A model generated the notes under the pieces. It saw nothing but the letters and a program-made list of their open reading frames with translations. It had not been told where the DNA came from and searched no databases. Below, piece by piece: positions 1 to 64,000 of a stretch of DNA of 64,000 bases. Numbering within the stretch: the stretch's first letter is position 1; each line of letters begins with the position of its first letter. The DNA is from Butyrivibrio sp. YAB3001 (GTDB lineage Bacteria; Bacillota; Clostridia; Lachnospirales; Lachnospiraceae). The DNA lies in the NCBI RefSeq assembly GCF_900112195.1, contig NZ_FOKR01000011.1, forward strand, positions 62,001 through 126,000. Direction: 5' to 3'. Made by a program: the position numbers and the translations under genes.

Positions 1-737
1 GAGTACTTCCTGATGGTAAAGAGGCAGTTATCAGAAAACTCATGGAGCATGGAAAAGTTGCCATGGTCGGAGATGGAATAAATGATGCTCCTGCGCTTAC
101 CCGTGCGGATGTGGGAATTGCCATTGGAGCAGGAACTGATATTGCAATAGATGCAGCGGACGTTGTGCTTATGAAGAGCAGTATCCGCGATGTGGCAGCT
201 GCAATAAGAATCTCAAGAGCAACTATCAGAAATATCCATGAGAATCTGTTCTGGGCATTTTTCTATAATGTCATCGGTATTCCGCTTGCCGCAGGCTGTT
301 ATGTGGCTGCCTTTGGTTGGACGCTTAATCCTATGTTTGGGGCAGCAGCTATGGGACTTTCAAGCTTTTGCGTAGTATCTAATGCACTAAGGCTTAATTG
401 GATAAAAGTGCATGATGGAACCAAAGACAAGGCTATAAGAAATCCGATTGATCATAAAATCATTCAGTCAACAAATGGTCAGACTGTTGATGATACAAAA
501 TTAAATGACAAAAAAGAAAAGGAGAATAAAGAAATGAAAATTAAGGTAAATGGTATGATGTGCGCACATTGTGAGGCTCATGTAAAGAAGGCTCTTGAGG
601 CTATAGACGGAATCGAGTCTGCTGTTGCTTCCCACGAGGAAAATATGGTAACTATCACAAATTCTAAGGATGTTGATGAGTCTCTTATTAAGGCAGCTGT
701 AACAGATGCAGGCTATGAATACGCAGGAATTGCATAA
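1..737 (+). CDS. copA: Copper-translocating P-type ATPase, 3' end, with C-terminal heavy-metal-binding domain (partial)
   Basis: The frame is open from the left window edge (codons from base 3), so only the C-terminal ~244 residues are seen. The product pumps Cu(I) across the membrane using ATP. Visible are the P-domain hinge motif [10 protein letters not shown], a following helical stretch and a membrane hairpin (about codons 80-130) typical of the last transmembrane helices of P1B ATPases. After a charged linker rich in K, E and N comes a complete heavy-metal-associated domain with the metal-binding motif GMMCAHC. Most CopA proteins carry this domain at the N-terminus. A C-terminal copy is less usual, and it has its own ribosome site (see the nested entry). 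Copper rather than silver or zinc is inferred from the HMA domain; the CPC motif lies outside the window. Confidence 0.9.
534..737 (+). CDS. Possible internally initiated CopZ-like copper chaperone (in frame within copA)
   Basis: An ATG at 534 lies in the copA frame, 9 bases after an AAGGAG sequence (519-524), just ahead of the heavy-metal-associated domain. Initiation here would give a 67-residue free protein containing GMMCAHC, the size and fold of the CopZ copper chaperone that delivers Cu(I) to CopA. The upstream linker is low complexity (K/E/N), as expected if the two proteins were once separate genes or if the site is a working internal start. Production of a separate polypeptide is an inference. 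The alternative is that the AAGGAG is a by-product of Lys-Glu codons in the linker. Confidence 0.45.
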
Positions 738-785
738 ATTAAATATGTACATAAAATTTTCATAATATGACTAATAAGTCTTGAA

Positions 786-839
786 AAGCCCATCATTCAT
801 CTTAAAGGATATGAATGGTGGGCTTAGTATGAGTTTTTT
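786..839 (+). terminator. Rho-independent terminator after copA
   Basis: A 15-base stem (786-800 with 811-825, one G-U pair) around a 10-base loop is followed, after 8 bases, by a run of six T (834-839). It lies about 50 bases past the copA stop and separates copA from the cobalamin leader. The gap between stem and T-run is longer than ideal. Confidence 0.6.
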
Positions 840-844
840 GCAGG

Positions 845-860
845 ATGACCAGTTGGTCAT
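845..860. promoter_or_regulatory. Short palindrome, possible operator
   Basis: Seven-base arms ATGACCA and TGGTCAT separated by GT lie between the copA terminator and the promoter of the cobalamin leader, about 38 bases upstream of the -35 box. The position would suit a regulator site, but nothing in the sequence identifies the protein. Confidence 0.25.
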
Positions 861-897
861 TTGTTGTGAGTTACATGTTGTGTTAGCGAATTTTTAC

Positions 898-926
898 TTG
901 CTCTTTATTTAAAGTAGCTTTATTAT
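898..926 (+). promoter_or_regulatory. Sigma-70-type promoter of the cobalamin operon leader
   Basis: TTGCTC (898-903) and TATTAT (921-926) are separated by exactly 17 bases, and a short T/A-rich stretch follows. This is the best promoter-like pair upstream of the riboswitch. Transcription from about 933 would give a leader of more than 500 bases containing the mini-ORF, the three-hairpin repeat and the cobalamin riboswitch. Confidence 0.5.
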
Positions 927-959
927 AGTTGCATAAAATACATAAGACGGAAGGTGCTT

Positions 960-1022
960 ATGGACAAGAAAAAAACTGATACTGGTCAGACAGAACTGCG
1001 CACTGTGCTGCGCAGTTCGTGA
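960..1022 (+). CDS. 20-codon mini-ORF in the cobalamin leader
   Basis: An ATG at 960 preceded by GGAAGG (949-954) opens a 20-residue frame beginning MDKKKTDTG and ending LRTVLRSS before TGA at 1020-1022. The end of the frame coincides with a perfect 10-bp hairpin (993-1002 with 1009-1018). It may be a leader peptide or simply the coding-like face of the repeat described at 985-1125. No family function is known to me. Confidence 0.3.
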   Translation: MDKKKTDTGQTELRTVLRSS

Positions 1023-1125
1023 GAAAATGATTCAGTAGTGAGCGCATTCCTTCGACGAAGTCGAATTGGAATGAATGCGCGAATTAGTTACTGGAACGAG
1101 CTGATAGCGAGTGAACAGTAATTAA
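985..1125 (+). repeat. Three-hairpin dispersed repeat element (Lachnospiraceae type)
   Basis: Three consecutive stem-loops are visible: 993-1018 (10-bp perfect arms, loop CTGTGC), 1042-1080 (nested arms, TTCGAC/GTCGAA inside CATTCC/GGAATG) and 1084-1125 (TTAGTTACTG with CAGTAATTAA). Read on the plus strand with frame changes, the segment spells peptide pieces resembling EKMIQ, AHSFDEVELE and NARISYWNELIASEQ. From memory, similar strings occur as tails of many short predicted proteins in Lachnospiraceae genomes, which suggests a dispersed intergenic repeat that is often mis-annotated as coding. That recollection has not been checked by a search. Confidence 0.55.
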
Positions 1126-1127
1126 AA

Positions 1128-1290
1128 GCTTGTTGCATGAGTGAAAAGGGAAGCGGGTGTGAATCCCGCACGATCTCGTCACCGTGTTTCGATAGTTCTT
1201 TTCAATATGCCACTGGGGTGACCTGGGAAGGTGAAAAGAGCGCACAAGAATCGATCAGCCGGGAGACCTGCCTGTCGTCGTACATGGGAA
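1128..1290 (+). ncRNA. Adenosylcobalamin riboswitch
   Basis: The conserved cobalamin aptamer core is readable: GGGAAGCGGGTGTGAATCCC near 1148-1167, GCCACTGGGG near 1209-1218, GGGAAGGTG near 1225-1233, and the B12 box AGCCGGGAGACCTGCC at 1257-1272. Pairing TCGTACA (1278-1284) with TGTACGA (1312-1318) could belong to the expression platform. An intrinsic terminator follows at 1376, so control is probably by transcription attenuation: high adenosylcobalamin should reduce expression of the biosynthesis and uptake operon downstream. Confidence 0.95.
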
Positions 1291-1375
1291 ACCAAGTCAC
1301 GAGGAATTGACTGTACGAAGCTTGTAAGTGAATGAACTAGAAAAACTAGTGCATTTGCTTTAGTTTTGCGTACTC

Positions 1376-1409
1376 AAAAAGTCTTCGCCGCTCTGGTGGA
1401 GGCTTTTTT
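1376..1409 (+). terminator. Riboswitch-controlled intrinsic terminator
   Basis: AAAAAGTCTTCGCC (1376-1389) pairs, with wobble pairs, with GGTGGAGGCTTTTTT (1395-1409), giving a G/C-containing stem that runs straight into six T. It lies about 100 bases after the B12 box and 50 bases before the first gene, the usual place for the regulatory hairpin of a cobalamin riboswitch. A small ACTAG/CTAGT hairpin at 1336-1350 may take part in the alternative fold. Confidence 0.8.
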
Positions 1410-1462
1410 CTTTGTTCTTTTTCTTTTCTGACAGGATTTCCATGAAAAAGGAGGCAAATATT

Positions 1463-3091
1463 ATGAGAAAAAAACTATTGGCAGTACTTTTGGCCGGAAC
1501 ACTGACGTTGACAGTTTTTGGCTGTGCAGGAAATGAAGGAAGTGTAGCCGAGACTGAGCAGAGCCAGAGCGAAACTACTGCTGAGGAACTGACAACAAAT
1601 GAAGCTGAAAAAGCTGTTGAAACAGCTACTACTGAAGATGCAAATGTAATTGAAGATGGAATTTATACAGCCAGATTTACAACTGATTCAAGTATGTTCC
1701 ATATCAACGAGGTTTATGAAGACAGAGGAACTCTTACAGTAAAAGATGGAGTTATGACACTTCATATAACTCTTTCTTCCAAGAATATCGTGAATCTTTT
1801 CCCGGGAAGCGCTGAGGATGCTCAGAAAGATGGAGCAGAATTACTTATGCCCACAACAGATGAGGTTACTTATGCTGATGGAACTACAGAGGAAGTATAT
1901 GGCTTTGATGTTCCGGTTCCTGTGATAGATGAGGAGTTTCCACTTGCTCTTATCGGAACAAAAGAAAAATGGTATGACCATATGGTAAGCGTTTCAGATG
2001 TTCAGCCATATGAAGAGGATGCAGACAAGATGGCAGCTGATAATGTAGCAAAGCTTATTGACAGTATTTATGTTCAGAACTTTACAGATGACACTTATGA
2101 TAACTGCGAAAAGGCAAAAAAAGCCTGGGATGAGCTTACAGATGCGCAGAAAGAACTTGTAGAAGGAGAGGATGCTGATCCGGATTACTTTGGAAGAGAT
2201 ACCGGAGATGCATCAAAGGACGATCCTTTGAATGCTGATGATATTGGTGAGAATGAACTGTTGGTTGTAAGCTTTGGAACATCTTTTAACAATAGTAGAG
2301 CAACTGACATCGGTGGAATTGAGAAAGCACTGGCAAAGGCTTTTCCTGACTGGTCTGTAAGACGAGCATTTACAGCGCAGATCATAATCAATCATGTGTA
2401 CGCAAGAGATGGTGAAAAGATTGACAACATGGAACAGGCACTTGAGAGAGCTGTAAACAATGGCGTTAAAAACCTGGTTATTCAGCCAACACATCTTATG
2501 CACGGCGCTGAATATGACGAGCTTAAGGCTGCTGTAGAAGAATATAGTGATAAGTTTGAGTCTGTTGCTATAGCAGAGCCACTTCTTGGAGAAGTCGGAA
2601 ACGATGCAACTGTAATTAATGAAGATAAAGAAAACGTTGCAATCGCTATCACTAAAGCTGCTCTTAAGGAAGCAGGTTTTGATGATCTTGCAGCAGCAAA
2701 AGAAGCCGGCGTTGCATTTGTATTCATGGGACACGGAACATCACATACTGCAAAGGTTTCATATGATCAGATGCAGACACAGATGGATAAGCTTGGCTAT
2801 GACAATGTATTTATTGGAACAGTCGAGGGAGAGCCTGAGGATACTGAGCTTTCAAATGTTATTCAAAAAGTAAAAGATGGCGGTTATAAGAAGGTAGTGC
2901 TTCGTCCTCTGATGGTTGTAGCAGGCGACCATGCTAATAATGATATGGCAGGTGACGATGAGGATTCATGGAAGAGCGGATTCACAGCAGACGGAAGCTT
3001 TGAGAGCATAGACTGCCAGATCAGTGGTCTTGGTGGAATTGAAGATATTCAGAGTATTTATGTTGAACACGCTTCTGCAGTTATCAAGTAA
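1463..3091 (+). CDS. cbiK: Exported lipoprotein sirohydrochlorin cobaltochelatase (CbiK type) with N-terminal accessory domain
   Basis: CbiK inserts Co(II) into sirohydrochlorin, the first committed step of the anaerobic cobalamin pathway. The ATG at 1463 follows AAGGAGG (1448-1454) and gives 542 residues; the longer reading from 1412 lacks such a site. Residues 1-22 are a lipoprotein signal ending TVFGC. Residues ~60-195 form an all-beta region (starting DGIYTARFTTDSSMFH) that resembles the N-terminal domain of the next gene and is probably a NEAT-like or similar surface domain. The chelatase follows from ~residue 265 (ELLVVSFGTSFNNSR), with QPTHLMHGAEYD and FMGHGTSHTA carrying the likely metal-ligating histidines. 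Export of a chelatase is unusual; a periplasmic CbiK is known in Desulfovibrio. It is first in the riboswitch operon, 7 bases before the next start. Confidence 0.9.
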   Translation: MRKKLLAVLLAGTLTLTVFGCAGNEGSVAETEQSQSETTAEELTTNEAEKAVETATTEDANVIEDGIYTARFTTDSSMFHINEVYEDRGTLTVKDGVMTLHITLSSKNIVNLFPGSAEDAQKDGAELLMPTTDEVTYADGTTEEVYGFDVPVPVIDEEFPLALIGTKEKWYDHMVSVSDVQPYEEDADKMAADNVAKLIDSIYVQNFTDDTYDNCEKAKKAWDELTDAQKELVEGEDADPDYFGRDTGDASKDDPLNADDIGENELLVVSFGTSFNNSRATDIGGIEKALAKAFPDWSVRRAFTAQIIINHVYARDGEKIDNMEQALERAVNNGVKNLVIQPTHLMHGAEYDELKAAVEEYSDKFESVAIAEPLLGEVGNDATVINEDKENVAIAITKAALKEAGFDDLAAAKEAGVAFVFMGHGTSHTAKVSYDQMQTQMDKLGYDNVFIGTVEGEPEDTELSNVIQKVKDGGYKKVVLRPLMVVAGDHANNDMAGDDEDSWKSGFTADGSFESIDCQISGLGGIEDIQSIYVEHASAVIK

Positions 3092-3097
3092 TAATAT

Positions 3098-4606
3098 ATG
3101 GTAAAAGAGTTAAGAAAAAGAGGAAATATCATAAAATATTTCATTTTCGTTTTCTTTTCCGTATTGATGATTGGATGCGGTAATATTTCCGATGGGGAAT
3201 TTACCGCATCTGTTGTCCTTACGGGAGGAAGCGGAAAGGCTTATATAGAAAGTCCTTGCAAAGTTACTGTTTCCGATGGAAAAGCAATTGCCCACATTGT
3301 ATGGAGCAGTCCTAACTATGATTTTATGATTCTGGACGGAGAGACCTATTATCCGGTTAATGAGGAAGGCAATTCTAAATTCGATATTCCTGTGCAGTTT
3401 GATAAAGAAATGGTTATTCAGGCTGATACTACAGCGATGAGCACTCCGCACTTGATTGAATACACTTTACTCATTACTTTGGATGAGAATTCTAAGGAAG
3501 CTTTAAATTCAGATGGAAATAGGACAAATAGCGAAGAAATAACTAAAACAGTTTCTTTTGAGCCTCCTATTATAGATGGTTATGCATATCTTGGTACAGA
3601 TGAGAACGAATATGCTGAAGGCTTCAGGATTCACAGGTACGAGGGGGATTATGCTGTCATAAGCATGTCGGATGGCAGAAATTACCTGATTGTTCCTGAA
3701 GGCAGTGAGGCGCCTGATAAAATAGCAGATGATATCATAATCTTACAAAGACCTTTGGACAGGATATATCTTGCGGCTTCCGGAGTGATGTGTCATTTTG
3801 ATTCCCTTGGAAGAGTGGATGACATTCTGTTTTCAGGTTTAGATACTGATGATTGGTACATAGAGTCTGCAATTGAAGCGATGGAGTCAGGAAGGCTCCT
3901 TTATGGTGGCAAATACAGTGCTCCCGATTATGAGCAGATGGTAAATATGGGGGTAGATGTTGCTATAGAGAATACCATGATCCTTCATGTGCCCAAGGTT
4001 CAGGAAAAGCTTGAACAGCTTGGAATTCCTGTTTTTGTAGACCGCTCAAGCTATGAGCCGCAGCCTCTTGGAAGATGTGAATGGATTAAGGTATACGGTG
4101 TTTTGACAGGCTGTGAAGAGAAGGCTAAAAGTGCTTTTGATGAGCAGAAGGCACAGGTTAATTTTGATAGTTTGTATAATCTGAGCGAAAAAAAGGTAGT
4201 AATTTTTTCGCTGAATTCAAATCATCAGGTTGTTACAAAGAAGGCCAATGATTATTTTGCAAAAATGGTTGAGATGGCAGGGGGCAAATATCTTTCACCC
4301 CAAGATGGGGATGAAGAGGGAACTGCCCAGACAACTATCAGCATGGAGGCATTTTATTCTTATGCGTCAGATGCTGACATTTTGATATACAACGCTACTA
4401 TATCCGATGTGCCAAAGTCACTGGAAGAACTGGAAAATGCAGATGCCATTTTTTCTGATTTTAAAGCCTTTTCAGAAGGATGCGTATGGTATACAGATAA
4501 ATCCCTCTATCAATTTGCAGACAGGACAGGAACGATAATAAATAATCTTCAGAGCGTGATAACTGAAGGAACAGAAGAAACAGTTTTTTTTCATAAATTA
4601 AAATAA
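3098..4606 (+). CDS. ABC transporter substrate-binding lipoprotein (BtuF/FecB type) with N-terminal accessory domain
   Basis: This is a 502-residue lipoprotein (signal segment FFSVLMIGC, acylation Cys near residue 27) that should sit outside the membrane and hand substrate to the permease and ATPase encoded downstream at 8723 and 9729. Residues ~32-135 form a beta-rich domain (DGEFTASVVL... AMSTPHLIEY) that parallels the N-terminal domain of the preceding chelatase. The rest is a class III binding-protein fold (RIYLAASGVMCHFDSLGR, GIPVFVDRSSYEPQPLGR). The substrate is inferred from the operon: corrinoid, cobalt complex or another tetrapyrrole. The start has no clear ribosome site but lies 7 bases after the upstream stop, so translation is probably coupled. 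Confidence 0.85.
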   Translation: MVKELRKRGNIIKYFIFVFFSVLMIGCGNISDGEFTASVVLTGGSGKAYIESPCKVTVSDGKAIAHIVWSSPNYDFMILDGETYYPVNEEGNSKFDIPVQFDKEMVIQADTTAMSTPHLIEYTLLITLDENSKEALNSDGNRTNSEEITKTVSFEPPIIDGYAYLGTDENEYAEGFRIHRYEGDYAVISMSDGRNYLIVPEGSEAPDKIADDIIILQRPLDRIYLAASGVMCHFDSLGRVDDILFSGLDTDDWYIESAIEAMESGRLLYGGKYSAPDYEQMVNMGVDVAIENTMILHVPKVQEKLEQLGIPVFVDRSSYEPQPLGRCEWIKVYGVLTGCEEKAKSAFDEQKAQVNFDSLYNLSEKKVVIFSLNSNHQVVTKKANDYFAKMVEMAGGKYLSPQDGDEEGTAQTTISMEAFYSYASDADILIYNATISDVPKSLEELENADAIFSDFKAFSEGCVWYTDKSLYQFADRTGTIINNLQSVITEGTEETVFFHKLK

Positions 4607-4625
4607 TGTAGCAGGAGTTAATAAA

Positions 4626-6089
4626 TTGGCCAAGAATCTTATGATCCAGGGCACTATGTCCGGAGTAGGGAAAAGTATATTGACGGCGGGGATATTAAGA
4701 GTATTAAGGCAGGATGGCTTAAGGGTAGCGCCGTTTAAGTCTCAGAATATGGCGCTAAACTCTTTTGTTACCAAAGATAAAAGAGAAATAGGAAGGGCCC
4801 AGGCGCTTCAGGCTGCAGCGGCAGGTCTTGAGCCAACTTCCGACATGAATCCAATCCTTCTTAAACCCATGGGAGACACTACTTCTCAGGTGATAGTAAA
4901 CGGGCTCCCAATCGGGAATATGAAGGCAAGGGATTATTTTCGCATGAAAAAAAGCCTTATTCCGGATATTTTATCTGCTTATGAGAGGCTGGCCAGGCAA
5001 TCAGATGTCATAGTAATAGAGGGAGCTGGAAGTCCAGTTGAGATAAACTTAAGGGAAAATGACATTGTAAATATGGGACTTGCAGAGGCTTTGGATGCTC
5101 CTGTGCTTCTTGTGGGTGATATTGATCCGGGTGGAGTTTTTGCACAACTGCTTGGAACTTACAATCTTTTATCTGAAAGGGAAAAAGAAAGGGTAAAAGG
5201 GCTTGTGATAAATAAGTTCAGGGGAGATGTGACTTTGCTTGAGCCCGGACTTGATATGTTTAAGCCATATTGCAGCGTCCCTTTTGCAGGAATAGTACCA
5301 TTTGTGGGGCTTGACCTTGATGAAGAGGACAGTGTTTCCGAAAGGCTTAGGATCAATAAAAAAAGTTCTGAGAACGCGGATGTCAGGATTTTGGTGGTAA
5401 GGTTGCCATTTATAAGCAATTATACTGATTTTACGATTCTTGAGGGAATTTTCGGAGTTTCTCTTTCTTATATAGATGAGCCGGATGCCCTTGATGAAGC
5501 AGATCTTATTATCCTGCCAGGGACCAAGAACACGATTTCTGATATGAAATGGCTCTATGAAAAGGGGATTGCAGGAAAAATACAGGAACTTGCCAAAAAG
5601 GATGTTCCAATTATCGGGATATGCGGTGGATTTCAGATGCTGGGGAGAAGCATACAAGATCCTGATAATACAGAGGCGGGGGGAAGTGAAAAAGGCCTTG
5701 GGCTTATACAGGTTGATACCGTTTTTGAGGCGACTAAGAACCTCAGACAGATAAAGACACAAACTGGAACTCTTACAGGAATATTTAAGCCTTTATCTGA
5801 TTTAGAAATAGAAGGCTATGAGATACACATGGGGGTAAGTTACGGCGAAGAAGAAATGCCTGTAAGGAGCGAAGAATCAGTTCTTGGTACCTATATACAT
5901 GGGATTTTTGACTCACCGGAATTTACGAGAAGGCTTTTGAAAATAATATATGAAAAAAAAGGTCTTGACAGGGAAGTTCCCGAGATTGAAGGGGCTTTTG
6001 TCCATCAGGAAAAAGAGCTAAATAAACTGGCGGACGTTCTTAGGCAGAATCTGGATTTTGAGCTGATTTATAAAATCATAAATTCTTGA
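4626..6089 (+). CDS. cbiP: Cobyric acid synthase
   Basis: This glutamine- and ATP-dependent amidase adds four amide groups (b, d, e, g) to adenosylcobyrinic acid a,c-diamide. The TTG start at 4626 is set by AGGAG at 4613-4617 and gives 487 residues, normal for CbiP/CobQ. An N-terminal P-loop GTMSGVGKS and the segment SQNMALNSFVTKD mark the dethiobiotin-synthetase-like domain. A C-terminal class I glutamine amidotransferase domain carries the nucleophile motif GICGGFQMLG and a late histidine in GTYIHGIFDSPEF. The gene is third in the riboswitch operon, with 92 bases before the next gene. Confidence 0.97.
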   Translation: MAKNLMIQGTMSGVGKSILTAGILRVLRQDGLRVAPFKSQNMALNSFVTKDKREIGRAQALQAAAAGLEPTSDMNPILLKPMGDTTSQVIVNGLPIGNMKARDYFRMKKSLIPDILSAYERLARQSDVIVIEGAGSPVEINLRENDIVNMGLAEALDAPVLLVGDIDPGGVFAQLLGTYNLLSEREKERVKGLVINKFRGDVTLLEPGLDMFKPYCSVPFAGIVPFVGLDLDEEDSVSERLRINKKSSENADVRILVVRLPFISNYTDFTILEGIFGVSLSYIDEPDALDEADLIILPGTKNTISDMKWLYEKGIAGKIQELAKKDVPIIGICGGFQMLGRSIQDPDNTEAGGSEKGLGLIQVDTVFEATKNLRQIKTQTGTLTGIFKPLSDLEIEGYEIHMGVSYGEEEMPVRSEESVLGTYIHGIFDSPEFTRRLLKIIYEKKGLDREVPEIEGAFVHQEKELNKLADVLRQNLDFELIYKIINS

Positions 6090-6181
6090 ATGAAATGACA
6101 AAAAACACGCTTCTATTGCGGCTTTAAATGGCCTATTTACATGAATTCTTAGGTTATGATTAAAGACTATGAGGAAAAGAA

Positions 6182-6808
6182 ATGGAAATTAAGCATATAC
6201 GTCCAGCGGACATAGAGAAGGAAAGCTTTCGCATAATAAAGAGTGAACTTGATGAGATGGGCAAAAGCATTCCGGAGGAGCTATTGCCTACTGTCATACG
6301 TGTTGTGCACACGACCGCTGATTTTGAGTATGCTGATACGCTTGTTTTTTCAGAAGATGTGATTTTCTTGGCTAAGAAGCTTATTCGTCAGGGAGCGCAC
6401 ATAGTTACTGATACCAACATGGCGCTGGCAGGGATCAACAAAAAGACTTTAGCGAAGTTTGGCGGTGAGGTTCACTGCTTCATGGCTGATGAGGATGTAG
6501 CAAAAGAGGCAAAAGAAAGAGAAGTCACAAGGGCTATTGTAAGCATGGAAAAAGCGGCAAACCTTGGCGTGCCCACAATTTTTGCAGTAGGAAATGCGCC
6601 GACTGCGCTTATAAGATTAAAAGAACTCATGGATGAGCAAAATTTCCGTCCAAGTCTGATAATAGGAGTTCCTGTGGGATTTGTGAATGTTGTTGAGGCC
6701 AAGGAACTTATTATACAAAGTGATGTGCCATATATAGTAAATAGGGGACGAAAGGGAGGCAGCACAGTAGCGGCTGCAATCTGTAATTCAATTTTGTATC
6801 AGTGCTAA
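6182..6808 (+). CDS. cbiC: Cobalt-precorrin-8 methylmutase
   Basis: CbiC moves the C11 methyl group to C12, converting cobalt-precorrin-8 to cobyrinic acid. The protein is 208 residues, the usual size, and shows the family segments RVVHTTADFEYADTLVFS (with the catalytic histidine), TDTNMALAGINK and VGNAPTALIRL. A GAGGAAAAG sequence precedes the ATG. It is followed 13 bases later by cbiD, as in many anaerobic cobalamin operons. Confidence 0.96.
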   Translation: MEIKHIRPADIEKESFRIIKSELDEMGKSIPEELLPTVIRVVHTTADFEYADTLVFSEDVIFLAKKLIRQGAHIVTDTNMALAGINKKTLAKFGGEVHCFMADEDVAKEAKEREVTRAIVSMEKAANLGVPTIFAVGNAPTALIRLKELMDEQNFRPSLIIGVPVGFVNVVEAKELIIQSDVPYIVNRGRKGGSTVAAAICNSILYQC

Positions 6809-6821
6809 GGAATTTTATGTT

Positions 6822-7964
6822 ATGACTGATTTGTTCATTGAAAAGGGCGGAAAAAAGTTAAGGTGCGGATTTACAACAGGGAGTTGCGCAGCAGCTGCTT
6901 CAAAAGCTGCACTCCTCATGCTCATAGAAAATATTGAAATCCACGTTGTTACGATCATGACACCTAAAGGCATTCCATATAATGCGGAGATTACAGATAT
7001 TACCCAAAACAGGGAAGAAGGCTATATATCCTGTGCAGTGATTAAGGATGGGGGAGATGATCCGGATGTTACAACAGGCACCAGGATAGTTGCAAAGGTA
7101 AGGCTTAAGGATTTGCCCGGAATTACAATAGATGGGGGAGAAGGTGTTGGAAGAGTCACAAAACCGGGGCTTGACCAGCCCATAGGAGAAGCAGCTATAA
7201 ACTCTGTTCCAAGAAAGATGATAAAGGAAAATCTTGAAGAAATTCTTGAAAGCCATGGAATGTCTGGAAAAGGTGTTTTGGTTACTATAAGTGTTCCCGG
7301 GGGAGAGGAACTAGCACACAAAACCTTTAATCCAAAGCTTGGCATTGTGGGCGGAATTTCGATTCTTGGAACTACAGGAATTGTTGAACCTATGAGTGAT
7401 GAAGCGCTTTTGGAAACGATAAGAGTTGAGACAAAAGTTCGCATAGCTCTGGGAAGAGACATTCTTTTTGCGGCGCCGGGTAATTATGGGCTTTCATTTT
7501 TAAAGGAAAACTACGGGATAGATGAAAGTCTTGTGGTCATGAGCTCCAACTTTATCTATGACACTGTCAGAATCGCCGTAGCAGAAGGTTTTAAGAGACT
7601 TCTTTTTGTGGGACATATAGGAAAACTTGTCAAAGTTGCCGGCGGTATAAAGAATACGCATTCTATGTACGGAGACCACCGAATGGAGATACTATCGGAA
7701 ATATCACAAGCCTGCCTTGATGATCAGACTTTTTTGATGATAAAAGACAAACTTTCTGAATGCGTTATGACTGATGAAGCGGTCAGAATAATCAATGAAA
7801 CCGGAAAAGGCGCCATGGTTTTTCAAAAAATGGCTGAGGATATCAAGTTTAATATTGAAAAATGGTCGGAGGGGCAACTTACAGCGGAAGTAATAGTCTT
7901 TTCGAATGAAAACACAGAGCTTGTTGCTACTGCAAGAGCTCATGAATATGTAAAGGAAGCATGA
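6822..7964 (+). CDS. cbiD: Cobalt-precorrin-5B (C1)-methyltransferase
   Basis: CbiD transfers a methyl group from S-adenosylmethionine to C1 during ring contraction in the anaerobic route. The 380-residue product begins with the family hallmark GFTTGSCAAAASKAA and contains GDDPDVTTGT, PGGEELAHKTFNPKLGIVGGISILGTTG (in two overlapping segments) and HIGKLVKVAGGIKNTHS. The gene sits between cbiC and cbiF with 3 bases to the next start. Length and order are typical. Confidence 0.97.
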   Translation: MTDLFIEKGGKKLRCGFTTGSCAAAASKAALLMLIENIEIHVVTIMTPKGIPYNAEITDITQNREEGYISCAVIKDGGDDPDVTTGTRIVAKVRLKDLPGITIDGGEGVGRVTKPGLDQPIGEAAINSVPRKMIKENLEEILESHGMSGKGVLVTISVPGGEELAHKTFNPKLGIVGGISILGTTGIVEPMSDEALLETIRVETKVRIALGRDILFAAPGNYGLSFLKENYGIDESLVVMSSNFIYDTVRIAVAEGFKRLLFVGHIGKLVKVAGGIKNTHSMYGDHRMEILSEISQACLDDQTFLMIKDKLSECVMTDEAVRIINETGKGAMVFQKMAEDIKFNIEKWSEGQLTAEVIVFSNENTELVATARAHEYVKEA

Positions 7965-7967
7965 TTT

Positions 7968-8726
7968 ATGGTTCATTTTGTCGGAGCAGGTCCGGGAGCT
8001 AAGGATCTTATTACTATTAGAGGAAAAGAACTTATAGAAAAAGCAGATGTTATTATATATGCGGGTTCATTGGTAAATCCCGCTCTGTTGGATTATGCTG
8101 GTGAAGCGTGCGATATATATGACAGTAGCAGACTTAATCTGGATGAAGTGATAGAGATAATAAAATCTGCTGAAAAACTCGGAAAAGAAACAGTGAGGCT
8201 CCACACAGGAGATCCCAGCATATATGGCGCTATCCGAGAGCAGATGGATATTCTTGACAGAGAGAACATTGTTTACGATGTAACACCGGGAGTAAGCTCT
8301 TTTTGTGGAGCGGCAGCAAGTCTACAAATGGAATATACTCTGCCGGGAATCACGCAAAGTGTCATTATAACAAGAATGGATGGTCGTACCGGTGTGCCCG
8401 AAAAGGAGTCGGTTGAAGCACTTTCAGCTCATGGCGCTACGATGGTGTTCTTTCTTTCTGCAGGTGATACAAAGAGACTTTCGGACAGGCTTATTGCAGG
8501 CGGTGTTTCCGGGGATACCCCATGCGCAATAGTCTACAAGGCTACCTGGCCAGATGAGAAAAAGCTTGTTTGCACGATAAAAGAACTTCCTGAGAAAGCC
8601 AAAGAATACGGTATTACCAAAACTGCGCTTATTATTGTGGGAAAAGCAGTTGCTCAGAGCGGATATGAACTTTCAAGGCTATATGCTCCGGAATTTACGA
8701 CTGAGTTTAGAAAGGGCAATGCATGA
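7968..8726 (+). CDS. cbiF: Cobalt-precorrin-4 (C11)-methyltransferase
   Basis: This SAM-dependent methyltransferase methylates C11 of the corrin precursor. The 252-residue protein shows the tetrapyrrole methylase core: N-terminal VHFVGAGPGAKDLITIRG, YAGSLVNPALL, RLHTGDPSIYGAIREQ and TPGVSSFCGAAASL. These favour CbiF/CobM over the sister enzymes. Its stop overlaps the next start as ATGA, indicating translational coupling to the permease gene. Confidence 0.95.
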   Translation: MVHFVGAGPGAKDLITIRGKELIEKADVIIYAGSLVNPALLDYAGEACDIYDSSRLNLDEVIEIIKSAEKLGKETVRLHTGDPSIYGAIREQMDILDRENIVYDVTPGVSSFCGAAASLQMEYTLPGITQSVIITRMDGRTGVPEKESVEALSAHGATMVFFLSAGDTKRLSDRLIAGGVSGDTPCAIVYKATWPDEKKLVCTIKELPEKAKEYGITKTALIIVGKAVAQSGYELSRLYAPEFTTEFRKGNA

Positions 8727-9739
8727 ACAAAAAAAGGCGATATGTCTATGTGTTTATCATATTGATCATTCTGACAATTGCGGCGCTCATTTTGAATCTT
8801 CTTATTGGAAATATCAGGATTGATCTAAGGACTGTATTGGAAGTTCTTTCAGGCAATGCTACAGATGTCAGGAAGCGTAACATTATTATGAATATCAGGC
8901 TTCCGCGGACTTTGATGGCTTTTATCCTTGGTGGAGCGCTTGCTGTTGCGGGATTTCTTTTACAGACGTACTTTTCAAATCCTATCGCCGGTCCATATAT
9001 TCTCGGAGTTTCTTCAGGGGCCAAGATGGTGGTGGCGTTGCTGCTTATTTTTGTGGCTAAAGGAAGCGGAAAAACCACAGGCTACATGCTGATATTGGCG
9101 GCATTTACAGGTTCTATCATTGCTACGGGCTTTATAATATTGATCTCGAAAAGAGTGAAAAATATGGGGGCACTTCTTGCCGCCGGAATCATGATCGGAT
9201 ATATTTGCAGCGCAATTACCGATTTTCTTATAGCATTTGCTGAGGATTCCGATATAGTTAATCTCCACAGTTGGTCACAGGGGAGCTTTTCCGGTGCTTC
9301 AGCGGAGGGCGTAATTTATTGTATTGTCACTGTTTCTGCAGCCATGCTCTTTGTAATACTTTTGTCCAAGAGCCTTGATGCTTTAAGGCTTGGGGAGTCT
9401 TATGCAAGGAGTGTTGGTGTGAACGTAAAAATGTGCAGAGGAATGATAATTCTTTTGTCCAGCATTTTATCTGCCTGTGTTACGGCTTTTGCAGGACCGG
9501 TTTCATTCATTGGAATTGCTGTGCCTTTTCTTATGAGAGAGGCTTTAAAGTCGTCTAAACCAATCGTGCTGATACCTGCATCTTTTTTATCAGGTGCAAT
9601 TTTCTGTCTTTTCAGCGATCTTTTGGCAAGGATGATGTTTGCTCCAAAAGAGCTTAATGTATCGGCTGTAACATCGCTTTTTGGCGCACCTATAGTGATT
9701 TTTATGATAGTCAGGAGGCAGAACAGGCGTGAAAATTAG
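8723..9739 (+). CDS. FecCD/BtuC-type ABC transporter permease
   Basis: This polytopic membrane protein of 338 residues is the permease half of an iron-siderophore/vitamin B12-type importer. Family segments include RLPRTLMAFILGGALAVAGF, NPIAGPYILGVSSGAKM, the coupling region ARSVGVNVKMCRG, and AGPVSFIGIAVPFLMRE. About nine to ten hydrophobic helices can be traced. It is sandwiched between cbiF (4-base overlap) and the ATPase gene (11-base overlap) and presumably works with the lipoprotein at 3098. The substrate (corrinoid or cobalt chelate) is inferred from the cobalamin operon and the B12 riboswitch. Confidence 0.92.
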   Translation: MNKKRRYVYVFIILIILTIAALILNLLIGNIRIDLRTVLEVLSGNATDVRKRNIIMNIRLPRTLMAFILGGALAVAGFLLQTYFSNPIAGPYILGVSSGAKMVVALLLIFVAKGSGKTTGYMLILAAFTGSIIATGFIILISKRVKNMGALLAAGIMIGYICSAITDFLIAFAEDSDIVNLHSWSQGSFSGASAEGVIYCIVTVSAAMLFVILLSKSLDALRLGESYARSVGVNVKMCRGMIILLSSILSACVTAFAGPVSFIGIAVPFLMREALKSSKPIVLIPASFLSGAIFCLFSDLLARMMFAPKELNVSAVTSLFGAPIVIFMIVRRQNRREN

Positions 9740-10739
9740 TAATCTTAGTGCAGGCTATCAAAAGAAAATAGTGGTCAGAGATTTGACAATAGATGTTGCC
9801 GAAGGAGAAATAATCTCGCTCATAGGGCCAAACGGCGGAGGCAAATCAACGCTTCTTAAAAGTATCTCAGGGGAGCTTGATAAGATTGCAGGAAGCGTTT
9901 ATCTGGGTGAGGACGAAATTAAGAATATTCCGCTAAAAGAACTGGCGAAAAAAATGTCTATTGTAAATACAGAGAGAGTGCGCCCAGAGCATATGAGTGC
10001 TTTTGATGTGGTTATGTCCGGGAGGCTTCCGCATACTGACGGCTTTGGGCTCAACAGTAAGGAAGACAGGACAATTGCCCTAAAAGCCTGCGAAATGATG
10101 AATATAGAGGAATTTCTTACCGTGCCGTTCTCAGCACTTAGCGATGGCCAAAAGCAGCGAACTCTTATAGCCAGAGCGATATGTCAGGAACCTGAGTATC
10201 TTATCATGGATGAACCTACATCATATCTTGATATCAGGCACAGGCTTGAAATGATGGATGTTGTAAAGAAACTTGCAGGTCAGAAGATAACTGTCATTAT
10301 GTCGCTTCATGAAATTGAGCTTGCCCTGGAGATTTCAGACAGAGTCATTCTTGTGAAGGCTGACGGAACTACTTTGTGTGAAAGTCCGGCAAAAGTCATA
10401 GAAAGCGGAGTGATAAAGGAACTCTACGGACTTACAGATGAGATGTATGAAAGAGTAAAAAAACAGCTTCCTATTGTAAAGCAAGCTCCTGAAAAAAGGC
10501 ACTCTTCATATTTTCTCAATAAAGAGTGTGAGTATTATCCATGTCATAAGCTTCTTGAAGAAAAGTTTAGCTGTTTGTTCTGTTATTGCCCTTTATACGA
10601 CATTCCTGACTGTGGCGGAAGTTATACCTACACCTCTAAGGGTGTTAAGAATTGTAGGGACTGCACTTTTCCACATGACCGTGACAATTATAGCGCAGTG
10701 ATAAAAAAGCTTAAGGATAAAATGTATGGAAAAAGCTGA
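9729..10739 (+). CDS. ABC importer ATPase fused to a C-terminal cysteine-rich domain
   Basis: Residues 1-255 are a FecE/BtuD-type ATPase with Walker A GPNGGGKST, the signature region LSDGQKQRTLIARAI, Walker B YLIMDEPTS and the switch histidine in SLHEIE. It energises the permease encoded just upstream. Residues ~264-330 are a separate domain with eight cysteines (CEYYPC, CLFCYCPLY, CGGS, CRDC), resembling the small cysteine-rich domain PF04071, which I recall as a stand-alone protein near cobalamin genes. It may bind metal, for example cobalt or an iron-sulfur cluster; this is inference. The start is GTG at 9729 after AGGAGG. The end overlaps cbiG by 14 bases. Confidence 0.9.
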   Translation: MKISNLSAGYQKKIVVRDLTIDVAEGEIISLIGPNGGGKSTLLKSISGELDKIAGSVYLGEDEIKNIPLKELAKKMSIVNTERVRPEHMSAFDVVMSGRLPHTDGFGLNSKEDRTIALKACEMMNIEEFLTVPFSALSDGQKQRTLIARAICQEPEYLIMDEPTSYLDIRHRLEMMDVVKKLAGQKITVIMSLHEIELALEISDRVILVKADGTTLCESPAKVIESGVIKELYGLTDEMYERVKKQLPIVKQAPEKRHSSYFLNKECEYYPCHKLLEEKFSCLFCYCPLYDIPDCGGSYTYTSKGVKNCRDCTFPHDRDNYSAVIKKLKDKMYGKS

Positions 10740-11703
10740 AACCGGAAAATATAAGTTCATATGTTTTACTGAGGAAGGCTGCAAGCTGATGAATCGCCTT
10801 CGGTCAGAAGTGTTACAAAATGAGAAAGAATGTGCATCTGGTCAGGATTTTGTTGAAGATTATAGAGAAACAAAAGTAGAGAGTTTGCCAGAGTGGACTA
10901 GTGAAAATTTCAAGCAGGGAAATATTCTTGTTTTTATAGGCGCTTTAGGCATTGCAGTCAGAGCTATTGCTCCATTTTGCAAGGACAAGACTAAAGACCC
11001 GGGGGTAATTGTAGTTGATGAGAAAGGCACTTTTGTCATACCGGTTCTTTCAGGGCATATAGGCGGAGCTGTAAGTTCGGCAAAAGAGCTTGCGGCAATT
11101 ATCGGCGCTATGCCGGTTATTACAACAGCGACGGATGTAAGAGGTGAGTTTGCTGTTGATGTTTTTGCAAAAGAAAACAATCTCGGAATAAACGATATGA
11201 AAAGAGCCAGGAAATTTACTGCAAAAATTCTTGCAGGTGAAGAAGCTACTTTTCTGGTTTCGCCAAATACCTCCCATAAGGAAGGACTATGCCTTATTCC
11301 TAAGTGTACAGTGGTAGGAATGGGGTGCAGAAAAGGGAAATCTTTTGATGAACTCAATGAGTTTCTTAAATCTGCACTAAACAGCGTCGGAATTGATGCA
11401 AGATCCTTAAAGGCAATTGTCAGCATTGATAAAAAGAAGGATGAGCAGGGACTTATAGAATTAGCAGAGTTTTATAAGGTTCCTTTTATAACGTATCCGG
11501 CAGAGGTTTTGATGAAGCAGGTTGGAGATTTTGAGCATTCCGACCTTGTTATGGAAGTGACAGGAGCAGACAATGTCTGCGAAAGGGCTGTTATAGCATA
11601 TGGCTGCACCAGATTAGTACAAAAGAAACTGGCAAAAGACGGTATGACTATCGCAATCGGTATGACGGACGTTGGAGTGGAATATGAACGTTATGAAAAA
11701 TAA
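10726..11703 (+). CDS. cbiG: Cobalt-precorrin-5A hydrolase
   Basis: CbiG opens the delta-lactone ring and releases acetaldehyde from cobalt-precorrin-5A. The 325-residue product has the N-terminal CbiG region (FIGALGIAVRAIAPFCKDKTKDPGV), the central segment VLSGHIGGA followed by ITTATD, and the C-terminal CobE/CbiG segment VVGMGCRKGKS. It overlaps the preceding ATPase gene by 14 bases and the next gene by about 20 bases, so the operon is tightly packed here. Confidence 0.94.
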   Translation: MEKAETGKYKFICFTEEGCKLMNRLRSEVLQNEKECASGQDFVEDYRETKVESLPEWTSENFKQGNILVFIGALGIAVRAIAPFCKDKTKDPGVIVVDEKGTFVIPVLSGHIGGAVSSAKELAAIIGAMPVITTATDVRGEFAVDVFAKENNLGINDMKRARKFTAKILAGEEATFLVSPNTSHKEGLCLIPKCTVVGMGCRKGKSFDELNEFLKSALNSVGIDARSLKAIVSIDKKKDEQGLIELAEFYKVPFITYPAEVLMKQVGDFEHSDLVMEVTGADNVCERAVIAYGCTRLVQKKLAKDGMTIAIGMTDVGVEYERYEK

Positions 11704-12433
11704 AAAAATCTGGGTTGTAGGAATTGGCCCAGGAAATGAAAAAGATATGACAATAAGAGCCCATGAAGTTCTGAATGGATGCGAATATATATGCGGCTAT
11801 ACAGTGTATTGTGAACTGGTGAAGCCTCTTTTCCCTGATAAAGAATATATCAGTACCCCAATGACAGGTGAGGAGAAGAGAGTTCAGCTTGCCTTTGAAA
11901 AAGCTGATGAGGGACATGAGATTGCAATGATTTGTTCCGGAGATGCAGGGGTGTATGGAATGGCCGGGCTTGTGTATGAGATTGGACGAGACTATCCGGA
12001 GGTCAGTATCGAGGTTATTCCGGGAGTTACGGCGGCTCTTTCGGGGGCAGCGCTTTTGGGTGCGCCGCTGATCCATGACTTTTGTCTTATTAGCTTAAGC
12101 GACCGCCTCACACCTATGGAGCTTATTGAAAAGAGACTACGAGCCGCAGCGGCAGCTGACATGGTCATCGTGATCTATAATCCTGAAAGCCGGGGAAGAA
12201 GCGGATATCTATCAAAGGCCTGTGACATTCTTCTTGAGACATTTCCTCCTGAAAGAGTATGCGGAATTGTAAGGAATATCGGAAGAAGCGGCGAAAGCAG
12301 CACTGTTATGACGCTTGATGAACTAAAAAATACCAAAGCTGACATGTTCTGTACTGTGTTTATCGGCAATTCGTCCACCAAAAATATAAGCGATGTCATG
12401 GTTACTGAAAGAGGATATAAGAGTGAAGTGTAA
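11684..12433 (+). CDS. cbiH: Cobalt-factor III / precorrin-3B (C17)-methyltransferase
   Basis: CbiH methylates C17 with ring contraction in the anaerobic pathway. The ATG at 11684 is chosen because GGAG lies 6 bases upstream; it gives 249 residues starting MNVMKNKKIWVVGIGPG. Family markers are GIGPGNEKDMTIRAHE, ICSGDAGVYGMAGLVYE, PGVTAALSGAALLGAPLIHDFC and IYNPESRGRSGYL. It overlaps cbiG upstream and the fused cbiJET gene by 11 bases downstream. Confidence 0.94.
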   Translation: MNVMKNKKIWVVGIGPGNEKDMTIRAHEVLNGCEYICGYTVYCELVKPLFPDKEYISTPMTGEEKRVQLAFEKADEGHEIAMICSGDAGVYGMAGLVYEIGRDYPEVSIEVIPGVTAALSGAALLGAPLIHDFCLISLSDRLTPMELIEKRLRAAAAADMVIVIYNPESRGRSGYLSKACDILLETFPPERVCGIVRNIGRSGESSTVMTLDELKNTKADMFCTVFIGNSSTKNISDVMVTERGYKSEV

Positions 12434-14495
12434 GATACTTGTTTTTGGAGGCACAACTGAAGGAAGAGTTCTCGCAGATTATCTTCGGAGATATGATATT
12501 TCTCATGAAGTCAGCGTTGCAACTGATTATGGAAAAGAAATACTTGAGGAAAGCGGCGAAGAAAACCTCATGGTTGGGCGTAAAAACTCAGCTGAAATAT
12601 CGGATGTTATTATATCAGAAGGCTTTACTCTTGTAGTGGATGCAACACATCCCTTTGCTACAGCGGTTTCTGAGGAAATAAGAAAAGCATGTGATATGGT
12701 CGCGGTGCCATATTTAAGGCTTAAAAGAGATACCGGAGAAAGCCTTTTAGATAATTCAAATATAATTTATGTAGATACAATAAGAAATGCAGTCTCTGAA
12801 CTTGAAAGAGTTTCCGGGAATGTACTTCTTCTTACCGGAAGCAAGAATCTAGAGGAAATTGCAGCATCTTTTTCTGATGTATCAAGATTGTATGTCAGGG
12901 TACTTCCAAATGAAGAGAGCATAAGAACCTGCGTTAGAGCCGGTCTTCAGGGCAGGCAGATAATTGCGATGCAGGGTCCGTTCTCCAAAGAGATGAATAT
13001 TGCAACTATAAAAGAAGTTGGCGCAGAAGCTATTTTTACCAAGGAAAGCGGTAAGACCGGTGGTCTTGACGAGAAGATAAATGCAGCTCTTGAATGTGGA
13101 ATAAAGGTTGTAGTTCTGAAAAATCCCGAGAGTATGGGAAAAGAAACATGTGGCTATGATCTAAAAGACGTTCTTAAGATGATTTCTGCACATGCAGATA
13201 AAGAGATTGTGCCCAAGAAATCAATTTCCCTGGCCGGAATTGGACCAGGGAGCGATGAGTATCACACACAAGAACTGGAAAAAGAACTTAAAGAGGCTGA
13301 TATTATCTTTGGCGCCAAGGCAGTATTAAAAAATATCCAAAAAGACAATAGACCTTTTGTTTCTGAGTATGATGCAGAGATAATATTTGATCATCTTAGA
13401 GATAATCCGGGATTTGAGCATCCTTTGATTTTATTTTCAGGGGATATCAGCCTTTGCAGCGGGGCTAAAAAAGCTACAGCTTTTTTTGAGAAAAACGGTT
13501 ATGAGGTAAAAAGAATATCAGGAATATCTTCAGTAACTGTTTTGGCTGAGAGACTTCGGCTTTCGCTTGAGAATATAAGACTTGTCAGTGCTCATGGTAA
13601 AGAATGCAATGTAATCGGATATGTGAATGAGAACAGTGAAGTGATTGTCCTAACATCGAGCGCAGGGCATGCATCTGAGTTGTGCACTGAGATTAAGAAT
13701 GCATTTCATGATAAAAAAGGCGTTGGGAGTGCTTTGGAGGCTGCGCAATCAGAAAATGATAAAGATAATTTTCTGATTGTTGTGGGGTGCGAGCTTGGAA
13801 CAGAAGATGAAAGAATACTTGATGTGACAGATACTGAAGTTATTTCAGATAATATTAAAGGAAAATGCCTTATTTATGTAAAGAATCCTTATGCTAAAAA
13901 AAGAAGTGTGGTAAGAGGTCTATGCGATGATGAGATTATACGGGGCCATGCGCCAATGACAAAGGAGGAGATAAGAGCTCTTTCCTTGCGTAAGCTTGCG
14001 CTTTCTAATGATTCAGTTCTTTATGATGTGGGTGCCGGAACTGGGTCCATATCACTTGAGGCGGCGCTTCTTTCTGCTGATATCAAGGTCTTTTCTATTG
14101 AAAAAAATGATGAAGCATATGAGCTTTTGAGGCAGAACAAGGATAAATTCGGCGTTCAGAACATGGAACTGATTTACGGAGAAGCTCCAGAAGCGCTGCA
14201 GTCTCTTCCTGTGCCAAGTCATGCTTTTATAGGCGGAAGCAGCGGAAATATAAAAGAAATACTAAGAACTGTTTTTGATAAAAATGATGCGACAAGAGTA
14301 GTGATAAACACGGTTACTGCGGAAAGCTTTGCAGAAGTTGTGGATTGTATCAAGGAATTTAAGGATATAGAACCGGATATTATTCAGGTGTCCGTCAGCA
14401 GGTATAAAAAAGTTGGAAGATATCATCTTGCTGATGCACTAAATCCTGTTTATATAGTTACGCTTCAGAAAGGTGCGCCGGATGGTAGAAACTAA
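12423..14495 (+). CDS. cbiJET: CbiJ-CbiE-CbiT fusion: precorrin-6A reductase, C5- and C15-methyltransferases
   Basis: One 690-residue protein carries three consecutive enzymes. Residues ~1-255 are CbiJ (LVFGGTTEGRVLADYL, DATHPFATAVSEEI), the reductase of cobalt-precorrin-6A. Residues ~262-460 are CbiE (SLAGIGPGSDEY, LFSGDISLCSGA), the C5-methyltransferase. Residues ~490-690 are CbiT (YDVGAGTGSISLEAAL, GGSSGNIKEI), the decarboxylating C15-methyltransferase. CbiE-CbiT fusion is familiar as CobL; adding CbiJ at the front is rarer. The GTG at 12423 has a GAGG site at about 12411 and starts directly at the CbiJ core. The three activities are consecutive in the pathway, so channelling is plausible. 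Confidence 0.95.
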   Translation: MKCKILVFGGTTEGRVLADYLRRYDISHEVSVATDYGKEILEESGEENLMVGRKNSAEISDVIISEGFTLVVDATHPFATAVSEEIRKACDMVAVPYLRLKRDTGESLLDNSNIIYVDTIRNAVSELERVSGNVLLLTGSKNLEEIAASFSDVSRLYVRVLPNEESIRTCVRAGLQGRQIIAMQGPFSKEMNIATIKEVGAEAIFTKESGKTGGLDEKINAALECGIKVVVLKNPESMGKETCGYDLKDVLKMISAHADKEIVPKKSISLAGIGPGSDEYHTQELEKELKEADIIFGAKAVLKNIQKDNRPFVSEYDAEIIFDHLRDNPGFEHPLILFSGDISLCSGAKKATAFFEKNGYEVKRISGISSVTVLAERLRLSLENIRLVSAHGKECNVIGYVNENSEVIVLTSSAGHASELCTEIKNAFHDKKGVGSALEAAQSENDKDNFLIVVGCELGTEDERILDVTDTEVISDNIKGKCLIYVKNPYAKKRSVVRGLCDDEIIRGHAPMTKEEIRALSLRKLALSNDSVLYDVGAGTGSISLEAALLSADIKVFSIEKNDEAYELLRQNKDKFGVQNMELIYGEAPEALQSLPVPSHAFIGGSSGNIKEILRTVFDKNDATRVVINTVTAESFAEVVDCIKEFKDIEPDIIQVSVSRYKKVGRYHLADALNPVYIVTLQKGAPDGRN

Positions 14496-15825
14496 AGAAT
14501 TTCCAAGATTTATGATATGCGCTCCTGCAAGTGGCAGCGGCAAGACACTTATAACCTGCGCGCTTTTGAGGATACTTACAAGACATGGGTATCTTCCGGC
14601 TTCTTTTAAGTGCGGACCTGATTATATAGATCCTATGTTTCACAGGAAGGTTCTTGGCATTCCCTCAAGGAATCTGGATCTCTTTTTTATGGAAGAGAAA
14701 GGCCTTAGGAAGACTCTTGGCAGAGGCTCTGATGGTAGAAATATCGGCGTTTTGGAAGGCGTAATGGGGATATTTGACGGTATTAGCGCTGATTCCTCAA
14801 AAGGATCATCAATTGATATCAGCAAAATCACAGGGACGCCTGCAATTCTTGTGGTCAATTGCAAGGGCATGAGCAGGTCTGTTATTCCGCTGGTAAAGGG
14901 ATTTTGCGACTATGACAGGGATAAACAGATACATGGAGTGATTCTTAATAACATATCGCCTATGGTCTCAGGAAGCATAAAAAAAGAGATTGAAGAAGAA
15001 ACAGGAATTCCGGTCATAGGTTTTTTACCGGCTATGAAAGATGTCGATTTTGGTAGCAGACATCTGGGACTGATAATGCCTGATGAAGTTCCAAAGCTGT
15101 TGGAGACTATAGACCAGGTGGCAGATAAATTAGAGGAAAATCTGGAGCTGGATAAGCTTATCTCTATTGCTAAAGAGGCGGATAGAATAGGTGTTTGCGA
15201 TAAGCCTAAGTTGTCGGAAAAAAGGGTTAAAGTAGGCGTTGCAATAGATGAGGCATTTTGTTTTTATTACGAAGATAACTTTGATCTTTTGAAAGAGATG
15301 GGGGCGGATATAGTGCCTTTTTCCCCTATACATGACACTAAGCTTCCCGAGGTATCAAGACTTATTATTGGAGGAGGATATCCGGAGCTTCATGCTAAAG
15401 AGCTTTCTGAAAATTTGTCCATGAGAAAAGAAATATTAAATGCGGCCAAAAATGGAATGCCTATTCTTGCCGAATGTGGCGGCTTTTTGTATCTTCAGGA
15501 GAAACTTTCTGATCAGGCTGGAATAAGCTATGAGATGGTTGGCGCACTTAAAGGTCAGGGATACATGACAGGCAGACTTGGACATTTTGGATATGTAACC
15601 ATGGAGGCTGGAAAGCATGGAAAATACCTGGATATTGCAGAAAGTGTAAAGGCGCATGAATTCCATTATTACGATACGACGGATAATGGAGATGTGTGCA
15701 TTTTGAGAAAACCTTCAGGAAAATCCTGGAGTGGTTATCAGATGATAGGAAATGTTTTTGGCGGATTTGCGCATCTTTATTATCCTTCATGCCCAAAGCT
15801 GATCAGGAGGTTTTTGGAGTGTTAG
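14482..15825 (+). CDS. cbiA: Cobyrinic acid a,c-diamide synthase
   Basis: CbiA uses glutamine and ATP to amidate the a and c carboxylates of cobyrinic acid. The ATG at 14482 gives 447 residues; a GTG nine bases upstream is an alternative. The N-terminal P-loop APASGSGKT and the substrate segment KCGPDYIDPMFH are followed by LEGVMGIFDG. A C-terminal glutaminase domain contains GGGYPELHA and the nucleophile motif AECGGFLYL. The end overlaps cobT by 7 bases. Confidence 0.96.
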   Translation: MVETKEFPRFMICAPASGSGKTLITCALLRILTRHGYLPASFKCGPDYIDPMFHRKVLGIPSRNLDLFFMEEKGLRKTLGRGSDGRNIGVLEGVMGIFDGISADSSKGSSIDISKITGTPAILVVNCKGMSRSVIPLVKGFCDYDRDKQIHGVILNNISPMVSGSIKKEIEEETGIPVIGFLPAMKDVDFGSRHLGLIMPDEVPKLLETIDQVADKLEENLELDKLISIAKEADRIGVCDKPKLSEKRVKVGVAIDEAFCFYYEDNFDLLKEMGADIVPFSPIHDTKLPEVSRLIIGGGYPELHAKELSENLSMRKEILNAAKNGMPILAECGGFLYLQEKLSDQAGISYEMVGALKGQGYMTGRLGHFGYVTMEAGKHGKYLDIAESVKAHEFHYYDTTDNGDVCILRKPSGKSWSGYQMIGNVFGGFAHLYYPSCPKLIRRFLEC

Positions 15826-16898
15826 ATTTTAAGTCTTTGACAGAGATTAAGATAGAAAAGCCGGATTTTTTGTGTGGCGAGATTATAAAAAAATGCTGGG
15901 ATTCAGTTTCCAAGCCAATTGATGGCCTTGGAGATTTTGAAAATCTCATTTGCAGGATAGGTGCGATCCAAAGAAGGAATACTCCTGATATTTCAAAGAG
16001 AGCAGCACTGATTTTTTGCGCGGACAATGGCATTGTTGAAGAAGGGGTATCCCAAAGCGGCAAGGAAATAACACTATCTGTCGCTAAGGCGCTGGGAAGT
16101 GGGATCAGCTCTGCATGCCACCTTGGGAGATTTGCTAAGGTGGAAGTTATCCCTGTTGATGTTGGGATTGATTCTTCCGAGAACATAAGCGGTGTGGTAA
16201 ATAAGAAAGTTGCAAGGGGAACACGGAATTTTCTAAAAGACCCTGCCATTACGAAGGAAGAGACAATTTTGGCGATTGATGCCGGGATTTCGGAGGTAAA
16301 GGAACTGTCAGAAAAAGGGTACAGAATTATTGCAACAGGTGAGATGGGCATAGGAAACACGACGACTTCTACAGCAGTTCTCTGTGCCATGCTTGGGATT
16401 GACGTTGGTGTTACCGGACGCGGCGCAGGGTTATCTGACGAAGGACTTGGCAGGAAGAAAAGAGTTATCCAGGAAGGAATATCCAGGTATTCATTTGATA
16501 AGATAAATGAGCCAAAAGAGCGTGCTTTTGAAATACTGAGATGCGTAGGCGGGCTTGATATTGCTGCCCTTGCAGGAGCTTTTATAGGTGGAGCAATTTA
16601 TCATATCCCAATGGTATTGGATGGAGTGATAAGCAGTGCGGCTGCGCTTGTGGCAGAGGCACTTTTGCCCGGAGTTAAGTATTATCTTATTCCGTCACAC
16701 AAGGGAAGAGAAAAGGGGAATGAACTTGCACTTAACGCACTTGGATTGTCGCCATTTTTAAATGGAAATATGGCATTGGGAGAAGGAACCGGCGCTATCA
16801 TGCTTTTCCCAACTCTTGATATGGTAATGGACTACTATGAACATGGAGCCAGATTCGAAGATTATAACATCGATAAATATGAGAGGTTTGGCAAATGA
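15819..16898 (+). CDS. cobT: Nicotinate-nucleotide-dimethylbenzimidazole phosphoribosyltransferase
   Basis: CobT makes the alpha-ribotide of the lower ligand from nicotinate mononucleotide and a benzimidazole or related base. The GTG at 15819 with AGGAGG at 15805-15810 gives 359 residues, the normal size; longer upstream readings run into cbiA. Motifs seen are FCADNGIVEEGVSQ, GEMGIGNTTTSTAV, LPSHKG-like IPSHKGREKGN, and ALGEGTGA holding the catalytic glutamate. The next gene starts in an ATGA overlap. Confidence 0.96.
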   Translation: MLDFKSLTEIKIEKPDFLCGEIIKKCWDSVSKPIDGLGDFENLICRIGAIQRRNTPDISKRAALIFCADNGIVEEGVSQSGKEITLSVAKALGSGISSACHLGRFAKVEVIPVDVGIDSSENISGVVNKKVARGTRNFLKDPAITKEETILAIDAGISEVKELSEKGYRIIATGEMGIGNTTTSTAVLCAMLGIDVGVTGRGAGLSDEGLGRKKRVIQEGISRYSFDKINEPKERAFEILRCVGGLDIAALAGAFIGGAIYHIPMVLDGVISSAAALVAEALLPGVKYYLIPSHKGREKGNELALNALGLSPFLNGNMALGEGTGAIMLFPTLDMVMDYYEHGARFEDYNIDKYERFGK

Positions 16899-17452
16899 TA
16901 TATTTGGTCTTGGGAACGCCTGACAGTGGTAAATCTGCAAAGGCAGAGAGTATTGTAATGGATATTGCCGGGGCAGGGAAAAAGTATTACATAGCGACAA
17001 TGATTCCCTATGGAGAAGAGGGGGCAAAGCGGGTTAAGAAGCATCGCGACATGCGAGCCGGAAAGGGCTTTGAAACTATTGAATGTCCTGTAAAAGTCCA
17101 TGAACTGATTTCAATGACCTCAGATTTGAAGGATGCTACCGTTCTTTTAGAGTGTATGTCAAATCTTATAGGAAACGAGATGCATGATCCTGAAATATCA
17201 GACAGAATTAATTTCGAATGCGAAGCGCATGGAAAAGCTGATAAGGTGGATGACCTTGCCAAAATGTGTGATTATATTGTTGATTCTGTGATGACACTAG
17301 CCAGGGAAGTTGAAAATATTGTTATTGTAGCCAACCACTTTTCTCTTGAGGATGAGGGATATGATGAGGATACAAGAAGATATGTGACTTTGGTGGATAT
17401 GGTCAACACAGAGTTAAAGAAAAGAGTGGATAAAGTATATGAACTTGTTTAA
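16895..17452 (+). CDS. cobU: Adenosylcobinamide kinase / adenosylcobinamide-phosphate guanylyltransferase
   Basis: This bifunctional enzyme phosphorylates adenosylcobinamide and then transfers GMP to form adenosylcobinamide-GDP. The protein is 185 residues with the P-loop LGTPDSGKSAKAES, a histidine-containing segment VKKHRDMR (the GMP-accepting region) and LLECMSNLIGNEM. The P-loop variant GTPDSGKS differs slightly from the usual GGxRSGKS, but the order and spacing of the other motifs fit CobU. It overlaps cobT by 4 bases and cobS by 14. Confidence 0.9.
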   Translation: MIYLVLGTPDSGKSAKAESIVMDIAGAGKKYYIATMIPYGEEGAKRVKKHRDMRAGKGFETIECPVKVHELISMTSDLKDATVLLECMSNLIGNEMHDPEISDRINFECEAHGKADKVDDLAKMCDYIVDSVMTLAREVENIVIVANHFSLEDEGYDEDTRRYVTLVDMVNTELKKRVDKVYELV

Positions 17453-18215
17453 AAGTATAGCAATTTCTTTTTCCCTGTATTCAAAGATACCTATGCCGAT
17501 TTTTGAATGGAAAGAGGAAAACTACAAGCATGCGATAGCTTTCCTGCCGCTTGTAGGAATGGTCATTGGCATCATTTCTTTTGTGTTATCGTTTTTATGT
17601 AGTACTTTCCATATGCCTGTGTTTTTCGTGACAGCAATTCTTACGCTTGTGCCGGTGTTTCTGACCGGGGGCTTTCATCTGGACGGCTTTATGGATGTTC
17701 AGGATGCACTTCATTCATATCAGCCGAGGGAAAAGAAACTTGAGATAATGAAGGATCCGCATATTGGCGCATTTGCTGTGATTGGCGTTGGAGCTTTGGC
17801 ACTGATGTGGCTTGGATTCATGTACCTATTGGTAGATAGGGCATTCTTAAGTGAAAAGATAACGTCGCTATGGGCGTTTTGCGGAATATATCCACTTGTC
17901 AGAGCATTTTGCGGCTTAAGCAGTATTCTTTTCAAAAATGCAAAGAAAGACGGAATGCTTTCCATGGAAACAGGAAAGAGCGGAAAACTTGATGTTTGCC
18001 TGCTTTCTGTTCAGGGAATAGCCTCATTTTTGTTTATGCTATTTATGAATGTACTTACAGGTATTTGTGCGTTGGCAGGTGTTATTCTTTTTACATTTTG
18101 GTACAAGAAAATGTGTCAAAAGCAGTTTGGCGGCGTTACCGGGGATACAGCCGGCTTTTTTGTTGTGGCAGGGGAAGTATTTCTTTTGATGGTGATATCT
18201 TTTTTGAGTTTATGA
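17439..18215 (+). CDS. cobS: Adenosylcobinamide-GDP ribazoletransferase (cobalamin-5'-phosphate synthase)
   Basis: CobS joins adenosylcobinamide-GDP and the activated lower ligand in the membrane to finish the nucleotide loop. The 258-residue polytopic protein has the hallmark GGFHLDGFMDVQDAL near residue 72, then the segment EIMKDPHIGAFAV, and ends with GGVTGDTAGF. Six or so hydrophobic helices are visible. It overlaps cobU by 14 bases, and a 158-base gap with no obvious signal follows. Confidence 0.96.
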   Translation: MNLFKSIAISFSLYSKIPMPIFEWKEENYKHAIAFLPLVGMVIGIISFVLSFLCSTFHMPVFFVTAILTLVPVFLTGGFHLDGFMDVQDALHSYQPREKKLEIMKDPHIGAFAVIGVGALALMWLGFMYLLVDRAFLSEKITSLWAFCGIYPLVRAFCGLSSILFKNAKKDGMLSMETGKSGKLDVCLLSVQGIASFLFMLFMNVLTGICALAGVILFTFWYKKMCQKQFGGVTGDTAGFFVVAGEVFLLMVISFLSL

Positions 18216-18373
18216 AGACATTGGGATATGCAAAACATGAGGAAGTAGAATATGTGTGTATTCAGAACTGTTAGAATTGAGAGAGTTATTTGTAACTGAG
18301 TAAGTAGTGATATCACAAACAGTTCACGATTTAAAACGAAATAACGTACCATAGAAAGGATCAATAATAAACG

Positions 18374-19375
18374 GTGGTAAATAATCATATAATTGCTTTT
18401 GCAATAGGATTTTGTCTGGACCGGATAATCGGGGATCCATACAATATTCCTCATCCAATAAGACTTATTGGTAATCTGATCAGTTTTTTGGATAAAAAGC
18501 TTTTGGGAAATATTGAAAATAAAGAAAATATTCAAGAAAAGCGTGATCTTCAAAAGGAGAAGAGGCGTGGAATACTGATGGCAACGTTAGTGATCTTGAT
18601 AACTGCGATTGTTACTTTTATAGTCAGCTTTGGGGCATATTTTATCAATAAATATCTGGGCATTGTGGTGGAAGCTGTTCTTACGTGTTATATTCTTGCG
18701 GCAAAGAGCCTTAAGGATGAGAGCATGAAAGTGTACAAGGCTCTTGAAACCGGAACAATTGAGGATGCAAGAAAAGCAGTATCTATGATAGTTGGCAGAG
18801 ATACTGCTTCTTTGGATAAAGAGGGAGTGACAAAGGCAGTAGTTGAGACTGTTGCCGAGAATACTTCTGACGGTGTGATTGCTCCACTTATCTATACATT
18901 TATTGGAGGACCAGTCCTTGGGCTTATTTACAAGGCTATAAATACTATGGATTCAATGGTGGGATACCATAATGACAAGTATGAGTATTTTGGAAAGGCA
19001 GCGGCTAAAATTGATGATGTAGCAAATTATCTGCCTGCAAGAGCCAGCGCTGTGTTTATGATAATTGCGGCTTTTTTTGGAGGTAAGGATTATTCAGCTT
19101 CCGGAGCTATAAAAATATTTAAAAGAGACAGATACAATCACAAGAGCCCTAATTCGGCTCAGACAGAGAGTGTATGTGCAGGGGCGCTGTCAGTAAGGCT
19201 TGCAGGCGATGCAAGCTATTTTGGAAAAATTGTTAAAAAACCATATATCGGGGATCCGATAAGAGCGATTGAGACAGATGACATCAAGCGCGCATGCAGG
19301 CTTATGTATCTGACGGAATATATTTGCGGGCTGACATTGCTTGCACTGTGGGCAATCGTTAAATTTGTTGTCTAA
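18374..19375 (+). CDS. cbiB: Adenosylcobinamide-phosphate synthase
   Basis: This membrane protein attaches aminopropanol (or its phosphate) to adenosylcobyric acid. The GTG start at 18374 gives 333 residues. Family markers are the N-terminal DRIIGDPYNIPHPIRLIG, VETVAENTSDGVIAPL, the segment KAINTMDSMVGYHNDKY, and the late HKSPNSAQTESVCAGAL. The gene is separated by 158 bases from cobS and 119 bases from cobD without an evident terminator. It probably still belongs to the same transcript. Confidence 0.95.
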   Translation: MVNNHIIAFAIGFCLDRIIGDPYNIPHPIRLIGNLISFLDKKLLGNIENKENIQEKRDLQKEKRRGILMATLVILITAIVTFIVSFGAYFINKYLGIVVEAVLTCYILAAKSLKDESMKVYKALETGTIEDARKAVSMIVGRDTASLDKEGVTKAVVETVAENTSDGVIAPLIYTFIGGPVLGLIYKAINTMDSMVGYHNDKYEYFGKAAAKIDDVANYLPARASAVFMIIAAFFGGKDYSASGAIKIFKRDRYNHKSPNSAQTESVCAGALSVRLAGDASYFGKIVKKPYIGDPIRAIETDDIKRACRLMYLTEYICGLTLLALWAIVKFVV

Positions 19376-19494
19376 TGAAGTAATGCTTTTTACTATGTGG
19401 TTGCGCTATATAGTAGAGAATTATTATTAAATAATGTTGTGCTGCAATGTGTGACATTTTTTACCTATAAGTTATTGGATATAAAGGAGCGGTT

Positions 19495-20556
19495 GTGATT
19501 CACGGCGGAGAAATATATGACAAAACAGTTGAATACGATTTTTCAGTAAATCTTAATCCTACTCCCTGTCCCAAAGATGTGAAGGATGCGCTCATTGATT
19601 CTATATCTGAAGTGGACAGGTATCCGGACATTTCACAGCAAAGATTTAGGGAGTATGTTGCAAGGGCAGAGAATAAGCTTGCAGGAAAAGATTATCTGAC
19701 AAAAGACAATGTTATTGGCGGAAATGGAGCATCGGAGCTTTTCATGTCAATTATAAGATTGATAGCGCCAAAGAATGTCCTCCTTCCAATTCCGAGTTTT
19801 TTTGGTTACAGACATGCTTTGAATGCACTTGATGGGGTTAAAATCCATGAATATCTATGTAAAGAAGATAATGATTTTTGCATAACAGATGATATTATTT
19901 CTGAGATAACTGAGAATACAGATCTGATATTGCTTGCAAATCCCAATAATCCAACGGGAAGAGCGGTTGACAGGAATGTTCTGAAACATATAATTGACAG
20001 GTGCAAAGAGACAGATACCTGGATTATAATAGACGAGTGTTTTTTGCATTTGACAGACGGAGCAGAAAGCGCCTTGAAATATATTGGCGATACGCCAAAG
20101 CTATTTATTGTCAATGCATATACAAAGCTGTTCTCACTGCCCGGAATCCGCGTTGGTTATGCTATGGCTGACAGTAAGAACATTAGCAAGCTGCAGAGAT
20201 TTTTGCCGGAGTGGAATATGTCTGTGTTTGCGCAGAATACCGGATATGCCTGCGCAAAGTGTATCCTTGAGACAGATTTTGTCGAGAATACTAAGAATAC
20301 GGTAAAAGAGCTATGTACAAAGCTTTCTGAACTTTTGGCTGAATGTGGATTTAGGGTATTAAGGTCGGATACGTGCTTTGTTCTGATAGAATCAAAGGCT
20401 GATCTGTACAGTCTTTTCCTTGATAAGAAGATACTTATTAGAGACTGTTCGAATTTTATCGGACTGGGCAAAGGATATTTCAGAATATCTGTTTCCGGTT
20501 ATCACAGACTTTGTGAATTAAAAGAATATATAAATAGTAATAAGGATAGGATATGA
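19495..20556 (+). CDS. cobD: L-threonine-O-3-phosphate decarboxylase
   Basis: This PLP enzyme makes (R)-1-amino-2-propanol phosphate, the linker between the corrin ring and the nucleotide loop. The GTG at 19495 is fixed by AAGGAG at 19483-19488 and gives 353 residues. It is an aminotransferase class I/II fold with GGNGASELFMSI, LANPNNPTGRAV and the likely Schiff-base lysine at residue 211 in AYTKLFSLPGIRVGYA. HisC-like aminotransferases are related, but the N-terminal HGG...YDFSVNLNP and the operon favour CobD. The last four bases overlap the HAD gene. Confidence 0.93.
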   Translation: MIHGGEIYDKTVEYDFSVNLNPTPCPKDVKDALIDSISEVDRYPDISQQRFREYVARAENKLAGKDYLTKDNVIGGNGASELFMSIIRLIAPKNVLLPIPSFFGYRHALNALDGVKIHEYLCKEDNDFCITDDIISEITENTDLILLANPNNPTGRAVDRNVLKHIIDRCKETDTWIIIDECFLHLTDGAESALKYIGDTPKLFIVNAYTKLFSLPGIRVGYAMADSKNISKLQRFLPEWNMSVFAQNTGYACAKCILETDFVENTKNTVKELCTKLSELLAECGFRVLRSDTCFVLIESKADLYSLFLDKKILIRDCSNFIGLGKGYFRISVSGYHRLCELKEYINSNKDRI

Positions 20557-21329
20557 TTTTATTTTTTGACATTGATGGAACCATATGGGATTACAAAAAT
20601 TACATTCCTGACAGCACGAAGGAAGCTATCAGCCTTGCTCAGAGAAATGGGCATAAATGCTTTATCAACACAGGAAGGGCTAGGGCTTTTGTTTACAACA
20701 AGGAATTATTGTCACTGGGCTTTGATGGAATAGTGTCTTCATGCGGATGCATGATCGAGTATAATGATGAAGTTATTTTTAACAGGCTGGTAAGCAGGGA
20801 TGAGAGCATCAGGACAATTGAGACCATGAGGAAATATCATTTCAAGCCGATTCTTGAAGGACCTACTTATCTTTATATGAATCGTAGCGATTTTGAAGGC
20901 GATATGTATGGTGAAAAAGTCATGAAAGAGATGGGAGATAAGCTTCTTGGCATTGATGAAAACTGGGGAAACTGGGAGATGAACAAGTTATCAGCAATCT
21001 GTCCGGTAGAAACAAGGGATAAATGCTTTGAAGAATTGTCTGACCTGTATGATTTTATGCTTCATACAGAGACGATTTTAGAAATGGTTCCAAAGGGAAT
21101 CAACAAGGGGACAGGTATCCTGGAAATATGTAAACTGCTTGGTGAAGACCCTCAGAATACCGTCGCATTTGGAGACAGCATAAATGACAAGGAAATGCTT
21201 GTTACAGCAGGTACGGCTGTGGCAATGGGCAGAGCCTCCGATGAAACAAAAGCCCTGGCTGACATCGTTACCACATATCTTGAGGATGACGGAATATGGA
21301 ACGCGATGAAACAGCTAAAGCTTATCTGA
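20553..21329 (+). CDS. Cof-type HAD-IIB family phosphatase
   Basis: This 258-residue haloacid dehalogenase superfamily hydrolase acts on phosphate esters. Motif I DIDGTIWDY supplies the nucleophile Asp; motif IV is GDSINDKEML near residue 208, preceded by KGINKGTGI. It overlaps cobD by 4 bases (ATGA), so the two are translationally coupled and it is the last gene of the cobalamin run. No CobC-type alpha-ribazole phosphatase is present in the window, so this enzyme could fill that step. That role is inference, as Cof-type phosphatases act on many small substrates. Confidence 0.85.
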   Translation: MILFFDIDGTIWDYKNYIPDSTKEAISLAQRNGHKCFINTGRARAFVYNKELLSLGFDGIVSSCGCMIEYNDEVIFNRLVSRDESIRTIETMRKYHFKPILEGPTYLYMNRSDFEGDMYGEKVMKEMGDKLLGIDENWGNWEMNKLSAICPVETRDKCFEELSDLYDFMLHTETILEMVPKGINKGTGILEICKLLGEDPQNTVAFGDSINDKEMLVTAGTAVAMGRASDETKALADIVTTYLEDDGIWNAMKQLKLI

Positions 21330-21378
21330 TTTTCTACGATTTTTTTAAATTTAGCGTAGCGTAATCAAACTGATGTTT

Positions 21379-21387
21379 GATATAATG
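21379..21387 (+). promoter_or_regulatory. Extended -10 promoter element upstream of the helicase gene
   Basis: TGATATAAT fits an extended -10 box (TGnTATAAT) about 38 bases before the helicase start. No good -35 box is visible, which is common for extended -10 promoters. A small inverted repeat ATCAAAC/GTTTGAT (21364-21370 and 21375-21381) overlaps it and could be an operator. Confidence 0.45.
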
Positions 21388-21424
21388 TGTTCGAATACAT
21401 GTTTGCAGATAGCAGGGAGAATTT

Positions 21425-23584
21425 ATGCTGGAACTATTAGAAACGCTGAATGAGGCACAGAAAGAGGCTGTTACAAGTACAGAAGGGTATATAAGAGTAG
21501 TTGCGGGAGCTGGAAGTGGCAAGACAAGAGCTCTTTCATATAGATTTGCTTATCTTGTAAATGCGCTTGGCATTATGCCGGGGCATATTCTTTGTGTTAC
21601 TTTTACCAACAAATCAGCCAATGAAATGCGACAGAGAATACATCTTTTGACCGGTGATAATGATACCGGCTATATCAATACATTCCATGGCTTTTGTGTT
21701 TCGGTTCTGCAGGAAGATTCCCATGCGCTTCAGTATCCTAAGAGTTTTCTGGTATTGGATAATTCAGATATAGACGACATTTTGAAAATTATCTATGAGG
21801 AGCGAGGCCTTTCTTTGCGTGATAAGACGTTTAGTTCAGCGAGAGATATGTTTGAAATCCGTAAATGTAAGGATGAACCGGAGTATTATCTGGATATGCT
21901 GAATATGTCTGTTGATGCGCTCAAAGAGAAATATGATAACGCTAAAAAGGTGGACGATATTCTTTTCTATGGCTATCTTTATCAGGAAAAGAAATGCTTT
22001 GGCCTTGATTATAATGACCTTATCAAATTTACTTTGTATATGTTTAGTGAACATGCAGATATCAGGCTTAAATGGCAAAAGCGTCTTGAATATATAATGA
22101 TCGATGAATTTCAGGATATTGATGGCCTTCAGTATGAGCTTATGGATGTATTGTCTTCGTACCATAAGAATCTTTTTATTGTCGGTGATCCTGATCAGAC
22201 TATTTATACCTGGCGAGGGGCAAGTGTTGGTTTTCTGCTTGGCTTTGACCAGAGTTATCCTAATGTTAAGACTATTTATATGAATGACAACTACAGGTCT
22301 ACACCTCAGATCATTGCAGCCTGTAATAGTCTCATAGACAAGAATAGTCAGAGACTGAAAAAGAGCTTGATAGCCCAGAATGAGAGTGGAGAAAGTGTGT
22401 TATGTCATTTTGCGCCTAATACTGCGGATGAGGCTGACTGGATAACAGGTCAGATGCTTGTTCTGAAAGGTATGGGTGTTCCATATAGGAATATGGCTGT
22501 TTTGTACAGGGCTCATTATGTTACAAGGACGATAGAAACAGGTCTCATCAAGGAGAAGATACCATATACGATTTACTCCGGGGTTCAGTTTTATGGACGA
22601 ATGGAGATCAAAGATGCTCTTTGTTATTTAAGGATGATACTTTATAGGGATGATGTTTCGTTCAGACGAATAGTCAATGTTCCTAAAAGAAATCTTGGGA
22701 AAAGACGAATGGCTTTTCTTGAGAAATATGCCGCTGACAACGGCTGTTCTCTATATATGGCACTTGGTGAAAATCTTGAAAATGAGCCAATAAAAGGGAC
22801 TAAAGCAAAGAGCTTTATTAATATTATAGAAAAGTATGCAAATAGTTATGAAGGAATGCCTGTTTCAGAGCTTCTTACTAAAGTATTGGAAGATTCCGGC
22901 TATGAAGAAATGCTTAGGACAGAAGGTGCTCAGGATAGACTTGATAACCTGGCAGAGCTTAAGCAGTCTGTTTTTGAATATGAGACAACTTGTGGTGAAG
23001 AAGTAGGGCTTGAGGATTATCTTAGACATATTGCTTTATTTACTAATGCTGACTCAGACATTGAAGGAAACGATAAGGTGAGGCTGATGACTGTTCATGC
23101 CGCCAAGGGACTGGAATTTCCGTATGTATTTCTTTGCGGAATGAATGAGGGAATTTTTCCTTCGAGGAAAATCCATTCGCTTGATGCGATGGAGGAAGAA
23201 AGAAGACTTGCGTTTGTTGCGATGACACGTGCTCAGAAGAGGTTGTTTTTATCTGAGGCAGGTGGGCAGACTTTTGAAGGAATACCAAGATATCCATCAC
23301 GTTTTATCATGGATATTGATGAAAAGTGCCTTGAGTTTACGCAGGAGCCTTCGCAGGAAATGATGCAGAGAGTCAGGAAATATATAGCAAATGAAAGCAG
23401 GCATCTTAAAGGCGCAGAAAAACTTAACTTCTTAGAAAAGGGGCAGAGAGTGGAACACGCCATTCTTGGAGCAGGTACAATTCTTGATATTGATACTGAA
23501 GAAGAGAGCTACCTGGTACAGTTTGACACTATGCCCACGCCAAGACAGATTGCGATGAAAGTGCGCCTTAAGCCGGTAGATTAA
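21425..23584 (+). CDS. UvrD/PcrA-family superfamily 1 DNA helicase
   Basis: This is an ATP-dependent 3'-5' DNA helicase acting in repair or replication restart. The 719-residue protein starts LNEAQKEAV and carries Walker A AGAGSGKT (residues 27-34), motif Ia TFTNKSANEMRQR, motif II IDEFQDIDGLQ (DEFQD in place of the usual DExxQD), motif III GDPDQTIYTWRGA, motif IV NYRST, motif V MTVHAAKGLEFPYVF and motif VI EERRLAFVAMTRA. The C-terminal ~60 residues contain a Tudor-like segment (GQRVEHAILGAGTI) as in PcrA. A GGGAGA site precedes the ATG. It stands alone, downstream of the cobalamin operon. Confidence 0.94.
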   Translation: MLELLETLNEAQKEAVTSTEGYIRVVAGAGSGKTRALSYRFAYLVNALGIMPGHILCVTFTNKSANEMRQRIHLLTGDNDTGYINTFHGFCVSVLQEDSHALQYPKSFLVLDNSDIDDILKIIYEERGLSLRDKTFSSARDMFEIRKCKDEPEYYLDMLNMSVDALKEKYDNAKKVDDILFYGYLYQEKKCFGLDYNDLIKFTLYMFSEHADIRLKWQKRLEYIMIDEFQDIDGLQYELMDVLSSYHKNLFIVGDPDQTIYTWRGASVGFLLGFDQSYPNVKTIYMNDNYRSTPQIIAACNSLIDKNSQRLKKSLIAQNESGESVLCHFAPNTADEADWITGQMLVLKGMGVPYRNMAVLYRAHYVTRTIETGLIKEKIPYTIYSGVQFYGRMEIKDALCYLRMILYRDDVSFRRIVNVPKRNLGKRRMAFLEKYAADNGCSLYMALGENLENEPIKGTKAKSFINIIEKYANSYEGMPVSELLTKVLEDSGYEEMLRTEGAQDRLDNLAELKQSVFEYETTCGEEVGLEDYLRHIALFTNADSDIEGNDKVRLMTVHAAKGLEFPYVFLCGMNEGIFPSRKIHSLDAMEEERRLAFVAMTRAQKRLFLSEAGGQTFEGIPRYPSRFIMDIDEKCLEFTQEPSQEMMQRVRKYIANESRHLKGAEKLNFLEKGQRVEHAILGAGTILDIDTEEESYLVQFDTMPTPRQIAMKVRLKPVD

Positions 23585-23612
23585 CTATTCATCTTTGAAG
23601 CCTTTGAGTGCT

Positions 23613-23744
23613 TTAGTCTTTTCCTGCTCCGTTAACTCCAAGAAATTCGACGAAGTCACCCTGTTTTATTTCAAAGCTGAGATTGTTTACAGCAAAGAAT
23701 TTACCATATCGCTTTGTGAGATTTTTAAGTTCTATTGAATTCAT
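23613..23744 (-). pseudogene. Fragment of an ABC transporter ATPase (N-terminal 43 residues only)
   Basis: On the minus strand an ATG at 23744 opens a frame reading MNSIELKNLTKRYG, then AVNNLSFEIKQGD and GVNGAGKD before TAA. This is the first beta-sheet and most of the Walker A motif of an ABC ATPase, cut inside the P-loop; dropping one base at GAC would restore GAGKT. The remaining ~180 residues of such a domain are absent, since the fragment abuts the helicase stop. It is a decayed remnant, too short for usual gene finders. Confidence 0.75.
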
Positions 23745-23821
23745 TTGTTCTCGTGTCCTTTCTTTTGTTTTTTTATAGTTGGATGATACTGTAGAATATA
23801 CTTATGCAAAATAGAATTTGA

Positions 23822-23851
23822 GGTAAGTTGTAATTTTCGAAGGGTAAGTTG
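23822..23851. repeat. Two direct repeats GGTAAGTTG ahead of the DUF1848 gene
   Basis: GGTAAGTTG occurs at 23822-23830 and 23843-23851, 21 bases (two helical turns) apart, 35-64 bases upstream of the next start. Two-turn spacing is typical of sites bound by a protein dimer or tandem protein, but no regulator can be named. Apart from this and the ABC fragment I see nothing else in 23585-23885. Confidence 0.3.
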
Positions 23852-23885
23852 CAAAACCCGATGATTTTTCAGGGAGATTTATGAA

Positions 23886-24818
23886 ATGATAATACAAACA
23901 GGTTCACGCACAGATATTCCGGCTTTTTATGCTGACTGGTTTGCAAATAGGCTTAAGGAAGGCTTTGTTTATGTGCGAAATCCCTACAATATGACATATA
24001 TTACAAAGCTTACGCTTAATCCGTCAGTGGTGGATCTTATCAGCTTTTGCTCCAAGAATCCTAAGCCAATGCTCAAATATTTAGATCTTTTACGGCCCTA
24101 TGGTATGTACTGGTACGTGACAATCACAGGCTATGGAAGGGATATTGAGCCAAATGTTCCCAAGATAACAGATGTCATTGAAACTTTTAAGAGATTTTCT
24201 GAGTTTGCGGGAATTGATTCCATGGGCTGGCGGTATGATCCTATTTTTCTAGACGACAAATACACCAGGGACTATCATTTGGAGATGTTTGAGAAGATAG
24301 CCGCAGCTCTTGATGGTTACACAAATACTAGCGTTATTAGTTTTATTGATATCTATCAGAAGGTAAAAAAGAACTTTCCTGAAGCAAAGGTTTTGGAAAA
24401 AGCGGATAGGCTCTACCTTGGTGAAAATATGGCGCGAATTGCAAGAGAGCACGGCATGGTTCTTCGTCCATGCGCAGAAGGAAATGAGCTGGAAGCTTTT
24501 GGAGCGGACTGTAGCGGTTGCATGACTCAGGCTATTTATGAGAAGGCTTTGCATAATACAATGAATTTTCCGAAAATAAAAAATGCAAGAGAATCCTGCA
24601 AGTGTTTTCTTGGAAATGATATCGGAATGTACAATACATGCCTTCATATGTGCAAGTATTGCTATGCCAACTATGATTACAAGACTGTCATGCAAAACCA
24701 TGATAATCATGATCCAATGTCACCACTTTTAATAGGACATGTAAGACCTGAAGACGAAATCCATCAGCTTGAGCAAAAGAGTTGGATTGATGGGCAATTG
24801 ACATTTGATTTTCTGTAA
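23886..24818 (+). CDS. DUF1848 family protein with a C-terminal CxxxCxxC cluster motif
   Basis: This 310-residue protein starts IIQTGSRTDIPAFYADWFANRL, characteristic of DUF1848. Near the C-terminus is CLHMCKYCYANYDY, a C-x3-C-x2-C arrangement like the iron-sulfur motif of radical SAM and spore photolyase enzymes, with more cysteines nearby (SCKC, CSGC). The family's function is not established to my knowledge; a metal cluster or DNA-photoproduct-type role is only a suggestion from the motif. The start at 23886 follows GGGAG; the gene stands alone. Confidence 0.85.
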   Translation: MIIQTGSRTDIPAFYADWFANRLKEGFVYVRNPYNMTYITKLTLNPSVVDLISFCSKNPKPMLKYLDLLRPYGMYWYVTITGYGRDIEPNVPKITDVIETFKRFSEFAGIDSMGWRYDPIFLDDKYTRDYHLEMFEKIAAALDGYTNTSVISFIDIYQKVKKNFPEAKVLEKADRLYLGENMARIAREHGMVLRPCAEGNELEAFGADCSGCMTQAIYEKALHNTMNFPKIKNARESCKCFLGNDIGMYNTCLHMCKYCYANYDYKTVMQNHDNHDPMSPLLIGHVRPEDEIHQLEQKSWIDGQLTFDFL

Positions 24819-24932
24819 ATTTGCGAAATATAGGGTAAATTTTTGCCCATTTAGGACTATTTTTTAAGAATTCAAAACAGTATACTATATTTTTAGAAAC
24901 TTTTATTTTTATATTTACGGGGTGAGGTGTGT

Positions 24933-24968
24933 ATGAATATTGAAGTAAAGAAGGGGTGTGGAGAATGA
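24933..24968 (+). CDS. 11-codon ORF overlapping the start of the next gene
   Basis: ATG at 24933, preceded by GGGGTGAGG, reads MNIEVKKGCGE and stops at TGA (24966-24968), which overlaps the ATG of the downstream membrane protein. The layout is that of a translationally coupled leader. It could equally be chance in a G-rich leader. Confidence 0.25.
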   Translation: MNIEVKKGCGE

Positions 24969-25519
24969 TGAAAGAAGTACTTGAATTTAATCACAAGAAG
25001 CAATGTGGACTTTGGCTAATGCTCATAGGTGTTGTTTTAATCATAGCTGCTGTTTTTGGTGGGAGTTTTCTGGTTAATCCATTTATATTTCTTGCCGGAT
25101 ATTATGCCTGCTTTTTTGGAGTGAATGTTAATAAAAAACTGAGGAATAAACTTTCACAGGGAAGTATTTCACAATTCCAGATCAGGATGATATACATGAG
25201 CATAGCAGCTCTGTTTATTTTGATGTTTGCTATAGCAGGACCATTTATCCCCGGTTGGCATTGGAGGCTTATATGGCTCGGAGTTCTTTTGGCAACAGGA
25301 ATTCATTTCTTGTTATGGTTTGTAATTCATGGTTGGAGCATGATAATGCTTGGAATAACATGTATTATTATATCCGTAGTCGGTTATGCAGCTGTTGATA
25401 TACCTCTTGTTTGGATTGTTATTGCTGATGCGGTAGTTAAAATACTGTTTGGGATATATCTTTTCTTTTTCTCAAAGCCTTCGAAATTTGTACCAAGAAA
25501 ATTATGTGTTGCTGAATGA
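24965..25519 (+). CDS. Small polytopic membrane protein of unknown function
   Basis: The 184-residue product has five or six hydrophobic helices (roughly residues 16-36, 39-52, 75-96, 100-117, 119-136 and 143-165) joined by short basic loops. The N-terminus MMKEVLEFNHKKQ is cytoplasmic-looking. I do not recognise a named family with confidence. The ATG at 24965 is preferred over a GTG at 24956 because it overlaps the upstream mini-ORF stop and follows a G-rich ribosome site. It converges with the histidine kinase gene, only 43 bases apart, with no clear terminator between them. Confidence 0.75.
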   Translation: MMKEVLEFNHKKQCGLWLMLIGVVLIIAAVFGGSFLVNPFIFLAGYYACFFGVNVNKKLRNKLSQGSISQFQIRMIYMSIAALFILMFAIAGPFIPGWHWRLIWLGVLLATGIHFLLWFVIHGWSMIMLGITCIIISVVGYAAVDIPLVWIVIADAVVKILFGIYLFFFSKPSKFVPRKLCVAE

Positions 25520-25562
25520 AATATGAAGGGAAAATGGGGATAAAGCTTCAGCACAAAGAAGA

Positions 25563-28199
25563 TTAGTATGAAGAGAGCAAATCTATGATCTTTTCGTAAT
25601 TAATGGCGTGGAAGGCATCAAGTACCTGATTCCACAAAGGTGCGACATTTTCAGATATTGTGTATTCAGACATTTCTTTATAGACAGCTTCCAGGGTGTC
25701 ATAGTCCATGTCCTGTGCGGCTTTTTTAATCTGGGCAAAAGCCTCATCGACAAGGATAGATGAGGCTACAGGCTGTATAGTTTTGCTTTGATTTTGTTTA
25801 TTCAGTAACTGACGGACTAATTCTGTTACCTGTCGGAATTTCTGCTCGTAATCATTGTGATTTTTACGGATTATGTCATAATCTCCGGCCTTTCCGGCAT
25901 TTTCAAGATTTTGGGCATCATCAGCAAGCCCAAGAGCGCCTATGATTCGGCTTGAGCTTTTAAGAGCGTGGATCTTTATGGTGTAATTCTCAAAGTCTTC
26001 ACCAGAATAGAAGCGGTTTAGATCCGCCAGGCTCGTATCTGCGTTATTTGAGAATATTTCAAGCATAGACAAAAAACATTTTTCGTCGCCACTATTTGCT
26101 ATTCCGGCTTTTGAATCTATCAGATCCTGATCTTGCAGTGAAGATAGTTCTTCAGAAAGTGGAAGAGTAGTTGTTATAGACCCGTTTTTAGCGTTTTCCG
26201 TAGTGTCTTTTGTAAGCTCAACCAGGTCCGAAGGAAGATATTTGATAAGCATATCTTCGAGAACATCCGTCTTTATAGGCTTGGTTAGATAATCGTCAAA
26301 ACCGGCAGAAATGTATTGCTCTCTGACACCGGAGATTGCATTAGCTGTAAGGCATACCACCGGACTATTAAGGTTTGGATTATCGTCATCTAGCTTTAAT
26401 TCATGAAGCGTTGCTATACCGTCTTTATTTGGCATCATATGATCAAGGAAAATTATGTCATATTTTTTATCCCGCATCATTGCAAGAGCCTCATCGCCGC
26501 TGGATGCAGTGTCTGTGTCAATAAGAGTCTGTTTGATAAGATTTTTGAACACAAGCAGATTCATAGGATTGTCGTCTACAACAAGAATGCGGGCCATAGG
26601 AGCGGTGAATTTCTCTTTGTAAAAATTCTCTTTGCTATTGGCAGGGAGATGCTGGGTGCTGAAATCTCCGAGTAGCTCAGTGCCTCTGACCTCTTGTTTA
26701 AGGGCAAAATGGAAGTTGGAGCCCTCTCCGTAGGTGCTTTCTACTTCTAAAGTAGAGCCCATCATACCAAGAAGACTTTTGGTAATGCTCATTCCAAGGC
26801 CGGTTCCCTCGATATTTCTGTTTCTCTTTTCCTCAATACGTTCAAATTCGGAAAAGAGCTTTTTTATATCTTCAGGTTTGATTCCAATGCCTGTATCCTT
26901 TATTGACACTAAAAGAACAATGCTGTCAGGATCATTTTCCGGCTTCTTAAAGCTCATTGTGAAGGTGACAGAGCCTTCTTCCGTGTATTTGGCAGCATTT
27001 GTCAGGATGTTGGTTATGATCTGTTTTAAACTTTTTGAATCTCCGTAGAGTTTTTTTGGAATGTCCGGGTTAAAATCAAGCTTTAGTTCCAGTTTTTTGG
27101 CATCAAGACGAGGTCGGATCATGTTTACAAGGTCGTTTAGTACAGTTAAAAGATCGTATTCAACGGCTGTGATTTCCATCTTGCCGGCTTCAATCTTGGA
27201 AAAATCAAGGATATCATTAATGATGTTCAGAAGGGTCATTCCTGCAGATTTAATATTCTCGGAATAGGAGCGGATTTCCGGTTCTGTGGATTCACGCAGG
27301 ATCATCTCATTCATTCCAAGAACTGCATTTATAGGAGTTCGGATTTCATGGGACATATTTGCCAGGAAGTTACTTTTGGCTTTACTTGCTTCTTCAGCTT
27401 TTGTAATCTGTTCGGTGAGAGAAGAAGACATGGACTGCAAGGCGTTAGACAGAATACCCATTTTTTCCTCTTCATATACTTGGATGGGCTGGCTGAAATC
27501 GCCTTTTTGATATTTAGATGCTATTTCTGTTAATTGATTTATGGGGTTAGTTATAGTTCGTATGGTAAAAAGACACATTGCCACTATAATTGGCATGCTG
27601 ATACAAAGAATAATCATAAATGAAATGAGAATTTTTGTGTATTGCTCTCTGACCTGATCGTCGTACCATTCCTTGGGAAAGTCAACCCCGATAATTCCGG
27701 CTACTTCGCCGTTAGAATCAAAGACAGGGCTGTATGCGCTGTAGAATGTGCCCCAATTATCTGTAGTTGTGTAATCTTCTGCGGCGGCAACCCCCTTACT
27801 GGCGGATACAAGAGCTTCTGTTGTCTCAATTGCGGCGCCAAATTCATCTATACTTTCCATGGTTGGATCGATTGAAATTGTAAAGGTTCCATCGTCTTCT
27901 ATGTGAACTGCATAAATGTATTCTGCTTCGATATTGTTAAGAAAAATGGCCAAAGTATTATTGATGTTGTGATATCCTGCACTGCCAATTTCATTTATGG
28001 TAATTCTTTTCAGACTGTCTCCACTGATTGATCCGGCAGCACAGTTTGCTATATCTATCATTCTTTGTTGTGTGAAATGTTTGATTGTATTGTGCGCCAA
28101 AAATAAAATGGTAGCACAAAATAAACTAGTAGAGAGAAATACTGCTAGCAGGACTATTTTCCATATTCGGATTACCAGGTTTTTCCGGAAAAAGATCAT
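25563..28199 (-). CDS. Hybrid sensor histidine kinase with receiver and Hpt domains
   Basis: This 878-residue membrane-bound phosphorelay protein has TM1 at residues ~12-35, an extracellular sensor (~36-190, Cache-like, containing YSAYSPVFDSNGEVAGIIGVD), TM2 ~190-213 and HAMP ~213-265. HisKA follows with the phospho-acceptor His near residue 284 (NMSHEIRTPINAVLG), then HATPase (NAAKYTEEGSV, DTGIGI, GTGLGMSI). A receiver at ~540-655 (VVDDNPMN, IIFLDHMMP, TKPI) and an Hpt domain at ~690-790 (IHALKSSSRIIGA) complete a four-step relay in one chain, similar to BarA/ArcB logic. The output regulator is not adjacent. It lies on the minus strand, converging with the gene at 24965. Confidence 0.93.
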   Translation of the reverse strand: MIFFRKNLVIRIWKIVLLAVFLSTSLFCATILFLAHNTIKHFTQQRMIDIANCAAGSISGDSLKRITINEIGSAGYHNINNTLAIFLNNIEAEYIYAVHIEDDGTFTISIDPTMESIDEFGAAIETTEALVSASKGVAAAEDYTTTDNWGTFYSAYSPVFDSNGEVAGIIGVDFPKEWYDDQVREQYTKILISFMIILCISMPIIVAMCLFTIRTITNPINQLTEIASKYQKGDFSQPIQVYEEEKMGILSNALQSMSSSLTEQITKAEEASKAKSNFLANMSHEIRTPINAVLGMNEMILRESTEPEIRSYSENIKSAGMTLLNIINDILDFSKIEAGKMEITAVEYDLLTVLNDLVNMIRPRLDAKKLELKLDFNPDIPKKLYGDSKSLKQIITNILTNAAKYTEEGSVTFTMSFKKPENDPDSIVLLVSIKDTGIGIKPEDIKKLFSEFERIEEKRNRNIEGTGLGMSITKSLLGMMGSTLEVESTYGEGSNFHFALKQEVRGTELLGDFSTQHLPANSKENFYKEKFTAPMARILVVDDNPMNLLVFKNLIKQTLIDTDTASSGDEALAMMRDKKYDIIFLDHMMPNKDGIATLHELKLDDDNPNLNSPVVCLTANAISGVREQYISAGFDDYLTKPIKTDVLEDMLIKYLPSDLVELTKDTTENAKNGSITTTLPLSEELSSLQDQDLIDSKAGIANSGDEKCFLSMLEIFSNNADTSLADLNRFYSGEDFENYTIKIHALKSSSRIIGALGLADDAQNLENAGKAGDYDIIRKNHNDYEQKFRQVTELVRQLLNKQNQSKTIQPVASSILVDEAFAQIKKAAQDMDYDTLEAVYKEMSEYTISENVAPLWNQVLDAFHAINYEKIIDLLSSY

Positions 28200-28705
28200 T
28201 TTTTTTACCTGAAAACTGAATAATGATACGTATATTAATATACCATATACAGAAGGTTAAATTACCATGTTTAGCAATTGTTTATATTTGGTTGATAAAC
28301 TAATTGTTAAACCGTTGATTAAATGTGTCCCATTATGGAACATAGTATTGAAATAATCGGTAGGAAATTTCATGATAACATTCCTTGCGCGGTTTTATAG
28401 AATTGTGAGTGCTTTTTGGAGATGCCATTTTATAGAAAGACACTTGGGAGAACAATGGTTAATATCGCAAAGCTATTTTGGCGCTGAAAAATGCTTCAAA
28501 ATGGCTTTTTATTTTGCCTGAAAAAATGTATGATAATTCATAAGTTGTTTGAAATCAGAGAGAATCGTACCATGGATAGGGTATTTATCCTGTTTTCTGG
28601 ACATAGGTATTGAAACATGTGCTGATTGTATGGAATACCTTTGTTTTATGGTGTTCTACATATGGTTCTTTTACGGAGTATTAAATGTAAAAGCGTTTTG
28701 GTTGT
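28200..28705. other. Intergenic region between divergent kinase and serine hydrolase genes
   Basis: About 500 AT-rich bases contain no convincing gene, RNA or terminator. It should hold the divergent promoters of the two flanking genes. A 60-codon plus-strand frame at 28549-28731 lacks a ribosome site and overlaps the next gene, so it is not called. Confidence 0.5.
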
Positions 28706-29650
28706 ATGACTGGAAAAAGGATAAGTTTTAAGGAAAAAAGCAAAATAATTCTTAGAAGAATACTTCTGATAATTATGGTAATTATTGCAGTCATCTTCTT
28801 TGTTTTGCATTATGATTCAAAAGAATATGCCTTGCAAAATGAACAGGAATATATAAACAGAATCTGCAAGATGACACATAATAGAGCTGTCGCTGTAGGA
28901 ATAATGGACGGCGATGAAAACATATATCTGGAATACTGTGATATTGATGGGGAAAAGGTAGATGAGCATACGCTTTTTGAATTAGGATCGACGACAAAAG
29001 CATTCACAGGATTGGGAATCCTTAAACTTGAGAAGGAAGGCCTGATAAACATGGATTCACCTGTCTCAGACTATATAGGCTGGTTTAAACCACAGTATAA
29101 AAGCTGTGATGCTGTAGTCACAGTCAGGCATCTTATGAATCATTCAAGCGGGATTCCGGTATGGACCATTTCGCTTATTCCGGAGGGCAGCGAAGGGGAA
29201 ATTACTTTAGAGGAAACTGTAAGAAAAATAGCCAATGTTAAGCTATCTCATAACCCTGGACAAATTCATGAATATGCAACAATCAATTATGATGTGCTTG
29301 CACTTATTATTGAAAATGTCACCGGCCAAAAATATGAAGATTATATTACAGAGACTGTTCTTAAAGCTGTAGGGATGAATGAGTCATTTTTTAGAACTTC
29401 AGACTCTGACAGGCAGCGTATCTTTACGGGACGTAAGGCTGGCTTTTTTGGGATGTGGCAATATGATGCTCCAACCTATTATGGAAATACTGCAGCCGGC
29501 TATCTTGCTTCTTATACTGCGGAGCTTGTCAAATGGATGAGATATGTAAGGAAAAATATTGATTTTGATTCTTTTCAGATAACAGACGCAAATAATTACT
29601 ATGCGGGATGGAATTTACATCCCGACGCTCAAGAGCTTAAAGTGAGCTGA
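28706..29650 (+). pseudogene. Serine beta-lactamase/esterase-like protein, C-terminally truncated at the element border
   Basis: The reading frame gives 314 residues with one N-terminal membrane segment (~18-36, IILRRILLIIMVIIAVIFF) and a penicillin-binding/beta-lactamase class C fold. The nucleophile SxxK is in LGSTTKAFTGLGIL and the region matching the YxN motif is YATINYDVL (YAT instead of YSN). It ends at LHPDAQELKVS before any KTG/HTG-type third motif and before the C-terminal portion usual in such serine hydrolases. The stop falls where the conjugative element begins, so the 3' part was probably displaced by integration and may lie beyond the other border. Possibly inactive. Confidence 0.7.
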
Positions 29651-30050
29651 GGGGAACTGAGTTGTAATAGAGTGGCAAATTTTTCCAAAGAAATCCAGAT
29701 GTGCATCAGAAGTACAACGATTTCGGTGGAGCTCAGGGGTGTTCAGTACCGGTCAATGCTGAAATTGTCCAAAATCGGGTTCCGCTCTATTCGCTGATTT
29801 GAGTCATTATTTGATGTCAAAAATGTGGCAAAAATGATTCAAAAAGAGGAACAGTTGAAAGCGTGTAAATAATGACCGGTTATTTACTTGACTCAATCAG
29901 CAAAGTAGAAATGTTATTTTAGAATTACGATAAGAACAGATTCCAACAATAATTAGGACATATACATTTTTCAAATGAAGAAGAATGTATGTGTCCTTTT
30001 TTATTCTTTTTTTCTAGCGCATCTCGGCCACCCAAAAAGGAGGACCGACG
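29651..30050. other. Left border region of the integrative conjugative element
   Basis: About 400 bases hold no gene. They contain two interleaved inverted repeats: ACCGGTCA (29748-29755) with TGACCGGT (29873-29880), and GCTGATTTGAGTCA (29793-29806) with TGACTCAATCAGC (29889-29901). GTGGCAAA occurs twice in direct orientation (about 29672 and 29825). These may be recombinase or excisionase arm sites. The exact attachment site cannot be fixed without the other border. Confidence 0.4.
29955..30004 (+). terminator. Strong intrinsic terminator before the first element gene
   Basis: AGGACATATACATT (29955-29968) pairs with AATGTATGTGTCCT (29984-29997), with one wobble, and is followed by a T-rich run. 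It would block read-through from the chromosome into the element's maintenance genes, or act as an attenuator since it lies only ~45 bases upstream of the first gene. Confidence 0.75.
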
Positions 30051-30512
30051 ATGAATCGACCAAAACCACCACCAGTGAATTTAGACAAATATTGTGAAGG
30101 AAGATCCCGTAACTATGTCTCTTATGAAGATGGAGCCAGGATGTATGGCATGACATATTGGGGATTTGTGAGGCTCTGTCAGGAGATTGGAGCCAATATT
30201 CCCTTGAGGAAGACATCCATAGTAGATACGGAGATCGTGGAAGCATATATAGAGGAACATACACTTGAAATGGTAGAAGAGAAGGAGAAAGCAGATATGG
30301 CTAGAAGAAAGATAGAAGATCTTGAAGATCTCATTAAATTAGGGAAAAAGAAATATGTTCGAATCGCTGAAGGTGCTGAGCTTTATTCAGTTGGACTTCA
30401 TACCTTTGAGTCCTGGGCCAAGGATGCCGGGGCTACAAGGAAGGTAAAAGGAGTTGTGCTTGTAAACACTGAGAAAATCGATAAGTTTATCGAATCATTT
30501 GCGGAGGATTGA
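30051..30512 (+). CDS. DUF6462-type protein with tandem repeat of the domain
   Basis: The 153-residue product has two helix-turn-helix-like segments: residues ~22-70 (YVSYEDGARMYGMTYWGFVRLCQEIGA) and ~103-150 (YVRIAEGAELYSVGLHTFESWAKDAGA ... VLVNTEKIDKFIESF). The second matches DUF6462, a small family I know from conjugative elements; the first looks like a diverged copy joined by a charged linker. Excisionase-like or regulatory DNA binding is likely but inferred. AAAGGAGG precedes the start. It is first in the maintenance operon and runs to within 2 bases of parA. Confidence 0.75.
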   Translation: MNRPKPPPVNLDKYCEGRSRNYVSYEDGARMYGMTYWGFVRLCQEIGANIPLRKTSIVDTEIVEAYIEEHTLEMVEEKEKADMARRKIEDLEDLIKLGKKKYVRIAEGAELYSVGLHTFESWAKDAGATRKVKGVVLVNTEKIDKFIESFAED

Positions 30513-30514
30513 TT

Positions 30515-31327
30515 ATGGGTAAAGTAATTGCGGTAGCAAATCAGAAAGGCGGAGTCGGAAAAACAGTAACCAGTGTAAATCTTGGTATTGGACTTGCAAG
30601 AGAAGGCAAAAAGGTCCTGATGATTGATTCGGATCCTCAGGGATCTTTGACAATCAGCCTTGGTTGTGAAGAGCCGGATAATCTTGATTATTCCCTGGCA
30701 AATGCACTCATCAATATCATCAATGAAGATCCTGTGGATGTAACTAAGGGGCTTATCCATCACGAAGAAGGTGTTGATATCATGCCAGGCAACATTGAAC
30801 TGTCTAGCTTGGAAATTACATTAACCGGTGTGATCAGCAGAGAAACAATCCTAAAGGAATATGTTGATAAGGCCAGAGAGCTCTATGACTACATAATAAT
30901 TGACTGCATGCCTTCTCTTGGAATGATGACTATAAATGCCCTTGCTTGCGCTGACAGTGTACTCATTCCGGTACAGGCCGCCTATCTTCCTGTAAAGGGT
31001 CTTCAGCAGCTGATTAAGACCATAGGAAGGGTTAAGAAACAGCTTAATCCAAAGCTTGAGATTGAGGGAATCCTTATAACTATGGTAGATAACAGAACCA
31101 ATTATGCAAAAGACATTGCGGCTCAGATTTATGAAGCTTATTCCTCAAGCATAAACGTGTTTGATACAGAGATTCCTCTTTCAATCAGAGCTGCAGAGAT
31201 CAGCGCTTCAGGAAGCAGCCTGTATGTATATGATCCTAAAGGAAAAGCGGCATTTGCATACACATCACTCATAAGGGAGGTAATGAATAATGGCACAAAG
31301 AGTTGGGCAGAAAGTAAAGCTATCTAG
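30515..31327 (+). CDS. parA: ParA-family partition ATPase
   Basis: This Walker-type ATPase drives segregation of the excised, replicating form of the element. The ATG at 30515 (after GGAGG) gives 270 residues with the deviant Walker A KGGVGKT at residues 11-17, DSDPQGSLT, and IIDCMPSLGMMTINAL. It overlaps parB by 38 bases, so the pair is tightly coupled. Chromosomal Soj is a relative, but the setting next to RepA_N-type genes identifies this as the element's own copy. Confidence 0.93.
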   Translation: MGKVIAVANQKGGVGKTVTSVNLGIGLAREGKKVLMIDSDPQGSLTISLGCEEPDNLDYSLANALINIINEDPVDVTKGLIHHEEGVDIMPGNIELSSLEITLTGVISRETILKEYVDKARELYDYIIIDCMPSLGMMTINALACADSVLIPVQAAYLPVKGLQQLIKTIGRVKKQLNPKLEIEGILITMVDNRTNYAKDIAAQIYEAYSSSINVFDTEIPLSIRAAEISASGSSLYVYDPKGKAAFAYTSLIREVMNNGTKSWAESKAI

Positions 31328-32183
31328 TATAGATGAACTCCTCGGTGTTCCAAGCACCGAGGGGGCTGTAGATCTTGATGTATTAACAATATATCCTTTT
31401 GAAAACCATCCTTTCAGAGTCGTTGATGATGAGAAGATGGATGAGCTGGTTGAAAGCATCAAAGAAAGCGGAGTTCTTACTCCGGTTCTTGTAAGACCGG
31501 ATGACGAAGGTACTTACGAGATGATCTCCGGTCACAGAAGACTTCATGCGGCTAAGAGAGCTGGGCTTCGCAAGATCCCTGCAATCATCAAGGAAATGAC
31601 AAATGATGATGCAACTATTGCGATGGTTAACGCAAATTCCCAAAGAGAAGAGGTATTACCCAGTGAAAGGGCGTTTGCATTGAGAATGAAGATGGATGCT
31701 ATGAAACATCAGGGGAAAGCAACTTCGTCCCTTGAAGGGACGAAGTTAAGAACAGGAGACAGTATAGATAGTTTAAATAGGTCTCAGGTTCATAGATACA
31801 TTCGACTTACTTATTTAATACCTAAATTATTAGATATGGTTGATGAAGGAAGATTGGCGGTTTTTGTTGGAGTGGAGATTTCCTTTCTCAACCAAGCATA
31901 CCAACAGTGGATTTATGAATATATCCACGAAAACGGAATGATTAAGCAGGAACAGCTCATGGATCTGAGAAAGTACCGTGAAGATAATTCACTTACTCAG
32001 GAACAGCTGATAGACATTCTAATTCAGGGAAGATCCACACCTCAGGCGAGAAAGAAGTTCACAATCACAGAACGTAAGCTTAATAAGTTCTTTCCGGCTT
32101 ATTATTCTCAGCCAGAGATAGAAAGAATTATCTACGGCCTTTTAGAGCAGTGGAGACAGGAACACGAAAGTGAGGACAAGTAA
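31290..32183 (+). CDS. parB: ParB-family partition protein
   Basis: This is the DNA-binding partner of ParA. The 297-residue protein has the ParB/Srx nuclease-like N-terminal domain (PFENHPFRVVDDEKMDELVESIKESGVLTPVLVRP, read here in pieces) and the motif GHRRLHAAKRAG, followed by a helix-turn-helix region around residues 165-215. It begins inside parA (38-base overlap) and its stop shares a base with the next ATG. The cognate parS site is not evident; the iteron array at 45698 is one candidate. Confidence 0.92.
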   Translation: MAQRVGQKVKLSSIDELLGVPSTEGAVDLDVLTIYPFENHPFRVVDDEKMDELVESIKESGVLTPVLVRPDDEGTYEMISGHRRLHAAKRAGLRKIPAIIKEMTNDDATIAMVNANSQREEVLPSERAFALRMKMDAMKHQGKATSSLEGTKLRTGDSIDSLNRSQVHRYIRLTYLIPKLLDMVDEGRLAVFVGVEISFLNQAYQQWIYEYIHENGMIKQEQLMDLRKYREDNSLTQEQLIDILIQGRSTPQARKKFTITERKLNKFFPAYYSQPEIERIIYGLLEQWRQEHESEDK

Positions 32184-32548
32184 TGCTGGAATACTTTTAT
32201 AACACACAAGCAGAGCAGTTTGCCTCTGTTGAGATACCCAAGGAGCTTCTGACGGGGAAGAATTTCTCTTCCCTATCTCCAGCGGCCAAGATGATGTACG
32301 CAGTTCTTTTATCCAGGATGACAGAAGCTAAGAAGAACAGATGGATAGATAACGAGAACAGAGTTTATATCATTTATCCCCTTAGTAAGCTACAGGAAGA
32401 TATTGGATTCTCAAGACATACAGTTATAGACAGCATGAGCGAATTGGAAGAGATTGGTCTCATCCAAAAGCTACAGATTAAAGGCAAGCCAAGCAGAATT
32501 TATGTAAAAAATTTTAATAAAGCACATCGATTTCAACTCATAGGGTAG
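32183..32548 (+). CDS. Short RepA_N-type replication initiator paralogue
   Basis: The 121-residue protein matches the N-terminal winged-helix part of RepA_N initiators: YFYNTQAEQFASVEIPKELL, AAKMMYAVLLSRM, and FSRHTVIDSMSELEEIGLI, ending IYVKNF. It has no C-terminal domain, unlike the next gene, which repeats the same architecture. It may be a regulator or a truncated initiator. Its ATG overlaps the parB stop. Confidence 0.8.
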   Translation: MLEYFYNTQAEQFASVEIPKELLTGKNFSSLSPAAKMMYAVLLSRMTEAKKNRWIDNENRVYIIYPLSKLQEDIGFSRHTVIDSMSELEEIGLIQKLQIKGKPSRIYVKNFNKAHRFQLIG

Positions 32549-32614
32549 TGCAAATATTGCACCACTAAGGAGTATAGAACGGAAATAATAGTAATTGAAG
32601 GGAGGTAAAAAAGA

Positions 32615-33520
32615 GTGAGCGAAAGAATCGTTTTTGACTATTTTAATGGTCAGGAAGCGGAGATGCTTGCCTTTTATAGAATACCTAAGCTTTTGTTCAC
32701 AAACGCCTATTTTAGGGATTTAGACGCCCTTGCTAAGACATTATATGGCCTTATGCTGGATAGAATGTCATTATCCCTGAAAAATAAGTGGTTTGATGAG
32801 TTACAAAGAGCTTATATATACTTCGCTCAGACAGAAGCCGCAGAAATGCTGGGATGTGGCGAGGACAAGATCAGATGTCTGTTCAAGAATCTTGAGGAAT
32901 ACGGGCTTATAGAGCGTAAGAAACAAGGCCAGGGGAAGCCAACAGTTATTTATCTTAAGAATTTTGCTTCTAAAGAAAATGAAATTTCAGACCCCGGAAA
33001 TATCGGGGTCAAGACCACGGAAAATTCGGGTTCTAGACCAATCGAAAATCGGGTTCTAGACCACGGCAAATCCGACACTAATAATAATAATATTAATAAT
33101 ACTTATAAAGTTATAAATACTAATCCTATCTCTTCGATGGGACAGGAACTGAATGATGAGTATAATGCATACGCAGAAATCATCAGAGAGAATTTGGCCC
33201 TGGATATTATGCTTGAAAGATATCCGGATGAAAAGGAAATTGTTGAAGGAATCTATGATCTTATCCTCGAAACAGTTCTTTGTAAGAACCCATCTATATG
33301 GATTTCCAAGAACGAGTACCCAACAAATCTTGTTAAGTCCAAGTTCCTGAAGCTTAACAACATGCATCTTGAGTATGTCATGGACTGCATGAAGAACAAC
33401 ACTACAAAGATTAGGAATATAAAGAATTACTTGTTATCAGCACTATTTAACGCACCGACAACGATGGGAAGCTACTATCAGTCAGAAGTAAGCCACGATA
33501 TGGCTTGTGGAGCAGTTTAA
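32615..33520 (+). CDS. RepA_N-type replication initiator with C-terminal DUF6017-like domain
   Basis: The GTG at 32615 after GGGAGG gives 301 residues. Residues 1-115 carry the RepA N-terminal fold (FDYFNGQEAEMLAFYRIPKLLF, AKTLYGLMLDRMSLS, VIYLKNF). A low-complexity linker rich in Asn and Thr follows, then a C-terminal domain from ~175 (NEYNAYAEIIRENLALDIML, LNNMHLEYVMDCM) of the DUF6017 type. Such proteins are standard in Tn1549-like elements and are thought to start autonomous replication of the circular form. The linker contains many repeated AAT/TAA triplets. Confidence 0.85.
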   Translation: MSERIVFDYFNGQEAEMLAFYRIPKLLFTNAYFRDLDALAKTLYGLMLDRMSLSLKNKWFDELQRAYIYFAQTEAAEMLGCGEDKIRCLFKNLEEYGLIERKKQGQGKPTVIYLKNFASKENEISDPGNIGVKTTENSGSRPIENRVLDHGKSDTNNNNINNTYKVINTNPISSMGQELNDEYNAYAEIIRENLALDIMLERYPDEKEIVEGIYDLILETVLCKNPSIWISKNEYPTNLVKSKFLKLNNMHLEYVMDCMKNNTTKIRNIKNYLLSALFNAPTTMGSYYQSEVSHDMACGAV

Positions 33521-33537
33521 GAAAGGAGAATCATATT

Positions 33538-33903
33538 ATGCTAGCTATAATCTTACTGCCAATCGGAATACTACTTGGAATAGCAAAGGTCCTTATAACC
33601 AGGCTTGATCTGCTTAATTCACTTATGGTAGGAGCAGTTCCTGCCTTTCTTATCCGAAATATGGGTTTTGAAACTAGGACATCTTGGATTATATTTGGCG
33701 CTACTGCGCTTATGGCCTTTATCATCCAGCACATGTTTAAAATCGGTAAGGTACTCTTTGGCATCTGGGGATGCCTGGCTGTAGGGATCCTGTGCTATCT
33801 CTTCAGGGATAGCAGCCCTTACAATACTAGGATGATTACGGCTGGTGTTGGCATGGCTATAGCGGCGGTTATGAATTTTGGCTTTTGGATGTTTGAAGAA
33901 TAA
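33538..33903 (+). CDS. Small integral membrane protein
   Basis: The 121-residue product has about four hydrophobic helices (residues 1-20, 25-45, 50-70 and 75-120 in two parts) and ends FGFWMFEE. The ATG at 33538 is chosen for AAAGGAG at 33522-33528; upstream in-frame codons overlap the initiator gene. No family recognised. It closes the maintenance operon. Confidence 0.7.
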   Translation: MLAIILLPIGILLGIAKVLITRLDLLNSLMVGAVPAFLIRNMGFETRTSWIIFGATALMAFIIQHMFKIGKVLFGIWGCLAVGILCYLFRDSSPYNTRMITAGVGMAIAAVMNFGFWMFEE

Positions 33904-34305
33904 TATAATGGTAATTTGCTGTAATTTGATTTCTTGAAAAATGCAGTTTAGCTAAGATAATGAATTTGTTTAATATAAAGGTCAGAAAATACCTGTATTT
34001 CATTTGAAATATTGTTTACATGGGTTAAAAATGTATATTTTCTATCTTGATGAAATGGAGACTTGGAATGACAAAAGGCGAATAAGCGGATATGTATTTT
34101 GCCGCAATCCAACAATATAATTGAATCATAAAAACACAGAAGAACACTTTAAGCATCAGGAGGATGCAGGGAATCAGTTTATCAGATTTCAGGAGGAGCA
34201 AAGTGGACTGGGGAATTATATTATTTCCTGGTCCACTTTTTTTGAAAAATAAGTAAAACAATAGGAGCGATAATAAGCCTGCTTGAAGAAAGGAGAGTGG
34301 ATATT
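33904..34305. other. Gene-free stretch with a terminator
   Basis: About 400 AT-rich bases separate the maintenance operon from the cargo. A 29-codon frame at 34031-34120 (MYIFYLDEMETW...) has no ribosome site and is not called. The only clear signal is the hairpin at 34200-34243. Confidence 0.45.
34200..34243 (+). terminator. Intrinsic terminator
   Basis: AAAGTGGAC (34200-34208) pairs with GTCCACTTT (34231-34239), extended inside by GGGGAA with TTTCCT, and is followed by a run of T to 34243. It separates the maintenance block from the next gene. Confidence 0.75.
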
Positions 34306-34776
34306 ATGATGAACATTGCGATTCTAATAATATTAGCCTTTTCGGGATTGATGATCTGGTTTGTTTTGAGACCAAAGAAAAAGAGTTCTTATGAAAGAAC
34401 AGGGATTTATGACGTACTAATGACAGAAAAGCAGTTTCGCAAAATTGCTATAGCATCATTAAGATGTTGGATAGACCGAATAGAAGACTTTTATGTTGAG
34501 GATGGAGTTGCATATTTTGAAGTAATGTCCCAAAGAGGCATATCAACGTGGAACTTTTGCATTGACTTTAATGATGGCGGAAGAATAACAGGAAGATATC
34601 ATATAAATTCAGATAATATCGAATCTGGCATTCCACAAAAAATAGCCAATAGAATGGAGACAAAAATACGAAGAGCGTTGGACCAGGATTCTGATTACAC
34701 AGGCTGGATAGTTTTACTTCTAATTCTTGCCGTTGTATTTGCTGGAATGATAATACTAGGAATGGCTTTTGCATAA
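34306..34776 (+). CDS. Hypothetical protein with membrane segments at both ends
   Basis: The 156-residue product has an N-terminal membrane helix (residues ~2-20), a soluble middle (~25-125, with IDRIEDFYVEDGVAYFEVMSQRGISTWNF) and a C-terminal helix (~132-156, GWIVLLLILAVVFAGMIILGMAF). No family recognised. AAAGGAG at 34288 region precedes closely spaced starts GTG 34297, ATG 34306 and ATG 34309; 34306 is preferred for spacing. Confidence 0.7.
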   Translation: MMNIAILIILAFSGLMIWFVLRPKKKSSYERTGIYDVLMTEKQFRKIAIASLRCWIDRIEDFYVEDGVAYFEVMSQRGISTWNFCIDFNDGGRITGRYHINSDNIESGIPQKIANRMETKIRRALDQDSDYTGWIVLLLILAVVFAGMIILGMAFA

Positions 34777-34897
34777 GAATATATGTTTGGAACGCTTGTG
34801 CGAATACTTAGAGAGGTTTATGACCCAATAAATTGTTTAGGATAAGGATGTAGGGTGGTAGTAGTCTCATGAAATATAAGCAGAGAGGAGAATTCCT

Positions 34898-35548
34898 ATG
34901 AAGCACGCAGTAATTGATCTCGAAATGTGTATGGTTCCAAAAGGATATAGAAAGCATGGGTTTAAGTATCGTCAAGAGACAATCCAGATTGGAGCAGTAC
35001 TTCTTGATGAAGATTACGAAGTTGTCGACGAGTTCAATACCTATGTTAAGCCTGAATATGGAGTGATTGATAACTTTATAGAGAATCTTACGGGGATAAC
35101 ACGACGTGATGTGGCGGCAGCTCCATGCTTTGAAGAAGCGCTTGAAGCGTTTTTAGATTGGCTTCCTTCAGATGATGTAAGATGCGTTTCCTGGAGCAAT
35201 TCTGATCCAAAGCAAATTATTCATGAAACCTTTGAAAAGGGAATAGAAGATGATAGGCTCGAGATTATCTTTGCAAACTGGATTGACTGTCAAAAGATTT
35301 TTGGCCAGAAAATGGAGAGAAAGAAAGCATACAGTCTTGAAGAAGCTCTTTATATTTCAAACATAGCTCCTGAAGGAAGGGCTCACAATGGCCTTGTTGA
35401 CGCAGCTAATACAGCAACTCTTTTCACAAAGCTTGAGACAGAACCGGATTACAGACTCAATGAATGGTATGAGACAGCAAGAAAAGAAGATGTTGATCAC
35501 CTGAGCTTCTGTATGGGAGATCTCTTTGCAGGGATAGTACTAGCATAA
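34898..35548 (+). CDS. DEDDh-type 3'-5' exonuclease
   Basis: The 216-residue DnaQ/RNase T-like exonuclease has the first acidic motif in AVIDLEMCM, the second region around WSNSDPKQ, and the final H-x4-D in AHNGLVDAANTATL. It hydrolyses nucleic acid from the 3' end using two metal ions. Stand-alone exonucleases of this type are found as cargo on conjugative elements; a role in processing DNA or RNA, or in defence, cannot be decided here. GAGAGGAG precedes the start. Confidence 0.88.
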   Translation: MKHAVIDLEMCMVPKGYRKHGFKYRQETIQIGAVLLDEDYEVVDEFNTYVKPEYGVIDNFIENLTGITRRDVAAAPCFEEALEAFLDWLPSDDVRCVSWSNSDPKQIIHETFEKGIEDDRLEIIFANWIDCQKIFGQKMERKKAYSLEEALYISNIAPEGRAHNGLVDAANTATLFTKLETEPDYRLNEWYETARKEDVDHLSFCMGDLFAGIVLA

Positions 35549-35754
35549 TACCGGAATAGATCGCTTCCTCATTACAATTGAATATCCTTTTTGATTCGCG
35601 AAGAAATCATGTCCTGTAGTGAAAGGAGGATTGCACTGCAAATGTTATGGAAAAATGGCAGTGTAAATTTCACATGAATAATACAGGGCACAATGCAAGT
35701 GATATTTTCAAAAAGGATTCTTTACAATTGAATATTGATGAGGAGGTGGCGGCA

Positions 35755-36018
35755 ATGAACAGCAATCCAGAGCGCTATAGTGGCGTATATAAAGAATTGG
35801 CTGAACTTATTGGTGATGCTGCGACGTTGAAGATCTGGAAGAGGTTTTCTGGACTTAATATCACGTTTCCGCAAAAGCTTTATTCAATAGATTTTCGTAA
35901 GGAATTCATAATGGAAAACATGGAGCTTATGAGACCTTCAGAGATGGCAAAAGCTTTAGGGCTATCAGAAAGAAGAGTGAGACAAATTATAGCAGAGATC
36001 AAGTGCGAAAAGCATTGA
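35755..36018 (+). CDS. Mor-like transcription activator family protein
   Basis: The 87-residue DNA-binding protein has segments YKELAELIGDAATLKIWKRFSGLNITFPQKLYS, typical of the Mor family (named for the Mu middle operon regulator), and a C-terminal helix-turn-helix MAKALGLSERRVRQII. The ATG at 35755 with AGGAGGT at 35741-35747 fits the family size; an in-frame ATG at 35647 would add 36 unrelated residues. Two 15-base direct repeats just downstream (36021, 36046) are candidate binding sites, which would make it the local regulator of the surface-protein/toxin operon. Confidence 0.75.
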   Translation: MNSNPERYSGVYKELAELIGDAATLKIWKRFSGLNITFPQKLYSIDFRKEFIMENMELMRPSEMAKALGLSERRVRQIIAEIKCEKH

Positions 36019-36020
36019 AA

Positions 36021-36060
36021 AACTGCATGTGATGTAAAAATGCCAAACTGCAAACGATGT
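36021..36060. repeat. Two 15-bp direct repeats, candidate operator of the toxin operon
   Basis: AACTGCATGTGATGT (36021-36035) and AACTGCAAACGATGT (36046-36060) match at 12 of 15 positions and start 25 bases apart. They lie between the Mor-like regulator gene and the -10-like box at 36108, ahead of the surface protein gene. The position suits activator sites. Confidence 0.45.
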
Positions 36061-36107
36061 TTAGGGAATATTTAGACTATTTTTAAAAAATCATCATTAT
36101 GAACGCC

Positions 36108-36113
36108 TATAAT
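36108..36113 (+). promoter_or_regulatory. -10 box ahead of the surface protein-toxin operon
   Basis: A perfect TATAAT lies 114 bases before the start of the surface protein gene. No good -35 box is seen 17 bases upstream, as expected for an activator-dependent promoter; the direct repeats at 36021-36060 are 48-87 bases upstream. Confidence 0.4.
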
Positions 36114-36226
36114 GTATAGTGAGGGTTTATTAAGCAAAATATATAGATACAGGCAGTTTGGGGAGCAATATATTTACATCAATAAAGTAGACCACGGTGT
36201 ACTGTGGGATTTGAGGAAGGAAAGTT

Positions 36227-38347
36227 ATGATGAGGAAAAAATCTATTATCTTATTGGCTGCGATGATTATTCCACTGATTTCATTAAATACATTTAGAAC
36301 GAACTCTATAACTTGTTATGCTGCTGAAACTGCGGCAAAGCAGCCGGTTGTAGGAGTAACGTATGTATTTGGTGAAAAGTCAAAATATGATTTTTCTGCA
36401 CCAGAAAGCTCTGAAGCAACATCTAAGGATAATACATATGGTTCGTTTGAAATCTCTGGCGATATTTCTAATACAACGACCAAGGATGGGATGCCGTCTT
36501 ATGGAGTTAATGGTGGTAATTTGCAGTTTATATATACCTACGATGATACTATGCTTAATGCTACCGGAGCGCAGGAACATTTTGTCGATGATAAGACAAA
36601 GACTATAAATGATATAACTTTAGATAATGACATTTTAAAGGGTGCATTAGTATTACAAACATCTAAAGATGGAAAAGTATGGTATACGGTACCAAATGAA
36701 ACAGAAACCAATTTATTTGCAACTGATAAAGTTAGAACTGAGTCGTTCTATACTACTACGGACACACAGTTAATGAATGGTTGCTATTACAGGATAATAA
36801 TAGCTTATAAGACTGAGAAGACAGTTGGGACTAATAAAATATTGTTTGTAAAGACAGATGATAAGGAATATCACAAGTACGCTGAGGTATATTCTTTCTA
36901 CGCATATGATGCTACCGCGGTAAAAGTAAAAGTCCCAGAGGATGATAACCGTATGAATATGGGCAAGGTAGTAAGGTGCACTGATTATGATTCATATGGT
37001 GGAGCAAAAGACATAGATAATGAGGATCCGCACTCTGGATGGTCTATTGGCTCATTTTTCGTTGGTGGTTATACAGATAGTGTGGTTGACTCACAGACTA
37101 AAAGAACAGTATTTCTAAAGAACAACGGAGATCGTATCAGTCTGTGGTTTGATTTGGAGCAAAATATAAATCAATGCAGAAATAACCCGGATATAAAGAT
37201 TGTTGCTGATACTAAGGGCTATGATAAGGGATTTGATGTGCCTGGTGGTGTTAATGAGACAATGGATTTTGGTAAAGGCGTCCTTATGATCAGGCAGAAA
37301 TATAAGGACAATACATATTCTGATCCACAGGTATATACAAACTTTCTTGAGGCGGGAGCATCTCCGGATGCTACGACCAAGGTCGACTTGTTTGAAGAAG
37401 GCGATTATGAAGTTGCTTTGGATTACGCCGTAAAATATAACAAAACAAAACTGTTTGGAAAGACTATAGCTCCGCAGACTAATCACTACAGAATTGCATT
37501 TGAATTTGAGGTTCGAAATGGTAATACGTTGGTGTTCTTGAAAGATACTGCAACAGGGTCGGATCTTTCTAATGGTTCAATAACTGAGAATGGATTTTAT
37601 ATTGACCTGGCAAATTCTCAGTACCTGAAAGTTCACGTAAAACGTGAAGTGCTCAAGGATGGGTTTGACGGTCTTTCTGAAGATACTAAATTTAATAGCA
37701 GTGCGACAAATGGGGATAGATTCACCAAAGAAGGGGTATATACAGTTACCGTATCAAATCAATACAACAACGCTTCAACTGAAAAGCGAATATATGTAGG
37801 TAAGGACAATATACTTAAGGCCTATATGGTTACTGGGCTGTCAATATCAGAAATACAAGAGCAGCTAGAATTAGGTGCAACTATTGAAGATGATGGTACA
37901 TTGATACCTCCGCCGGAACCAGAACCGGAACCGGAGCCAGAACCTGAGCTGACAGCTGAACAGGATAATGGTGTCGAAGGAGCTGCTACGGATTCATCAT
38001 TAGGAAATACTAGCGTCACTGAAAATGCTCAAACATCTGAGAATACTAAGTCTACACCAAAAGAAACAGTTGGACAGGATTCCTCCATTGAGAATAAGGC
38101 ATCTACAGGTAAAGGTAACGATGAGAAAAAAGAAATCATGAATGATAAAAAGGATGAAAAGGGGAAAACACCGAAATTACCTGTTGTACCGATTTCAATT
38201 GGGATAGTTATACTGGGATTTGTTGCATGGAAGAGAAAAGAATTAGTTGCTCTTTTTTCATCGAAAGATCAAGAACAGAAAGAAAACCACATAAACAATG
38301 ATGCTGCAGTTAGCAACGAAAGTGATAAGGAGGACGAGAATAAATGA
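36227..38347 (+). CDS. Secreted, membrane-anchored surface protein of unknown function
   Basis: The 706-residue protein has a signal peptide (residues ~1-32, ending TCYAAE), a long extracellular beta-rich region, a proline-glutamate spacer (PPEPEPEPEPEP at ~565-580), a Thr/Ser/Asn-rich stalk, one membrane helix (~652-668) preceded by KLPVVP, and a ~38-residue charged cytoplasmic tail. It lacks a true LPxTG sorting motif, so it is held by the helix. No enzymatic motif is visible. The gene overlaps the toxin lipoprotein gene by ATGA, suggesting the two are made together and may act together at the surface. Confidence 0.8.
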   Translation: MMRKKSIILLAAMIIPLISLNTFRTNSITCYAAETAAKQPVVGVTYVFGEKSKYDFSAPESSEATSKDNTYGSFEISGDISNTTTKDGMPSYGVNGGNLQFIYTYDDTMLNATGAQEHFVDDKTKTINDITLDNDILKGALVLQTSKDGKVWYTVPNETETNLFATDKVRTESFYTTTDTQLMNGCYYRIIIAYKTEKTVGTNKILFVKTDDKEYHKYAEVYSFYAYDATAVKVKVPEDDNRMNMGKVVRCTDYDSYGGAKDIDNEDPHSGWSIGSFFVGGYTDSVVDSQTKRTVFLKNNGDRISLWFDLEQNINQCRNNPDIKIVADTKGYDKGFDVPGGVNETMDFGKGVLMIRQKYKDNTYSDPQVYTNFLEAGASPDATTKVDLFEEGDYEVALDYAVKYNKTKLFGKTIAPQTNHYRIAFEFEVRNGNTLVFLKDTATGSDLSNGSITENGFYIDLANSQYLKVHVKREVLKDGFDGLSEDTKFNSSATNGDRFTKEGVYTVTVSNQYNNASTEKRIYVGKDNILKAYMVTGLSISEIQEQLELGATIEDDGTLIPPPEPEPEPEPEPELTAEQDNGVEGAATDSSLGNTSVTENAQTSENTKSTPKETVGQDSSIENKASTGKGNDEKKEIMNDKKDEKGKTPKLPVVPISIGIVILGFVAWKRKELVALFSSKDQEQKENHINNDAAVSNESDKEDENK

Positions 38348-39603
38348 AAAAGTCAATTGCCCTTATCTTAAGTATGGTACTAGTTCTGACTGGTTGTGCA
38401 TCACCAGTCTCCGAAAGTAATAATGAAGCTGTTAATATGGCATCCGAGGAATCTGCGACAATAGAGACAGCAGTTAACAATGTGGATGAAACAGTACCAG
38501 AAGAGACAGAAATTCATTCGGAAACTGCTACAACGAATGCTGAGAACTTATCATTTTCAGGATTGGATGATGAAGAGTTACTTACTTATGTCCAGAATAA
38601 AGTATATTCTGATGTGGTGAGCGGGCTTAATAGTGATGAATACTTTGTCGAAAATGTAGAAGCTATTTATGTTTCCGAAGAGTATATAGAGGAACTGACA
38701 TATAACTCACAATCAAACATTTTCTTTGGATACACTCTCGATGAATTAAATAATATGTTCCAGGGTTCTCGCTACATCTTTACCGTAGATGATAATGGTC
38801 AGACGGTAGTGCAGGAGATGGAAACATTTTATGATGATTCTGCTCAAAAAATGCTTGAGAACGTAGCTATAGGCAGCGGGGTTATACTCTTATGTGTAAC
38901 AGTGTCAGTTGTATCAGGAGGTCTTGGAGCGCCTGCAGTTAGCATGATATTTATGGCTAGTGCTAAGACCGGAACTGCATTTGCACTTTCATCTGCTGTT
39001 TTGGGTGGCGCTGCCACGGCTATAACAACTGGATATCAGACTTCTGATGTAGAGCAGGCATTTGAGCAGGGGATGTATGCGGCCAGCGAAGGTTTTAAAT
39101 GGGGCGCTATATCGGGAGCAATTGTAGGTGGCGTTAGTGAAGGCACTGCGCTCTATGGAGCAGCAAAGCAGACAAACTTCACTATGAACCAGTATGCAAA
39201 GATTCAGCAGGAGACAGGATATCCTCTAGATGTAATCAAAGAATTCCATAGTATGGAAGAGTATCAGGTATTTAAAGACGCCAATTTAAAGTCTACTATG
39301 GTAGGCAATAAATCTGCATTGGTACGAACAGATATAGATTTGATGCAAGTTGATGCAAAGGGCCGAACGAATCTTGAGAGAATGAGACAAGGATTAGCTC
39401 CTCAGGATTCGAATGGAGTATCTTATCAGCTTCATCACATCGGCCAGAAAAAAGATGGCACATTAGCAATTCTTTCTGAGGCAGAACATGACAATCCTGC
39501 TTTGCACGGCTTCCTTGAAAGAACAGAAGCTCATGCACCTGGCAATAACTGGGATGCTGAAAGGAAAGCTTTTTGGGAAGCATATGCAGCCATGGTTGGT
39601 TAA
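38344..39603 (+). CDS. Lipoprotein polymorphic toxin with C-terminal LHH (HNH/EndoVII-type) nuclease domain
   Basis: The 419-residue protein begins with a lipoprotein signal (VLVLTGC, acylated Cys18), then an acidic Ser/Glu/Thr-rich stretch, an alpha-helical region (~75-165), a hydrophobic glycine-rich segment (~175-265, AVSMIFMASAKTGTAFALSSAVLGGAATA) like pre-toxin membrane-insertion regions, and a C-terminal ~85 residues with YQLHHIGQ (LHH at 363-365), AEHDNPALHGF and RTEAHAPGNNW. LHH/WHH-type domains are metal-dependent DNases of polymorphic toxins. The lipoprotein N-terminus is an unusual delivery module. It is followed 16 bases later by a SMI1/KNR4-type gene, the classical immunity arrangement. 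Confidence 0.8.
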   Translation: MKKSIALILSMVLVLTGCASPVSESNNEAVNMASEESATIETAVNNVDETVPEETEIHSETATTNAENLSFSGLDDEELLTYVQNKVYSDVVSGLNSDEYFVENVEAIYVSEEYIEELTYNSQSNIFFGYTLDELNNMFQGSRYIFTVDDNGQTVVQEMETFYDDSAQKMLENVAIGSGVILLCVTVSVVSGGLGAPAVSMIFMASAKTGTAFALSSAVLGGAATAITTGYQTSDVEQAFEQGMYAASEGFKWGAISGAIVGGVSEGTALYGAAKQTNFTMNQYAKIQQETGYPLDVIKEFHSMEEYQVFKDANLKSTMVGNKSALVRTDIDLMQVDAKGRTNLERMRQGLAPQDSNGVSYQLHHIGQKKDGTLAILSEAEHDNPALHGFLERTEAHAPGNNWDAERKAFWEAYAAMVG

Positions 39604-39619
39604 TTGGGAGGTACGAACT

Positions 39620-40018
39620 ATGAGTAAAATAACAGAAGCATTTGAGAATAAAAGAAACTTTTATAGTGAAAAAGGTGCCTCATCCGAAGAAATAATAGAT
39701 GCTGAGAAAAAGCTTGAAGTCAAATTTGCTGATGATTATAAAGAGTATCTTAAGCTTTATGGATCGGTTTCTTGTGCTGGTCATGAATTGACTGGAATTA
39801 GCGCAGACGCCAATCTGGATGTAGTGAATGCTACATTAAAGCAGTATAAGAAAAATCCAAATGTTAACGAACCGTTCTATGTTATCGAAGATACTCATAT
39901 GGATGGAATAGTAATATGGCAGACCGAATCAGGAGAAGTATTTCAGTCAGAGTATAAAGAAGCACCTTTGAAAGTATATGGTTCCTTAGCGGAATATGTT
40001 TCCTCTTTTGAGAATTGA
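39620..40018 (+). CDS. SMI1/KNR4 family immunity protein
   Basis: The 132-residue acidic protein has the SMI1/KNR4 (SUKH) pattern: ASSEEIIDAEKKLEVKFADDYKEYLKLYGSVS, then GHELTGIS and a late WQTESGEVFQ with SLAEYVSSF. SUKH proteins neutralise many polymorphic nuclease toxins by binding the toxin domain. The ATG at 39620 after GGGAGG is chosen; the frame is open further upstream inside the toxin gene without a ribosome site. Its place directly after the LHH nuclease gene makes it the likely cognate antidote. Confidence 0.88.
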   Translation: MSKITEAFENKRNFYSEKGASSEEIIDAEKKLEVKFADDYKEYLKLYGSVSCAGHELTGISADANLDVVNATLKQYKKNPNVNEPFYVIEDTHMDGIVIWQTESGEVFQSEYKEAPLKVYGSLAEYVSSFEN

Positions 40019-40063
40019 TGAAAACCTCTTCCGATATAAGTGAAGTAATAATTGGAGATTATT

Positions 40064-40301
40064 ATGAGCGAATACTATTGTCCTAATTGTGGAGCGGATC
40101 CAGTTTATGAGAGGCGGAAAGCTTAGAAAAGTAAGATTTGAGTATTCCGGATATGCTGTGGAAGCTGTACTTGATAGACTTCCTACGGCACAAATAATCA
40201 ATGAATATGAAGGGAAATATACGGTTGAAGCAGAGGTTTTTGGAGATGGGATAGATATGTGGTTGAAAAGCCAAGGCGAAAATGTGCAGGTATTGAAATG
40301 A
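40064..40301 (+). pseudogene. Chimeric remnant: zinc-ribbon start joined to the end of a WYL-domain regulator
   Basis: ATG at 40064 reads MSEYYCPNCGAD, the start of a small zinc-ribbon protein, and stops at 40126 after 20 codons. In another frame, 40089-40301 encodes RGGKLRKVRFEYSG, then EAVLDRLPTAQII and DMWLKSQGENVQVL, which resembles the C-terminal part of WYL-domain transcription regulators. The two pieces come from different proteins and are out of frame, so the locus looks like a recombination scar between the toxin-immunity pair and the GTPase cluster. Confidence 0.65.
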
Positions 40302-40348
40302 GCCTGTGATTCTGGGTGATTATAATGCAACGAATTTAGGAGGCTAAT

Positions 40349-41758
40349 ATGGGTGGGAAAATTGAAAATATTACAATACAGGGTATAGGCGGTACTGTGG
40401 ATACGATTAATCAGATGCGCTTGGACCAGTATTTAAACAACTTAAAGATTCAAAATACAAATTTAGAAAAGGCAATTGAGGAATTAAGTAAGGCTAGAGA
40501 CTTTTTAGGATCACCAGAACACATATTAGGAACAATGGCAACCAAACATGGAGAGGTAGCAGAGGTTTTTGACGTACGATTTGGAAATGCTGATAGGATT
40601 ATCCGAGGAGAAGATCCCAATTTTACTTTTGATGGTGTTGGAAGAACTGCTGCAGAAGATTATCTGAAAAATTACCTTCCGATACAATCAAAGTTTGTGC
40701 AAAGTAATTTATCTATAGATGCTGTAATTAATCATCTTAAGGATTATCCTGACTTTGTAGAAAAAGGAGGTAGTTACTGTATTCCAAAGGACTTTTATGA
40801 ACAAATAGAAATATGGAGAAAACTATCACCTGAAGAGTTGACTAAATTACCTGCATCAGAAGGAGGACGGCTTGCAAGAAATGTTATAAGTCGTGTTCAT
40901 GAGTTAGAAGACAAGGCGGGAAAATCATTTGCAGAAGTTGTCGAGCCTTCTCAGTGTAACTATGACCAGGTTCAACTTAATTGTGCTGGAAATACTATAG
41001 ATGGCAAAGAAAATGAAATTATCGAGGTAGATAATAAGTTAAGAGAAAAGTATTGGGAGATGTCCAGGGCTTCTGTAACAGAAGGGTTGAAAATGGCAGG
41101 AATAGCTGCTGCTATTTCTGGTGTCATTTCGTTTTCAGTTTCTCTAATAAGTGTGATGAAAGGGCAGAATAAAAACATTTCAGAACTGACCAAAGAAGAT
41201 TGGATGGACATACTGAAACAAACTGGCATTGGAGTGGTAAAAGGAGGTGTTTCTGGAGGTGCTATTTATATATTAACAAATGTCGCTGGAGTGTCAGCGC
41301 CATTGGCTGCTGGTATTGTGTCTGGCACACTTGGAATAGCTACTGAAGCAGTTCGCCTTTATAGAAAAGAAATTACACTGGATGACTTTATTTATAATGC
41401 AATTGATGTTGCTACGGAAGCGGCTGTTAGTGCGGCTGGTGCTTTTGCGGGACAGCTTTTAATACCAGTACCTGTATTAGGCGCAATTATAGGATCTATG
41501 GTGACAACTGCTATTTTGGGCATGATTAAAAAATATATTTTTGGTGGGGGATTTTATGAACTTGTCAAGCAAGCTCATAAAGAAAAGGAGTTTTCCGATG
41601 AATATAAACCTCTAGTTGAGGCATTTGAACAGGCAAGTAGTGAGTGGGAACGATTAGAAAAGGAAATAACAAATATGCTCAGGCCGTATATAAATGCTAG
41701 TGAATCGGTATTCGAAAGGAAAGTTGAAAACTTGAGCAACTATATAGAGGGGATTTAA
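40349..41758 (+). CDS. Membrane-active protein with glycine-rich hydrophobic segments, first gene of the GTPase cluster
   Basis: The 469-residue protein has a soluble alpha-helical N-terminal half (residues 1-240, including a coiled-coil-like stretch ~28-52), then three long hydrophobic glycine/alanine-rich segments (~247-269, ~293-332, ~352-395) typical of membrane-inserting or pore-like regions, and a C-terminal helical tail (~400-469). There is no signal peptide, so it acts from the cytoplasm. I do not recognise the family. It ends 2 bases before the first GTPase gene; AGGAGG precedes its start. An effector or membrane-tethering role for the adjacent GTPases is inference. Confidence 0.75.
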   Translation: MGGKIENITIQGIGGTVDTINQMRLDQYLNNLKIQNTNLEKAIEELSKARDFLGSPEHILGTMATKHGEVAEVFDVRFGNADRIIRGEDPNFTFDGVGRTAAEDYLKNYLPIQSKFVQSNLSIDAVINHLKDYPDFVEKGGSYCIPKDFYEQIEIWRKLSPEELTKLPASEGGRLARNVISRVHELEDKAGKSFAEVVEPSQCNYDQVQLNCAGNTIDGKENEIIEVDNKLREKYWEMSRASVTEGLKMAGIAAAISGVISFSVSLISVMKGQNKNISELTKEDWMDILKQTGIGVVKGGVSGGAIYILTNVAGVSAPLAAGIVSGTLGIATEAVRLYRKEITLDDFIYNAIDVATEAAVSAAGAFAGQLLIPVPVLGAIIGSMVTTAILGMIKKYIFGGGFYELVKQAHKEKEFSDEYKPLVEAFEQASSEWERLEKEITNMLRPYINASESVFERKVENLSNYIEGI

Positions 41759-41760
41759 AT

Positions 41761-43236
41761 ATGAGTGAAATAGCTAATAATCTTGAACAGAGAGCAAATG
41801 AATTTGTGATGGAATGCAAGAATTATCCTGATGAAGAAATTAGTAAGATAGTAGCTGGAATGGTTGCAATAATAGAAGGTAATGAAGCAACGTACGAACG
41901 TATGAAAAATCAGAAATGGTTTGAACGCATTTGGTATGGGCTTACTTTACAAAATAAGGCAACTGTAAAGGAAATGCATGCAAAACGCGAAGAGCTTACC
42001 AAATATACCGTTAGAATTATAGTTAAGATGAATATGATTCTAGCAGAGCATGGTAATTGTATTTTCGATTTATATAGAGCAGTTGCAATTGTTAGAAGAG
42101 ATATTGATTTACTTACAGATCAGGTTTCTGCTCTTGCACAAAAATTAAATGAGAAAATAATAAGTGTCGATCAGTATTATTTTTTAATTAATGAAATACG
42201 CAATCGAAAATTCAGTGTTGAAACACCTTTATTAAGCTTGATTAATATATTGTCTTTTATTGACAGTCGTGCATCAAAAGATAAGGCTAAGCTCGTCCAG
42301 TTAAAAGAAACTATGGAAGAGATGGGATTTGATTTTTCTAAGGAAGTAACAGTATCACATTACGCCGAAGAAATTCTTTCATTACCAAAAGAAAGTGTGG
42401 GTAGAATATTACTATTTTGCCAAAATTTTGCAAATAGAAGTCGCTTTATGGCATTTACTTGCTCTCTAATGGAAAACTATTTCTACCAGTGGGAGTCAGA
42501 AAGACATTTATCAAAGGCTAATGGAGAAGCTTTATCGCTTGCGCTAAATAGTAATAATCTACATGCATCAGATACATGTATAATTGGAGAACTTTTTGAT
42601 GATATAACAAAGGAATTACCGAATGAATTTGATATTGTAGATATTTCATTTCAGGAAATATCTACGGAAATTCCTGCAAGACGTTTTACTAGAAAATCGA
42701 CTAAGGCATTGAATATTATTGTTACAGGGACAGCTGGTGCAGGAAAGACTACGCTAATCAATTCGATTTTTGGGTGGAATTGTGAAGTTACGGGACAAGT
42801 GAAACAATCAGTAAGTAAATACTCAAATGACGAAGATAGTTTATGCTTATTTGAAACTGCAGGATTTTATTTTGATAATGTGGTAAACGATGAGATATTT
42901 AGGAGTATTGAGCAACTTAAACACCAACATGATAATTGTGTTGTTTGGTATTGTATTAATTCTCGTGGAAATCGGGTGGACACTCCATTTATTGAACGTA
43001 TTTATGGCATAAAACTTCCTATAGTTATTGTTCTTACTCAATCTATCATTGAAGACAATTTATTAGAGAACGAAATAAAGCAAATGATACAGAGTAGAAA
43101 TATGAGTAAAGTAAACTGTGTTTCAGTGGTTGCGAAAGAATATGAGAAACCTGCCAAAGTGCCAGTAGAAGGCTTGGAGGATTTGATTGATTCTACGATT
43201 GGTATAAGCAGTTGCGATAATTCAAATATAGGGTGA
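41761..43236 (+). CDS. GTPase 1 of 3: large helical domain fused to a C-terminal GTPase
   Basis: The 491-residue protein has ~310 mostly helical residues followed by a GTP-binding domain. Walker A/G1 is GTAGAGKT (323-330) then TLINSIFG; G3 is ETAG (365-368) where DxxG is expected; the signature WYCIN is at 396-400; and G4 is LTQS (425-428) where N/TKxD is expected. The chain ends soon after, so the membrane helices present after the G domain of GTPase 2 are missing. The helical N-terminal half may play that part or contact partners. It shares the WYCINSxxNR signature with the next two genes. Two bases separate it from the upstream membrane protein gene. Confidence 0.8.
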   Translation: MSEIANNLEQRANEFVMECKNYPDEEISKIVAGMVAIIEGNEATYERMKNQKWFERIWYGLTLQNKATVKEMHAKREELTKYTVRIIVKMNMILAEHGNCIFDLYRAVAIVRRDIDLLTDQVSALAQKLNEKIISVDQYYFLINEIRNRKFSVETPLLSLINILSFIDSRASKDKAKLVQLKETMEEMGFDFSKEVTVSHYAEEILSLPKESVGRILLFCQNFANRSRFMAFTCSLMENYFYQWESERHLSKANGEALSLALNSNNLHASDTCIIGELFDDITKELPNEFDIVDISFQEISTEIPARRFTRKSTKALNIIVTGTAGAGKTTLINSIFGWNCEVTGQVKQSVSKYSNDEDSLCLFETAGFYFDNVVNDEIFRSIEQLKHQHDNCVVWYCINSRGNRVDTPFIERIYGIKLPIVIVLTQSIIEDNLLENEIKQMIQSRNMSKVNCVSVVAKEYEKPAKVPVEGLEDLIDSTIGISSCDNSNIG

Positions 43237-43329
43237 AGTTTTTAGGAAAGTAAAATTATAAGACTGGGATGTGTATTTGGAGAAATAATTGGATTTTTGA
43301 TACTTTCATATTTGCTCTAGAGGGAAAAA

Positions 43330-44367
43330 ATGAATAATGTCAACATAGTGGTAATGGGAAAAACAGGCTTTGGAAAAAGCACACTAATTAATGCAGTATT
43401 GAGCGAGGAAGTTGCGGCCACTGGAACTGGACATGCAATAACTAAAAAAAATGAAAAGTACAGCAAACAGGTAGACTTGCCGTTAGGTAAGAAGAATGCG
43501 TTGGTTAGTTGTAATTTGAATATGTATGACACGGTTGGGTTAGAAATTGATAATTCGATCACTGAACAAACGCTTGAGAACATAAAGGAAGAAATCGAGC
43601 GTACGAAGCAAGGTTTGGCGGTAAACGATATTTATGTTGTTTGGTTTTGTGTTAATGATAGGAGTAATCGATTTGAGTCTTATGAGATTGAGCTTATAAA
43701 AAAACTTTCGATAGATTATGAAATACCATTTATCATTGTCCTTACTCAGTGCATTTCGGAAGATGAAGGAGAATTGCCAAGGCAAATTAGAAGAAATCTA
43801 CCTGACATTCCGATGCAGAAAGTGTTGGCTAAGGATTATTCTACAAGAGGTGGAAAGGTAGAGGCTTTTGGAGTTAATGATTTACTGAAAAAAAGCATAA
43901 ATGATTATAAAAAACTTCGGGTAAAAATATTAGAACAGAAAATTGATAATCTAGATGAAAATCGTAAATTAAGAATTGAGCAGATTGAAAGTAGAGGAAA
44001 GGCAGTTGTTTCAGGTTATTCGTCGGCTGCGAAAAAAATTGGATTTGTACCTGGAGGATGTATTCCGATTGTCCATGGTATGTGTATAAAAATGATTTCT
44101 GATCTTAATGGAATTGCTGGAATAAAGTCAGGAGGAGATCTGGCTGCTGAGGTTTTTGCACTTATTACATTCGGGATAATTGCATCACCATTTATGGCTG
44201 TTCCGTTAGTAAGTTCGTTGATCGCGTCTATTTACGTTGAAACTGTTGGTGATTTTTACTTGGAAGCTTTGGTTAAAGTTATTCATTTGTCTACAGATAA
44301 AGAATTAAAAGATAATGAGCTGATAAAGAAAAGACTTAAAGAAGAGCTTTCAAAGTTAAAAAAGTAG
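43330..44367 (+). CDS. GTPase 2 of 3: dynamin/IRG-like GTPase with C-terminal hydrophobic region
   Basis: The 345-residue protein starts almost directly at the G domain: G1 GKTGFGKS (10-17), a G2-like threonine in AATGTGHAIT, G3 DTVG (67-70), signature WFCVNDRSNR (~105-114) and G4 LTQC (138-141). Residues ~215-310 are hydrophobic (KKIGFVPGGCIPIVHGM, VFALITFGIIASPFMAVPLVSSLIAS), like the DUF697-type membrane region of bacterial Era-like GTPases, then a charged helical end. G4 lacks the canonical TKxD aspartate, so base specificity may be relaxed. It is 93 bases after GTPase 1 and 11 bases before GTPase 3. Confidence 0.82.
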   Translation: MNNVNIVVMGKTGFGKSTLINAVLSEEVAATGTGHAITKKNEKYSKQVDLPLGKKNALVSCNLNMYDTVGLEIDNSITEQTLENIKEEIERTKQGLAVNDIYVVWFCVNDRSNRFESYEIELIKKLSIDYEIPFIIVLTQCISEDEGELPRQIRRNLPDIPMQKVLAKDYSTRGGKVEAFGVNDLLKKSINDYKKLRVKILEQKIDNLDENRKLRIEQIESRGKAVVSGYSSAAKKIGFVPGGCIPIVHGMCIKMISDLNGIAGIKSGGDLAAEVFALITFGIIASPFMAVPLVSSLIASIYVETVGDFYLEALVKVIHLSTDKELKDNELIKKRLKEELSKLKK

Positions 44368-44378
44368 GAGGATGAATA

Positions 44379-45575
44379 ATGGCTAGTGTTACTGGTGAGC
44401 AAAAGTTCAATCAGAAAAAAGATGAGCTCGAAAAGAATTTAGATGAGAGATTAAATGCAGATAATTTACCTGATGCAAACATCATGGTTGTAGGAATTAC
44501 TGGAACAGGGAAAAGCACTTTGATAAATGCGGTATTTGGTAGTGAACTGGCAGCAACTGGAAGCGGACAACCAGTAACAGACCATATATCAGAATATAAG
44601 AGCAATGATACTCATATAAATATTTGGGATACTATTGGGTTGGAATTGGATTCTGAAAAGACAAAAGAATCAATTAAATCAATACGAGCAAAAATTGCAT
44701 CTAAAGCGGAGTCTGAGGATCCGTACGATAGAATACATGCTATATGGTATTGTATTAATTCGGGAAGTAATCGTTATCAAGGTGCAGAGCTAGAATTTAT
44801 AAAGGAGCTGTATACTATTGGAGTTCCGTTTATTATAGTGTTGACACAATGTTCCGGAGATGAGGAAGAGGTGAATGCATTTGAAGCGGAAATTAAGAAA
44901 ATCAATTCTTCGATGAACATGGACGACATTAAAGTGGTTCAAGTACTGGCTTTGCCGGTTAAATATCGAGGACAAGCAGAACCAATTCCTGCGTTTGGAC
45001 TAGATGAGTTAGTTAATGTAACTTTACAGCTACTACCTGACTTTATAAAAAGCGGTTTTATTGCTGCGCAAAAAGTTAGCCAAAACCAAAAACGAAGTGA
45101 ATGTGAGGGAATTATATGTGAATATGTTAGGGCAGCACAATTAGATTTTTGGGATAGGGTGCCACTTGTTAATGTTGGAAGAACTGGTAGAAATATTATG
45201 AATATGTTTAGAAAGATTGGTGAGATGTATAATACGGTATTGTCCGAGGAGAGTATAAAAGAAATAATGGATAAATGTCACGTTGATAAAGAAAATAAAT
45301 TCTTTGGGCTTATAAGTCCTATTGATATGGGATATAGTAAAAAAATAACTGCATTATTAGAGCAGAAAAAGGATGAAGGTTTTTCTGTTGAGGTATCTGA
45401 TGTAGAAAGCAAATATCGCGCCGCAAGAATGATAGCTTTTTATGGATATACATTTGTGGATGCCATTGAAGAATTGTGGAGGAACTTGACAGAAGAACAA
45501 CTTAAAAACGTTGATATGGTCGTAAGAGAACTTATTGGAATTATTAATGCCAAGCTGAAGGCACGTGTCAAATGA
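44379..45575 (+). CDS. GTPase 3 of 3: Era-like GTPase with C-terminal helical domain
   Basis: The 398-residue protein has G1 GITGTGKS (39-46), AATGSGQPVT in the switch I region, G3 DTIG (84-87), signature WYCINSGSNR (~123-132) and G4 LTQC (155-158). A further segment VLALPVKYRGQAEPIPAFGLDELV resembles the matching part of GTPase 2. The C-terminal ~190 residues are helical with two weakly hydrophobic stretches. It is clearly a paralogue of the two preceding genes. GGAGG precedes the ATG. It is followed 13 bases later by a 35-codon membrane peptide gene. Confidence 0.82.
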   Translation: MASVTGEQKFNQKKDELEKNLDERLNADNLPDANIMVVGITGTGKSTLINAVFGSELAATGSGQPVTDHISEYKSNDTHINIWDTIGLELDSEKTKESIKSIRAKIASKAESEDPYDRIHAIWYCINSGSNRYQGAELEFIKELYTIGVPFIIVLTQCSGDEEEVNAFEAEIKKINSSMNMDDIKVVQVLALPVKYRGQAEPIPAFGLDELVNVTLQLLPDFIKSGFIAAQKVSQNQKRSECEGIICEYVRAAQLDFWDRVPLVNVGRTGRNIMNMFRKIGEMYNTVLSEESIKEIMDKCHVDKENKFFGLISPIDMGYSKKITALLEQKKDEGFSVEVSDVESKYRAARMIAFYGYTFVDAIEELWRNLTEEQLKNVDMVVRELIGIINAKLKARVK

Positions 45576-45588
45576 AAGGAGATTTACT

Positions 45589-45696
45589 ATGAAGGAGAAA
45601 GGGGCAAATGATGTAATCACTGTTATTGTGGCGGGAGTAATAATATTCGGAATTTTAGGCGGGTTATTATTTGTAGATAAATACGCGAGTCGTTAA
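45589..45696 (+). CDS. 35-residue single-helix membrane protein at the end of the GTPase cluster
   Basis: AAAGGAG at 45576 region, eight bases before the ATG at 45589, opens a 35-residue frame: a short charged start (MKEKGAND), one strong membrane helix (VITVIVAGVIIFGILGGLLFV) and a basic tail (DKYASR). The ribosome site is as good as those of the flanking genes, and the gap to GTPase 3 is 13 bases, so it is probably translated as part of the cluster. Single-helix peptides of this size can be toxins, pore subunits or regulators of membrane partners. No family is recognised. Confidence 0.65.
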   Translation: MKEKGANDVITVIVAGVIIFGILGGLLFVDKYASR

Positions 45697-45697
45697 C

Positions 45698-45763
45698 TGC
45701 GACGTTTTGCGACAAAATGCGACGGATTGTCCCGGTTTTGCGACGAATTGCGACGTTTTGTCC
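45698..45763. repeat. Iteron-like array with 10-bp period
   Basis: TGCGAC occurs at 45698, 45708, 45718, 45739 and 45749, spaced 10 bases with one 21-base gap; TGTCC occupies the missing registers near 45728 and 45759. The unit can be written TGCGACnnnT with variable tail. Exact helical spacing places all copies on one DNA face. The array lies between the cargo block and the first conjugation gene. It is a candidate binding array for the element's RepA_N, ParB or relaxosome proteins, that is, origin, centromere or operator. Confidence 0.7.
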
Positions 45764-45800
45764 ATTGCAAGCCATTTTTAGGGATGATATTATTATAGTG

Positions 45801-45840
45801 GACAAGGGAGCAGGTAAGAGCCAAGCTTCCTTGTCTTTCT
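45801..45840 (+). terminator. Hairpin with T-rich tail after the iteron array
   Basis: GACAAGGGAGC (45801-45811) pairs with GCTTCCTTGTC (45825-45835), one wobble, followed by TTTCTT. It may terminate transcription from the cargo, or be part of a structured leader or transfer origin, since a second hairpin follows. A TATTAT-like box lies at 45791, immediately upstream. Confidence 0.5.
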
Positions 45841-45870
45841 TATGCGCATAATTGAATAAGGGAAATTTAG

Positions 45871-45921
45871 AGCGTCAGCTCATGACTGAGAAATCAGTTG
45901 TGGGTCTGGCGCTTTTCTTTT
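45871..45921 (+). terminator. Nested hairpin with T-rich tail before the conjugation operon
   Basis: AGCGTCAG (45871-45878) pairs with CTGGCGCT (45906-45913) and runs into TTTCTTTT; inside it sits a second stem ACTGA-GAAA-TCAGT (45884-45897) capped by a GNRA-type loop. The first conjugation gene starts 44 bases later, so this could be an attenuator of the transfer operon. Confidence 0.5.
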
Positions 45922-45964
45922 GCCCGAAAGCAGATGGCTCAATAAAAGAAGAGAGGAAGAAGTT

Positions 45965-47035
45965 ATGGATTTTGAAGAATTCAAAGAAGCCATTACCAAG
46001 GATGTTAAGAAAGCAGTGGATGAGCGACTTGGCACCAACACAGAGGTCGAGATCAGGCATAACAATAAGACAAACTACTCTTATGATGCTCTGATCGTAA
46101 GACCTGAGGGTGCTGAGGTTGGAGTGAGTCTTGATTCGGACCAGCTGTACAAAGGCTTTGAGAACGGAATTGATTACAACACAATCGTATCCGGAGCTGC
46201 TGATCAGGCAGCCAAAGCTCTTAAGGAAGGACCTGAGTTCGATATCGACATGTTCTCTGATTACGGTCAGATGAAGGAAAAGCTTTCAATTGAAGTCATC
46301 TCTGCTGAGAGAAATGCAGACATCCTCGTAAATGTTCCTCATAAGAACCTTGAGGATATGGCGATTGTCTACCGCTTCAATGTGGGTATGACTCCTGAGG
46401 GAAGAGGCACAATCCTGGTTACAAACGACATGCTTGATAAGTACGGAATCACTGCAGAGCAGCTTCATGCTGATGCTCTGGAGAGTGCTCCTGAGATCAG
46501 GCCTGTAGTTATCAAGGGAATGTCAGAATTCCTTGCAGAGATGATGGGTGCTGAACAGGCAGAAATGCTTGGTTTTGCACCTGTTCAGGATGAGCCGGTA
46601 CTTGTGGCATCTGTTCCTGACAACATCAAGGGAGCCGGAATCATAGCCTACACCGACTTTATGGATAAAGCGGCTGAGAGGATTGGCGGCGACTTCTATA
46701 TTCTCCCTGCATCGATTCACGAGGTTCTCCTTGTGAAAGATGATGGCATGGTCAGCAAGGAACACCTTGAAATGATGGTAAAAGAGGTAAATGCCACCAC
46801 GGTAGATCCTTCAGAGCAGCTTACCGATAGTGTTTACCACTACGATTCCAAGGAAAAGATCTTTGAGCTGGCTGATAAGTTTGAGGCCAGGACCAAGGGA
46901 GAGAAGGAAATCGTAGGTAAGGAGAAAGGCTCACTGATGGCTGAGATCAAGGAGAAGCAGAAAGAAGTAGCTGCAACGCCTAAGAAGGAAACACCTGAGA
47001 TCAAGCCAAAAGCTAAGGGAGGGGAAGCAAAATAA
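45965..47035 (+). CDS. DUF5688 family protein
   Basis: The 356-residue acidic, Glu/Lys-rich protein starts MDFEEFKEAITKDVKKAV and contains LVTNDMLDKYGIT and FYILPASIHEVLLV. These are typical of DUF5688, a family common in Clostridia conjugative elements whose function is not known to me. The C-terminal ~50 residues are low complexity (EKQKEVAAT, KKETPEIKPKAKG) and probably disordered. The ATG at 45965 follows GAGGAAG. It is the first gene of the conjugation block and ends 1 base before the next ATG. Confidence 0.85.
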   Translation: MDFEEFKEAITKDVKKAVDERLGTNTEVEIRHNNKTNYSYDALIVRPEGAEVGVSLDSDQLYKGFENGIDYNTIVSGAADQAAKALKEGPEFDIDMFSDYGQMKEKLSIEVISAERNADILVNVPHKNLEDMAIVYRFNVGMTPEGRGTILVTNDMLDKYGITAEQLHADALESAPEIRPVVIKGMSEFLAEMMGAEQAEMLGFAPVQDEPVLVASVPDNIKGAGIIAYTDFMDKAAERIGGDFYILPASIHEVLLVKDDGMVSKEHLEMMVKEVNATTVDPSEQLTDSVYHYDSKEKIFELADKFEARTKGEKEIVGKEKGSLMAEIKEKQKEVAATPKKETPEIKPKAKGGEAK

Positions 47036-47036
47036 G

Positions 47037-47285
47037 ATGATTTTTTCGAAGGATAAGCCAAAGAACTGCCGCGGTTGTCAGCATAAAGACGTCTGCGACG
47101 GAGTAAAAAGAAGATGTGTATACAGACAGGAAAAGCTGGAAAAGAACTTTGGGGATGACTACCCATGTAAAGGCTGTTGTTATGGGGAGTGTAGCAGAAT
47201 CTGCTTCCCCTGCTATAAGAACCTTTTAGGACAGCCGGGAATAAAAGAGTGGGAAGCTGCGCACCCGAAGGTCAACCTCGGATAA
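47037..47285 (+). CDS. Small cysteine-rich protein
   Basis: The 82-residue product contains eleven cysteines in CxxC-like groups (CRGCQHKDVC, CVYRQ, CKGCCYGEC, CFPC), suggesting one or more zinc sites or an iron-sulfur cluster. No family recognised. It begins 1 base after the upstream stop, so it is translationally coupled to the DUF5688 gene. Its role in transfer or regulation is unknown. Confidence 0.7.
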   Translation: MIFSKDKPKNCRGCQHKDVCDGVKRRCVYRQEKLEKNFGDDYPCKGCCYGECSRICFPCYKNLLGQPGIKEWEAAHPKVNLG

Positions 47286-47328
47286 GCTTGGGTTTTCCTT
47301 TGATAAATCAAGCAGAAAGGGGGATAGC

Positions 47329-47433
47329 ATGGAAGTTTATGAATTTGACGACGTTGTCGTTATAGTCATGAAGGGGGTGACGCTGATTGCAATCAGATCA
47401 GACGACGAAAGAGAGCATCGAGTTCTGCTATAG
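47329..47433 (+). CDS. 34-codon ORF with strong ribosome site, overlapping the DUF3801 gene
   Basis: AAAGGGGGA directly upstream of the ATG at 47329 opens a 34-residue frame (MEVYEFDDVVVIVM...REHRVLL) ending at TAG 47431-47433. It overlaps the TTG-started DUF3801 gene by 47 bases in another frame. It may be a real small protein or a coupling leader that helps initiation at the weak TTG. Confidence 0.4.
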   Translation: MEVYEFDDVVVIVMKGVTLIAIRSDDEREHRVLL

Positions 47434-47881
47434 GCGTGCACTTCAGGCAAAAGACCTTACTGCCAGGAATCTGGTAAGGCTCATAAAGCTTGCAAAATTC
47501 ATCTGCAATAAGGTCAAAGAATCAAAGGACCCGGAAGTAAAGCATGGGAAGATGAAGATAAAGGACCTGATCCGAAAGGATGAAGGTGCTACCAGCGTTG
47601 ATGTTTCCAAGACAGAGCTTAGGGATTTCAAGAGAGTAGCCAAAAGATATGGCGTTGACTTCGCTATTGTGAAACACAAGACTGAAGATAAGACGCTGTA
47701 CTCAGTATTCTTCAAGGCTAAAGATCAGGAAGCCATAAACGATCTGATCAATTACTACACGGAGAAAAGGCTCTTGAAGGAGAGCAGGCCTTCTCTTAGG
47801 GAACATCTTAAGGAACTGAAGGACAAAGTCAAAAATGCTCCCCATAAGATCATTCACAGGGCAAAGGAGAGGAGCAGATGA
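47387..47881 (+). CDS. DUF3801/PcfB family conjugation protein
   Basis: The 164-residue basic protein has the PcfB-type core KFICNKVKESKDPEVKHGKMKIKDLIRKDEGATSVDVSKTEL (seen in pieces) and YGVDFAIVKHKTEDKTLYSVFFKAKD, with a strongly basic end (HRAKERSR). PcfB of plasmid pCF10 works with the coupling protein in relaxosome recruitment. The TTG start at 47387 follows GGGGGTG. It overlaps the VirD4-type gene by 4 bases, consistent with a joint function. Confidence 0.85.
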   Translation: MQSDQTTKESIEFCYRRALQAKDLTARNLVRLIKLAKFICNKVKESKDPEVKHGKMKIKDLIRKDEGATSVDVSKTELRDFKRVAKRYGVDFAIVKHKTEDKTLYSVFFKAKDQEAINDLINYYTEKRLLKESRPSLREHLKELKDKVKNAPHKIIHRAKERSR

Positions 47882-49506
47882 TTACATTAGATACTCTTCT
47901 CCATAACCCCAGGGCTCTTATCGGAATCATTGGCTTTGTTGTGATGATGCTGGTCTTAACCATCTGGGACAAAAGGGAAAATAGGCGAAATTTTAAGAAA
48001 CGCATAGAATTTGGTTCTGCCAAATGGGGAACCAAAAAGGACATAGAGCCCTACATAGACCCAGTGTTTGACCAGAATGTCATTCTTTCGGAATCTGAGA
48101 TGCTGACAATGAACTCAAGACCTGAGAATCCCAAGTACGCCAGGAACAAAAACGTCATGGTAATTGGTGGTTCCGGTTCAGGTAAGACGAGATTCTTTGT
48201 TAAGCCCAACCTTCTTCAGATGCACTCATCCTATGTGGTTACTGATCCAAAGGGTCAGCTTCTACCAGAAACGGGGACAGCTCTTTTGAAAAATGGATAC
48301 AGGATCAAGGTGTTTAACTCTATCAACTTCAAGAAGAGTATGCATTATAACCCATTTATGTATATCCATTCGGAAAAAGACATCCTGAAGTTGGTCAGTG
48401 TACTCATGCTAAATACCAAGGGTGAAGGCAGTGGATCAAATTCCGATCCCTTCTGGGACAAAGCAGAAAGGCTGCTGTACACAGCGCTCATAGGATATAT
48501 CCATTATGAAGCGCCAAAAGCTGAGCAGAATTTCACCACACTTCTTGAGATGATCAATGCAATGGAAGTCAGAGAGGATGATGAGAACTTCAAAAATGCT
48601 ATCGATCTCCTTTTTGATGAACTTGAGGAAAAAGATCCCGAGCACTTTGCAGTAAGGCAGTACAAGAAATATAAACTTGCTGCCGGCAAGACTGCTAAGT
48701 CTATTTTGGTTTCCTGCGGTGCTAGAATGGCTCCTTTTGATATTGCGGAGCTGCGGGAACTTACTTCCTATGATGAGCTGGAGCTTGATACCTTAGGGGA
48801 TGAGAAGACAGCTCTTTTCCTGATCATGTCAGATACGGATGGAACATTCTCATTCCTCATAAGCATGATCTACACTCAGCTATTTAACCTTTTGTGTGAA
48901 AAAGCTGATGATGTGTATGGGGGAAGGCTTCCGGTCCATGTAAGGTGCCTCATCGATGAGTTCGCCAACTGCGGAAAGATTCCGGGGATAGAAAGACTTG
49001 TAGCCACAATCCGAAGCAGAGAGATTTCAGCCTGTATAATTCTTCAGGCCAAGTCCCAGTTAAAGGCAATCTACAAGGATGATTCCGAGACTATTGTGGG
49101 CAACATGGATTCTCAGATATTCCTTGGCGGAACCGAGCAGAACACGCTCAAAGATTTAAACGCCATCCTGGGAAAAGAGACAATCGACTATATCAACCTT
49201 CAGGACACAAGGGGCAACTCAGAGAGTAAAGCCAACAATTTCCAGAAGGCAGGTCGTGATCTTATGACCATGGATGAGCTGGCTGTTATGGATGGTGGAA
49301 AATGTATCGTTCAGGTTCGAGGTGTAAGACCATTTCTTTCAAAGAAATATGACCTGACACAGCATCCACGCTACAAACAGACAGCGGATTACAGCAAAAA
49401 GAACTATTTCGATATCGAGAAGTTCTTGAAGCAAAAAGACAACTTAATATTGAAACCCGATGACGAGTACATAGTCATCGACGAAAATGAAGCAGGTAAC
49501 TATTAA
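47878..49506 (+). CDS. VirD4/TraG-type type IV coupling protein
   Basis: This membrane-anchored ATPase links the relaxosome to the secretion channel. The 542-residue protein has one N-terminal membrane helix (~13-30), Walker A GGSGSGKT at 97-104, the segment YVVTDPKGQLLPETG, Walker B-like VRCLIDEFANCGKIPG and the family tail region QAKSQLKAIY...DSQIFLGG. Its size matches Tn1549-type TraG proteins. It starts in a 4-base overlap with the DUF3801 gene. Confidence 0.95.
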   Translation: MITLDTLLHNPRALIGIIGFVVMMLVLTIWDKRENRRNFKKRIEFGSAKWGTKKDIEPYIDPVFDQNVILSESEMLTMNSRPENPKYARNKNVMVIGGSGSGKTRFFVKPNLLQMHSSYVVTDPKGQLLPETGTALLKNGYRIKVFNSINFKKSMHYNPFMYIHSEKDILKLVSVLMLNTKGEGSGSNSDPFWDKAERLLYTALIGYIHYEAPKAEQNFTTLLEMINAMEVREDDENFKNAIDLLFDELEEKDPEHFAVRQYKKYKLAAGKTAKSILVSCGARMAPFDIAELRELTSYDELELDTLGDEKTALFLIMSDTDGTFSFLISMIYTQLFNLLCEKADDVYGGRLPVHVRCLIDEFANCGKIPGIERLVATIRSREISACIILQAKSQLKAIYKDDSETIVGNMDSQIFLGGTEQNTLKDLNAILGKETIDYINLQDTRGNSESKANNFQKAGRDLMTMDELAVMDGGKCIVQVRGVRPFLSKKYDLTQHPRYKQTADYSKKNYFDIEKFLKQKDNLILKPDDEYIVIDENEAGNY

Positions 49507-49568
49507 CCGGCATCCCAGCATCACGAGGGGTGTCGCTAACCAAAAACAATTATTGGAGGAAAAGAATT

Positions 49569-49781
49569 ATGGCATTTTTTCAGAGCAGCGTAACAGTTTT
49601 ACAGACACTTGTAATCGCACTTGGTGCAGGTCTTGGTATCTGGGGTGGTGTAAACCTCATGGAGGGCTACGGCGGAGATAACCCTGGAGCAAAGTCTCAG
49701 GGTATGAAGCAGTTGATGGCTGGTGGCGGAATCGCCCTCATCGGTACCACACTTGTACCTCTTCTTGCAGGTCTTTTCTGA
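49569..49781 (+). CDS. Maff2 family small membrane protein (VirB2-like pilin candidate)
   Basis: The 70-residue protein has two hydrophobic helices (residues ~8-25 and ~47-68) around a polar loop (EGYGGDNPGAKSQGMKQ), the pattern of Maff2 proteins in Clostridia conjugative elements and of VirB2/TrbC pilins. The ATG at 49569 after GGAGG is used; the reading from 49530 lacks a site. It is followed by a strong terminator at 49807, which would let this gene be expressed at a higher level than the rest, as expected for a structural subunit. Confidence 0.85.
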   Translation: MAFFQSSVTVLQTLVIALGAGLGIWGGVNLMEGYGGDNPGAKSQGMKQLMAGGGIALIGTTLVPLLAGLF

Positions 49782-49806
49782 TCCGCGAGGAGGGAAGGAA
49801 TCAGGT

Positions 49807-49833
49807 CGGGGAGTAACAACTCCCCGGCTTTTT
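49807..49833 (+). terminator. Strong intrinsic terminator inside the transfer operon
   Basis: CGGGGAGT (49807-49814), loop AACA, and ACTCCCCG (49819-49826) form a perfect GC-rich stem followed by GCTTTTT. It lies between the Maff2 gene and the TrbL gene, which continues in the same direction, so it is probably a partial terminator that lowers downstream expression. Confidence 0.85.
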
Positions 49834-49863
49834 CCAAATTAGTAGAAATAATGGAGGGCATGA

Positions 49864-50730
49864 ATGGAAGCCGTACTTGAACAAATAGAAGAGTGGGTTA
49901 GAAACATGCTCATTGAAGGAATAATGGAACACCTGACAGGCGTCTTTGACTCGATGAATACAGAAGTAGGCGAAGTCACAAACATTGTTGGCCAGACACC
50001 GGCAAGCTTTATGCCTTCAGTCTATAACCTGATCAGAAATCTGTCAGAGAACGTGATAATGCCTGTGGCGGGAATAATACTTACGTTTATTGCCTGCTAC
50101 GAGCTTATCCAGCTTGTTATAAGTCACAACAATCTTGCGAACTTTGAGACCTGGATTTTTTTCAAGTGGGTTCTCAAAACCTTTGTTGCAGTAACACTTA
50201 TCACAAACACTTTTACCATAACCATGGCAGTATTTGATGTTGCCAAATGGATAATCGACCAAAGCGGAGGAATAATAGCAGCCAGCACGGCAATTGATGC
50301 ATCAGCTCTTGCCGGTATGCAGTCTACACTTGAAGCAATGGAGACCGGAGAACTATTCAGTGTCTTTTTACAGACCTTTGTTCTTCAGTTCCTTGTAAGA
50401 GTAGCAGCAATCTTTATTTACATCATAGTGAATGGAAGAATGGTGGAGATCTATCTTACAATCTCCCTTGCACCTATTCCTTTTTCAACCTTCGGAAATC
50501 AGGAACAGTCCCAGATTGGGCAGAATTATTTCAGATCAGTATGTGCTCTTGGATTCCAGGGATTCCTTATTATGGTCTGCGTAGGAATATATGCAGTGCT
50601 TATCCAGTCGATAGCATTTTCATCTGATATCATGGGCTCACTTTGGAAAGCGTTTGGATTTACGGTACTCTTGGGATTCACACTTCTTAAGACCGGTTCT
50701 ATAGCAAAGAGTATTGTTCATGCACATTAA
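49864..50730 (+). CDS. TrbL/VirB6-type conjugation membrane protein
   Basis: The 288-residue polytopic protein has an amphipathic N-terminus (EQIEEWVRNMLIEGIMEHLTG read in pieces) and about six hydrophobic helices from residue ~55. It also carries the family-like segments PVAGIILTFIACYELIQ and LAPIPFSTFGNQEQSQIGQNYFRS. It would form part of the inner-membrane channel of the type IV secretion system. The start has a GGAGGG site. It is followed 11 bases later by the PrgI-like gene. Confidence 0.88.
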   Translation: MEAVLEQIEEWVRNMLIEGIMEHLTGVFDSMNTEVGEVTNIVGQTPASFMPSVYNLIRNLSENVIMPVAGIILTFIACYELIQLVISHNNLANFETWIFFKWVLKTFVAVTLITNTFTITMAVFDVAKWIIDQSGGIIAASTAIDASALAGMQSTLEAMETGELFSVFLQTFVLQFLVRVAAIFIYIIVNGRMVEIYLTISLAPIPFSTFGNQEQSQIGQNYFRSVCALGFQGFLIMVCVGIYAVLIQSIAFSSDIMGSLWKAFGFTVLLGFTLLKTGSIAKSIVHAH

Positions 50731-50741
50731 GAAGGAGGGCT

Positions 50742-51170
50742 ATGGCAAATTATATCAGCGTACCTCGTGATTTTTCCAAGGTTAAATCCAAGGTATGTTT
50801 CAACCTGACTAAAAGGCAGCTTATATGCTTTTCACTTGGGGCGATGATTGGTGTTCCGACATTTTTCCTGATAAAAAGACTTGGCAATGTAACAGTGGCA
50901 ACACTGGGGATGATGATCTCCATGATGCCGCTGTTTTTTCTTGCCATGTATGAAAAGAATGAGCAGCCGCTTGAGGTGTTCTTGGAGCATTTCATAGATG
51001 CGACTTTTGAAAGACCCAAGAAACGCCCATATATAACACAAAATTATTATGCTCTGCTTGCTAAGATAGCGGAGCTGGAAAGGAAAATAAAGACAGATGA
51101 TAAGACCTTTTCAAAGGACAGACAAAAAGAAAAACGTCCCGGAAAGCGCTCAGGCAAGCATTCCCTTTGA
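50742..51170 (+). CDS. PrgI family conjugation protein
   Basis: The 142-residue protein starts YISVPRDFSKVKSKVCFNLTKRQLICFSLG, a strong match to PrgI-type proteins (VirB3-like), with two membrane helices (~35-75 region) and the basic segment FERPKKRPYITQNYY. It precedes and overlaps the VirB4 gene by 74 bases, the usual pairing in this family of elements. Confidence 0.88.
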   Translation: MANYISVPRDFSKVKSKVCFNLTKRQLICFSLGAMIGVPTFFLIKRLGNVTVATLGMMISMMPLFFLAMYEKNEQPLEVFLEHFIDATFERPKKRPYITQNYYALLAKIAELERKIKTDDKTFSKDRQKEKRPGKRSGKHSL

Positions 51171-53472
51171 GCGAATGTTTCCTGACGGTATCTGCAGAGT
51201 AGGGAAAGACTTTTACTCAAAGACGATACAGTTTCAGGATATTAACTATCAGCTGGCGCAGCAGGAAGACCAGACAGAGATTTTCGAAGAGTGGTGCAGC
51301 TTCCTGAATTTCTTTGACAGTTCTGTGCATTTTCAGTTGTCTTTTCTGAATATGTCCACAGATGCAGAGAAGTTTGAGAAAAAGATAGCTATAAGGCACA
51401 GAGATGATGGCTATGACAGAGTCCGAGATGAATACAGCCGAATGCTCTTTCGTCAGATGCAGGCAGGAAACAACGGACTTACAAAGACCAAGTATCTTAC
51501 CTTTGGTATTCACGCAGATTCAATGAAGAGTGCGAAGCCACGACTCATCCATATTGAGACAGATCTTCTCAATAATTTCAAACGTCTTGGAGTCCTGGCG
51601 CAGACCCTTAATGGAAAAGAGAGACTGGAGCTTATGCACGCTCAGTTCCATATGGGAGATGATGCCAAGTTCTTCTTTGACTGGAAAGATACAGTAAGAG
51701 CAGGCGCTTCCGTTAAGGATGCAATTGCTCCATCAAGCTTTGAATTTGTGAACGGAAGGCTGTTTAAGGTGGGTGAGACTTACGGAACAGTCAGCTTCCT
51801 TCAGATTACGGCATCAGATATAAGTGACAGAATGCTGGCAGATTTCCTCAGTATGGAATCCAGCCAGATTATCACAATGCATCTGCAGTCAGTAAATCAG
51901 AATGAGGCTATAAAGACAATCAAGCACACTATCACAGAGCTGGATCGTTCCAAGATTGAGGAGCAGAAAAAGGCTGTTCGTGCCGGTTACGACATGGACA
52001 TAATTCCTTCAGATCTTGCCACTTACGGCAAAGATGCCAAGGCACTTCTGAAGGAGCTGCAGTCTCAGAATGAGCGAATGTTCCTCATGACATTTATTAT
52101 TATGAATACCGGAAGCAGCAAACAGGACCTTGAGAACAATTTCTTCCAGGCAAACAGTATTGCCCAGAAGCATAACTGTAATTTGGTCCGCCTCGACTTC
52201 CAGCAGGAGCAGGGGCTTATGAGCATGCTCCCTCTTGCAAGTAATCTAATCGATATCAGAAGGGGAATGACAACCTCATCAACAGCGATCTTTGTGCCAT
52301 TCACCACACAGGAGTTGTTCCAGACGGGAAAAGAGTCTTTGTATTATGGACTTAATGCTCTTTCCAACAACCTTATCATGGTGGACAGAAAGATGCTTAA
52401 GAATCCTAATGGACTTATCCTTGGCACACCTGGTTCCGGTAAGTCTTTTTCTGCTAAAAGAGAAATCGCAAATGCCTTTCTTGTGACGGATGACGATATC
52501 ATTATCTCTGATCCTGAAGCAGAGTACAGGCCCCTGGTGGAACACTTTGGTGGACAGGTGATCAAGATCAGTCCTACCTCAGATCAGTATATCAACCCCA
52601 TGGACATCAACATGAACTACAGCGACGATGATAATCCTATCATGTTGAAAGCAGATTTCATTCTGTCACTCTGTGAGCTGATTGTTGGTGGAAAGGATGG
52701 ACTTCTTCCTGTGGAAAAGACCGTTATAGACAGATGCATTCATCAGATCTATCTGAGGTATTTTGAAGACCCAAGACCTGAGAATATGCCTCTTTTGGAA
52801 GATCTCTATAATGAGCTCTTAAAGCAGGATGAAGCTGAGGCCAAGCACGTGGCGACAGCTCTTGAAATTTATGTTTCAGGTTCCCTGAACGTGTTCAACC
52901 ACAGGACCAACGTAGATATCAAGAACAGGATTGTCTGCTATGACATAAAGGATCTTGGTAAGCAGCTTAAGAAGATTGGCATGTTGATTGTTCAGGATCA
53001 GGTCTGGGGAAGAGTCTCGTCCAACAGAGAATCCGGAAAGTCCACCAGGTACTACTTAGATGAGATGCACTTACTTTTGAAGGAAGATCAGACAGCAGCC
53101 TACACGGTTGAAATTTGGAAGAGATTTCGTAAGTGGGGCGGCATCCCGACTGGTCTGACACAGAACGTCAAGGATCTTCTTGCTTCCAAGGAAGTTGAGA
53201 ATATCTTTGAAAACTCTGATTTTGTTTACATGCTTAATCAGGCCGTTGGCGACAGACAGATTCTTGCAAAGCAGCTGAATATCAGCCCTCATCAGCTCTC
53301 GTATGTAACCCATTCGGGAGAAGGTGAAGGGCTTTTATTTTACGGAAATGTAATTCTGCCATTTGTAGACAGATTCCCTAAGGACCTTGAGCTATACAGT
53401 ATCATGACCACGAAACCACAGGAGGTTCAGGAGGCGAAAGTGGCAGAGGAAAAGCAAAAGGAGCTGGCATAA
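51097..53472 (+). CDS. VirB4/TraE-type conjugation ATPase
   Basis: This 791-residue secretion ATPase energises the type IV channel. The N-terminal CagE/TrbE region includes SIPFERMFPDGICRVGKDFYSKTIQF. The C-terminal ATPase has Walker A GTPGSGKS at ~443-450, SDPEAEYRPLVEHFGG and Walker B YYLDEMHLLL near residue 655. The ATG at 51097 lies within the PrgI gene; the first conserved block begins ~20 residues later, so a slightly later start is possible. It ends directly against the NlpC/P60 gene. Confidence 0.95.
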   Translation: MIRPFQRTDKKKNVPESAQASIPFERMFPDGICRVGKDFYSKTIQFQDINYQLAQQEDQTEIFEEWCSFLNFFDSSVHFQLSFLNMSTDAEKFEKKIAIRHRDDGYDRVRDEYSRMLFRQMQAGNNGLTKTKYLTFGIHADSMKSAKPRLIHIETDLLNNFKRLGVLAQTLNGKERLELMHAQFHMGDDAKFFFDWKDTVRAGASVKDAIAPSSFEFVNGRLFKVGETYGTVSFLQITASDISDRMLADFLSMESSQIITMHLQSVNQNEAIKTIKHTITELDRSKIEEQKKAVRAGYDMDIIPSDLATYGKDAKALLKELQSQNERMFLMTFIIMNTGSSKQDLENNFFQANSIAQKHNCNLVRLDFQQEQGLMSMLPLASNLIDIRRGMTTSSTAIFVPFTTQELFQTGKESLYYGLNALSNNLIMVDRKMLKNPNGLILGTPGSGKSFSAKREIANAFLVTDDDIIISDPEAEYRPLVEHFGGQVIKISPTSDQYINPMDINMNYSDDDNPIMLKADFILSLCELIVGGKDGLLPVEKTVIDRCIHQIYLRYFEDPRPENMPLLEDLYNELLKQDEAEAKHVATALEIYVSGSLNVFNHRTNVDIKNRIVCYDIKDLGKQLKKIGMLIVQDQVWGRVSSNRESGKSTRYYLDEMHLLLKEDQTAAYTVEIWKRFRKWGGIPTGLTQNVKDLLASKEVENIFENSDFVYMLNQAVGDRQILAKQLNISPHQLSYVTHSGEGEGLLFYGNVILPFVDRFPKDLELYSIMTTKPQEVQEAKVAEEKQKELA

Positions 53473-55125
53473 ATGGATGAGAATAGCGCAAAGAAGTCCA
53501 CCCCTAATGGGGATAAGTTAAAAAATGCAACTACTGCCATGAAGTATGTCAGGACGAAGTTTAGGACCGGCAAGAAGGATAATTCACTTACGCTTCAGGA
53601 GCGGAAGGCGCTGGCTAAACTGCAGCGTCAGGGCAGAGTAAAAATGTATAAGGATATCACTTCGCAGGAAATCCTTAGAAAGACAGCACATAAGGTAAGA
53701 GATACATCAAGTGGTGGTAATGATGATCAGAATACCGGGGCAGAGAGTCTTGAAGCAGGACTCTCTGTGGCCGGAGCTGCTGGTAGCAGGCTTCAGTCTG
53801 AGCTTTACAGTAAAAAGAGATATGAGAATAAACACAAACATGAGATTGCCAAAGAAGATTCTGTAAAGAAGTCCGGCTCCAATCCTCAGTCCAGAGCAAG
53901 ACAGAGAAGCCAGATGAAGAAAGAAATCAAGGAACAGGCCTTTAAGGATAGCGCAAAAGAGGCTGCAAATCAGATTGGTGATATTTCAAAAAGGTTTGTT
54001 GATAAGGCTGAGGATATCACTGGAAAATTTGCAGAATTCATTTCTGAGCATCCAAAAGAAGTGCTGGTTGTAGCTGTTGTGCTGATTCTTATTCTCGGTG
54101 TGTGCGGTGTGTTTTCATCCTGCGGGATCTGTCTTGATGGCGTGTCCCACGTAGGAATAACTACAAGCTATACTGCGGTGGATGAGGAGATACTGGCTGT
54201 GGAACAGAACTATCGGGATATGGAGGAAGAACTACAGGAGACCATCGATAATATCGAATCAGATCATCCCGGTTTTGATGAGTATCAGTACACTCTTGAT
54301 AACATCGGACATAATCCATATCAGCTTGCTGCTGTGTTAACTGTTCTCTATGAACAGTACACAGAAGAAATGGTGCAGGCAAAGATTGAGGAAATCTTCG
54401 AAGCTCAGTATGAGCTTACGTTGCGTTCCGTTACTGAGATAAGAGAAAGAGAAGTTACCGGTTATCGCTGGGTGGAGGACGAAACTCATGAAGATGGTGG
54501 TTACTATGAAGAGTACACCTACACTGAGCAGTATGAGTGGAAGATCCTGAAGGTAAAGCTTGTAAATAACACCCTTGATACTGTTATAAGGAACATGGGG
54601 CTTACCTCAGATCAGATGGCCAGATACGAAGTCCTTCTTGAGACTTATGGTAACAAGAAATATCTCTTTGATGACGATATTTATTCCATCGTTGATCCGG
54701 GCAGATACGGTGATTATGAGATTCCACCTGAGGCTCTGACCGACACAAGATTTGCCAACATGATCAGAGAAGCTGAAAGATATCTTGGGTACCCTTACGT
54801 GTGGGGAGGCAGCAATCCAAGTACTTCTTTTGACTGTTCAGGATTTGTCTGCTGGGTAATCAATCACTGTGGTAATGGATGGAATGTTGGAAGAACTACA
54901 GCCAATGGACTTCTTAATCGCTGTACAAGGATTCCTGCATCAGAGGCGCGCCCCGGAGATCTTATCTTTTTCAAAGGAACCTATGATGTGAAGGGCGCAA
55001 GTCACGTCGGAATCTACGTTGGCGATGGAATGATGCTCCACTGTGGTTCACCAATCCAGTACACATCCATAAACACCAATTACTGGAGAAAACATTTTTA
55101 CACTTACGGCAGAATTAACGGATAG
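53473..55125 (+). CDS. NlpC/P60 cell-wall hydrolase of the transfer system (CD1108 type)
   Basis: The 550-residue protein has a long basic cytoplasmic N-terminal region (1-190, many Lys/Arg), one membrane helix (~197-217, VLVVAVVLILILGVCGVF), an extracellular coiled region, and a C-terminal NlpC/P60 domain with AERYLGYPYVWGGSNPSTSFDCSGF (catalytic Cys455) and SHVGIYVGDG (His511). It should cut peptidoglycan peptide bonds to open the wall for the mating channel. It starts immediately after the VirB4 stop. Confidence 0.93.
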   Translation: MDENSAKKSTPNGDKLKNATTAMKYVRTKFRTGKKDNSLTLQERKALAKLQRQGRVKMYKDITSQEILRKTAHKVRDTSSGGNDDQNTGAESLEAGLSVAGAAGSRLQSELYSKKRYENKHKHEIAKEDSVKKSGSNPQSRARQRSQMKKEIKEQAFKDSAKEAANQIGDISKRFVDKAEDITGKFAEFISEHPKEVLVVAVVLILILGVCGVFSSCGICLDGVSHVGITTSYTAVDEEILAVEQNYRDMEEELQETIDNIESDHPGFDEYQYTLDNIGHNPYQLAAVLTVLYEQYTEEMVQAKIEEIFEAQYELTLRSVTEIREREVTGYRWVEDETHEDGGYYEEYTYTEQYEWKILKVKLVNNTLDTVIRNMGLTSDQMARYEVLLETYGNKKYLFDDDIYSIVDPGRYGDYEIPPEALTDTRFANMIREAERYLGYPYVWGGSNPSTSFDCSGFVCWVINHCGNGWNVGRTTANGLLNRCTRIPASEARPGDLIFFKGTYDVKGASHVGIYVGDGMMLHCGSPIQYTSINTNYWRKHFYTYGRING

Positions 55126-55134
55126 GAGGAAGGC

Positions 55135-55431
55135 ATGAACGAGAGAATTGAAAGACTCCGTGAAGAGCTGGAAAGGGCGAGGCAGAGAAAAGCCGAAGCT
55201 GATCAGAGAGTAAAGAACTGTGAGACAAGGCTTAAGGAAGCTGAGAACAACCAGTTCATCGCAGAAATGAGGAAGCTTGATCTCAGACCTGAAGAGGTTG
55301 CAAGGATTCTTCAGAAAGCTCTTGAGGAGAGACAGGCTGAAGCAGCTGCTGAGATATTTGCTATGAAAACTCCTGCAGCTGATAGTTACGAAGATGAAGA
55401 AAGTGAGGTTTTAGAGGATGAAGAAATTTAA
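55135..55431 (+). CDS. DUF4315 family protein
   Basis: The 98-residue, highly charged helical protein (MNERIERLREELERARQRKAEAD, then LDLRPEEVARIL) fits DUF4315, found next to NlpC/P60 and DUF4366 genes in Tn1549/CTn-type elements. The first ~45 residues form a coiled coil. The function is not established. A GGAGG site precedes it, and its 3' end overlaps the next gene by 14 bases. Confidence 0.88.
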   Translation: MNERIERLREELERARQRKAEADQRVKNCETRLKEAENNQFIAEMRKLDLRPEEVARILQKALEERQAEAAAEIFAMKTPAADSYEDEESEVLEDEEI

Positions 55432-56077
55432 TAGATACTGTGTAAGGGCTGTTGCGGTTGCATCAGCTTTTTTTATTGGAATGACACCGGTAACAGCTTT
55501 TGCTTATGTGGATCCTGCAGAGGAGACAGCAGAGGAGGAAATCATTCCTGAAGAGCCTGAGGAAGATCCTATAGAGGAATATGGCCCTCTTACTCCCGAT
55601 GGCAACATGGAGCTGGTTGATGATTACGGCACTTTGGAGTGTGGCGGGAAACAGTTTATTACTGTAGTCAGCAAGACAGGCCATTACTTCTATATCATCA
55701 TCGACAGAGATGATGATGGAAATGAAAACGTACATTTTCTGAATCTTGTGGATGAGGCAGATCTTCTTAAGCTGATGGATGAGGAAGAGGTGGAAGAGTA
55801 CATGGCATCCAAGACGGAAAAAGAGGAAGAGCCTGAACCTGTAGTTGCTCCGGAACCCGAGCCTGAGCCGGAGCCTACACCGGTGAAAAAGGATTACACA
55901 CCACTTTTGATAGTACTTCCGATAATGGGTATCGGTCTCATTGCAGGATACTTTGCTCTTAAGAAAAAGAAGAGTCAGCCAAAGGATGAACCTGATCCTG
56001 ATGCAGATTATGTGGATGAAGAGACAGATTATCTTGAGCAGATATCTGAAGATGAAGGTGATGAGAGCGATGAGTAA
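55418..56077 (+). CDS. DUF4366 (CD1107-type) membrane protein
   Basis: The 219-residue protein has a signal peptide (residues ~1-28, ending TAFA), an acidic extracellular stretch rich in Glu/Pro, a small beta domain (KQFITVVSKTGHYFYIIIDRDDDG, NVHFLNLVDEADL), a Pro-Glu spacer (EPEPEPEPTP), a membrane helix (~165-182) and an acidic cytoplasmic tail. This is the layout of CD1107/DUF4366 proteins of Clostridia conjugative elements, probably a surface part of the transfer machine. It overlaps both neighbours. Confidence 0.88.
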   Translation: MKKFNRYCVRAVAVASAFFIGMTPVTAFAYVDPAEETAEEEIIPEEPEEDPIEEYGPLTPDGNMELVDDYGTLECGGKQFITVVSKTGHYFYIIIDRDDDGNENVHFLNLVDEADLLKLMDEEEVEEYMASKTEKEEEPEPVVAPEPEPEPEPTPVKKDYTPLLIVLPIMGIGLIAGYFALKKKKSQPKDEPDPDADYVDEETDYLEQISEDEGDESDE

Positions 56078-56402
56078 TCGGGACAAGATAGTTCTTTTCA
56101 GGATGAAGCCTGAGGAGCTAAAGCTTGTTTATGACAAGATGGAGGCAGCTGGGGTTAAGAACCTCAGCGCTTTCATCAGAAAGCTTGTACTTACAGGATA
56201 TGTGATTGAGGTCGATATGTCAGACTTTCGTGAGATCAGAAGACTTGCCAGTATCAATAGCAACAATCTGAATCAGTACGCAAGAAGGGCCAATGAGACC
56301 GGAAGTATATATAAGGCTGATATAGAGAATCTGCAGAAATCACATCAGGAGATAATAAGGCTTTTGGGAGAGCTTCTTGATAAGTTCACTGCTATGTCAT
56401 AG
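56070..56402 (+). CDS. mobC: MobC-type relaxosome accessory protein
   Basis: The 110-residue protein starts MSNRDKIVLFRMKPEELKLVYDKM and continues with AGVKNLSAFIRKLVLTGY and NNLNQYARRANETGSIY, the ribbon-helix-helix pattern of plasmid mobilisation MobC proteins that help the relaxase nick the origin. The ATG at 56070 is favoured (AAGGTG nine bases upstream); an in-frame ATG at 56061 is the alternative. It overlaps the DUF4366 stop and precedes the relaxase gene. Confidence 0.88.
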   Translation: MSNRDKIVLFRMKPEELKLVYDKMEAAGVKNLSAFIRKLVLTGYVIEVDMSDFREIRRLASINSNNLNQYARRANETGSIYKADIENLQKSHQEIIRLLGELLDKFTAMS

Positions 56403-56420
56403 CAGTGAAGAGGTGAGGAA

Positions 56421-57785
56421 ATGGCGGCAACAAAGCTGATAGCGATGCATAAAAATGTTGGCATGACAGTGGGACAGTGTCTTGGAGCCAGACTTAAATA
56501 TGCTGAGGATGAGGAAAAAACAGATGATGAGAGATACATAACGTCTTATGCCTGCAACTGGAAAATTGCCAAGGAAGAATTCATGGACTTTCGGAATGAA
56601 TACTTCAAAACTCATGATGCAATTCAAGGAGATATCATTGCTTATCAGATCCGCCAATCCTTTAAGCCTGGTGAAGTTACCCCGGAAGAAGCAAATGCAA
56701 TTGGCTATGAAACTGCCATGAGGTTCACGAAGGGAGAGCACGCTTTTGTGTGCTGCACCCATGTGGACAAGGCTCATATTCATAACCATGTGATTTACAG
56801 CGCGGTCAATCTTCATTGTGATAAGAAATTCAGGGATTCCTGGTTTTGCGGAATTGGTTTAAGGCGCCTTAGTGACATAATCTGCCTTGAGCATGGATTG
56901 TCGGTTATTGAACCTTATAAGTTCAAGATACCGAGGCCAAAGTATGATAAGTCATATCGGCAGAATATCAGAGAATCCATCGATGTGGGACTTTTGCAGA
57001 ATCCCAAAACCTTCGAAGAGCTACTTCAATTTCTGGAGAAGGAAGGCTATGAGCTGAAGCGTGGAAAGCATCTTGCTATCAGAGAAAGCGGTAGAAAGAA
57101 TTTCATCCGTTTCAAATCTCTTGGAGATCAGTATTCTGTGGATTTTCTGAAAAAGCAGATTGAAGGCGAGGCGGATGTTTCTCGTAAAGAGCCCGAAAAG
57201 AAATTTGACCTTCTCATCGATATTCAGGAGAAGCTTCGTCAGGGAAAAGGCAAAGGCTATGAACGCTGGAGTCAGAGGTATAACAACAAAGCCATCATGA
57301 AGACTCTTCTTTATCTTGAGGAAAAGGGAATCCGAAGCTATGCGCAGCTTAAGGAATTAGCTGATTCCTCTGCTTCAGATTTCAGAGATCTGACGGAAAA
57401 GATAAAAAAGGTTGAGGCGAGGATTGAGAAACTTTCTGAAATCAGAAAACAGCTAAGGAACTATGCCAGAACAAAGGATGTTTTTACCGAATATGCCAAA
57501 GGCGGTTTCAAGGCTAAGTTCTATGAAGCTCATCGCGAGGAAATCACAATCTATAAAGCAGCTAAAAAAGCATTTGCTGAGTATGGTGGGAACATACCGA
57601 AATCAAAAGATCTAACAAAAGAGATTGAGGCACTTATGGACGAGAAGAAAAGTTATTACAGGGACTATAAGTTGGTCCGTGACGATAACAAAACTCTTCA
57701 GGAAGCTCGTCGTAATGTGGAGCTGTTTTTACAGATTCCGCAAGAAACAAGAGAACCAAAAAGACAGCATACAGCAGCTCGGTGA
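56421..57785 (+). CDS. MOBP-type relaxase (MobA/VirD2 family)
   Basis: The relaxase nicks the transfer origin and pilots the strand into the recipient. The 454-residue protein has the three-histidine metal motif in THVDKAHIHNHV (His114, His119, His121), preceded by HAFVCC. A tyrosine nucleophile should lie in the N-terminal part, with candidates at YAEDE and YITSYAC. The C-terminal half is coiled-coil and basic. It lies directly after mobC; its stop is followed by a 227-base non-coding stretch with hairpins. Confidence 0.94.
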   Translation: MAATKLIAMHKNVGMTVGQCLGARLKYAEDEEKTDDERYITSYACNWKIAKEEFMDFRNEYFKTHDAIQGDIIAYQIRQSFKPGEVTPEEANAIGYETAMRFTKGEHAFVCCTHVDKAHIHNHVIYSAVNLHCDKKFRDSWFCGIGLRRLSDIICLEHGLSVIEPYKFKIPRPKYDKSYRQNIRESIDVGLLQNPKTFEELLQFLEKEGYELKRGKHLAIRESGRKNFIRFKSLGDQYSVDFLKKQIEGEADVSRKEPEKKFDLLIDIQEKLRQGKGKGYERWSQRYNNKAIMKTLLYLEEKGIRSYAQLKELADSSASDFRDLTEKIKKVEARIEKLSEIRKQLRNYARTKDVFTEYAKGGFKAKFYEAHREEITIYKAAKKAFAEYGGNIPKSKDLTKEIEALMDEKKSYYRDYKLVRDDNKTLQEARRNVELFLQIPQETREPKRQHTAAR

Positions 57786-57847
57786 TGCTTTTATCACGAG
57801 AGAATCGAGTGATCAGGTCAGGCCGAATTTTGGCCGGGGTAAAGGGT

Positions 57848-57906
57848 TTGGGAGTAACCTCCCAACAAGCGGCAAGAGCATTTGTATTACGAATGCACTG
57901 CTTGCC
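57848..57906. other. Paired hairpins between relaxase and SSB genes, candidate oriT or regulatory site
   Basis: TTGGGAG-TAAC-CTCCCAA (57848-57865) is a perfect short hairpin, followed by an imperfect longer one: GGCAAG (57871-57876) and GCATT (57878-57882) pairing with AATGC (57892-57896) and CTTGCC (57901-57906). A frame reading through the whole interval is low in coding character, so the region is taken as non-coding. Transfer origins are often adjacent to relaxase genes; no nick-site sequence could be identified. Confidence 0.45.
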
Positions 57907-58012
57907 ACTTCTTTTTAGCCCTCGTAGGGATTCTTTGGGAAGCGGCGCGGCGACAAGCTTTTTGGGAGCAATGCCGCTCAAAACACACAAAATAACAGGA
58001 GGATAAAAAATC

Positions 58013-58411
58013 ATGAACAAAGTAATGTTATCAGGGAGATTAACAAGGGATGCAGAGATCAGAAATGCTGACTCTGACAAGAAGGTTGCGAGAGGAACTT
58101 TGGCTGTGGACAGAGACTTCAAAAAGGAAGGTGATGGTCCCAATGCTGACTTCATAGGAATCGTTGGCTTTAAGAATCAGGCTGACTTTCTTGAGAAGTT
58201 TGGCAAGAAGGGTGTGAAGTTCATTGTGATCGGTCGCATTCAGACTGGTAGCTATGATAAGGATGGAACCAGAGTTTACACAACTGATGTCATAGCGGAG
58301 AGAATTGAATTTGCCGAGAGCAAGAAAGCTTCAGAAGACGGATCCGGCGATTCTGGAGATGGGTTTTCGAATATTCCTGACGGATATGATGACAGCATGC
58401 CTTTTAATTGA
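58013..58411 (+). CDS. ssb: Single-stranded DNA-binding protein
   Basis: The 132-residue OB-fold protein starts MNKVMLSGRLTRDAEIR and carries VARGTLAVDRDF, FIVIGRIQTGSY and a C-terminal acidic tip DDSMPFN, the usual SSB interaction tail. It would protect transferred single strands and the replicating element. AGGAGG precedes the ATG. It is distinct from a chromosomal SSB by its location among transfer genes. Confidence 0.93.
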   Translation: MNKVMLSGRLTRDAEIRNADSDKKVARGTLAVDRDFKKEGDGPNADFIGIVGFKNQADFLEKFGKKGVKFIVIGRIQTGSYDKDGTRVYTTDVIAERIEFAESKKASEDGSGDSGDGFSNIPDGYDDSMPFN

Positions 58412-58424
58412 GGAGGATGAAGCA

Positions 58425-59558
58425 GTGGAAGAAGTAAAAACCAAGTTTAAGATTGACGAGATCACCGAAAAGCTAGAAAAAGGCATCGGTGATCTTTTTA
58501 ATTCAGACAAATACAAAGCGTACCTTAACACTATGTCCAAGTTCCATAGTTATAGCGTGAACAACACAATACTTATAGCAATGCAGAGACCGGATGCAAC
58601 ACTTGTTGCCGGTTACGATGCCTGGCAGGAGAAGTTTGACAGGCATGTGAAAAAGGGAGCAAAGGGCATAAAGATAATCGCTCCGGTCAAAGTGAAAAAG
58701 CAGATTGTCGTTCAGGGAGAACACTCATATTCTGATTCGGGCGACAAAATCCCAATCTATAAGCCAGGGGAAACCCAGGAAGAATATGATAAGCGTATGT
58801 CTCAGACTACCAAGGAAGTGGAGTATACAAACTTCAGGGTTACAACGGTTTTCGATGTAAGCGATACTGAGGGAAAAGAGCTTCCGACTCTCGGAGTGAA
58901 CGAGCTCATGGGCTCTGTTGATGGCTATGAGAAACTTAAGATGGCACTGGAAGAGACTTCCAAGGTTCCTGTCGATTATGGCCTTGTAACCAGCGGAGCA
59001 AAAGGCTTCTTTTCACCCGAGATGCACAAGATCTGTGTGCAGAGTGGCATGTCAGAGGTCCAGACTGTAAAGACAATTATTCATGAAATGGCACATGCGT
59101 TACTGCATGATAAGACAGATGATCCGGAACAGATGGTGAATCCAAAATCCAAGAATACCAAGGAAGTAGAAGCTGAGTCTATCGCCTATGTGGTCTGCCA
59201 GCACTTCGGTATTGATACTTCAGATTACTCCTTCGGTTATATTGCAGGATGGAGTTCTGATAAAGATACAAAAGAGCTGAAAGCTTCAATGGAGATTATC
59301 AGAAAGTCTGCGTCAAAGATGATCTGTGACTGTGAATGTGCTATGGCAAAACAGCAGGAAGCAGAGAAAAAGGATGTGGCTATGGTCATGGCTGAGGCCA
59401 ATATTCTGGTTGCCGGATCTGAGAAAATGAAGCTTGCTGATGATAAGAAATCTTCCATCATGGACAAGCTGAAGTCAAAACTGAATATCGTGGGATCGCA
59501 ACAAAAGGTAGAAAAGGCTTTAGAGAATAAAGTCAAAACACCTGAGCTTGTGAGATGA
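58425..59558 (+). CDS. ArdC-like ssDNA-binding/metallopeptidase anti-restriction protein
   Basis: The GTG at 58425 after GAGGAGG gives 377 residues. The N-terminal ArdC domain (~20-110) shows SYSVNNTILIAMQRPDATLVAGYDAW read in pieces, and KKGAKGIKIIAPV. A zinc metallopeptidase motif HEMAHALLHD is at residues 220-229, with a later Glu in EVEAESIAYVV. ArdC proteins bind single-stranded DNA and protect incoming plasmid DNA from restriction. It follows ssb by 13 bases and is closed by a strong terminator. Confidence 0.87.
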   Translation: MEEVKTKFKIDEITEKLEKGIGDLFNSDKYKAYLNTMSKFHSYSVNNTILIAMQRPDATLVAGYDAWQEKFDRHVKKGAKGIKIIAPVKVKKQIVVQGEHSYSDSGDKIPIYKPGETQEEYDKRMSQTTKEVEYTNFRVTTVFDVSDTEGKELPTLGVNELMGSVDGYEKLKMALEETSKVPVDYGLVTSGAKGFFSPEMHKICVQSGMSEVQTVKTIIHEMAHALLHDKTDDPEQMVNPKSKNTKEVEAESIAYVVCQHFGIDTSDYSFGYIAGWSSDKDTKELKASMEIIRKSASKMICDCECAMAKQQEAEKKDVAMVMAEANILVAGSEKMKLADDKKSSIMDKLKSKLNIVGSQQKVEKALENKVKTPELVR

Positions 59559-59562
59559 TGAA

Positions 59563-59610
59563 AAGGGCAGTTCTGTGGCTTATATGGTCATGGGGCTGCC
59601 CTTCTTTTTT
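59563..59610 (+). terminator. Intrinsic terminator after the ArdC-like gene
   Basis: AAGGGCAG (59563-59570) pairs with CTGCCCTT (59596-59603) and is followed by CTTTTTT. It marks the end of the transfer operon. Confidence 0.85.
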
Positions 59611-59774
59611 ATTGTCCAAACCACATCATATTGTGGCTTTTACTCGGTTCAAATCGCAACATGCAGTTGGTGTTTTTATGGGACTGTTGATTTTTTAAAA
59701 TTTGGGTACAAGGAGATGTGAAAAAGATTTTTTGGGGCAAACTGCAATTTTTAATGAGAAAGGCGGGATGCATT

Positions 59775-60197
59775 ATGAAGAGATTAGTATTAACAATTAC
59801 AGCAACTTTAATTTTTACTTTTGTTTTATCAGCAGCAAGCATCACAGCTCATGCTGAAGGTTTTGACTGGCAAGCATATTACGAAAATGCCAAGGCAAAA
59901 AGAGAGCAGCGAGAGAAAGAGCACATGGAAAAATGGCTCGATGAACTTGAGGCAGATGGCAATCTAACACAGGCTGCAATTGATGCAGCTGGTAAGTATG
60001 GAGAGGGTAGAGTGCCCAATAATAATTCTGGCAAGAGCTCAAAGAGCAGTGGTGGTAGCTCTGGAAGTTCATCAGGATCTTACTATTCGGGTTCAGGGAA
60101 AGGATGGGTATACTCCTGTGATGAGCTTCATGTAATTGGACTTCCTGAAGGAGAAAACGGATATACAAAACCTGGATGGTATGGAGATATCGACTGA
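59775..60197 (+). CDS. Small secreted protein with Ser/Gly linker
   Basis: The ATG at 59775 gives 140 residues: a clean signal peptide (1-28, ending ITAHA), a short charged helical part (GFDWQAYYENAKAKREQREKE in pieces, EKWLDELEADG), a Ser/Gly-rich linker (~85-105) and a small C-terminal module with CDELHVIGLPEG and KPGWYGDID. No family recognised. It is the first gene after the terminator and probably starts a new transcript; it may modify the surface of the host cell. Confidence 0.75.
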   Translation: MKRLVLTITATLIFTFVLSAASITAHAEGFDWQAYYENAKAKREQREKEHMEKWLDELEADGNLTQAAIDAAGKYGEGRVPNNNSGKSSKSSGGSSGSSSGSYYSGSGKGWVYSCDELHVIGLPEGENGYTKPGWYGDID

Positions 60198-60276
60198 GGA
60201 ATAAATAGTCTACATGGTGGGGCGCGATCATCTATCACGCCCTGCTACGACCTAAACAAGGAAGGTGGGTGATGCC

Positions 60277-60474
60277 ATGGAGATACTTATTCTAATAATC
60301 GCAATAATAGTTGTTTTCTACAGGAAACATAAAGGCACAATTCTTAAAAGTATGAAAAAGATAGCCTTGAAAGCTATGGCAATAGCACTATCACTGATAG
60401 TTGTGATTGCTGTTTTAGTAACGGAATTGGCTGAAAGGCTTCTGGATAGTATCAGCAAAGAAGAACAAAAATAA
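60277..60474 (+). CDS. Small two-helix membrane protein
   Basis: The 65-residue product has hydrophobic stretches at ~3-16 (ILILIIAIIVVFY) and ~33-50 (AMAIALSLIVVIAVLV) with a basic loop between them. The ATG at 60277 is used with AAGG upstream; GTG at 60265 is an alternative. No family recognised. Confidence 0.6.
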   Translation: MEILILIIAIIVVFYRKHKGTILKSMKKIALKAMAIALSLIVVIAVLVTELAERLLDSISKEEQK

Positions 60475-60512
60475 AATGGTTTAGATAAAGCCGGTAAGGT
60501 AGGAGGTAGCAT

Positions 60513-60704
60513 ATGTTCTTTGGAAAGAAAGACAAGGATGTAAGACTTACAGATAAAGAGTACAAGAATTTAGTAGGAAATATGAGCAAGAAGGAACGAA
60601 AGGATTTTGACCGTAGGCAGAAGGAATTCAGGCGCGATAGAGAAGATGATCGTCTGGATGCATGGCTAGACTTCGAAGATGAAATGGATGATATGGGGTG
60701 GTAA
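60513..60704 (+). CDS. Small highly charged soluble protein
   Basis: The 63-residue protein is rich in Lys, Arg, Asp and Glu (KKERKDFDRRQKEFRRDRED) with an acidic end DEMDDMGW. It is probably a single long helix. AGGAGGT precedes the ATG. No family recognised; it lies in a run of small genes between the transfer operon and the restriction cassette. Confidence 0.6.
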   Translation: MFFGKKDKDVRLTDKEYKNLVGNMSKKERKDFDRRQKEFRRDREDDRLDAWLDFEDEMDDMGW

Positions 60705-60721
60705 GCCCGGAAAGGATGATT

Positions 60722-60874
60722 ATGAAAGCTTCAGAATTCATTTTGTTATTTGGAAGAAACTGCAGACCGGTAGATAAGTATGATGTGGCTATTGCAAAGA
60801 TGGCGATCTTTGCTGTGAAGTTCATGTTGTTTCTGGTAATAGCTTTTGCATTACTTCTTGTGATCATATTTTAA
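60722..60874 (+). CDS. 50-residue single-helix membrane protein
   Basis: AAAGGA (60711-60716) precedes the ATG at 60722. The product has an amphipathic start (MKASEFILLFGRN), a short polar part and a long C-terminal membrane helix (~27-50, IFAVKFMLFLVIAFALLLVII). An ATG at 60716 would add two residues. No family recognised. It ends 23 bases before the next gene. Confidence 0.55.
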   Translation: MKASEFILLFGRNCRPVDKYDVAIAKMAIFAVKFMLFLVIAFALLLVIIF

Positions 60875-60897
60875 GAAATGAAGGGAGAACTAAATAG

Positions 60898-62127
60898 ATG
60901 AGTGAATTCGTAATTGAAAACGGTATAGTAATCGATGATATAGATAGTGTAGTAAATGGAATCCGTAACATTACTGGCAAGAGTCTATCTGATGCAGAAA
61001 CATTAAAAGCATTCATAACAAAAGAAAAAGCAACCAAATACTATATAAATAAAAAATGTCTGGCAAAAATGCAACCGGATAGAGATTCAGTCTATCTATG
61101 GTTGGATAGCGGTTTTGTCGATCACTATGGGAATACAATAATGATCTCATTGTTGAACGATAGTTATGGCGGATACATAGGTCACTACTACGGAACGATG
61201 GATGTGTTGGCAAATGCTATAAAGAGTTATTATCCTAGAAATTCAAAAGATATAAACCGTAATCTTAGCAGTCTGAAGAACAAGTATCAGAATAAAATAG
61301 CTGAAAGAGATCACCGACATATTGAAAGTGAACAGGAATATTTGATTATGATGAGTAATGGTGAAACGGCATACTCTGAAATAGAGTCGTTGATCAATGG
61401 TCTAGACATTACTTTTGAAGAATTGGGTGAAGAACATGAAGTTCATGCACCAGAATCTCATAATCCAGAACCATCTTTCCAAGAAATAGATATGTCGCTT
61501 AAGGAAAAAGAAATAACCATGGGGCTTCTGTTTGATACCATCGACAACATGCAGAATTATATCAACGAGCTTCTTGAGGAACTAAAGAAATCTAATGAGG
61601 ACAAAACTAGGTTAAAGGAATTAGAGCAGCGAAATAAAGCCCTTGAGCAGGCACTGGTTGATATTAGATGCTTTAATTCCGAGACAGTTGCTCCTGAGAC
61701 AAAAGAAAAAGAGACCATGGCTGGTCATAATCTTCTTGGGCGAAGAGGAAAAATATTGGTACTTGGAGCATCGGCTCTTGATGAAAAAACAATGACTGGA
61801 ATAGCTAAACAGTATGGCTTTAGAAAGGACGACATTGACTATATGCTTGATTATGATAAGGTTAAAAGTTTTGCTGGAAGAAGTAATAATCTTAGCAAGT
61901 ACGCAGCGATTATTCTCGGTGCATGTCCTCACAAAGTTCAGAAACTGGGTGATTGGAGCAGTATTGTTGAGAAATGTAAGAGCTCAGAAAACATGCCAAT
62001 AGCAATAGATGCCAGAAGCAGAGTGGGCGAGCTTAAGGTGACAAAAGAGTCATTCAAGAATGCGCTACTGTCATTATTTAAAAAGCTGAACGAAGAAAAT
62101 GTGTTGGCGGATTGTGTTATTGCATGA
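60898..62127 (+). CDS. Three-part protein: novel N-terminal domain, coiled coil, Rossmann-like C-terminal domain (DUF2325-like)
   Basis: The 409-residue protein has an N-terminal region (~1-150) with KCLAKMQPDRDSVYLWLDSGF and SLLNDSYGGYIGHYYG, a coiled coil (~205-262, MQNYINELLEELKKSNEDK in part), and a C-terminal ~120 residues beginning GRRGKILVLGASALDEKTM and containing AAIILGACPHKVQKLGDWS. The last part has the strand-glycine turn of a Rossmann-like or DUF2325-type domain. The overall architecture is not one I recognise. It stands between small ICE genes and the restriction cassette and has its own terminator. Confidence 0.7.
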   Translation: MSEFVIENGIVIDDIDSVVNGIRNITGKSLSDAETLKAFITKEKATKYYINKKCLAKMQPDRDSVYLWLDSGFVDHYGNTIMISLLNDSYGGYIGHYYGTMDVLANAIKSYYPRNSKDINRNLSSLKNKYQNKIAERDHRHIESEQEYLIMMSNGETAYSEIESLINGLDITFEELGEEHEVHAPESHNPEPSFQEIDMSLKEKEITMGLLFDTIDNMQNYINELLEELKKSNEDKTRLKELEQRNKALEQALVDIRCFNSETVAPETKEKETMAGHNLLGRRGKILVLGASALDEKTMTGIAKQYGFRKDDIDYMLDYDKVKSFAGRSNNLSKYAAIILGACPHKVQKLGDWSSIVEKCKSSENMPIAIDARSRVGELKVTKESFKNALLSLFKKLNEENVLADCVIA

Positions 62128-62201
62128 AAGATGTATATGAAAAAAGTTGGGCAGATTCGTAGAATGGTAATATTTCGGAAATATTATAACGCCTATTAGG
62201 G

Positions 62202-62237
62202 CAACCTCTTCTAAATTAAATTAGAAGGGGTTGTTTT
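62202..62237 (+). terminator. Intrinsic terminator before the restriction-modification cassette
   Basis: CAACCTCTTCTAA (62202-62214) pairs with TTAGAAGGGGTTG (62221-62233), one wobble, with loop ATTAAA and a following TTTT. It isolates the cassette from upstream transcription. Confidence 0.85.
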
Positions 62238-62324
62238 ACGATATTGGCAATTGTTGCTTAAAAACGGTTGTCTGTTCTTGTTGAGATGATAATATATTTA
62301 TTCTCAACTGGGGAAAGGAAAGAC

Positions 62325-63065
62325 TTGATTAGTAAACACCCTAGTATCTATAAACTTTTTAATGAAGACTGTTCGGATTTTATGAAACGAATGCCTTCTC
62401 AATCTGTGGATCTAATAATGACAGATCCTCCGTATAACATTTCACAGTATTCTACTGGAAATATTCCACGAATAGGAAAGAGTACATTAAATAATGACAT
62501 TGCCGACTGGGATAAAAAGATAATAAAGCCAGTTGAGTACGTTAAGGATTTTAAAAGAATTATTAAACCTAGAGGTAACATCATTATTTTTGCAGGTTAT
62601 AACCAGATAGGGGATTGGCATGCTGCTTTCGATAGAGAGTTTGACACATTTCAAATTTTTGTTTGGCATAAGACTAATCCTGCCCCGAAAGTTTATAAAA
62701 ATGGATTTAGTAATAGCTGTGAATTCATAATTTTCTTATGGAATAAAGGGCATGTATGGAACTTTACGACGCAGGAAGAAATGCATAATTTTTTTGAATG
62801 CCCTATTTGTTCTTATCCAGAACGTTTAAAAGATCCCTTTCATCCAACCCAAAAGCCAATAAAGCTAATGGAACATTTTGTCAGGATAGCATCATTTCCT
62901 GGAGCAACTATTTTTGATCCATTTATGGGAGTTGGGACTTCAGGAGTAGCTGCCATAAAGAATGCGCGTAGATTTGTTGGAACGGAGATAGATGAACGTT
63001 ATGTTTTTGCTGCACAAAAGCGTATAGATGGGATTATGAATGTTGCTCAAAAGCCGTTGCCTTAA
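62325..63065 (+). CDS. Type II DNA methyltransferase (DPPY, beta-class motif order)
   Basis: This SAM-dependent amino-methyltransferase protects host DNA, either N6-adenine or N4-cytosine. The catalytic motif IV is TDPPYN (DPPY at residues 34-37), followed by a variable region, and the SAM-binding motif I lies at the end (DPFMGVGTSG, ~198-207), which is the beta-class order. HPTQKP is also typical. The TTG at 62325 is chosen for GGAAAGGAA just upstream, giving 246 residues; an ATG at 62286 would add 13. It is followed by a controller gene and a nuclease gene. Confidence 0.9.
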   Translation: MISKHPSIYKLFNEDCSDFMKRMPSQSVDLIMTDPPYNISQYSTGNIPRIGKSTLNNDIADWDKKIIKPVEYVKDFKRIIKPRGNIIIFAGYNQIGDWHAAFDREFDTFQIFVWHKTNPAPKVYKNGFSNSCEFIIFLWNKGHVWNFTTQEEMHNFFECPICSYPERLKDPFHPTQKPIKLMEHFVRIASFPGATIFDPFMGVGTSGVAAIKNARRFVGTEIDERYVFAAQKRIDGIMNVAQKPLP

Positions 63066-63078
63066 AAACATATTATGA

Positions 63079-63100
63079 AATACAATTTTTATGTTGTATT
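63079..63100. promoter_or_regulatory. Palindromic C-box-like operator of the controller gene
   Basis: AATACAA (63079-63085) and TTGTATT (63094-63100) form perfect 7-base arms around 8 bases, ending just before the AAGGAGG site of the controller gene. Restriction-modification controller proteins bind such sites upstream of their own genes to time endonuclease expression. Confidence 0.5.
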
Positions 63101-63117
63101 AAGGAGGGCTTGTTCAT

Positions 63118-63342
63118 ATGCTGGCAAAAAAACTGGGAGAGCGAATAAAAGAACTTAGAAAAAAAACTGGATTAAGTCAAGAAAAATTCGCTCTTAAAAT
63201 CAACATGGACAGGACTTATTTTGCAACAGTAGAGATGGGAAAACGGAATGTTTCTTTGCAAAATATTGAGAAGATTGCAAAGGGGCTAGACGTAACGATT
63301 TCTGAACTATTTGATGGAATTGAAGGAGAGAGTGATGACTAA
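63118..63342 (+). CDS. XRE-family controller protein of the restriction-modification system
   Basis: The 74-residue helix-turn-helix protein (ERIKELRKKTGLSQEKFALKINMDRTYFATVEMGKRNVSLQNIEKIAKGLDV, read in segments) has the size and pattern of C proteins that regulate type II systems. It overlaps the endonuclease start by 8 bases, so controller and nuclease are translated together. AAGGAGGGC precedes the ATG. An operator-like palindrome lies at 63079-63100. Confidence 0.88.
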   Translation: MLAKKLGERIKELRKKTGLSQEKFALKINMDRTYFATVEMGKRNVSLQNIEKIAKGLDVTISELFDGIEGESDD

Positions 63343-64000
63343 TACTGAACAAGCAATTAAACAGATCGTTTATGAGGAATTTTCAAAACTTATTGTAAAT
63401 ATCGAAAGTGATTTCAAGACAAATTACGTGAAAAAGAGATACAACTTTTTGTTAAGCCAACTTGATGAAAATATCACTGCCAATATGGTGTTCGTGAGCA
63501 GTTTTGAATCTAAGAGCGGATTTGCAATAGAAACATGCGCTAAGAGAATTGCAAGAATGAAGTTTGGTGATGAAAATGTACCTGCGATTGTTAACCCTAG
63601 AAATGTTCCACACAATATCAATCCGTCATCAGTAAGCGGTCAGATGATAGTCACAGATATTGATACAGATAATGGTGAGTTAAGAGGTAATATATCAGAG
63701 TTCAGAGCTTCTAATGTTGCCTCAGGTAAAGGGACTACTAGAAGTGAGAGTGGTGTAACGCAGGATAGTATTAAGAGTTTGATACCTATGGCGCAGAAGT
63801 ACAAAGCGTCAGGATATCATACAAAGCCTGTGGATTTGGCTTTCTTTGATGGAAAAGATTGGGTTGTTCTTGAGTTGAAGGCTGGAGGCGATTTAGATAG
63901 TTCAAATGCGCCTGCGAACGTTGAGAAGCTTCTTACTATTTATGCTGGACTTAACGTGCCTAACTCAAAGGCATATTTTGCCACTTTATACAACAAAAAT
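63335..64000 (+). CDS. Type II restriction endonuclease, PD-(D/E)xK fold, TdeIII-like (partial)
   Basis: The frame is open to the window edge (222 codons, no stop). GAAGGAGAG precedes the ATG. The catalytic core is visible near the end: VDLAFFDGKDWVVLELKAG, giving Asp167 with Glu180 and Lys182, followed by GGDLDSSNAPANVEKLL. This last part resembles the TdeIII family (a GGNCC-cutting enzyme) as I remember it; the assignment needs a search. It should cleave DNA lacking the modification made by the linked methyltransferase. Confidence 0.75.
   Translation, partial: MTNTEQAIKQIVYEEFSKLIVNIESDFKTNYVKKRYNFLLSQLDENITANMVFVSSFESKSGFAIETCAKRIARMKFGDENVPAIVNPRNVPHNINPSSVSGQMIVTDIDTDNGELRGNISEFRASNVASGKGTTRSESGVTQDSIKSLIPMAQKYKASGYHTKPVDLAFFDGKDWVVLELKAGGDLDSSNAPANVEKLLTIYAGLNVPNSKAYFATLYNKN

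Follow-up and report, generated by a model that had tools for sequence, protein, structure and literature searches.

The window, the whole 64,000-nucleotide stretch of Butyrivibrio sp. YAB3001 DNA that was analysed, holds cargo and transfer genes of an integrative conjugative element. Between these two groups, at 45698-45763 on the + strand, lies a repeat array, and the gene map bears out its original description as a non-coding feature at this boundary. The transfer operon downstream is read from the same strand. Its first gene encodes a DUF5688 protein (45965-47035; PF18941, E=4e-90) and its second a small Cys-rich protein of 82 aa without a Pfam match (47037-47285). These are followed by a DUF3801 gene (47387-47881; PF12687), the VirD4/TraG coupling protein (47878-49506; PF02534), genes for Maff2, TrbL, PrgI, a VirB4-like TraG-P-loop protein, NlpC/P60 and DUF4315 (49530-55431), and the relaxase (MobA/VirD2; 56421-57785; PF03432). 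A left module at 30051-33520, also on the + strand, encodes a protein with the DUF6462 domain twice, ParA, ParB, RepA_N and a RepA_N-DUF6017 protein.

The cargo side of the array encodes an LHH-nuclease protein, a SUKH protein and three GTPase-like proteins, and a 35-codon open reading frame without a Pfam match (45589-45696, +) ends just 5' of the array. The LHH-family nuclease protein and the SUKH protein that follows it (38344-40018) resemble a polymorphic toxin paired with an immunity protein. The GTPase-like proteins are encoded in succession at 41761-45575, just upstream of the array; MMR_HSR1 was matched in 3/3 and Septin and Dynamin_N in 2/3, and their genes have a DNA repeat (family D1) in common. 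Elsewhere in the window, a cobalamin riboswitch was found at 1099-1285 (Rfam RF00174, 75.8 bits). The stretch 62268-64000, together with L367:1-2702, carries an N6/N4 methylase gene (by Pfam), an XRE protein, a second methylase-like open reading frame and neighbours, a set that by eye resembles restriction-modification cargo.

The array consists of five copies of TGCGAC, beginning at 45698, 45708, 45718, 45739 and 45749, and two of TGTCC, at 45728 and 45759. Site-to-site gaps are 10, 10, 10, 11, 10 and 10, in agreement with the 10-bp period with one inserted base that had been described. The phased-site score of the array was 60 (z = 7.1), a value reached in 0/60 shuffles, and a control stretch further upstream scored 25. 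TGCGAC itself was not enriched in the window (16 copies vs 13.7 expected); the unusual feature is the clustering of the word rather than its frequency. The 4.59-Mb genome contains the pair TGCGAC-N4-TGCGAC three times, always inside the array.

The exact pattern TGCGAC-N4-TGCGAC-N4-TGTCC was absent from 396 other genomes of the family, only one of them from the same genus, and the exact TGCGAC/TGTCC array was absent from 390 genomes of the class, own genome aside. No match to the array DNA was seen in the plasmid records searched, and two viral contigs matching the pattern were judged by eye to be one unrelated locus. One near-identical copy of the array was found in G424, of the same genus; at about 8094 of L356 (G424:C33) lies a remnant with six TGCGAC copies, the promoter, the leader and a DUF5688 gene cut off after its first part. 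A CRISPR spacer in L020, an uncultured Clostridia contig (minus strand, ~4723-4765), reads TGCGAC-N4-TGCGAC-N4-TGTCC. This spacer suggests that a mobile element from another lineage may carry a similar array; the source of its sequence was not found in the 390 class genomes searched.

The last array site (45759) lies immediately 5' of a TTGCAA hexamer (45765-45770, +), the predicted -35 element, in which the first two places are TT in 34/34 relatives. It is followed, after a 17-bp spacer, by an extended -10, TGATATTAT (45785-45793, +), with a predicted start at ~45800. This site has 9/12 consensus matches, and two such sites were found in 701 bases vs 1.7 expected by chance. Because the consensus scan finds about equally many promoter-like sites when run on shuffled DNA, we base the promoter call on the relatives.

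The leader contains two hairpins that are terminator-like in our own hairpin scan: a promoter-proximal one followed by TTTCTT (45801-45835, +; -19.7 kcal/mol) and a second followed by TTCTTTT (45870-45914, +; -29.0 kcal/mol). A standard terminator scan (loops 3-8) of 45400-46100 returned no terminator, and no Rfam family was above cut-off at the leader. We compared 28 elements, chosen for having the promoter and thus not a random sample. The proximal hairpin was present in 19/28 of them, compared to 0/84 shuffled leaders (the shuffle figure refers to this hairpin), the second in 27/28, and both in 18/28.

DUF5688 was searched for in 145 relatives, of which 87 matched, and the upstream DNA of the better matches was read. 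Among 49 DUF5688 sequences (our own, 40 longer stretches and 8 short loci), 30 had an array-type promoter, four more a variant -10 and 15 none; in the last group the L267 contig was too short and several had the order DUF5688-RepN-ParA. The promoter pattern was seen in 25/79 genomes of the genus. In the plasmid records, DUF5688 was matched in two plasmids of Butyrivibrio proteoclasticus and in ten fecal 'phage' entries, and the viral contigs with the promoter pattern were phage contigs without an evident array. The better DUF5688 relatives shared this promoter and leader and had a phased array at the corresponding position, built on another word. The original prediction would have failed had related elements lacked an array at this position; the slot does hold arrays, but their words differ from TGCGAC.

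From 45 distinct promoter regions, 34 remained after those at least 80% alike were dropped. The regions were selected by the extended -10, so its conservation in the set is by choice; TT at -23/-22 (34/34) and TG at -29/-28 (19/34) were not selection criteria. Base identity within the 34 arrays peaked at lags 10 (z 10.6), 11 (z 17.0), 21 (z 6.8), 22 (z 10.8) and 33 (z 5.4); the peaks across these non-redundant arrays span lags 10-11, 21-22 and 31-33. In the upstream control stretch identity was 0.25 and 0.27 at lags 10 and 11, with maxima of 0.31-0.32 at lags 12, 21 and 33. The arrays were locked in phase to the -10: power was 36.0, compared to a mean of 3.4 and a maximum of 14.5 for random shifts, 0/1000 of which were as strong. 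By phased-site score, 29/34 arrays were above all 60 shuffles and 31/34 above 95% of them, five being not above all.

The word in the array is specific to the element. TGCGAC is found in our own element and in G424, TGTCCC in G441, GTAGAC in G407a and G410a, TTTACCCC in G423, G462, G407b and G446, TGCCCC in G458, G400 and G207, AGTTCCC in G404, TGTCTG in G430, TGTCAC in G410d, and TGATAA in G410b and G468b; further arrays have yet other words. In seven tabulated arrays the box columns were for the most part conserved in 4-5 of 5 copies, and in most arrays the spacers varied more. Among the pairs of elements compared, those with the same or a related word show DNA similarity that continues through the array; where the words differ, similarity begins downstream of it. 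Alike arrays made up 1/29 within-genome pairs and 40/1147 between-genome pairs. Co-resident arrays are no more different than others, and the pair count therefore does not support a reading in which words differ to avoid cross-talk. The layout is of a known kind, that of phage late-activator repeats, and what stands out is how the word has diversified.

The array position and period suggest, with moderate confidence, that the array is an upstream activating region of the conjugation-operon promoter, most likely read by a protein that we call Sig. A regulator would load in tandem, one molecule per helical turn, over ~-105 to -41, and would touch the RNA polymerase at the neighbouring promoter (TTGCAA / TGATATTAT), in the manner of the phage late activators Alt and Ltr. 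The same-face spacing had been read as cooperative protein loading, and for these putative binding sites that is still the best reading. The two leader hairpins, as putative terminators, suggest a second gate.

Sig is a sigma-region-4-like protein of ~182 aa encoded at G000:C21:145059-145607, outside the window and ~37 kb downstream of the array. At this right end of the element, Sig is flanked by genes for an XRE protein and for a small, excisionase-like DUF6462 protein, the latter followed by an integrase of the Tn916 type. Another DUF6462 gene, of the left-module type, lies ~2 kb past the integrase (G000:C21, ~147967), and a further element seems to be integrated in tandem there. Searches of Pfam, PHROGs and NCBIfam gave only weak sigma-70 matches to Sig, with TIGR02937 at E=9.6e-4 and PF08281 at E=0.008, both below cut-off. 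The integrase beside Sig, searched as its G410b copy, matched PF00589 (5.9e-25) and PF02920 (6.8e-13), and has the DNA-binding domain of the Tn916 integrase. In Tn916, a sigma-like orf7 occurs within a comparable order of genes. As the inferred reader of the array, Sig would, from its place beside the integrase, tie the expression of transfer genes to excision. The site consensuses, read on the promoter strand, resemble TTGACA (3.38/6 vs 2.50 for shuffled, sd 0.16, and 2.79 for the reverse strand; not every one of the 34 is independent). A sigma-4-like reader would predict such a resemblance.

Sig was found in 18/28 chosen elements, with the integrase within 4 kb in 15/18. It was not found in ten, in four of which 2.6-23.5 kb had been read rightward and in six 43.5 kb. 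Nor did any of the ten show the integrase sought (other recombinase-like frames are present in G410c), and their right end may therefore lie farther away. Among 200 family genomes, one per genus, 11 other genomes had Sig profile matches at E<1e-20. Seven stretches upstream of such loci outside the genus were read; two held DUF5688 and one, G153, an array promoter. G153 encodes both Sig and DUF5688, and its promoter carries four copies of CATACCAA, spaced 22, 11 and 11 bp. The second, G103, has Sig and DUF5688, and no array promoter was seen in the stretch inspected. Profile searches of viral contigs gave no Sig relatives, and one unannotated 7-kb fecal 'phage' record matches Sig.

To what extent Sig follows the word was assessed in pairs of elements and across the set. 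Sig was 100% identical in G407a/G410a, 99% in G423/G407b and 100% in G410b/G468b, which share a word, and 89% in G436/G400, which have related words. The same-word pairs say little alone, being closely related across much of the region they have in common. The best natural experiment for word vs reader is the pair G207/G430: TraG is 99%, VirB4 100% and the relaxase 96% identical, whereas Sig is 27% identical and the words are TGCCCC vs TGTCTG. These two elements also differ everywhere left of -148, and the word reader could therefore be encoded there. In G468a, Sig is 98-99% identical to that of G423/G407b, yet word similarity is only partial (0.68).

Across 17 elements (G450b, which has Sig, and the ten elements without a found Sig are omitted), Sig identity correlated with word similarity (Mantel r 0.44, 0/5000 permutations). 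This was the highest Pearson value of ten proteins, the others giving 0.18-0.38 (with fewer pairs for most, and with only Sig permuted); the comparison included neither the XRE and DUF6462 proteins nor the Cys-rich and ~140-aa ones. After near-identical elements had been collapsed, which left 12, the value was 0.23 for Sig and 0.29 for NlpC, and the partial correlation given TraG was 0.39 for Sig and 0.38 for the relaxase. By rank correlation with the word, CD1107 was above Sig (0.33 vs 0.18 and 0.32 vs 0.28). The set-wide correlation between Sig and word similarity thus appears positive and is not decisive.

Other candidate readers were examined among the proteins of these elements. ParB, ParA and DUF6462 are weakened as readers by not being found in 7/28 array elements. 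For the XRE protein, the recognition-helix letters of G207 and G404 are identical and their words different though related. DUF5688 reaches 94 and 97% identity between elements whose words differ, RepA_N-DUF6017 has 14 differences in 302 between G207 and G430, and MobC falls within a DNA block that is 95% identical between these two. In the block that G207 and G430 share, the most divergent proteins are the ~140-aa one (47%) and the Cys-rich one (72%). The former follows the word in two of the pairs (47%, 80%) but was not found in our own element; the Cys-rich protein of the second gene follows it partly (72%, 77%) and is a possible reader. In G410d, a 128-aa protein with two similar HTH-like repeats is encoded at -652 to -265 and ends at the array start; its motif was unseen in the other elements of the set of 28, apart from one doubtful match in G410b. 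PhoB/OmpR boxes are direct repeats ~11 bp apart that abut the -35, a layout like the one described here. No OmpR-type regulator was met inside the element stretches when nine genomes were searched with PF00486; one match, in G450, is located upstream of a further array promoter, at a distance of 17.5 kb.

A possible though rather doubtful alternative keeps the regulatory array and gives it another element-encoded reader, such as a DUF6462 winged helix (left or right) or a protein encoded in the variable left part. A DUF6462 oligomer would pack head-to-tail, one DNA turn per molecule, as BldC and RdfS do. The right-end DUF6462 protein has a weak HTH_17 match (E=4.6e-5, below cut-off), and the left one is 60-66% identical to the G441, G450a and G453 copies, with ParA at 84-89%. 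However, DUF6462 was missing at E≤1e-3 in 7/28 elements (G404, G425, G207, G410c, G410d, G466 and G468b), with weaker matches in G404 and G410d, and in G407a/G410a the arrays are 0.99 alike while DUF6462 is 86% and ParA 99% identical. According to PMC11963761, rdfS heads a conjugation operon, RdfS is needed for both excision and conjugation, and RdfS and BldC load DNA in tandem head-to-tail. Tandem loading would be alike in the two systems; the word here is strict and element-specific, whereas that source describes RdfS as without a clear consensus.

It is unlikely that the array loads a Q-like antitermination factor, in which case the promoter would be constitutive and transcription would stop at the leader hairpins unless the polymerase were modified. 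Lambda Q binds within the promoter, unlike the long upstream array seen here. The extended -10, the 17-bp spacer and the paired hairpins of 18/28 leaders would suit such a factor, but the hairpins are terminator-like by our own scan only, the standard one having given none. Antitermination is reported for Tn916 (PMC11658703) and pLS20 (PMC8955417), which resemble the present locus in having a Gram-positive conjugation operon behind terminators, here putative ones. Intrinsic curvature, in which phased A/T stretches bend DNA and aid polymerase without a specific reader, is improbable: A/T-rich spacers do return every 10-11 bp, but in most of the seven tabulated arrays it is the boxes that are kept and the spacers that are more variable, and the array letters are kept in the G424 remnant. 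Tandem phased repeats are typical of iterons, centromeres and oriT accessory sites, and the original prediction proposed these functions. They are now highly improbable, as the array abuts the promoter and its position is fixed to the -10 in relatives, with rep/par 12-16 kb and the relaxase gene 10.7 kb away. The rep genes (32183-33520) lie 12 kb from the array and carry their own 23-bp-spaced repeats, parAB lies at 30509-32183 with ParA/ParB unseen in 7/28 array elements in the stretches read, and the relaxase gene, at 56421, is not beside the array. The three repeats with 23-bp spacing, at 33002-33074 inside the RepA_N/DUF6017 gene, are a likely replication origin of the element.

The proposed activation from the array, with Sig as the putative reader, has its closest parallel in the phage late activators of the Alt/Ltr/RinA group, in which direct repeats lie just 5' of the promoter of a long operon. 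As given in PMC13123087, TP901-1 Alt has four direct repeats at -76 to -32 of the late promoter and phi13 Ltr four at -107 to -42, where repeat deletion abolished promoter activity. The tandem repeats here, at ~-105 to -41, fall within the ~-107 to -32 range of these systems. Phage late promoters drive late genes, whereas the array promoter drives conjugation genes; the Ltr gene adjoins its target promoter, whereas Sig is 37 kb away and the upstream neighbours of the array are the GTPase-like proteins and the 35-codon frame. Library searches gave no relation of Sig to phage regulators above cut-off. By analogy, the array may work like phage late-activator repeats, and by gene position it is not a member of the group. 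Tn916, compared here for its Porf7 and canT, has its transfer genes transcribed from Porf7 once the element has excised and circularised, whereas the operon here has its own array promoter.

Among the literature matches listed, none dealt with this transfer control region by title or start of abstract, and none with DUF5688. The array points to where transfer is probably controlled in a family of conjugative elements. More tentatively, conjugation operons of a large integrative-element family may be switched by private address codes, in which a Sig-like activator and an array of ~4-7 sites have co-diversified. If the pairing is true, natural Sig/word pairs would be a ready-made specificity code, and cross-activation between co-resident elements would be testable. 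If such address codes exist, each element would switch on its own transfer genes, much like phage immunity groups.
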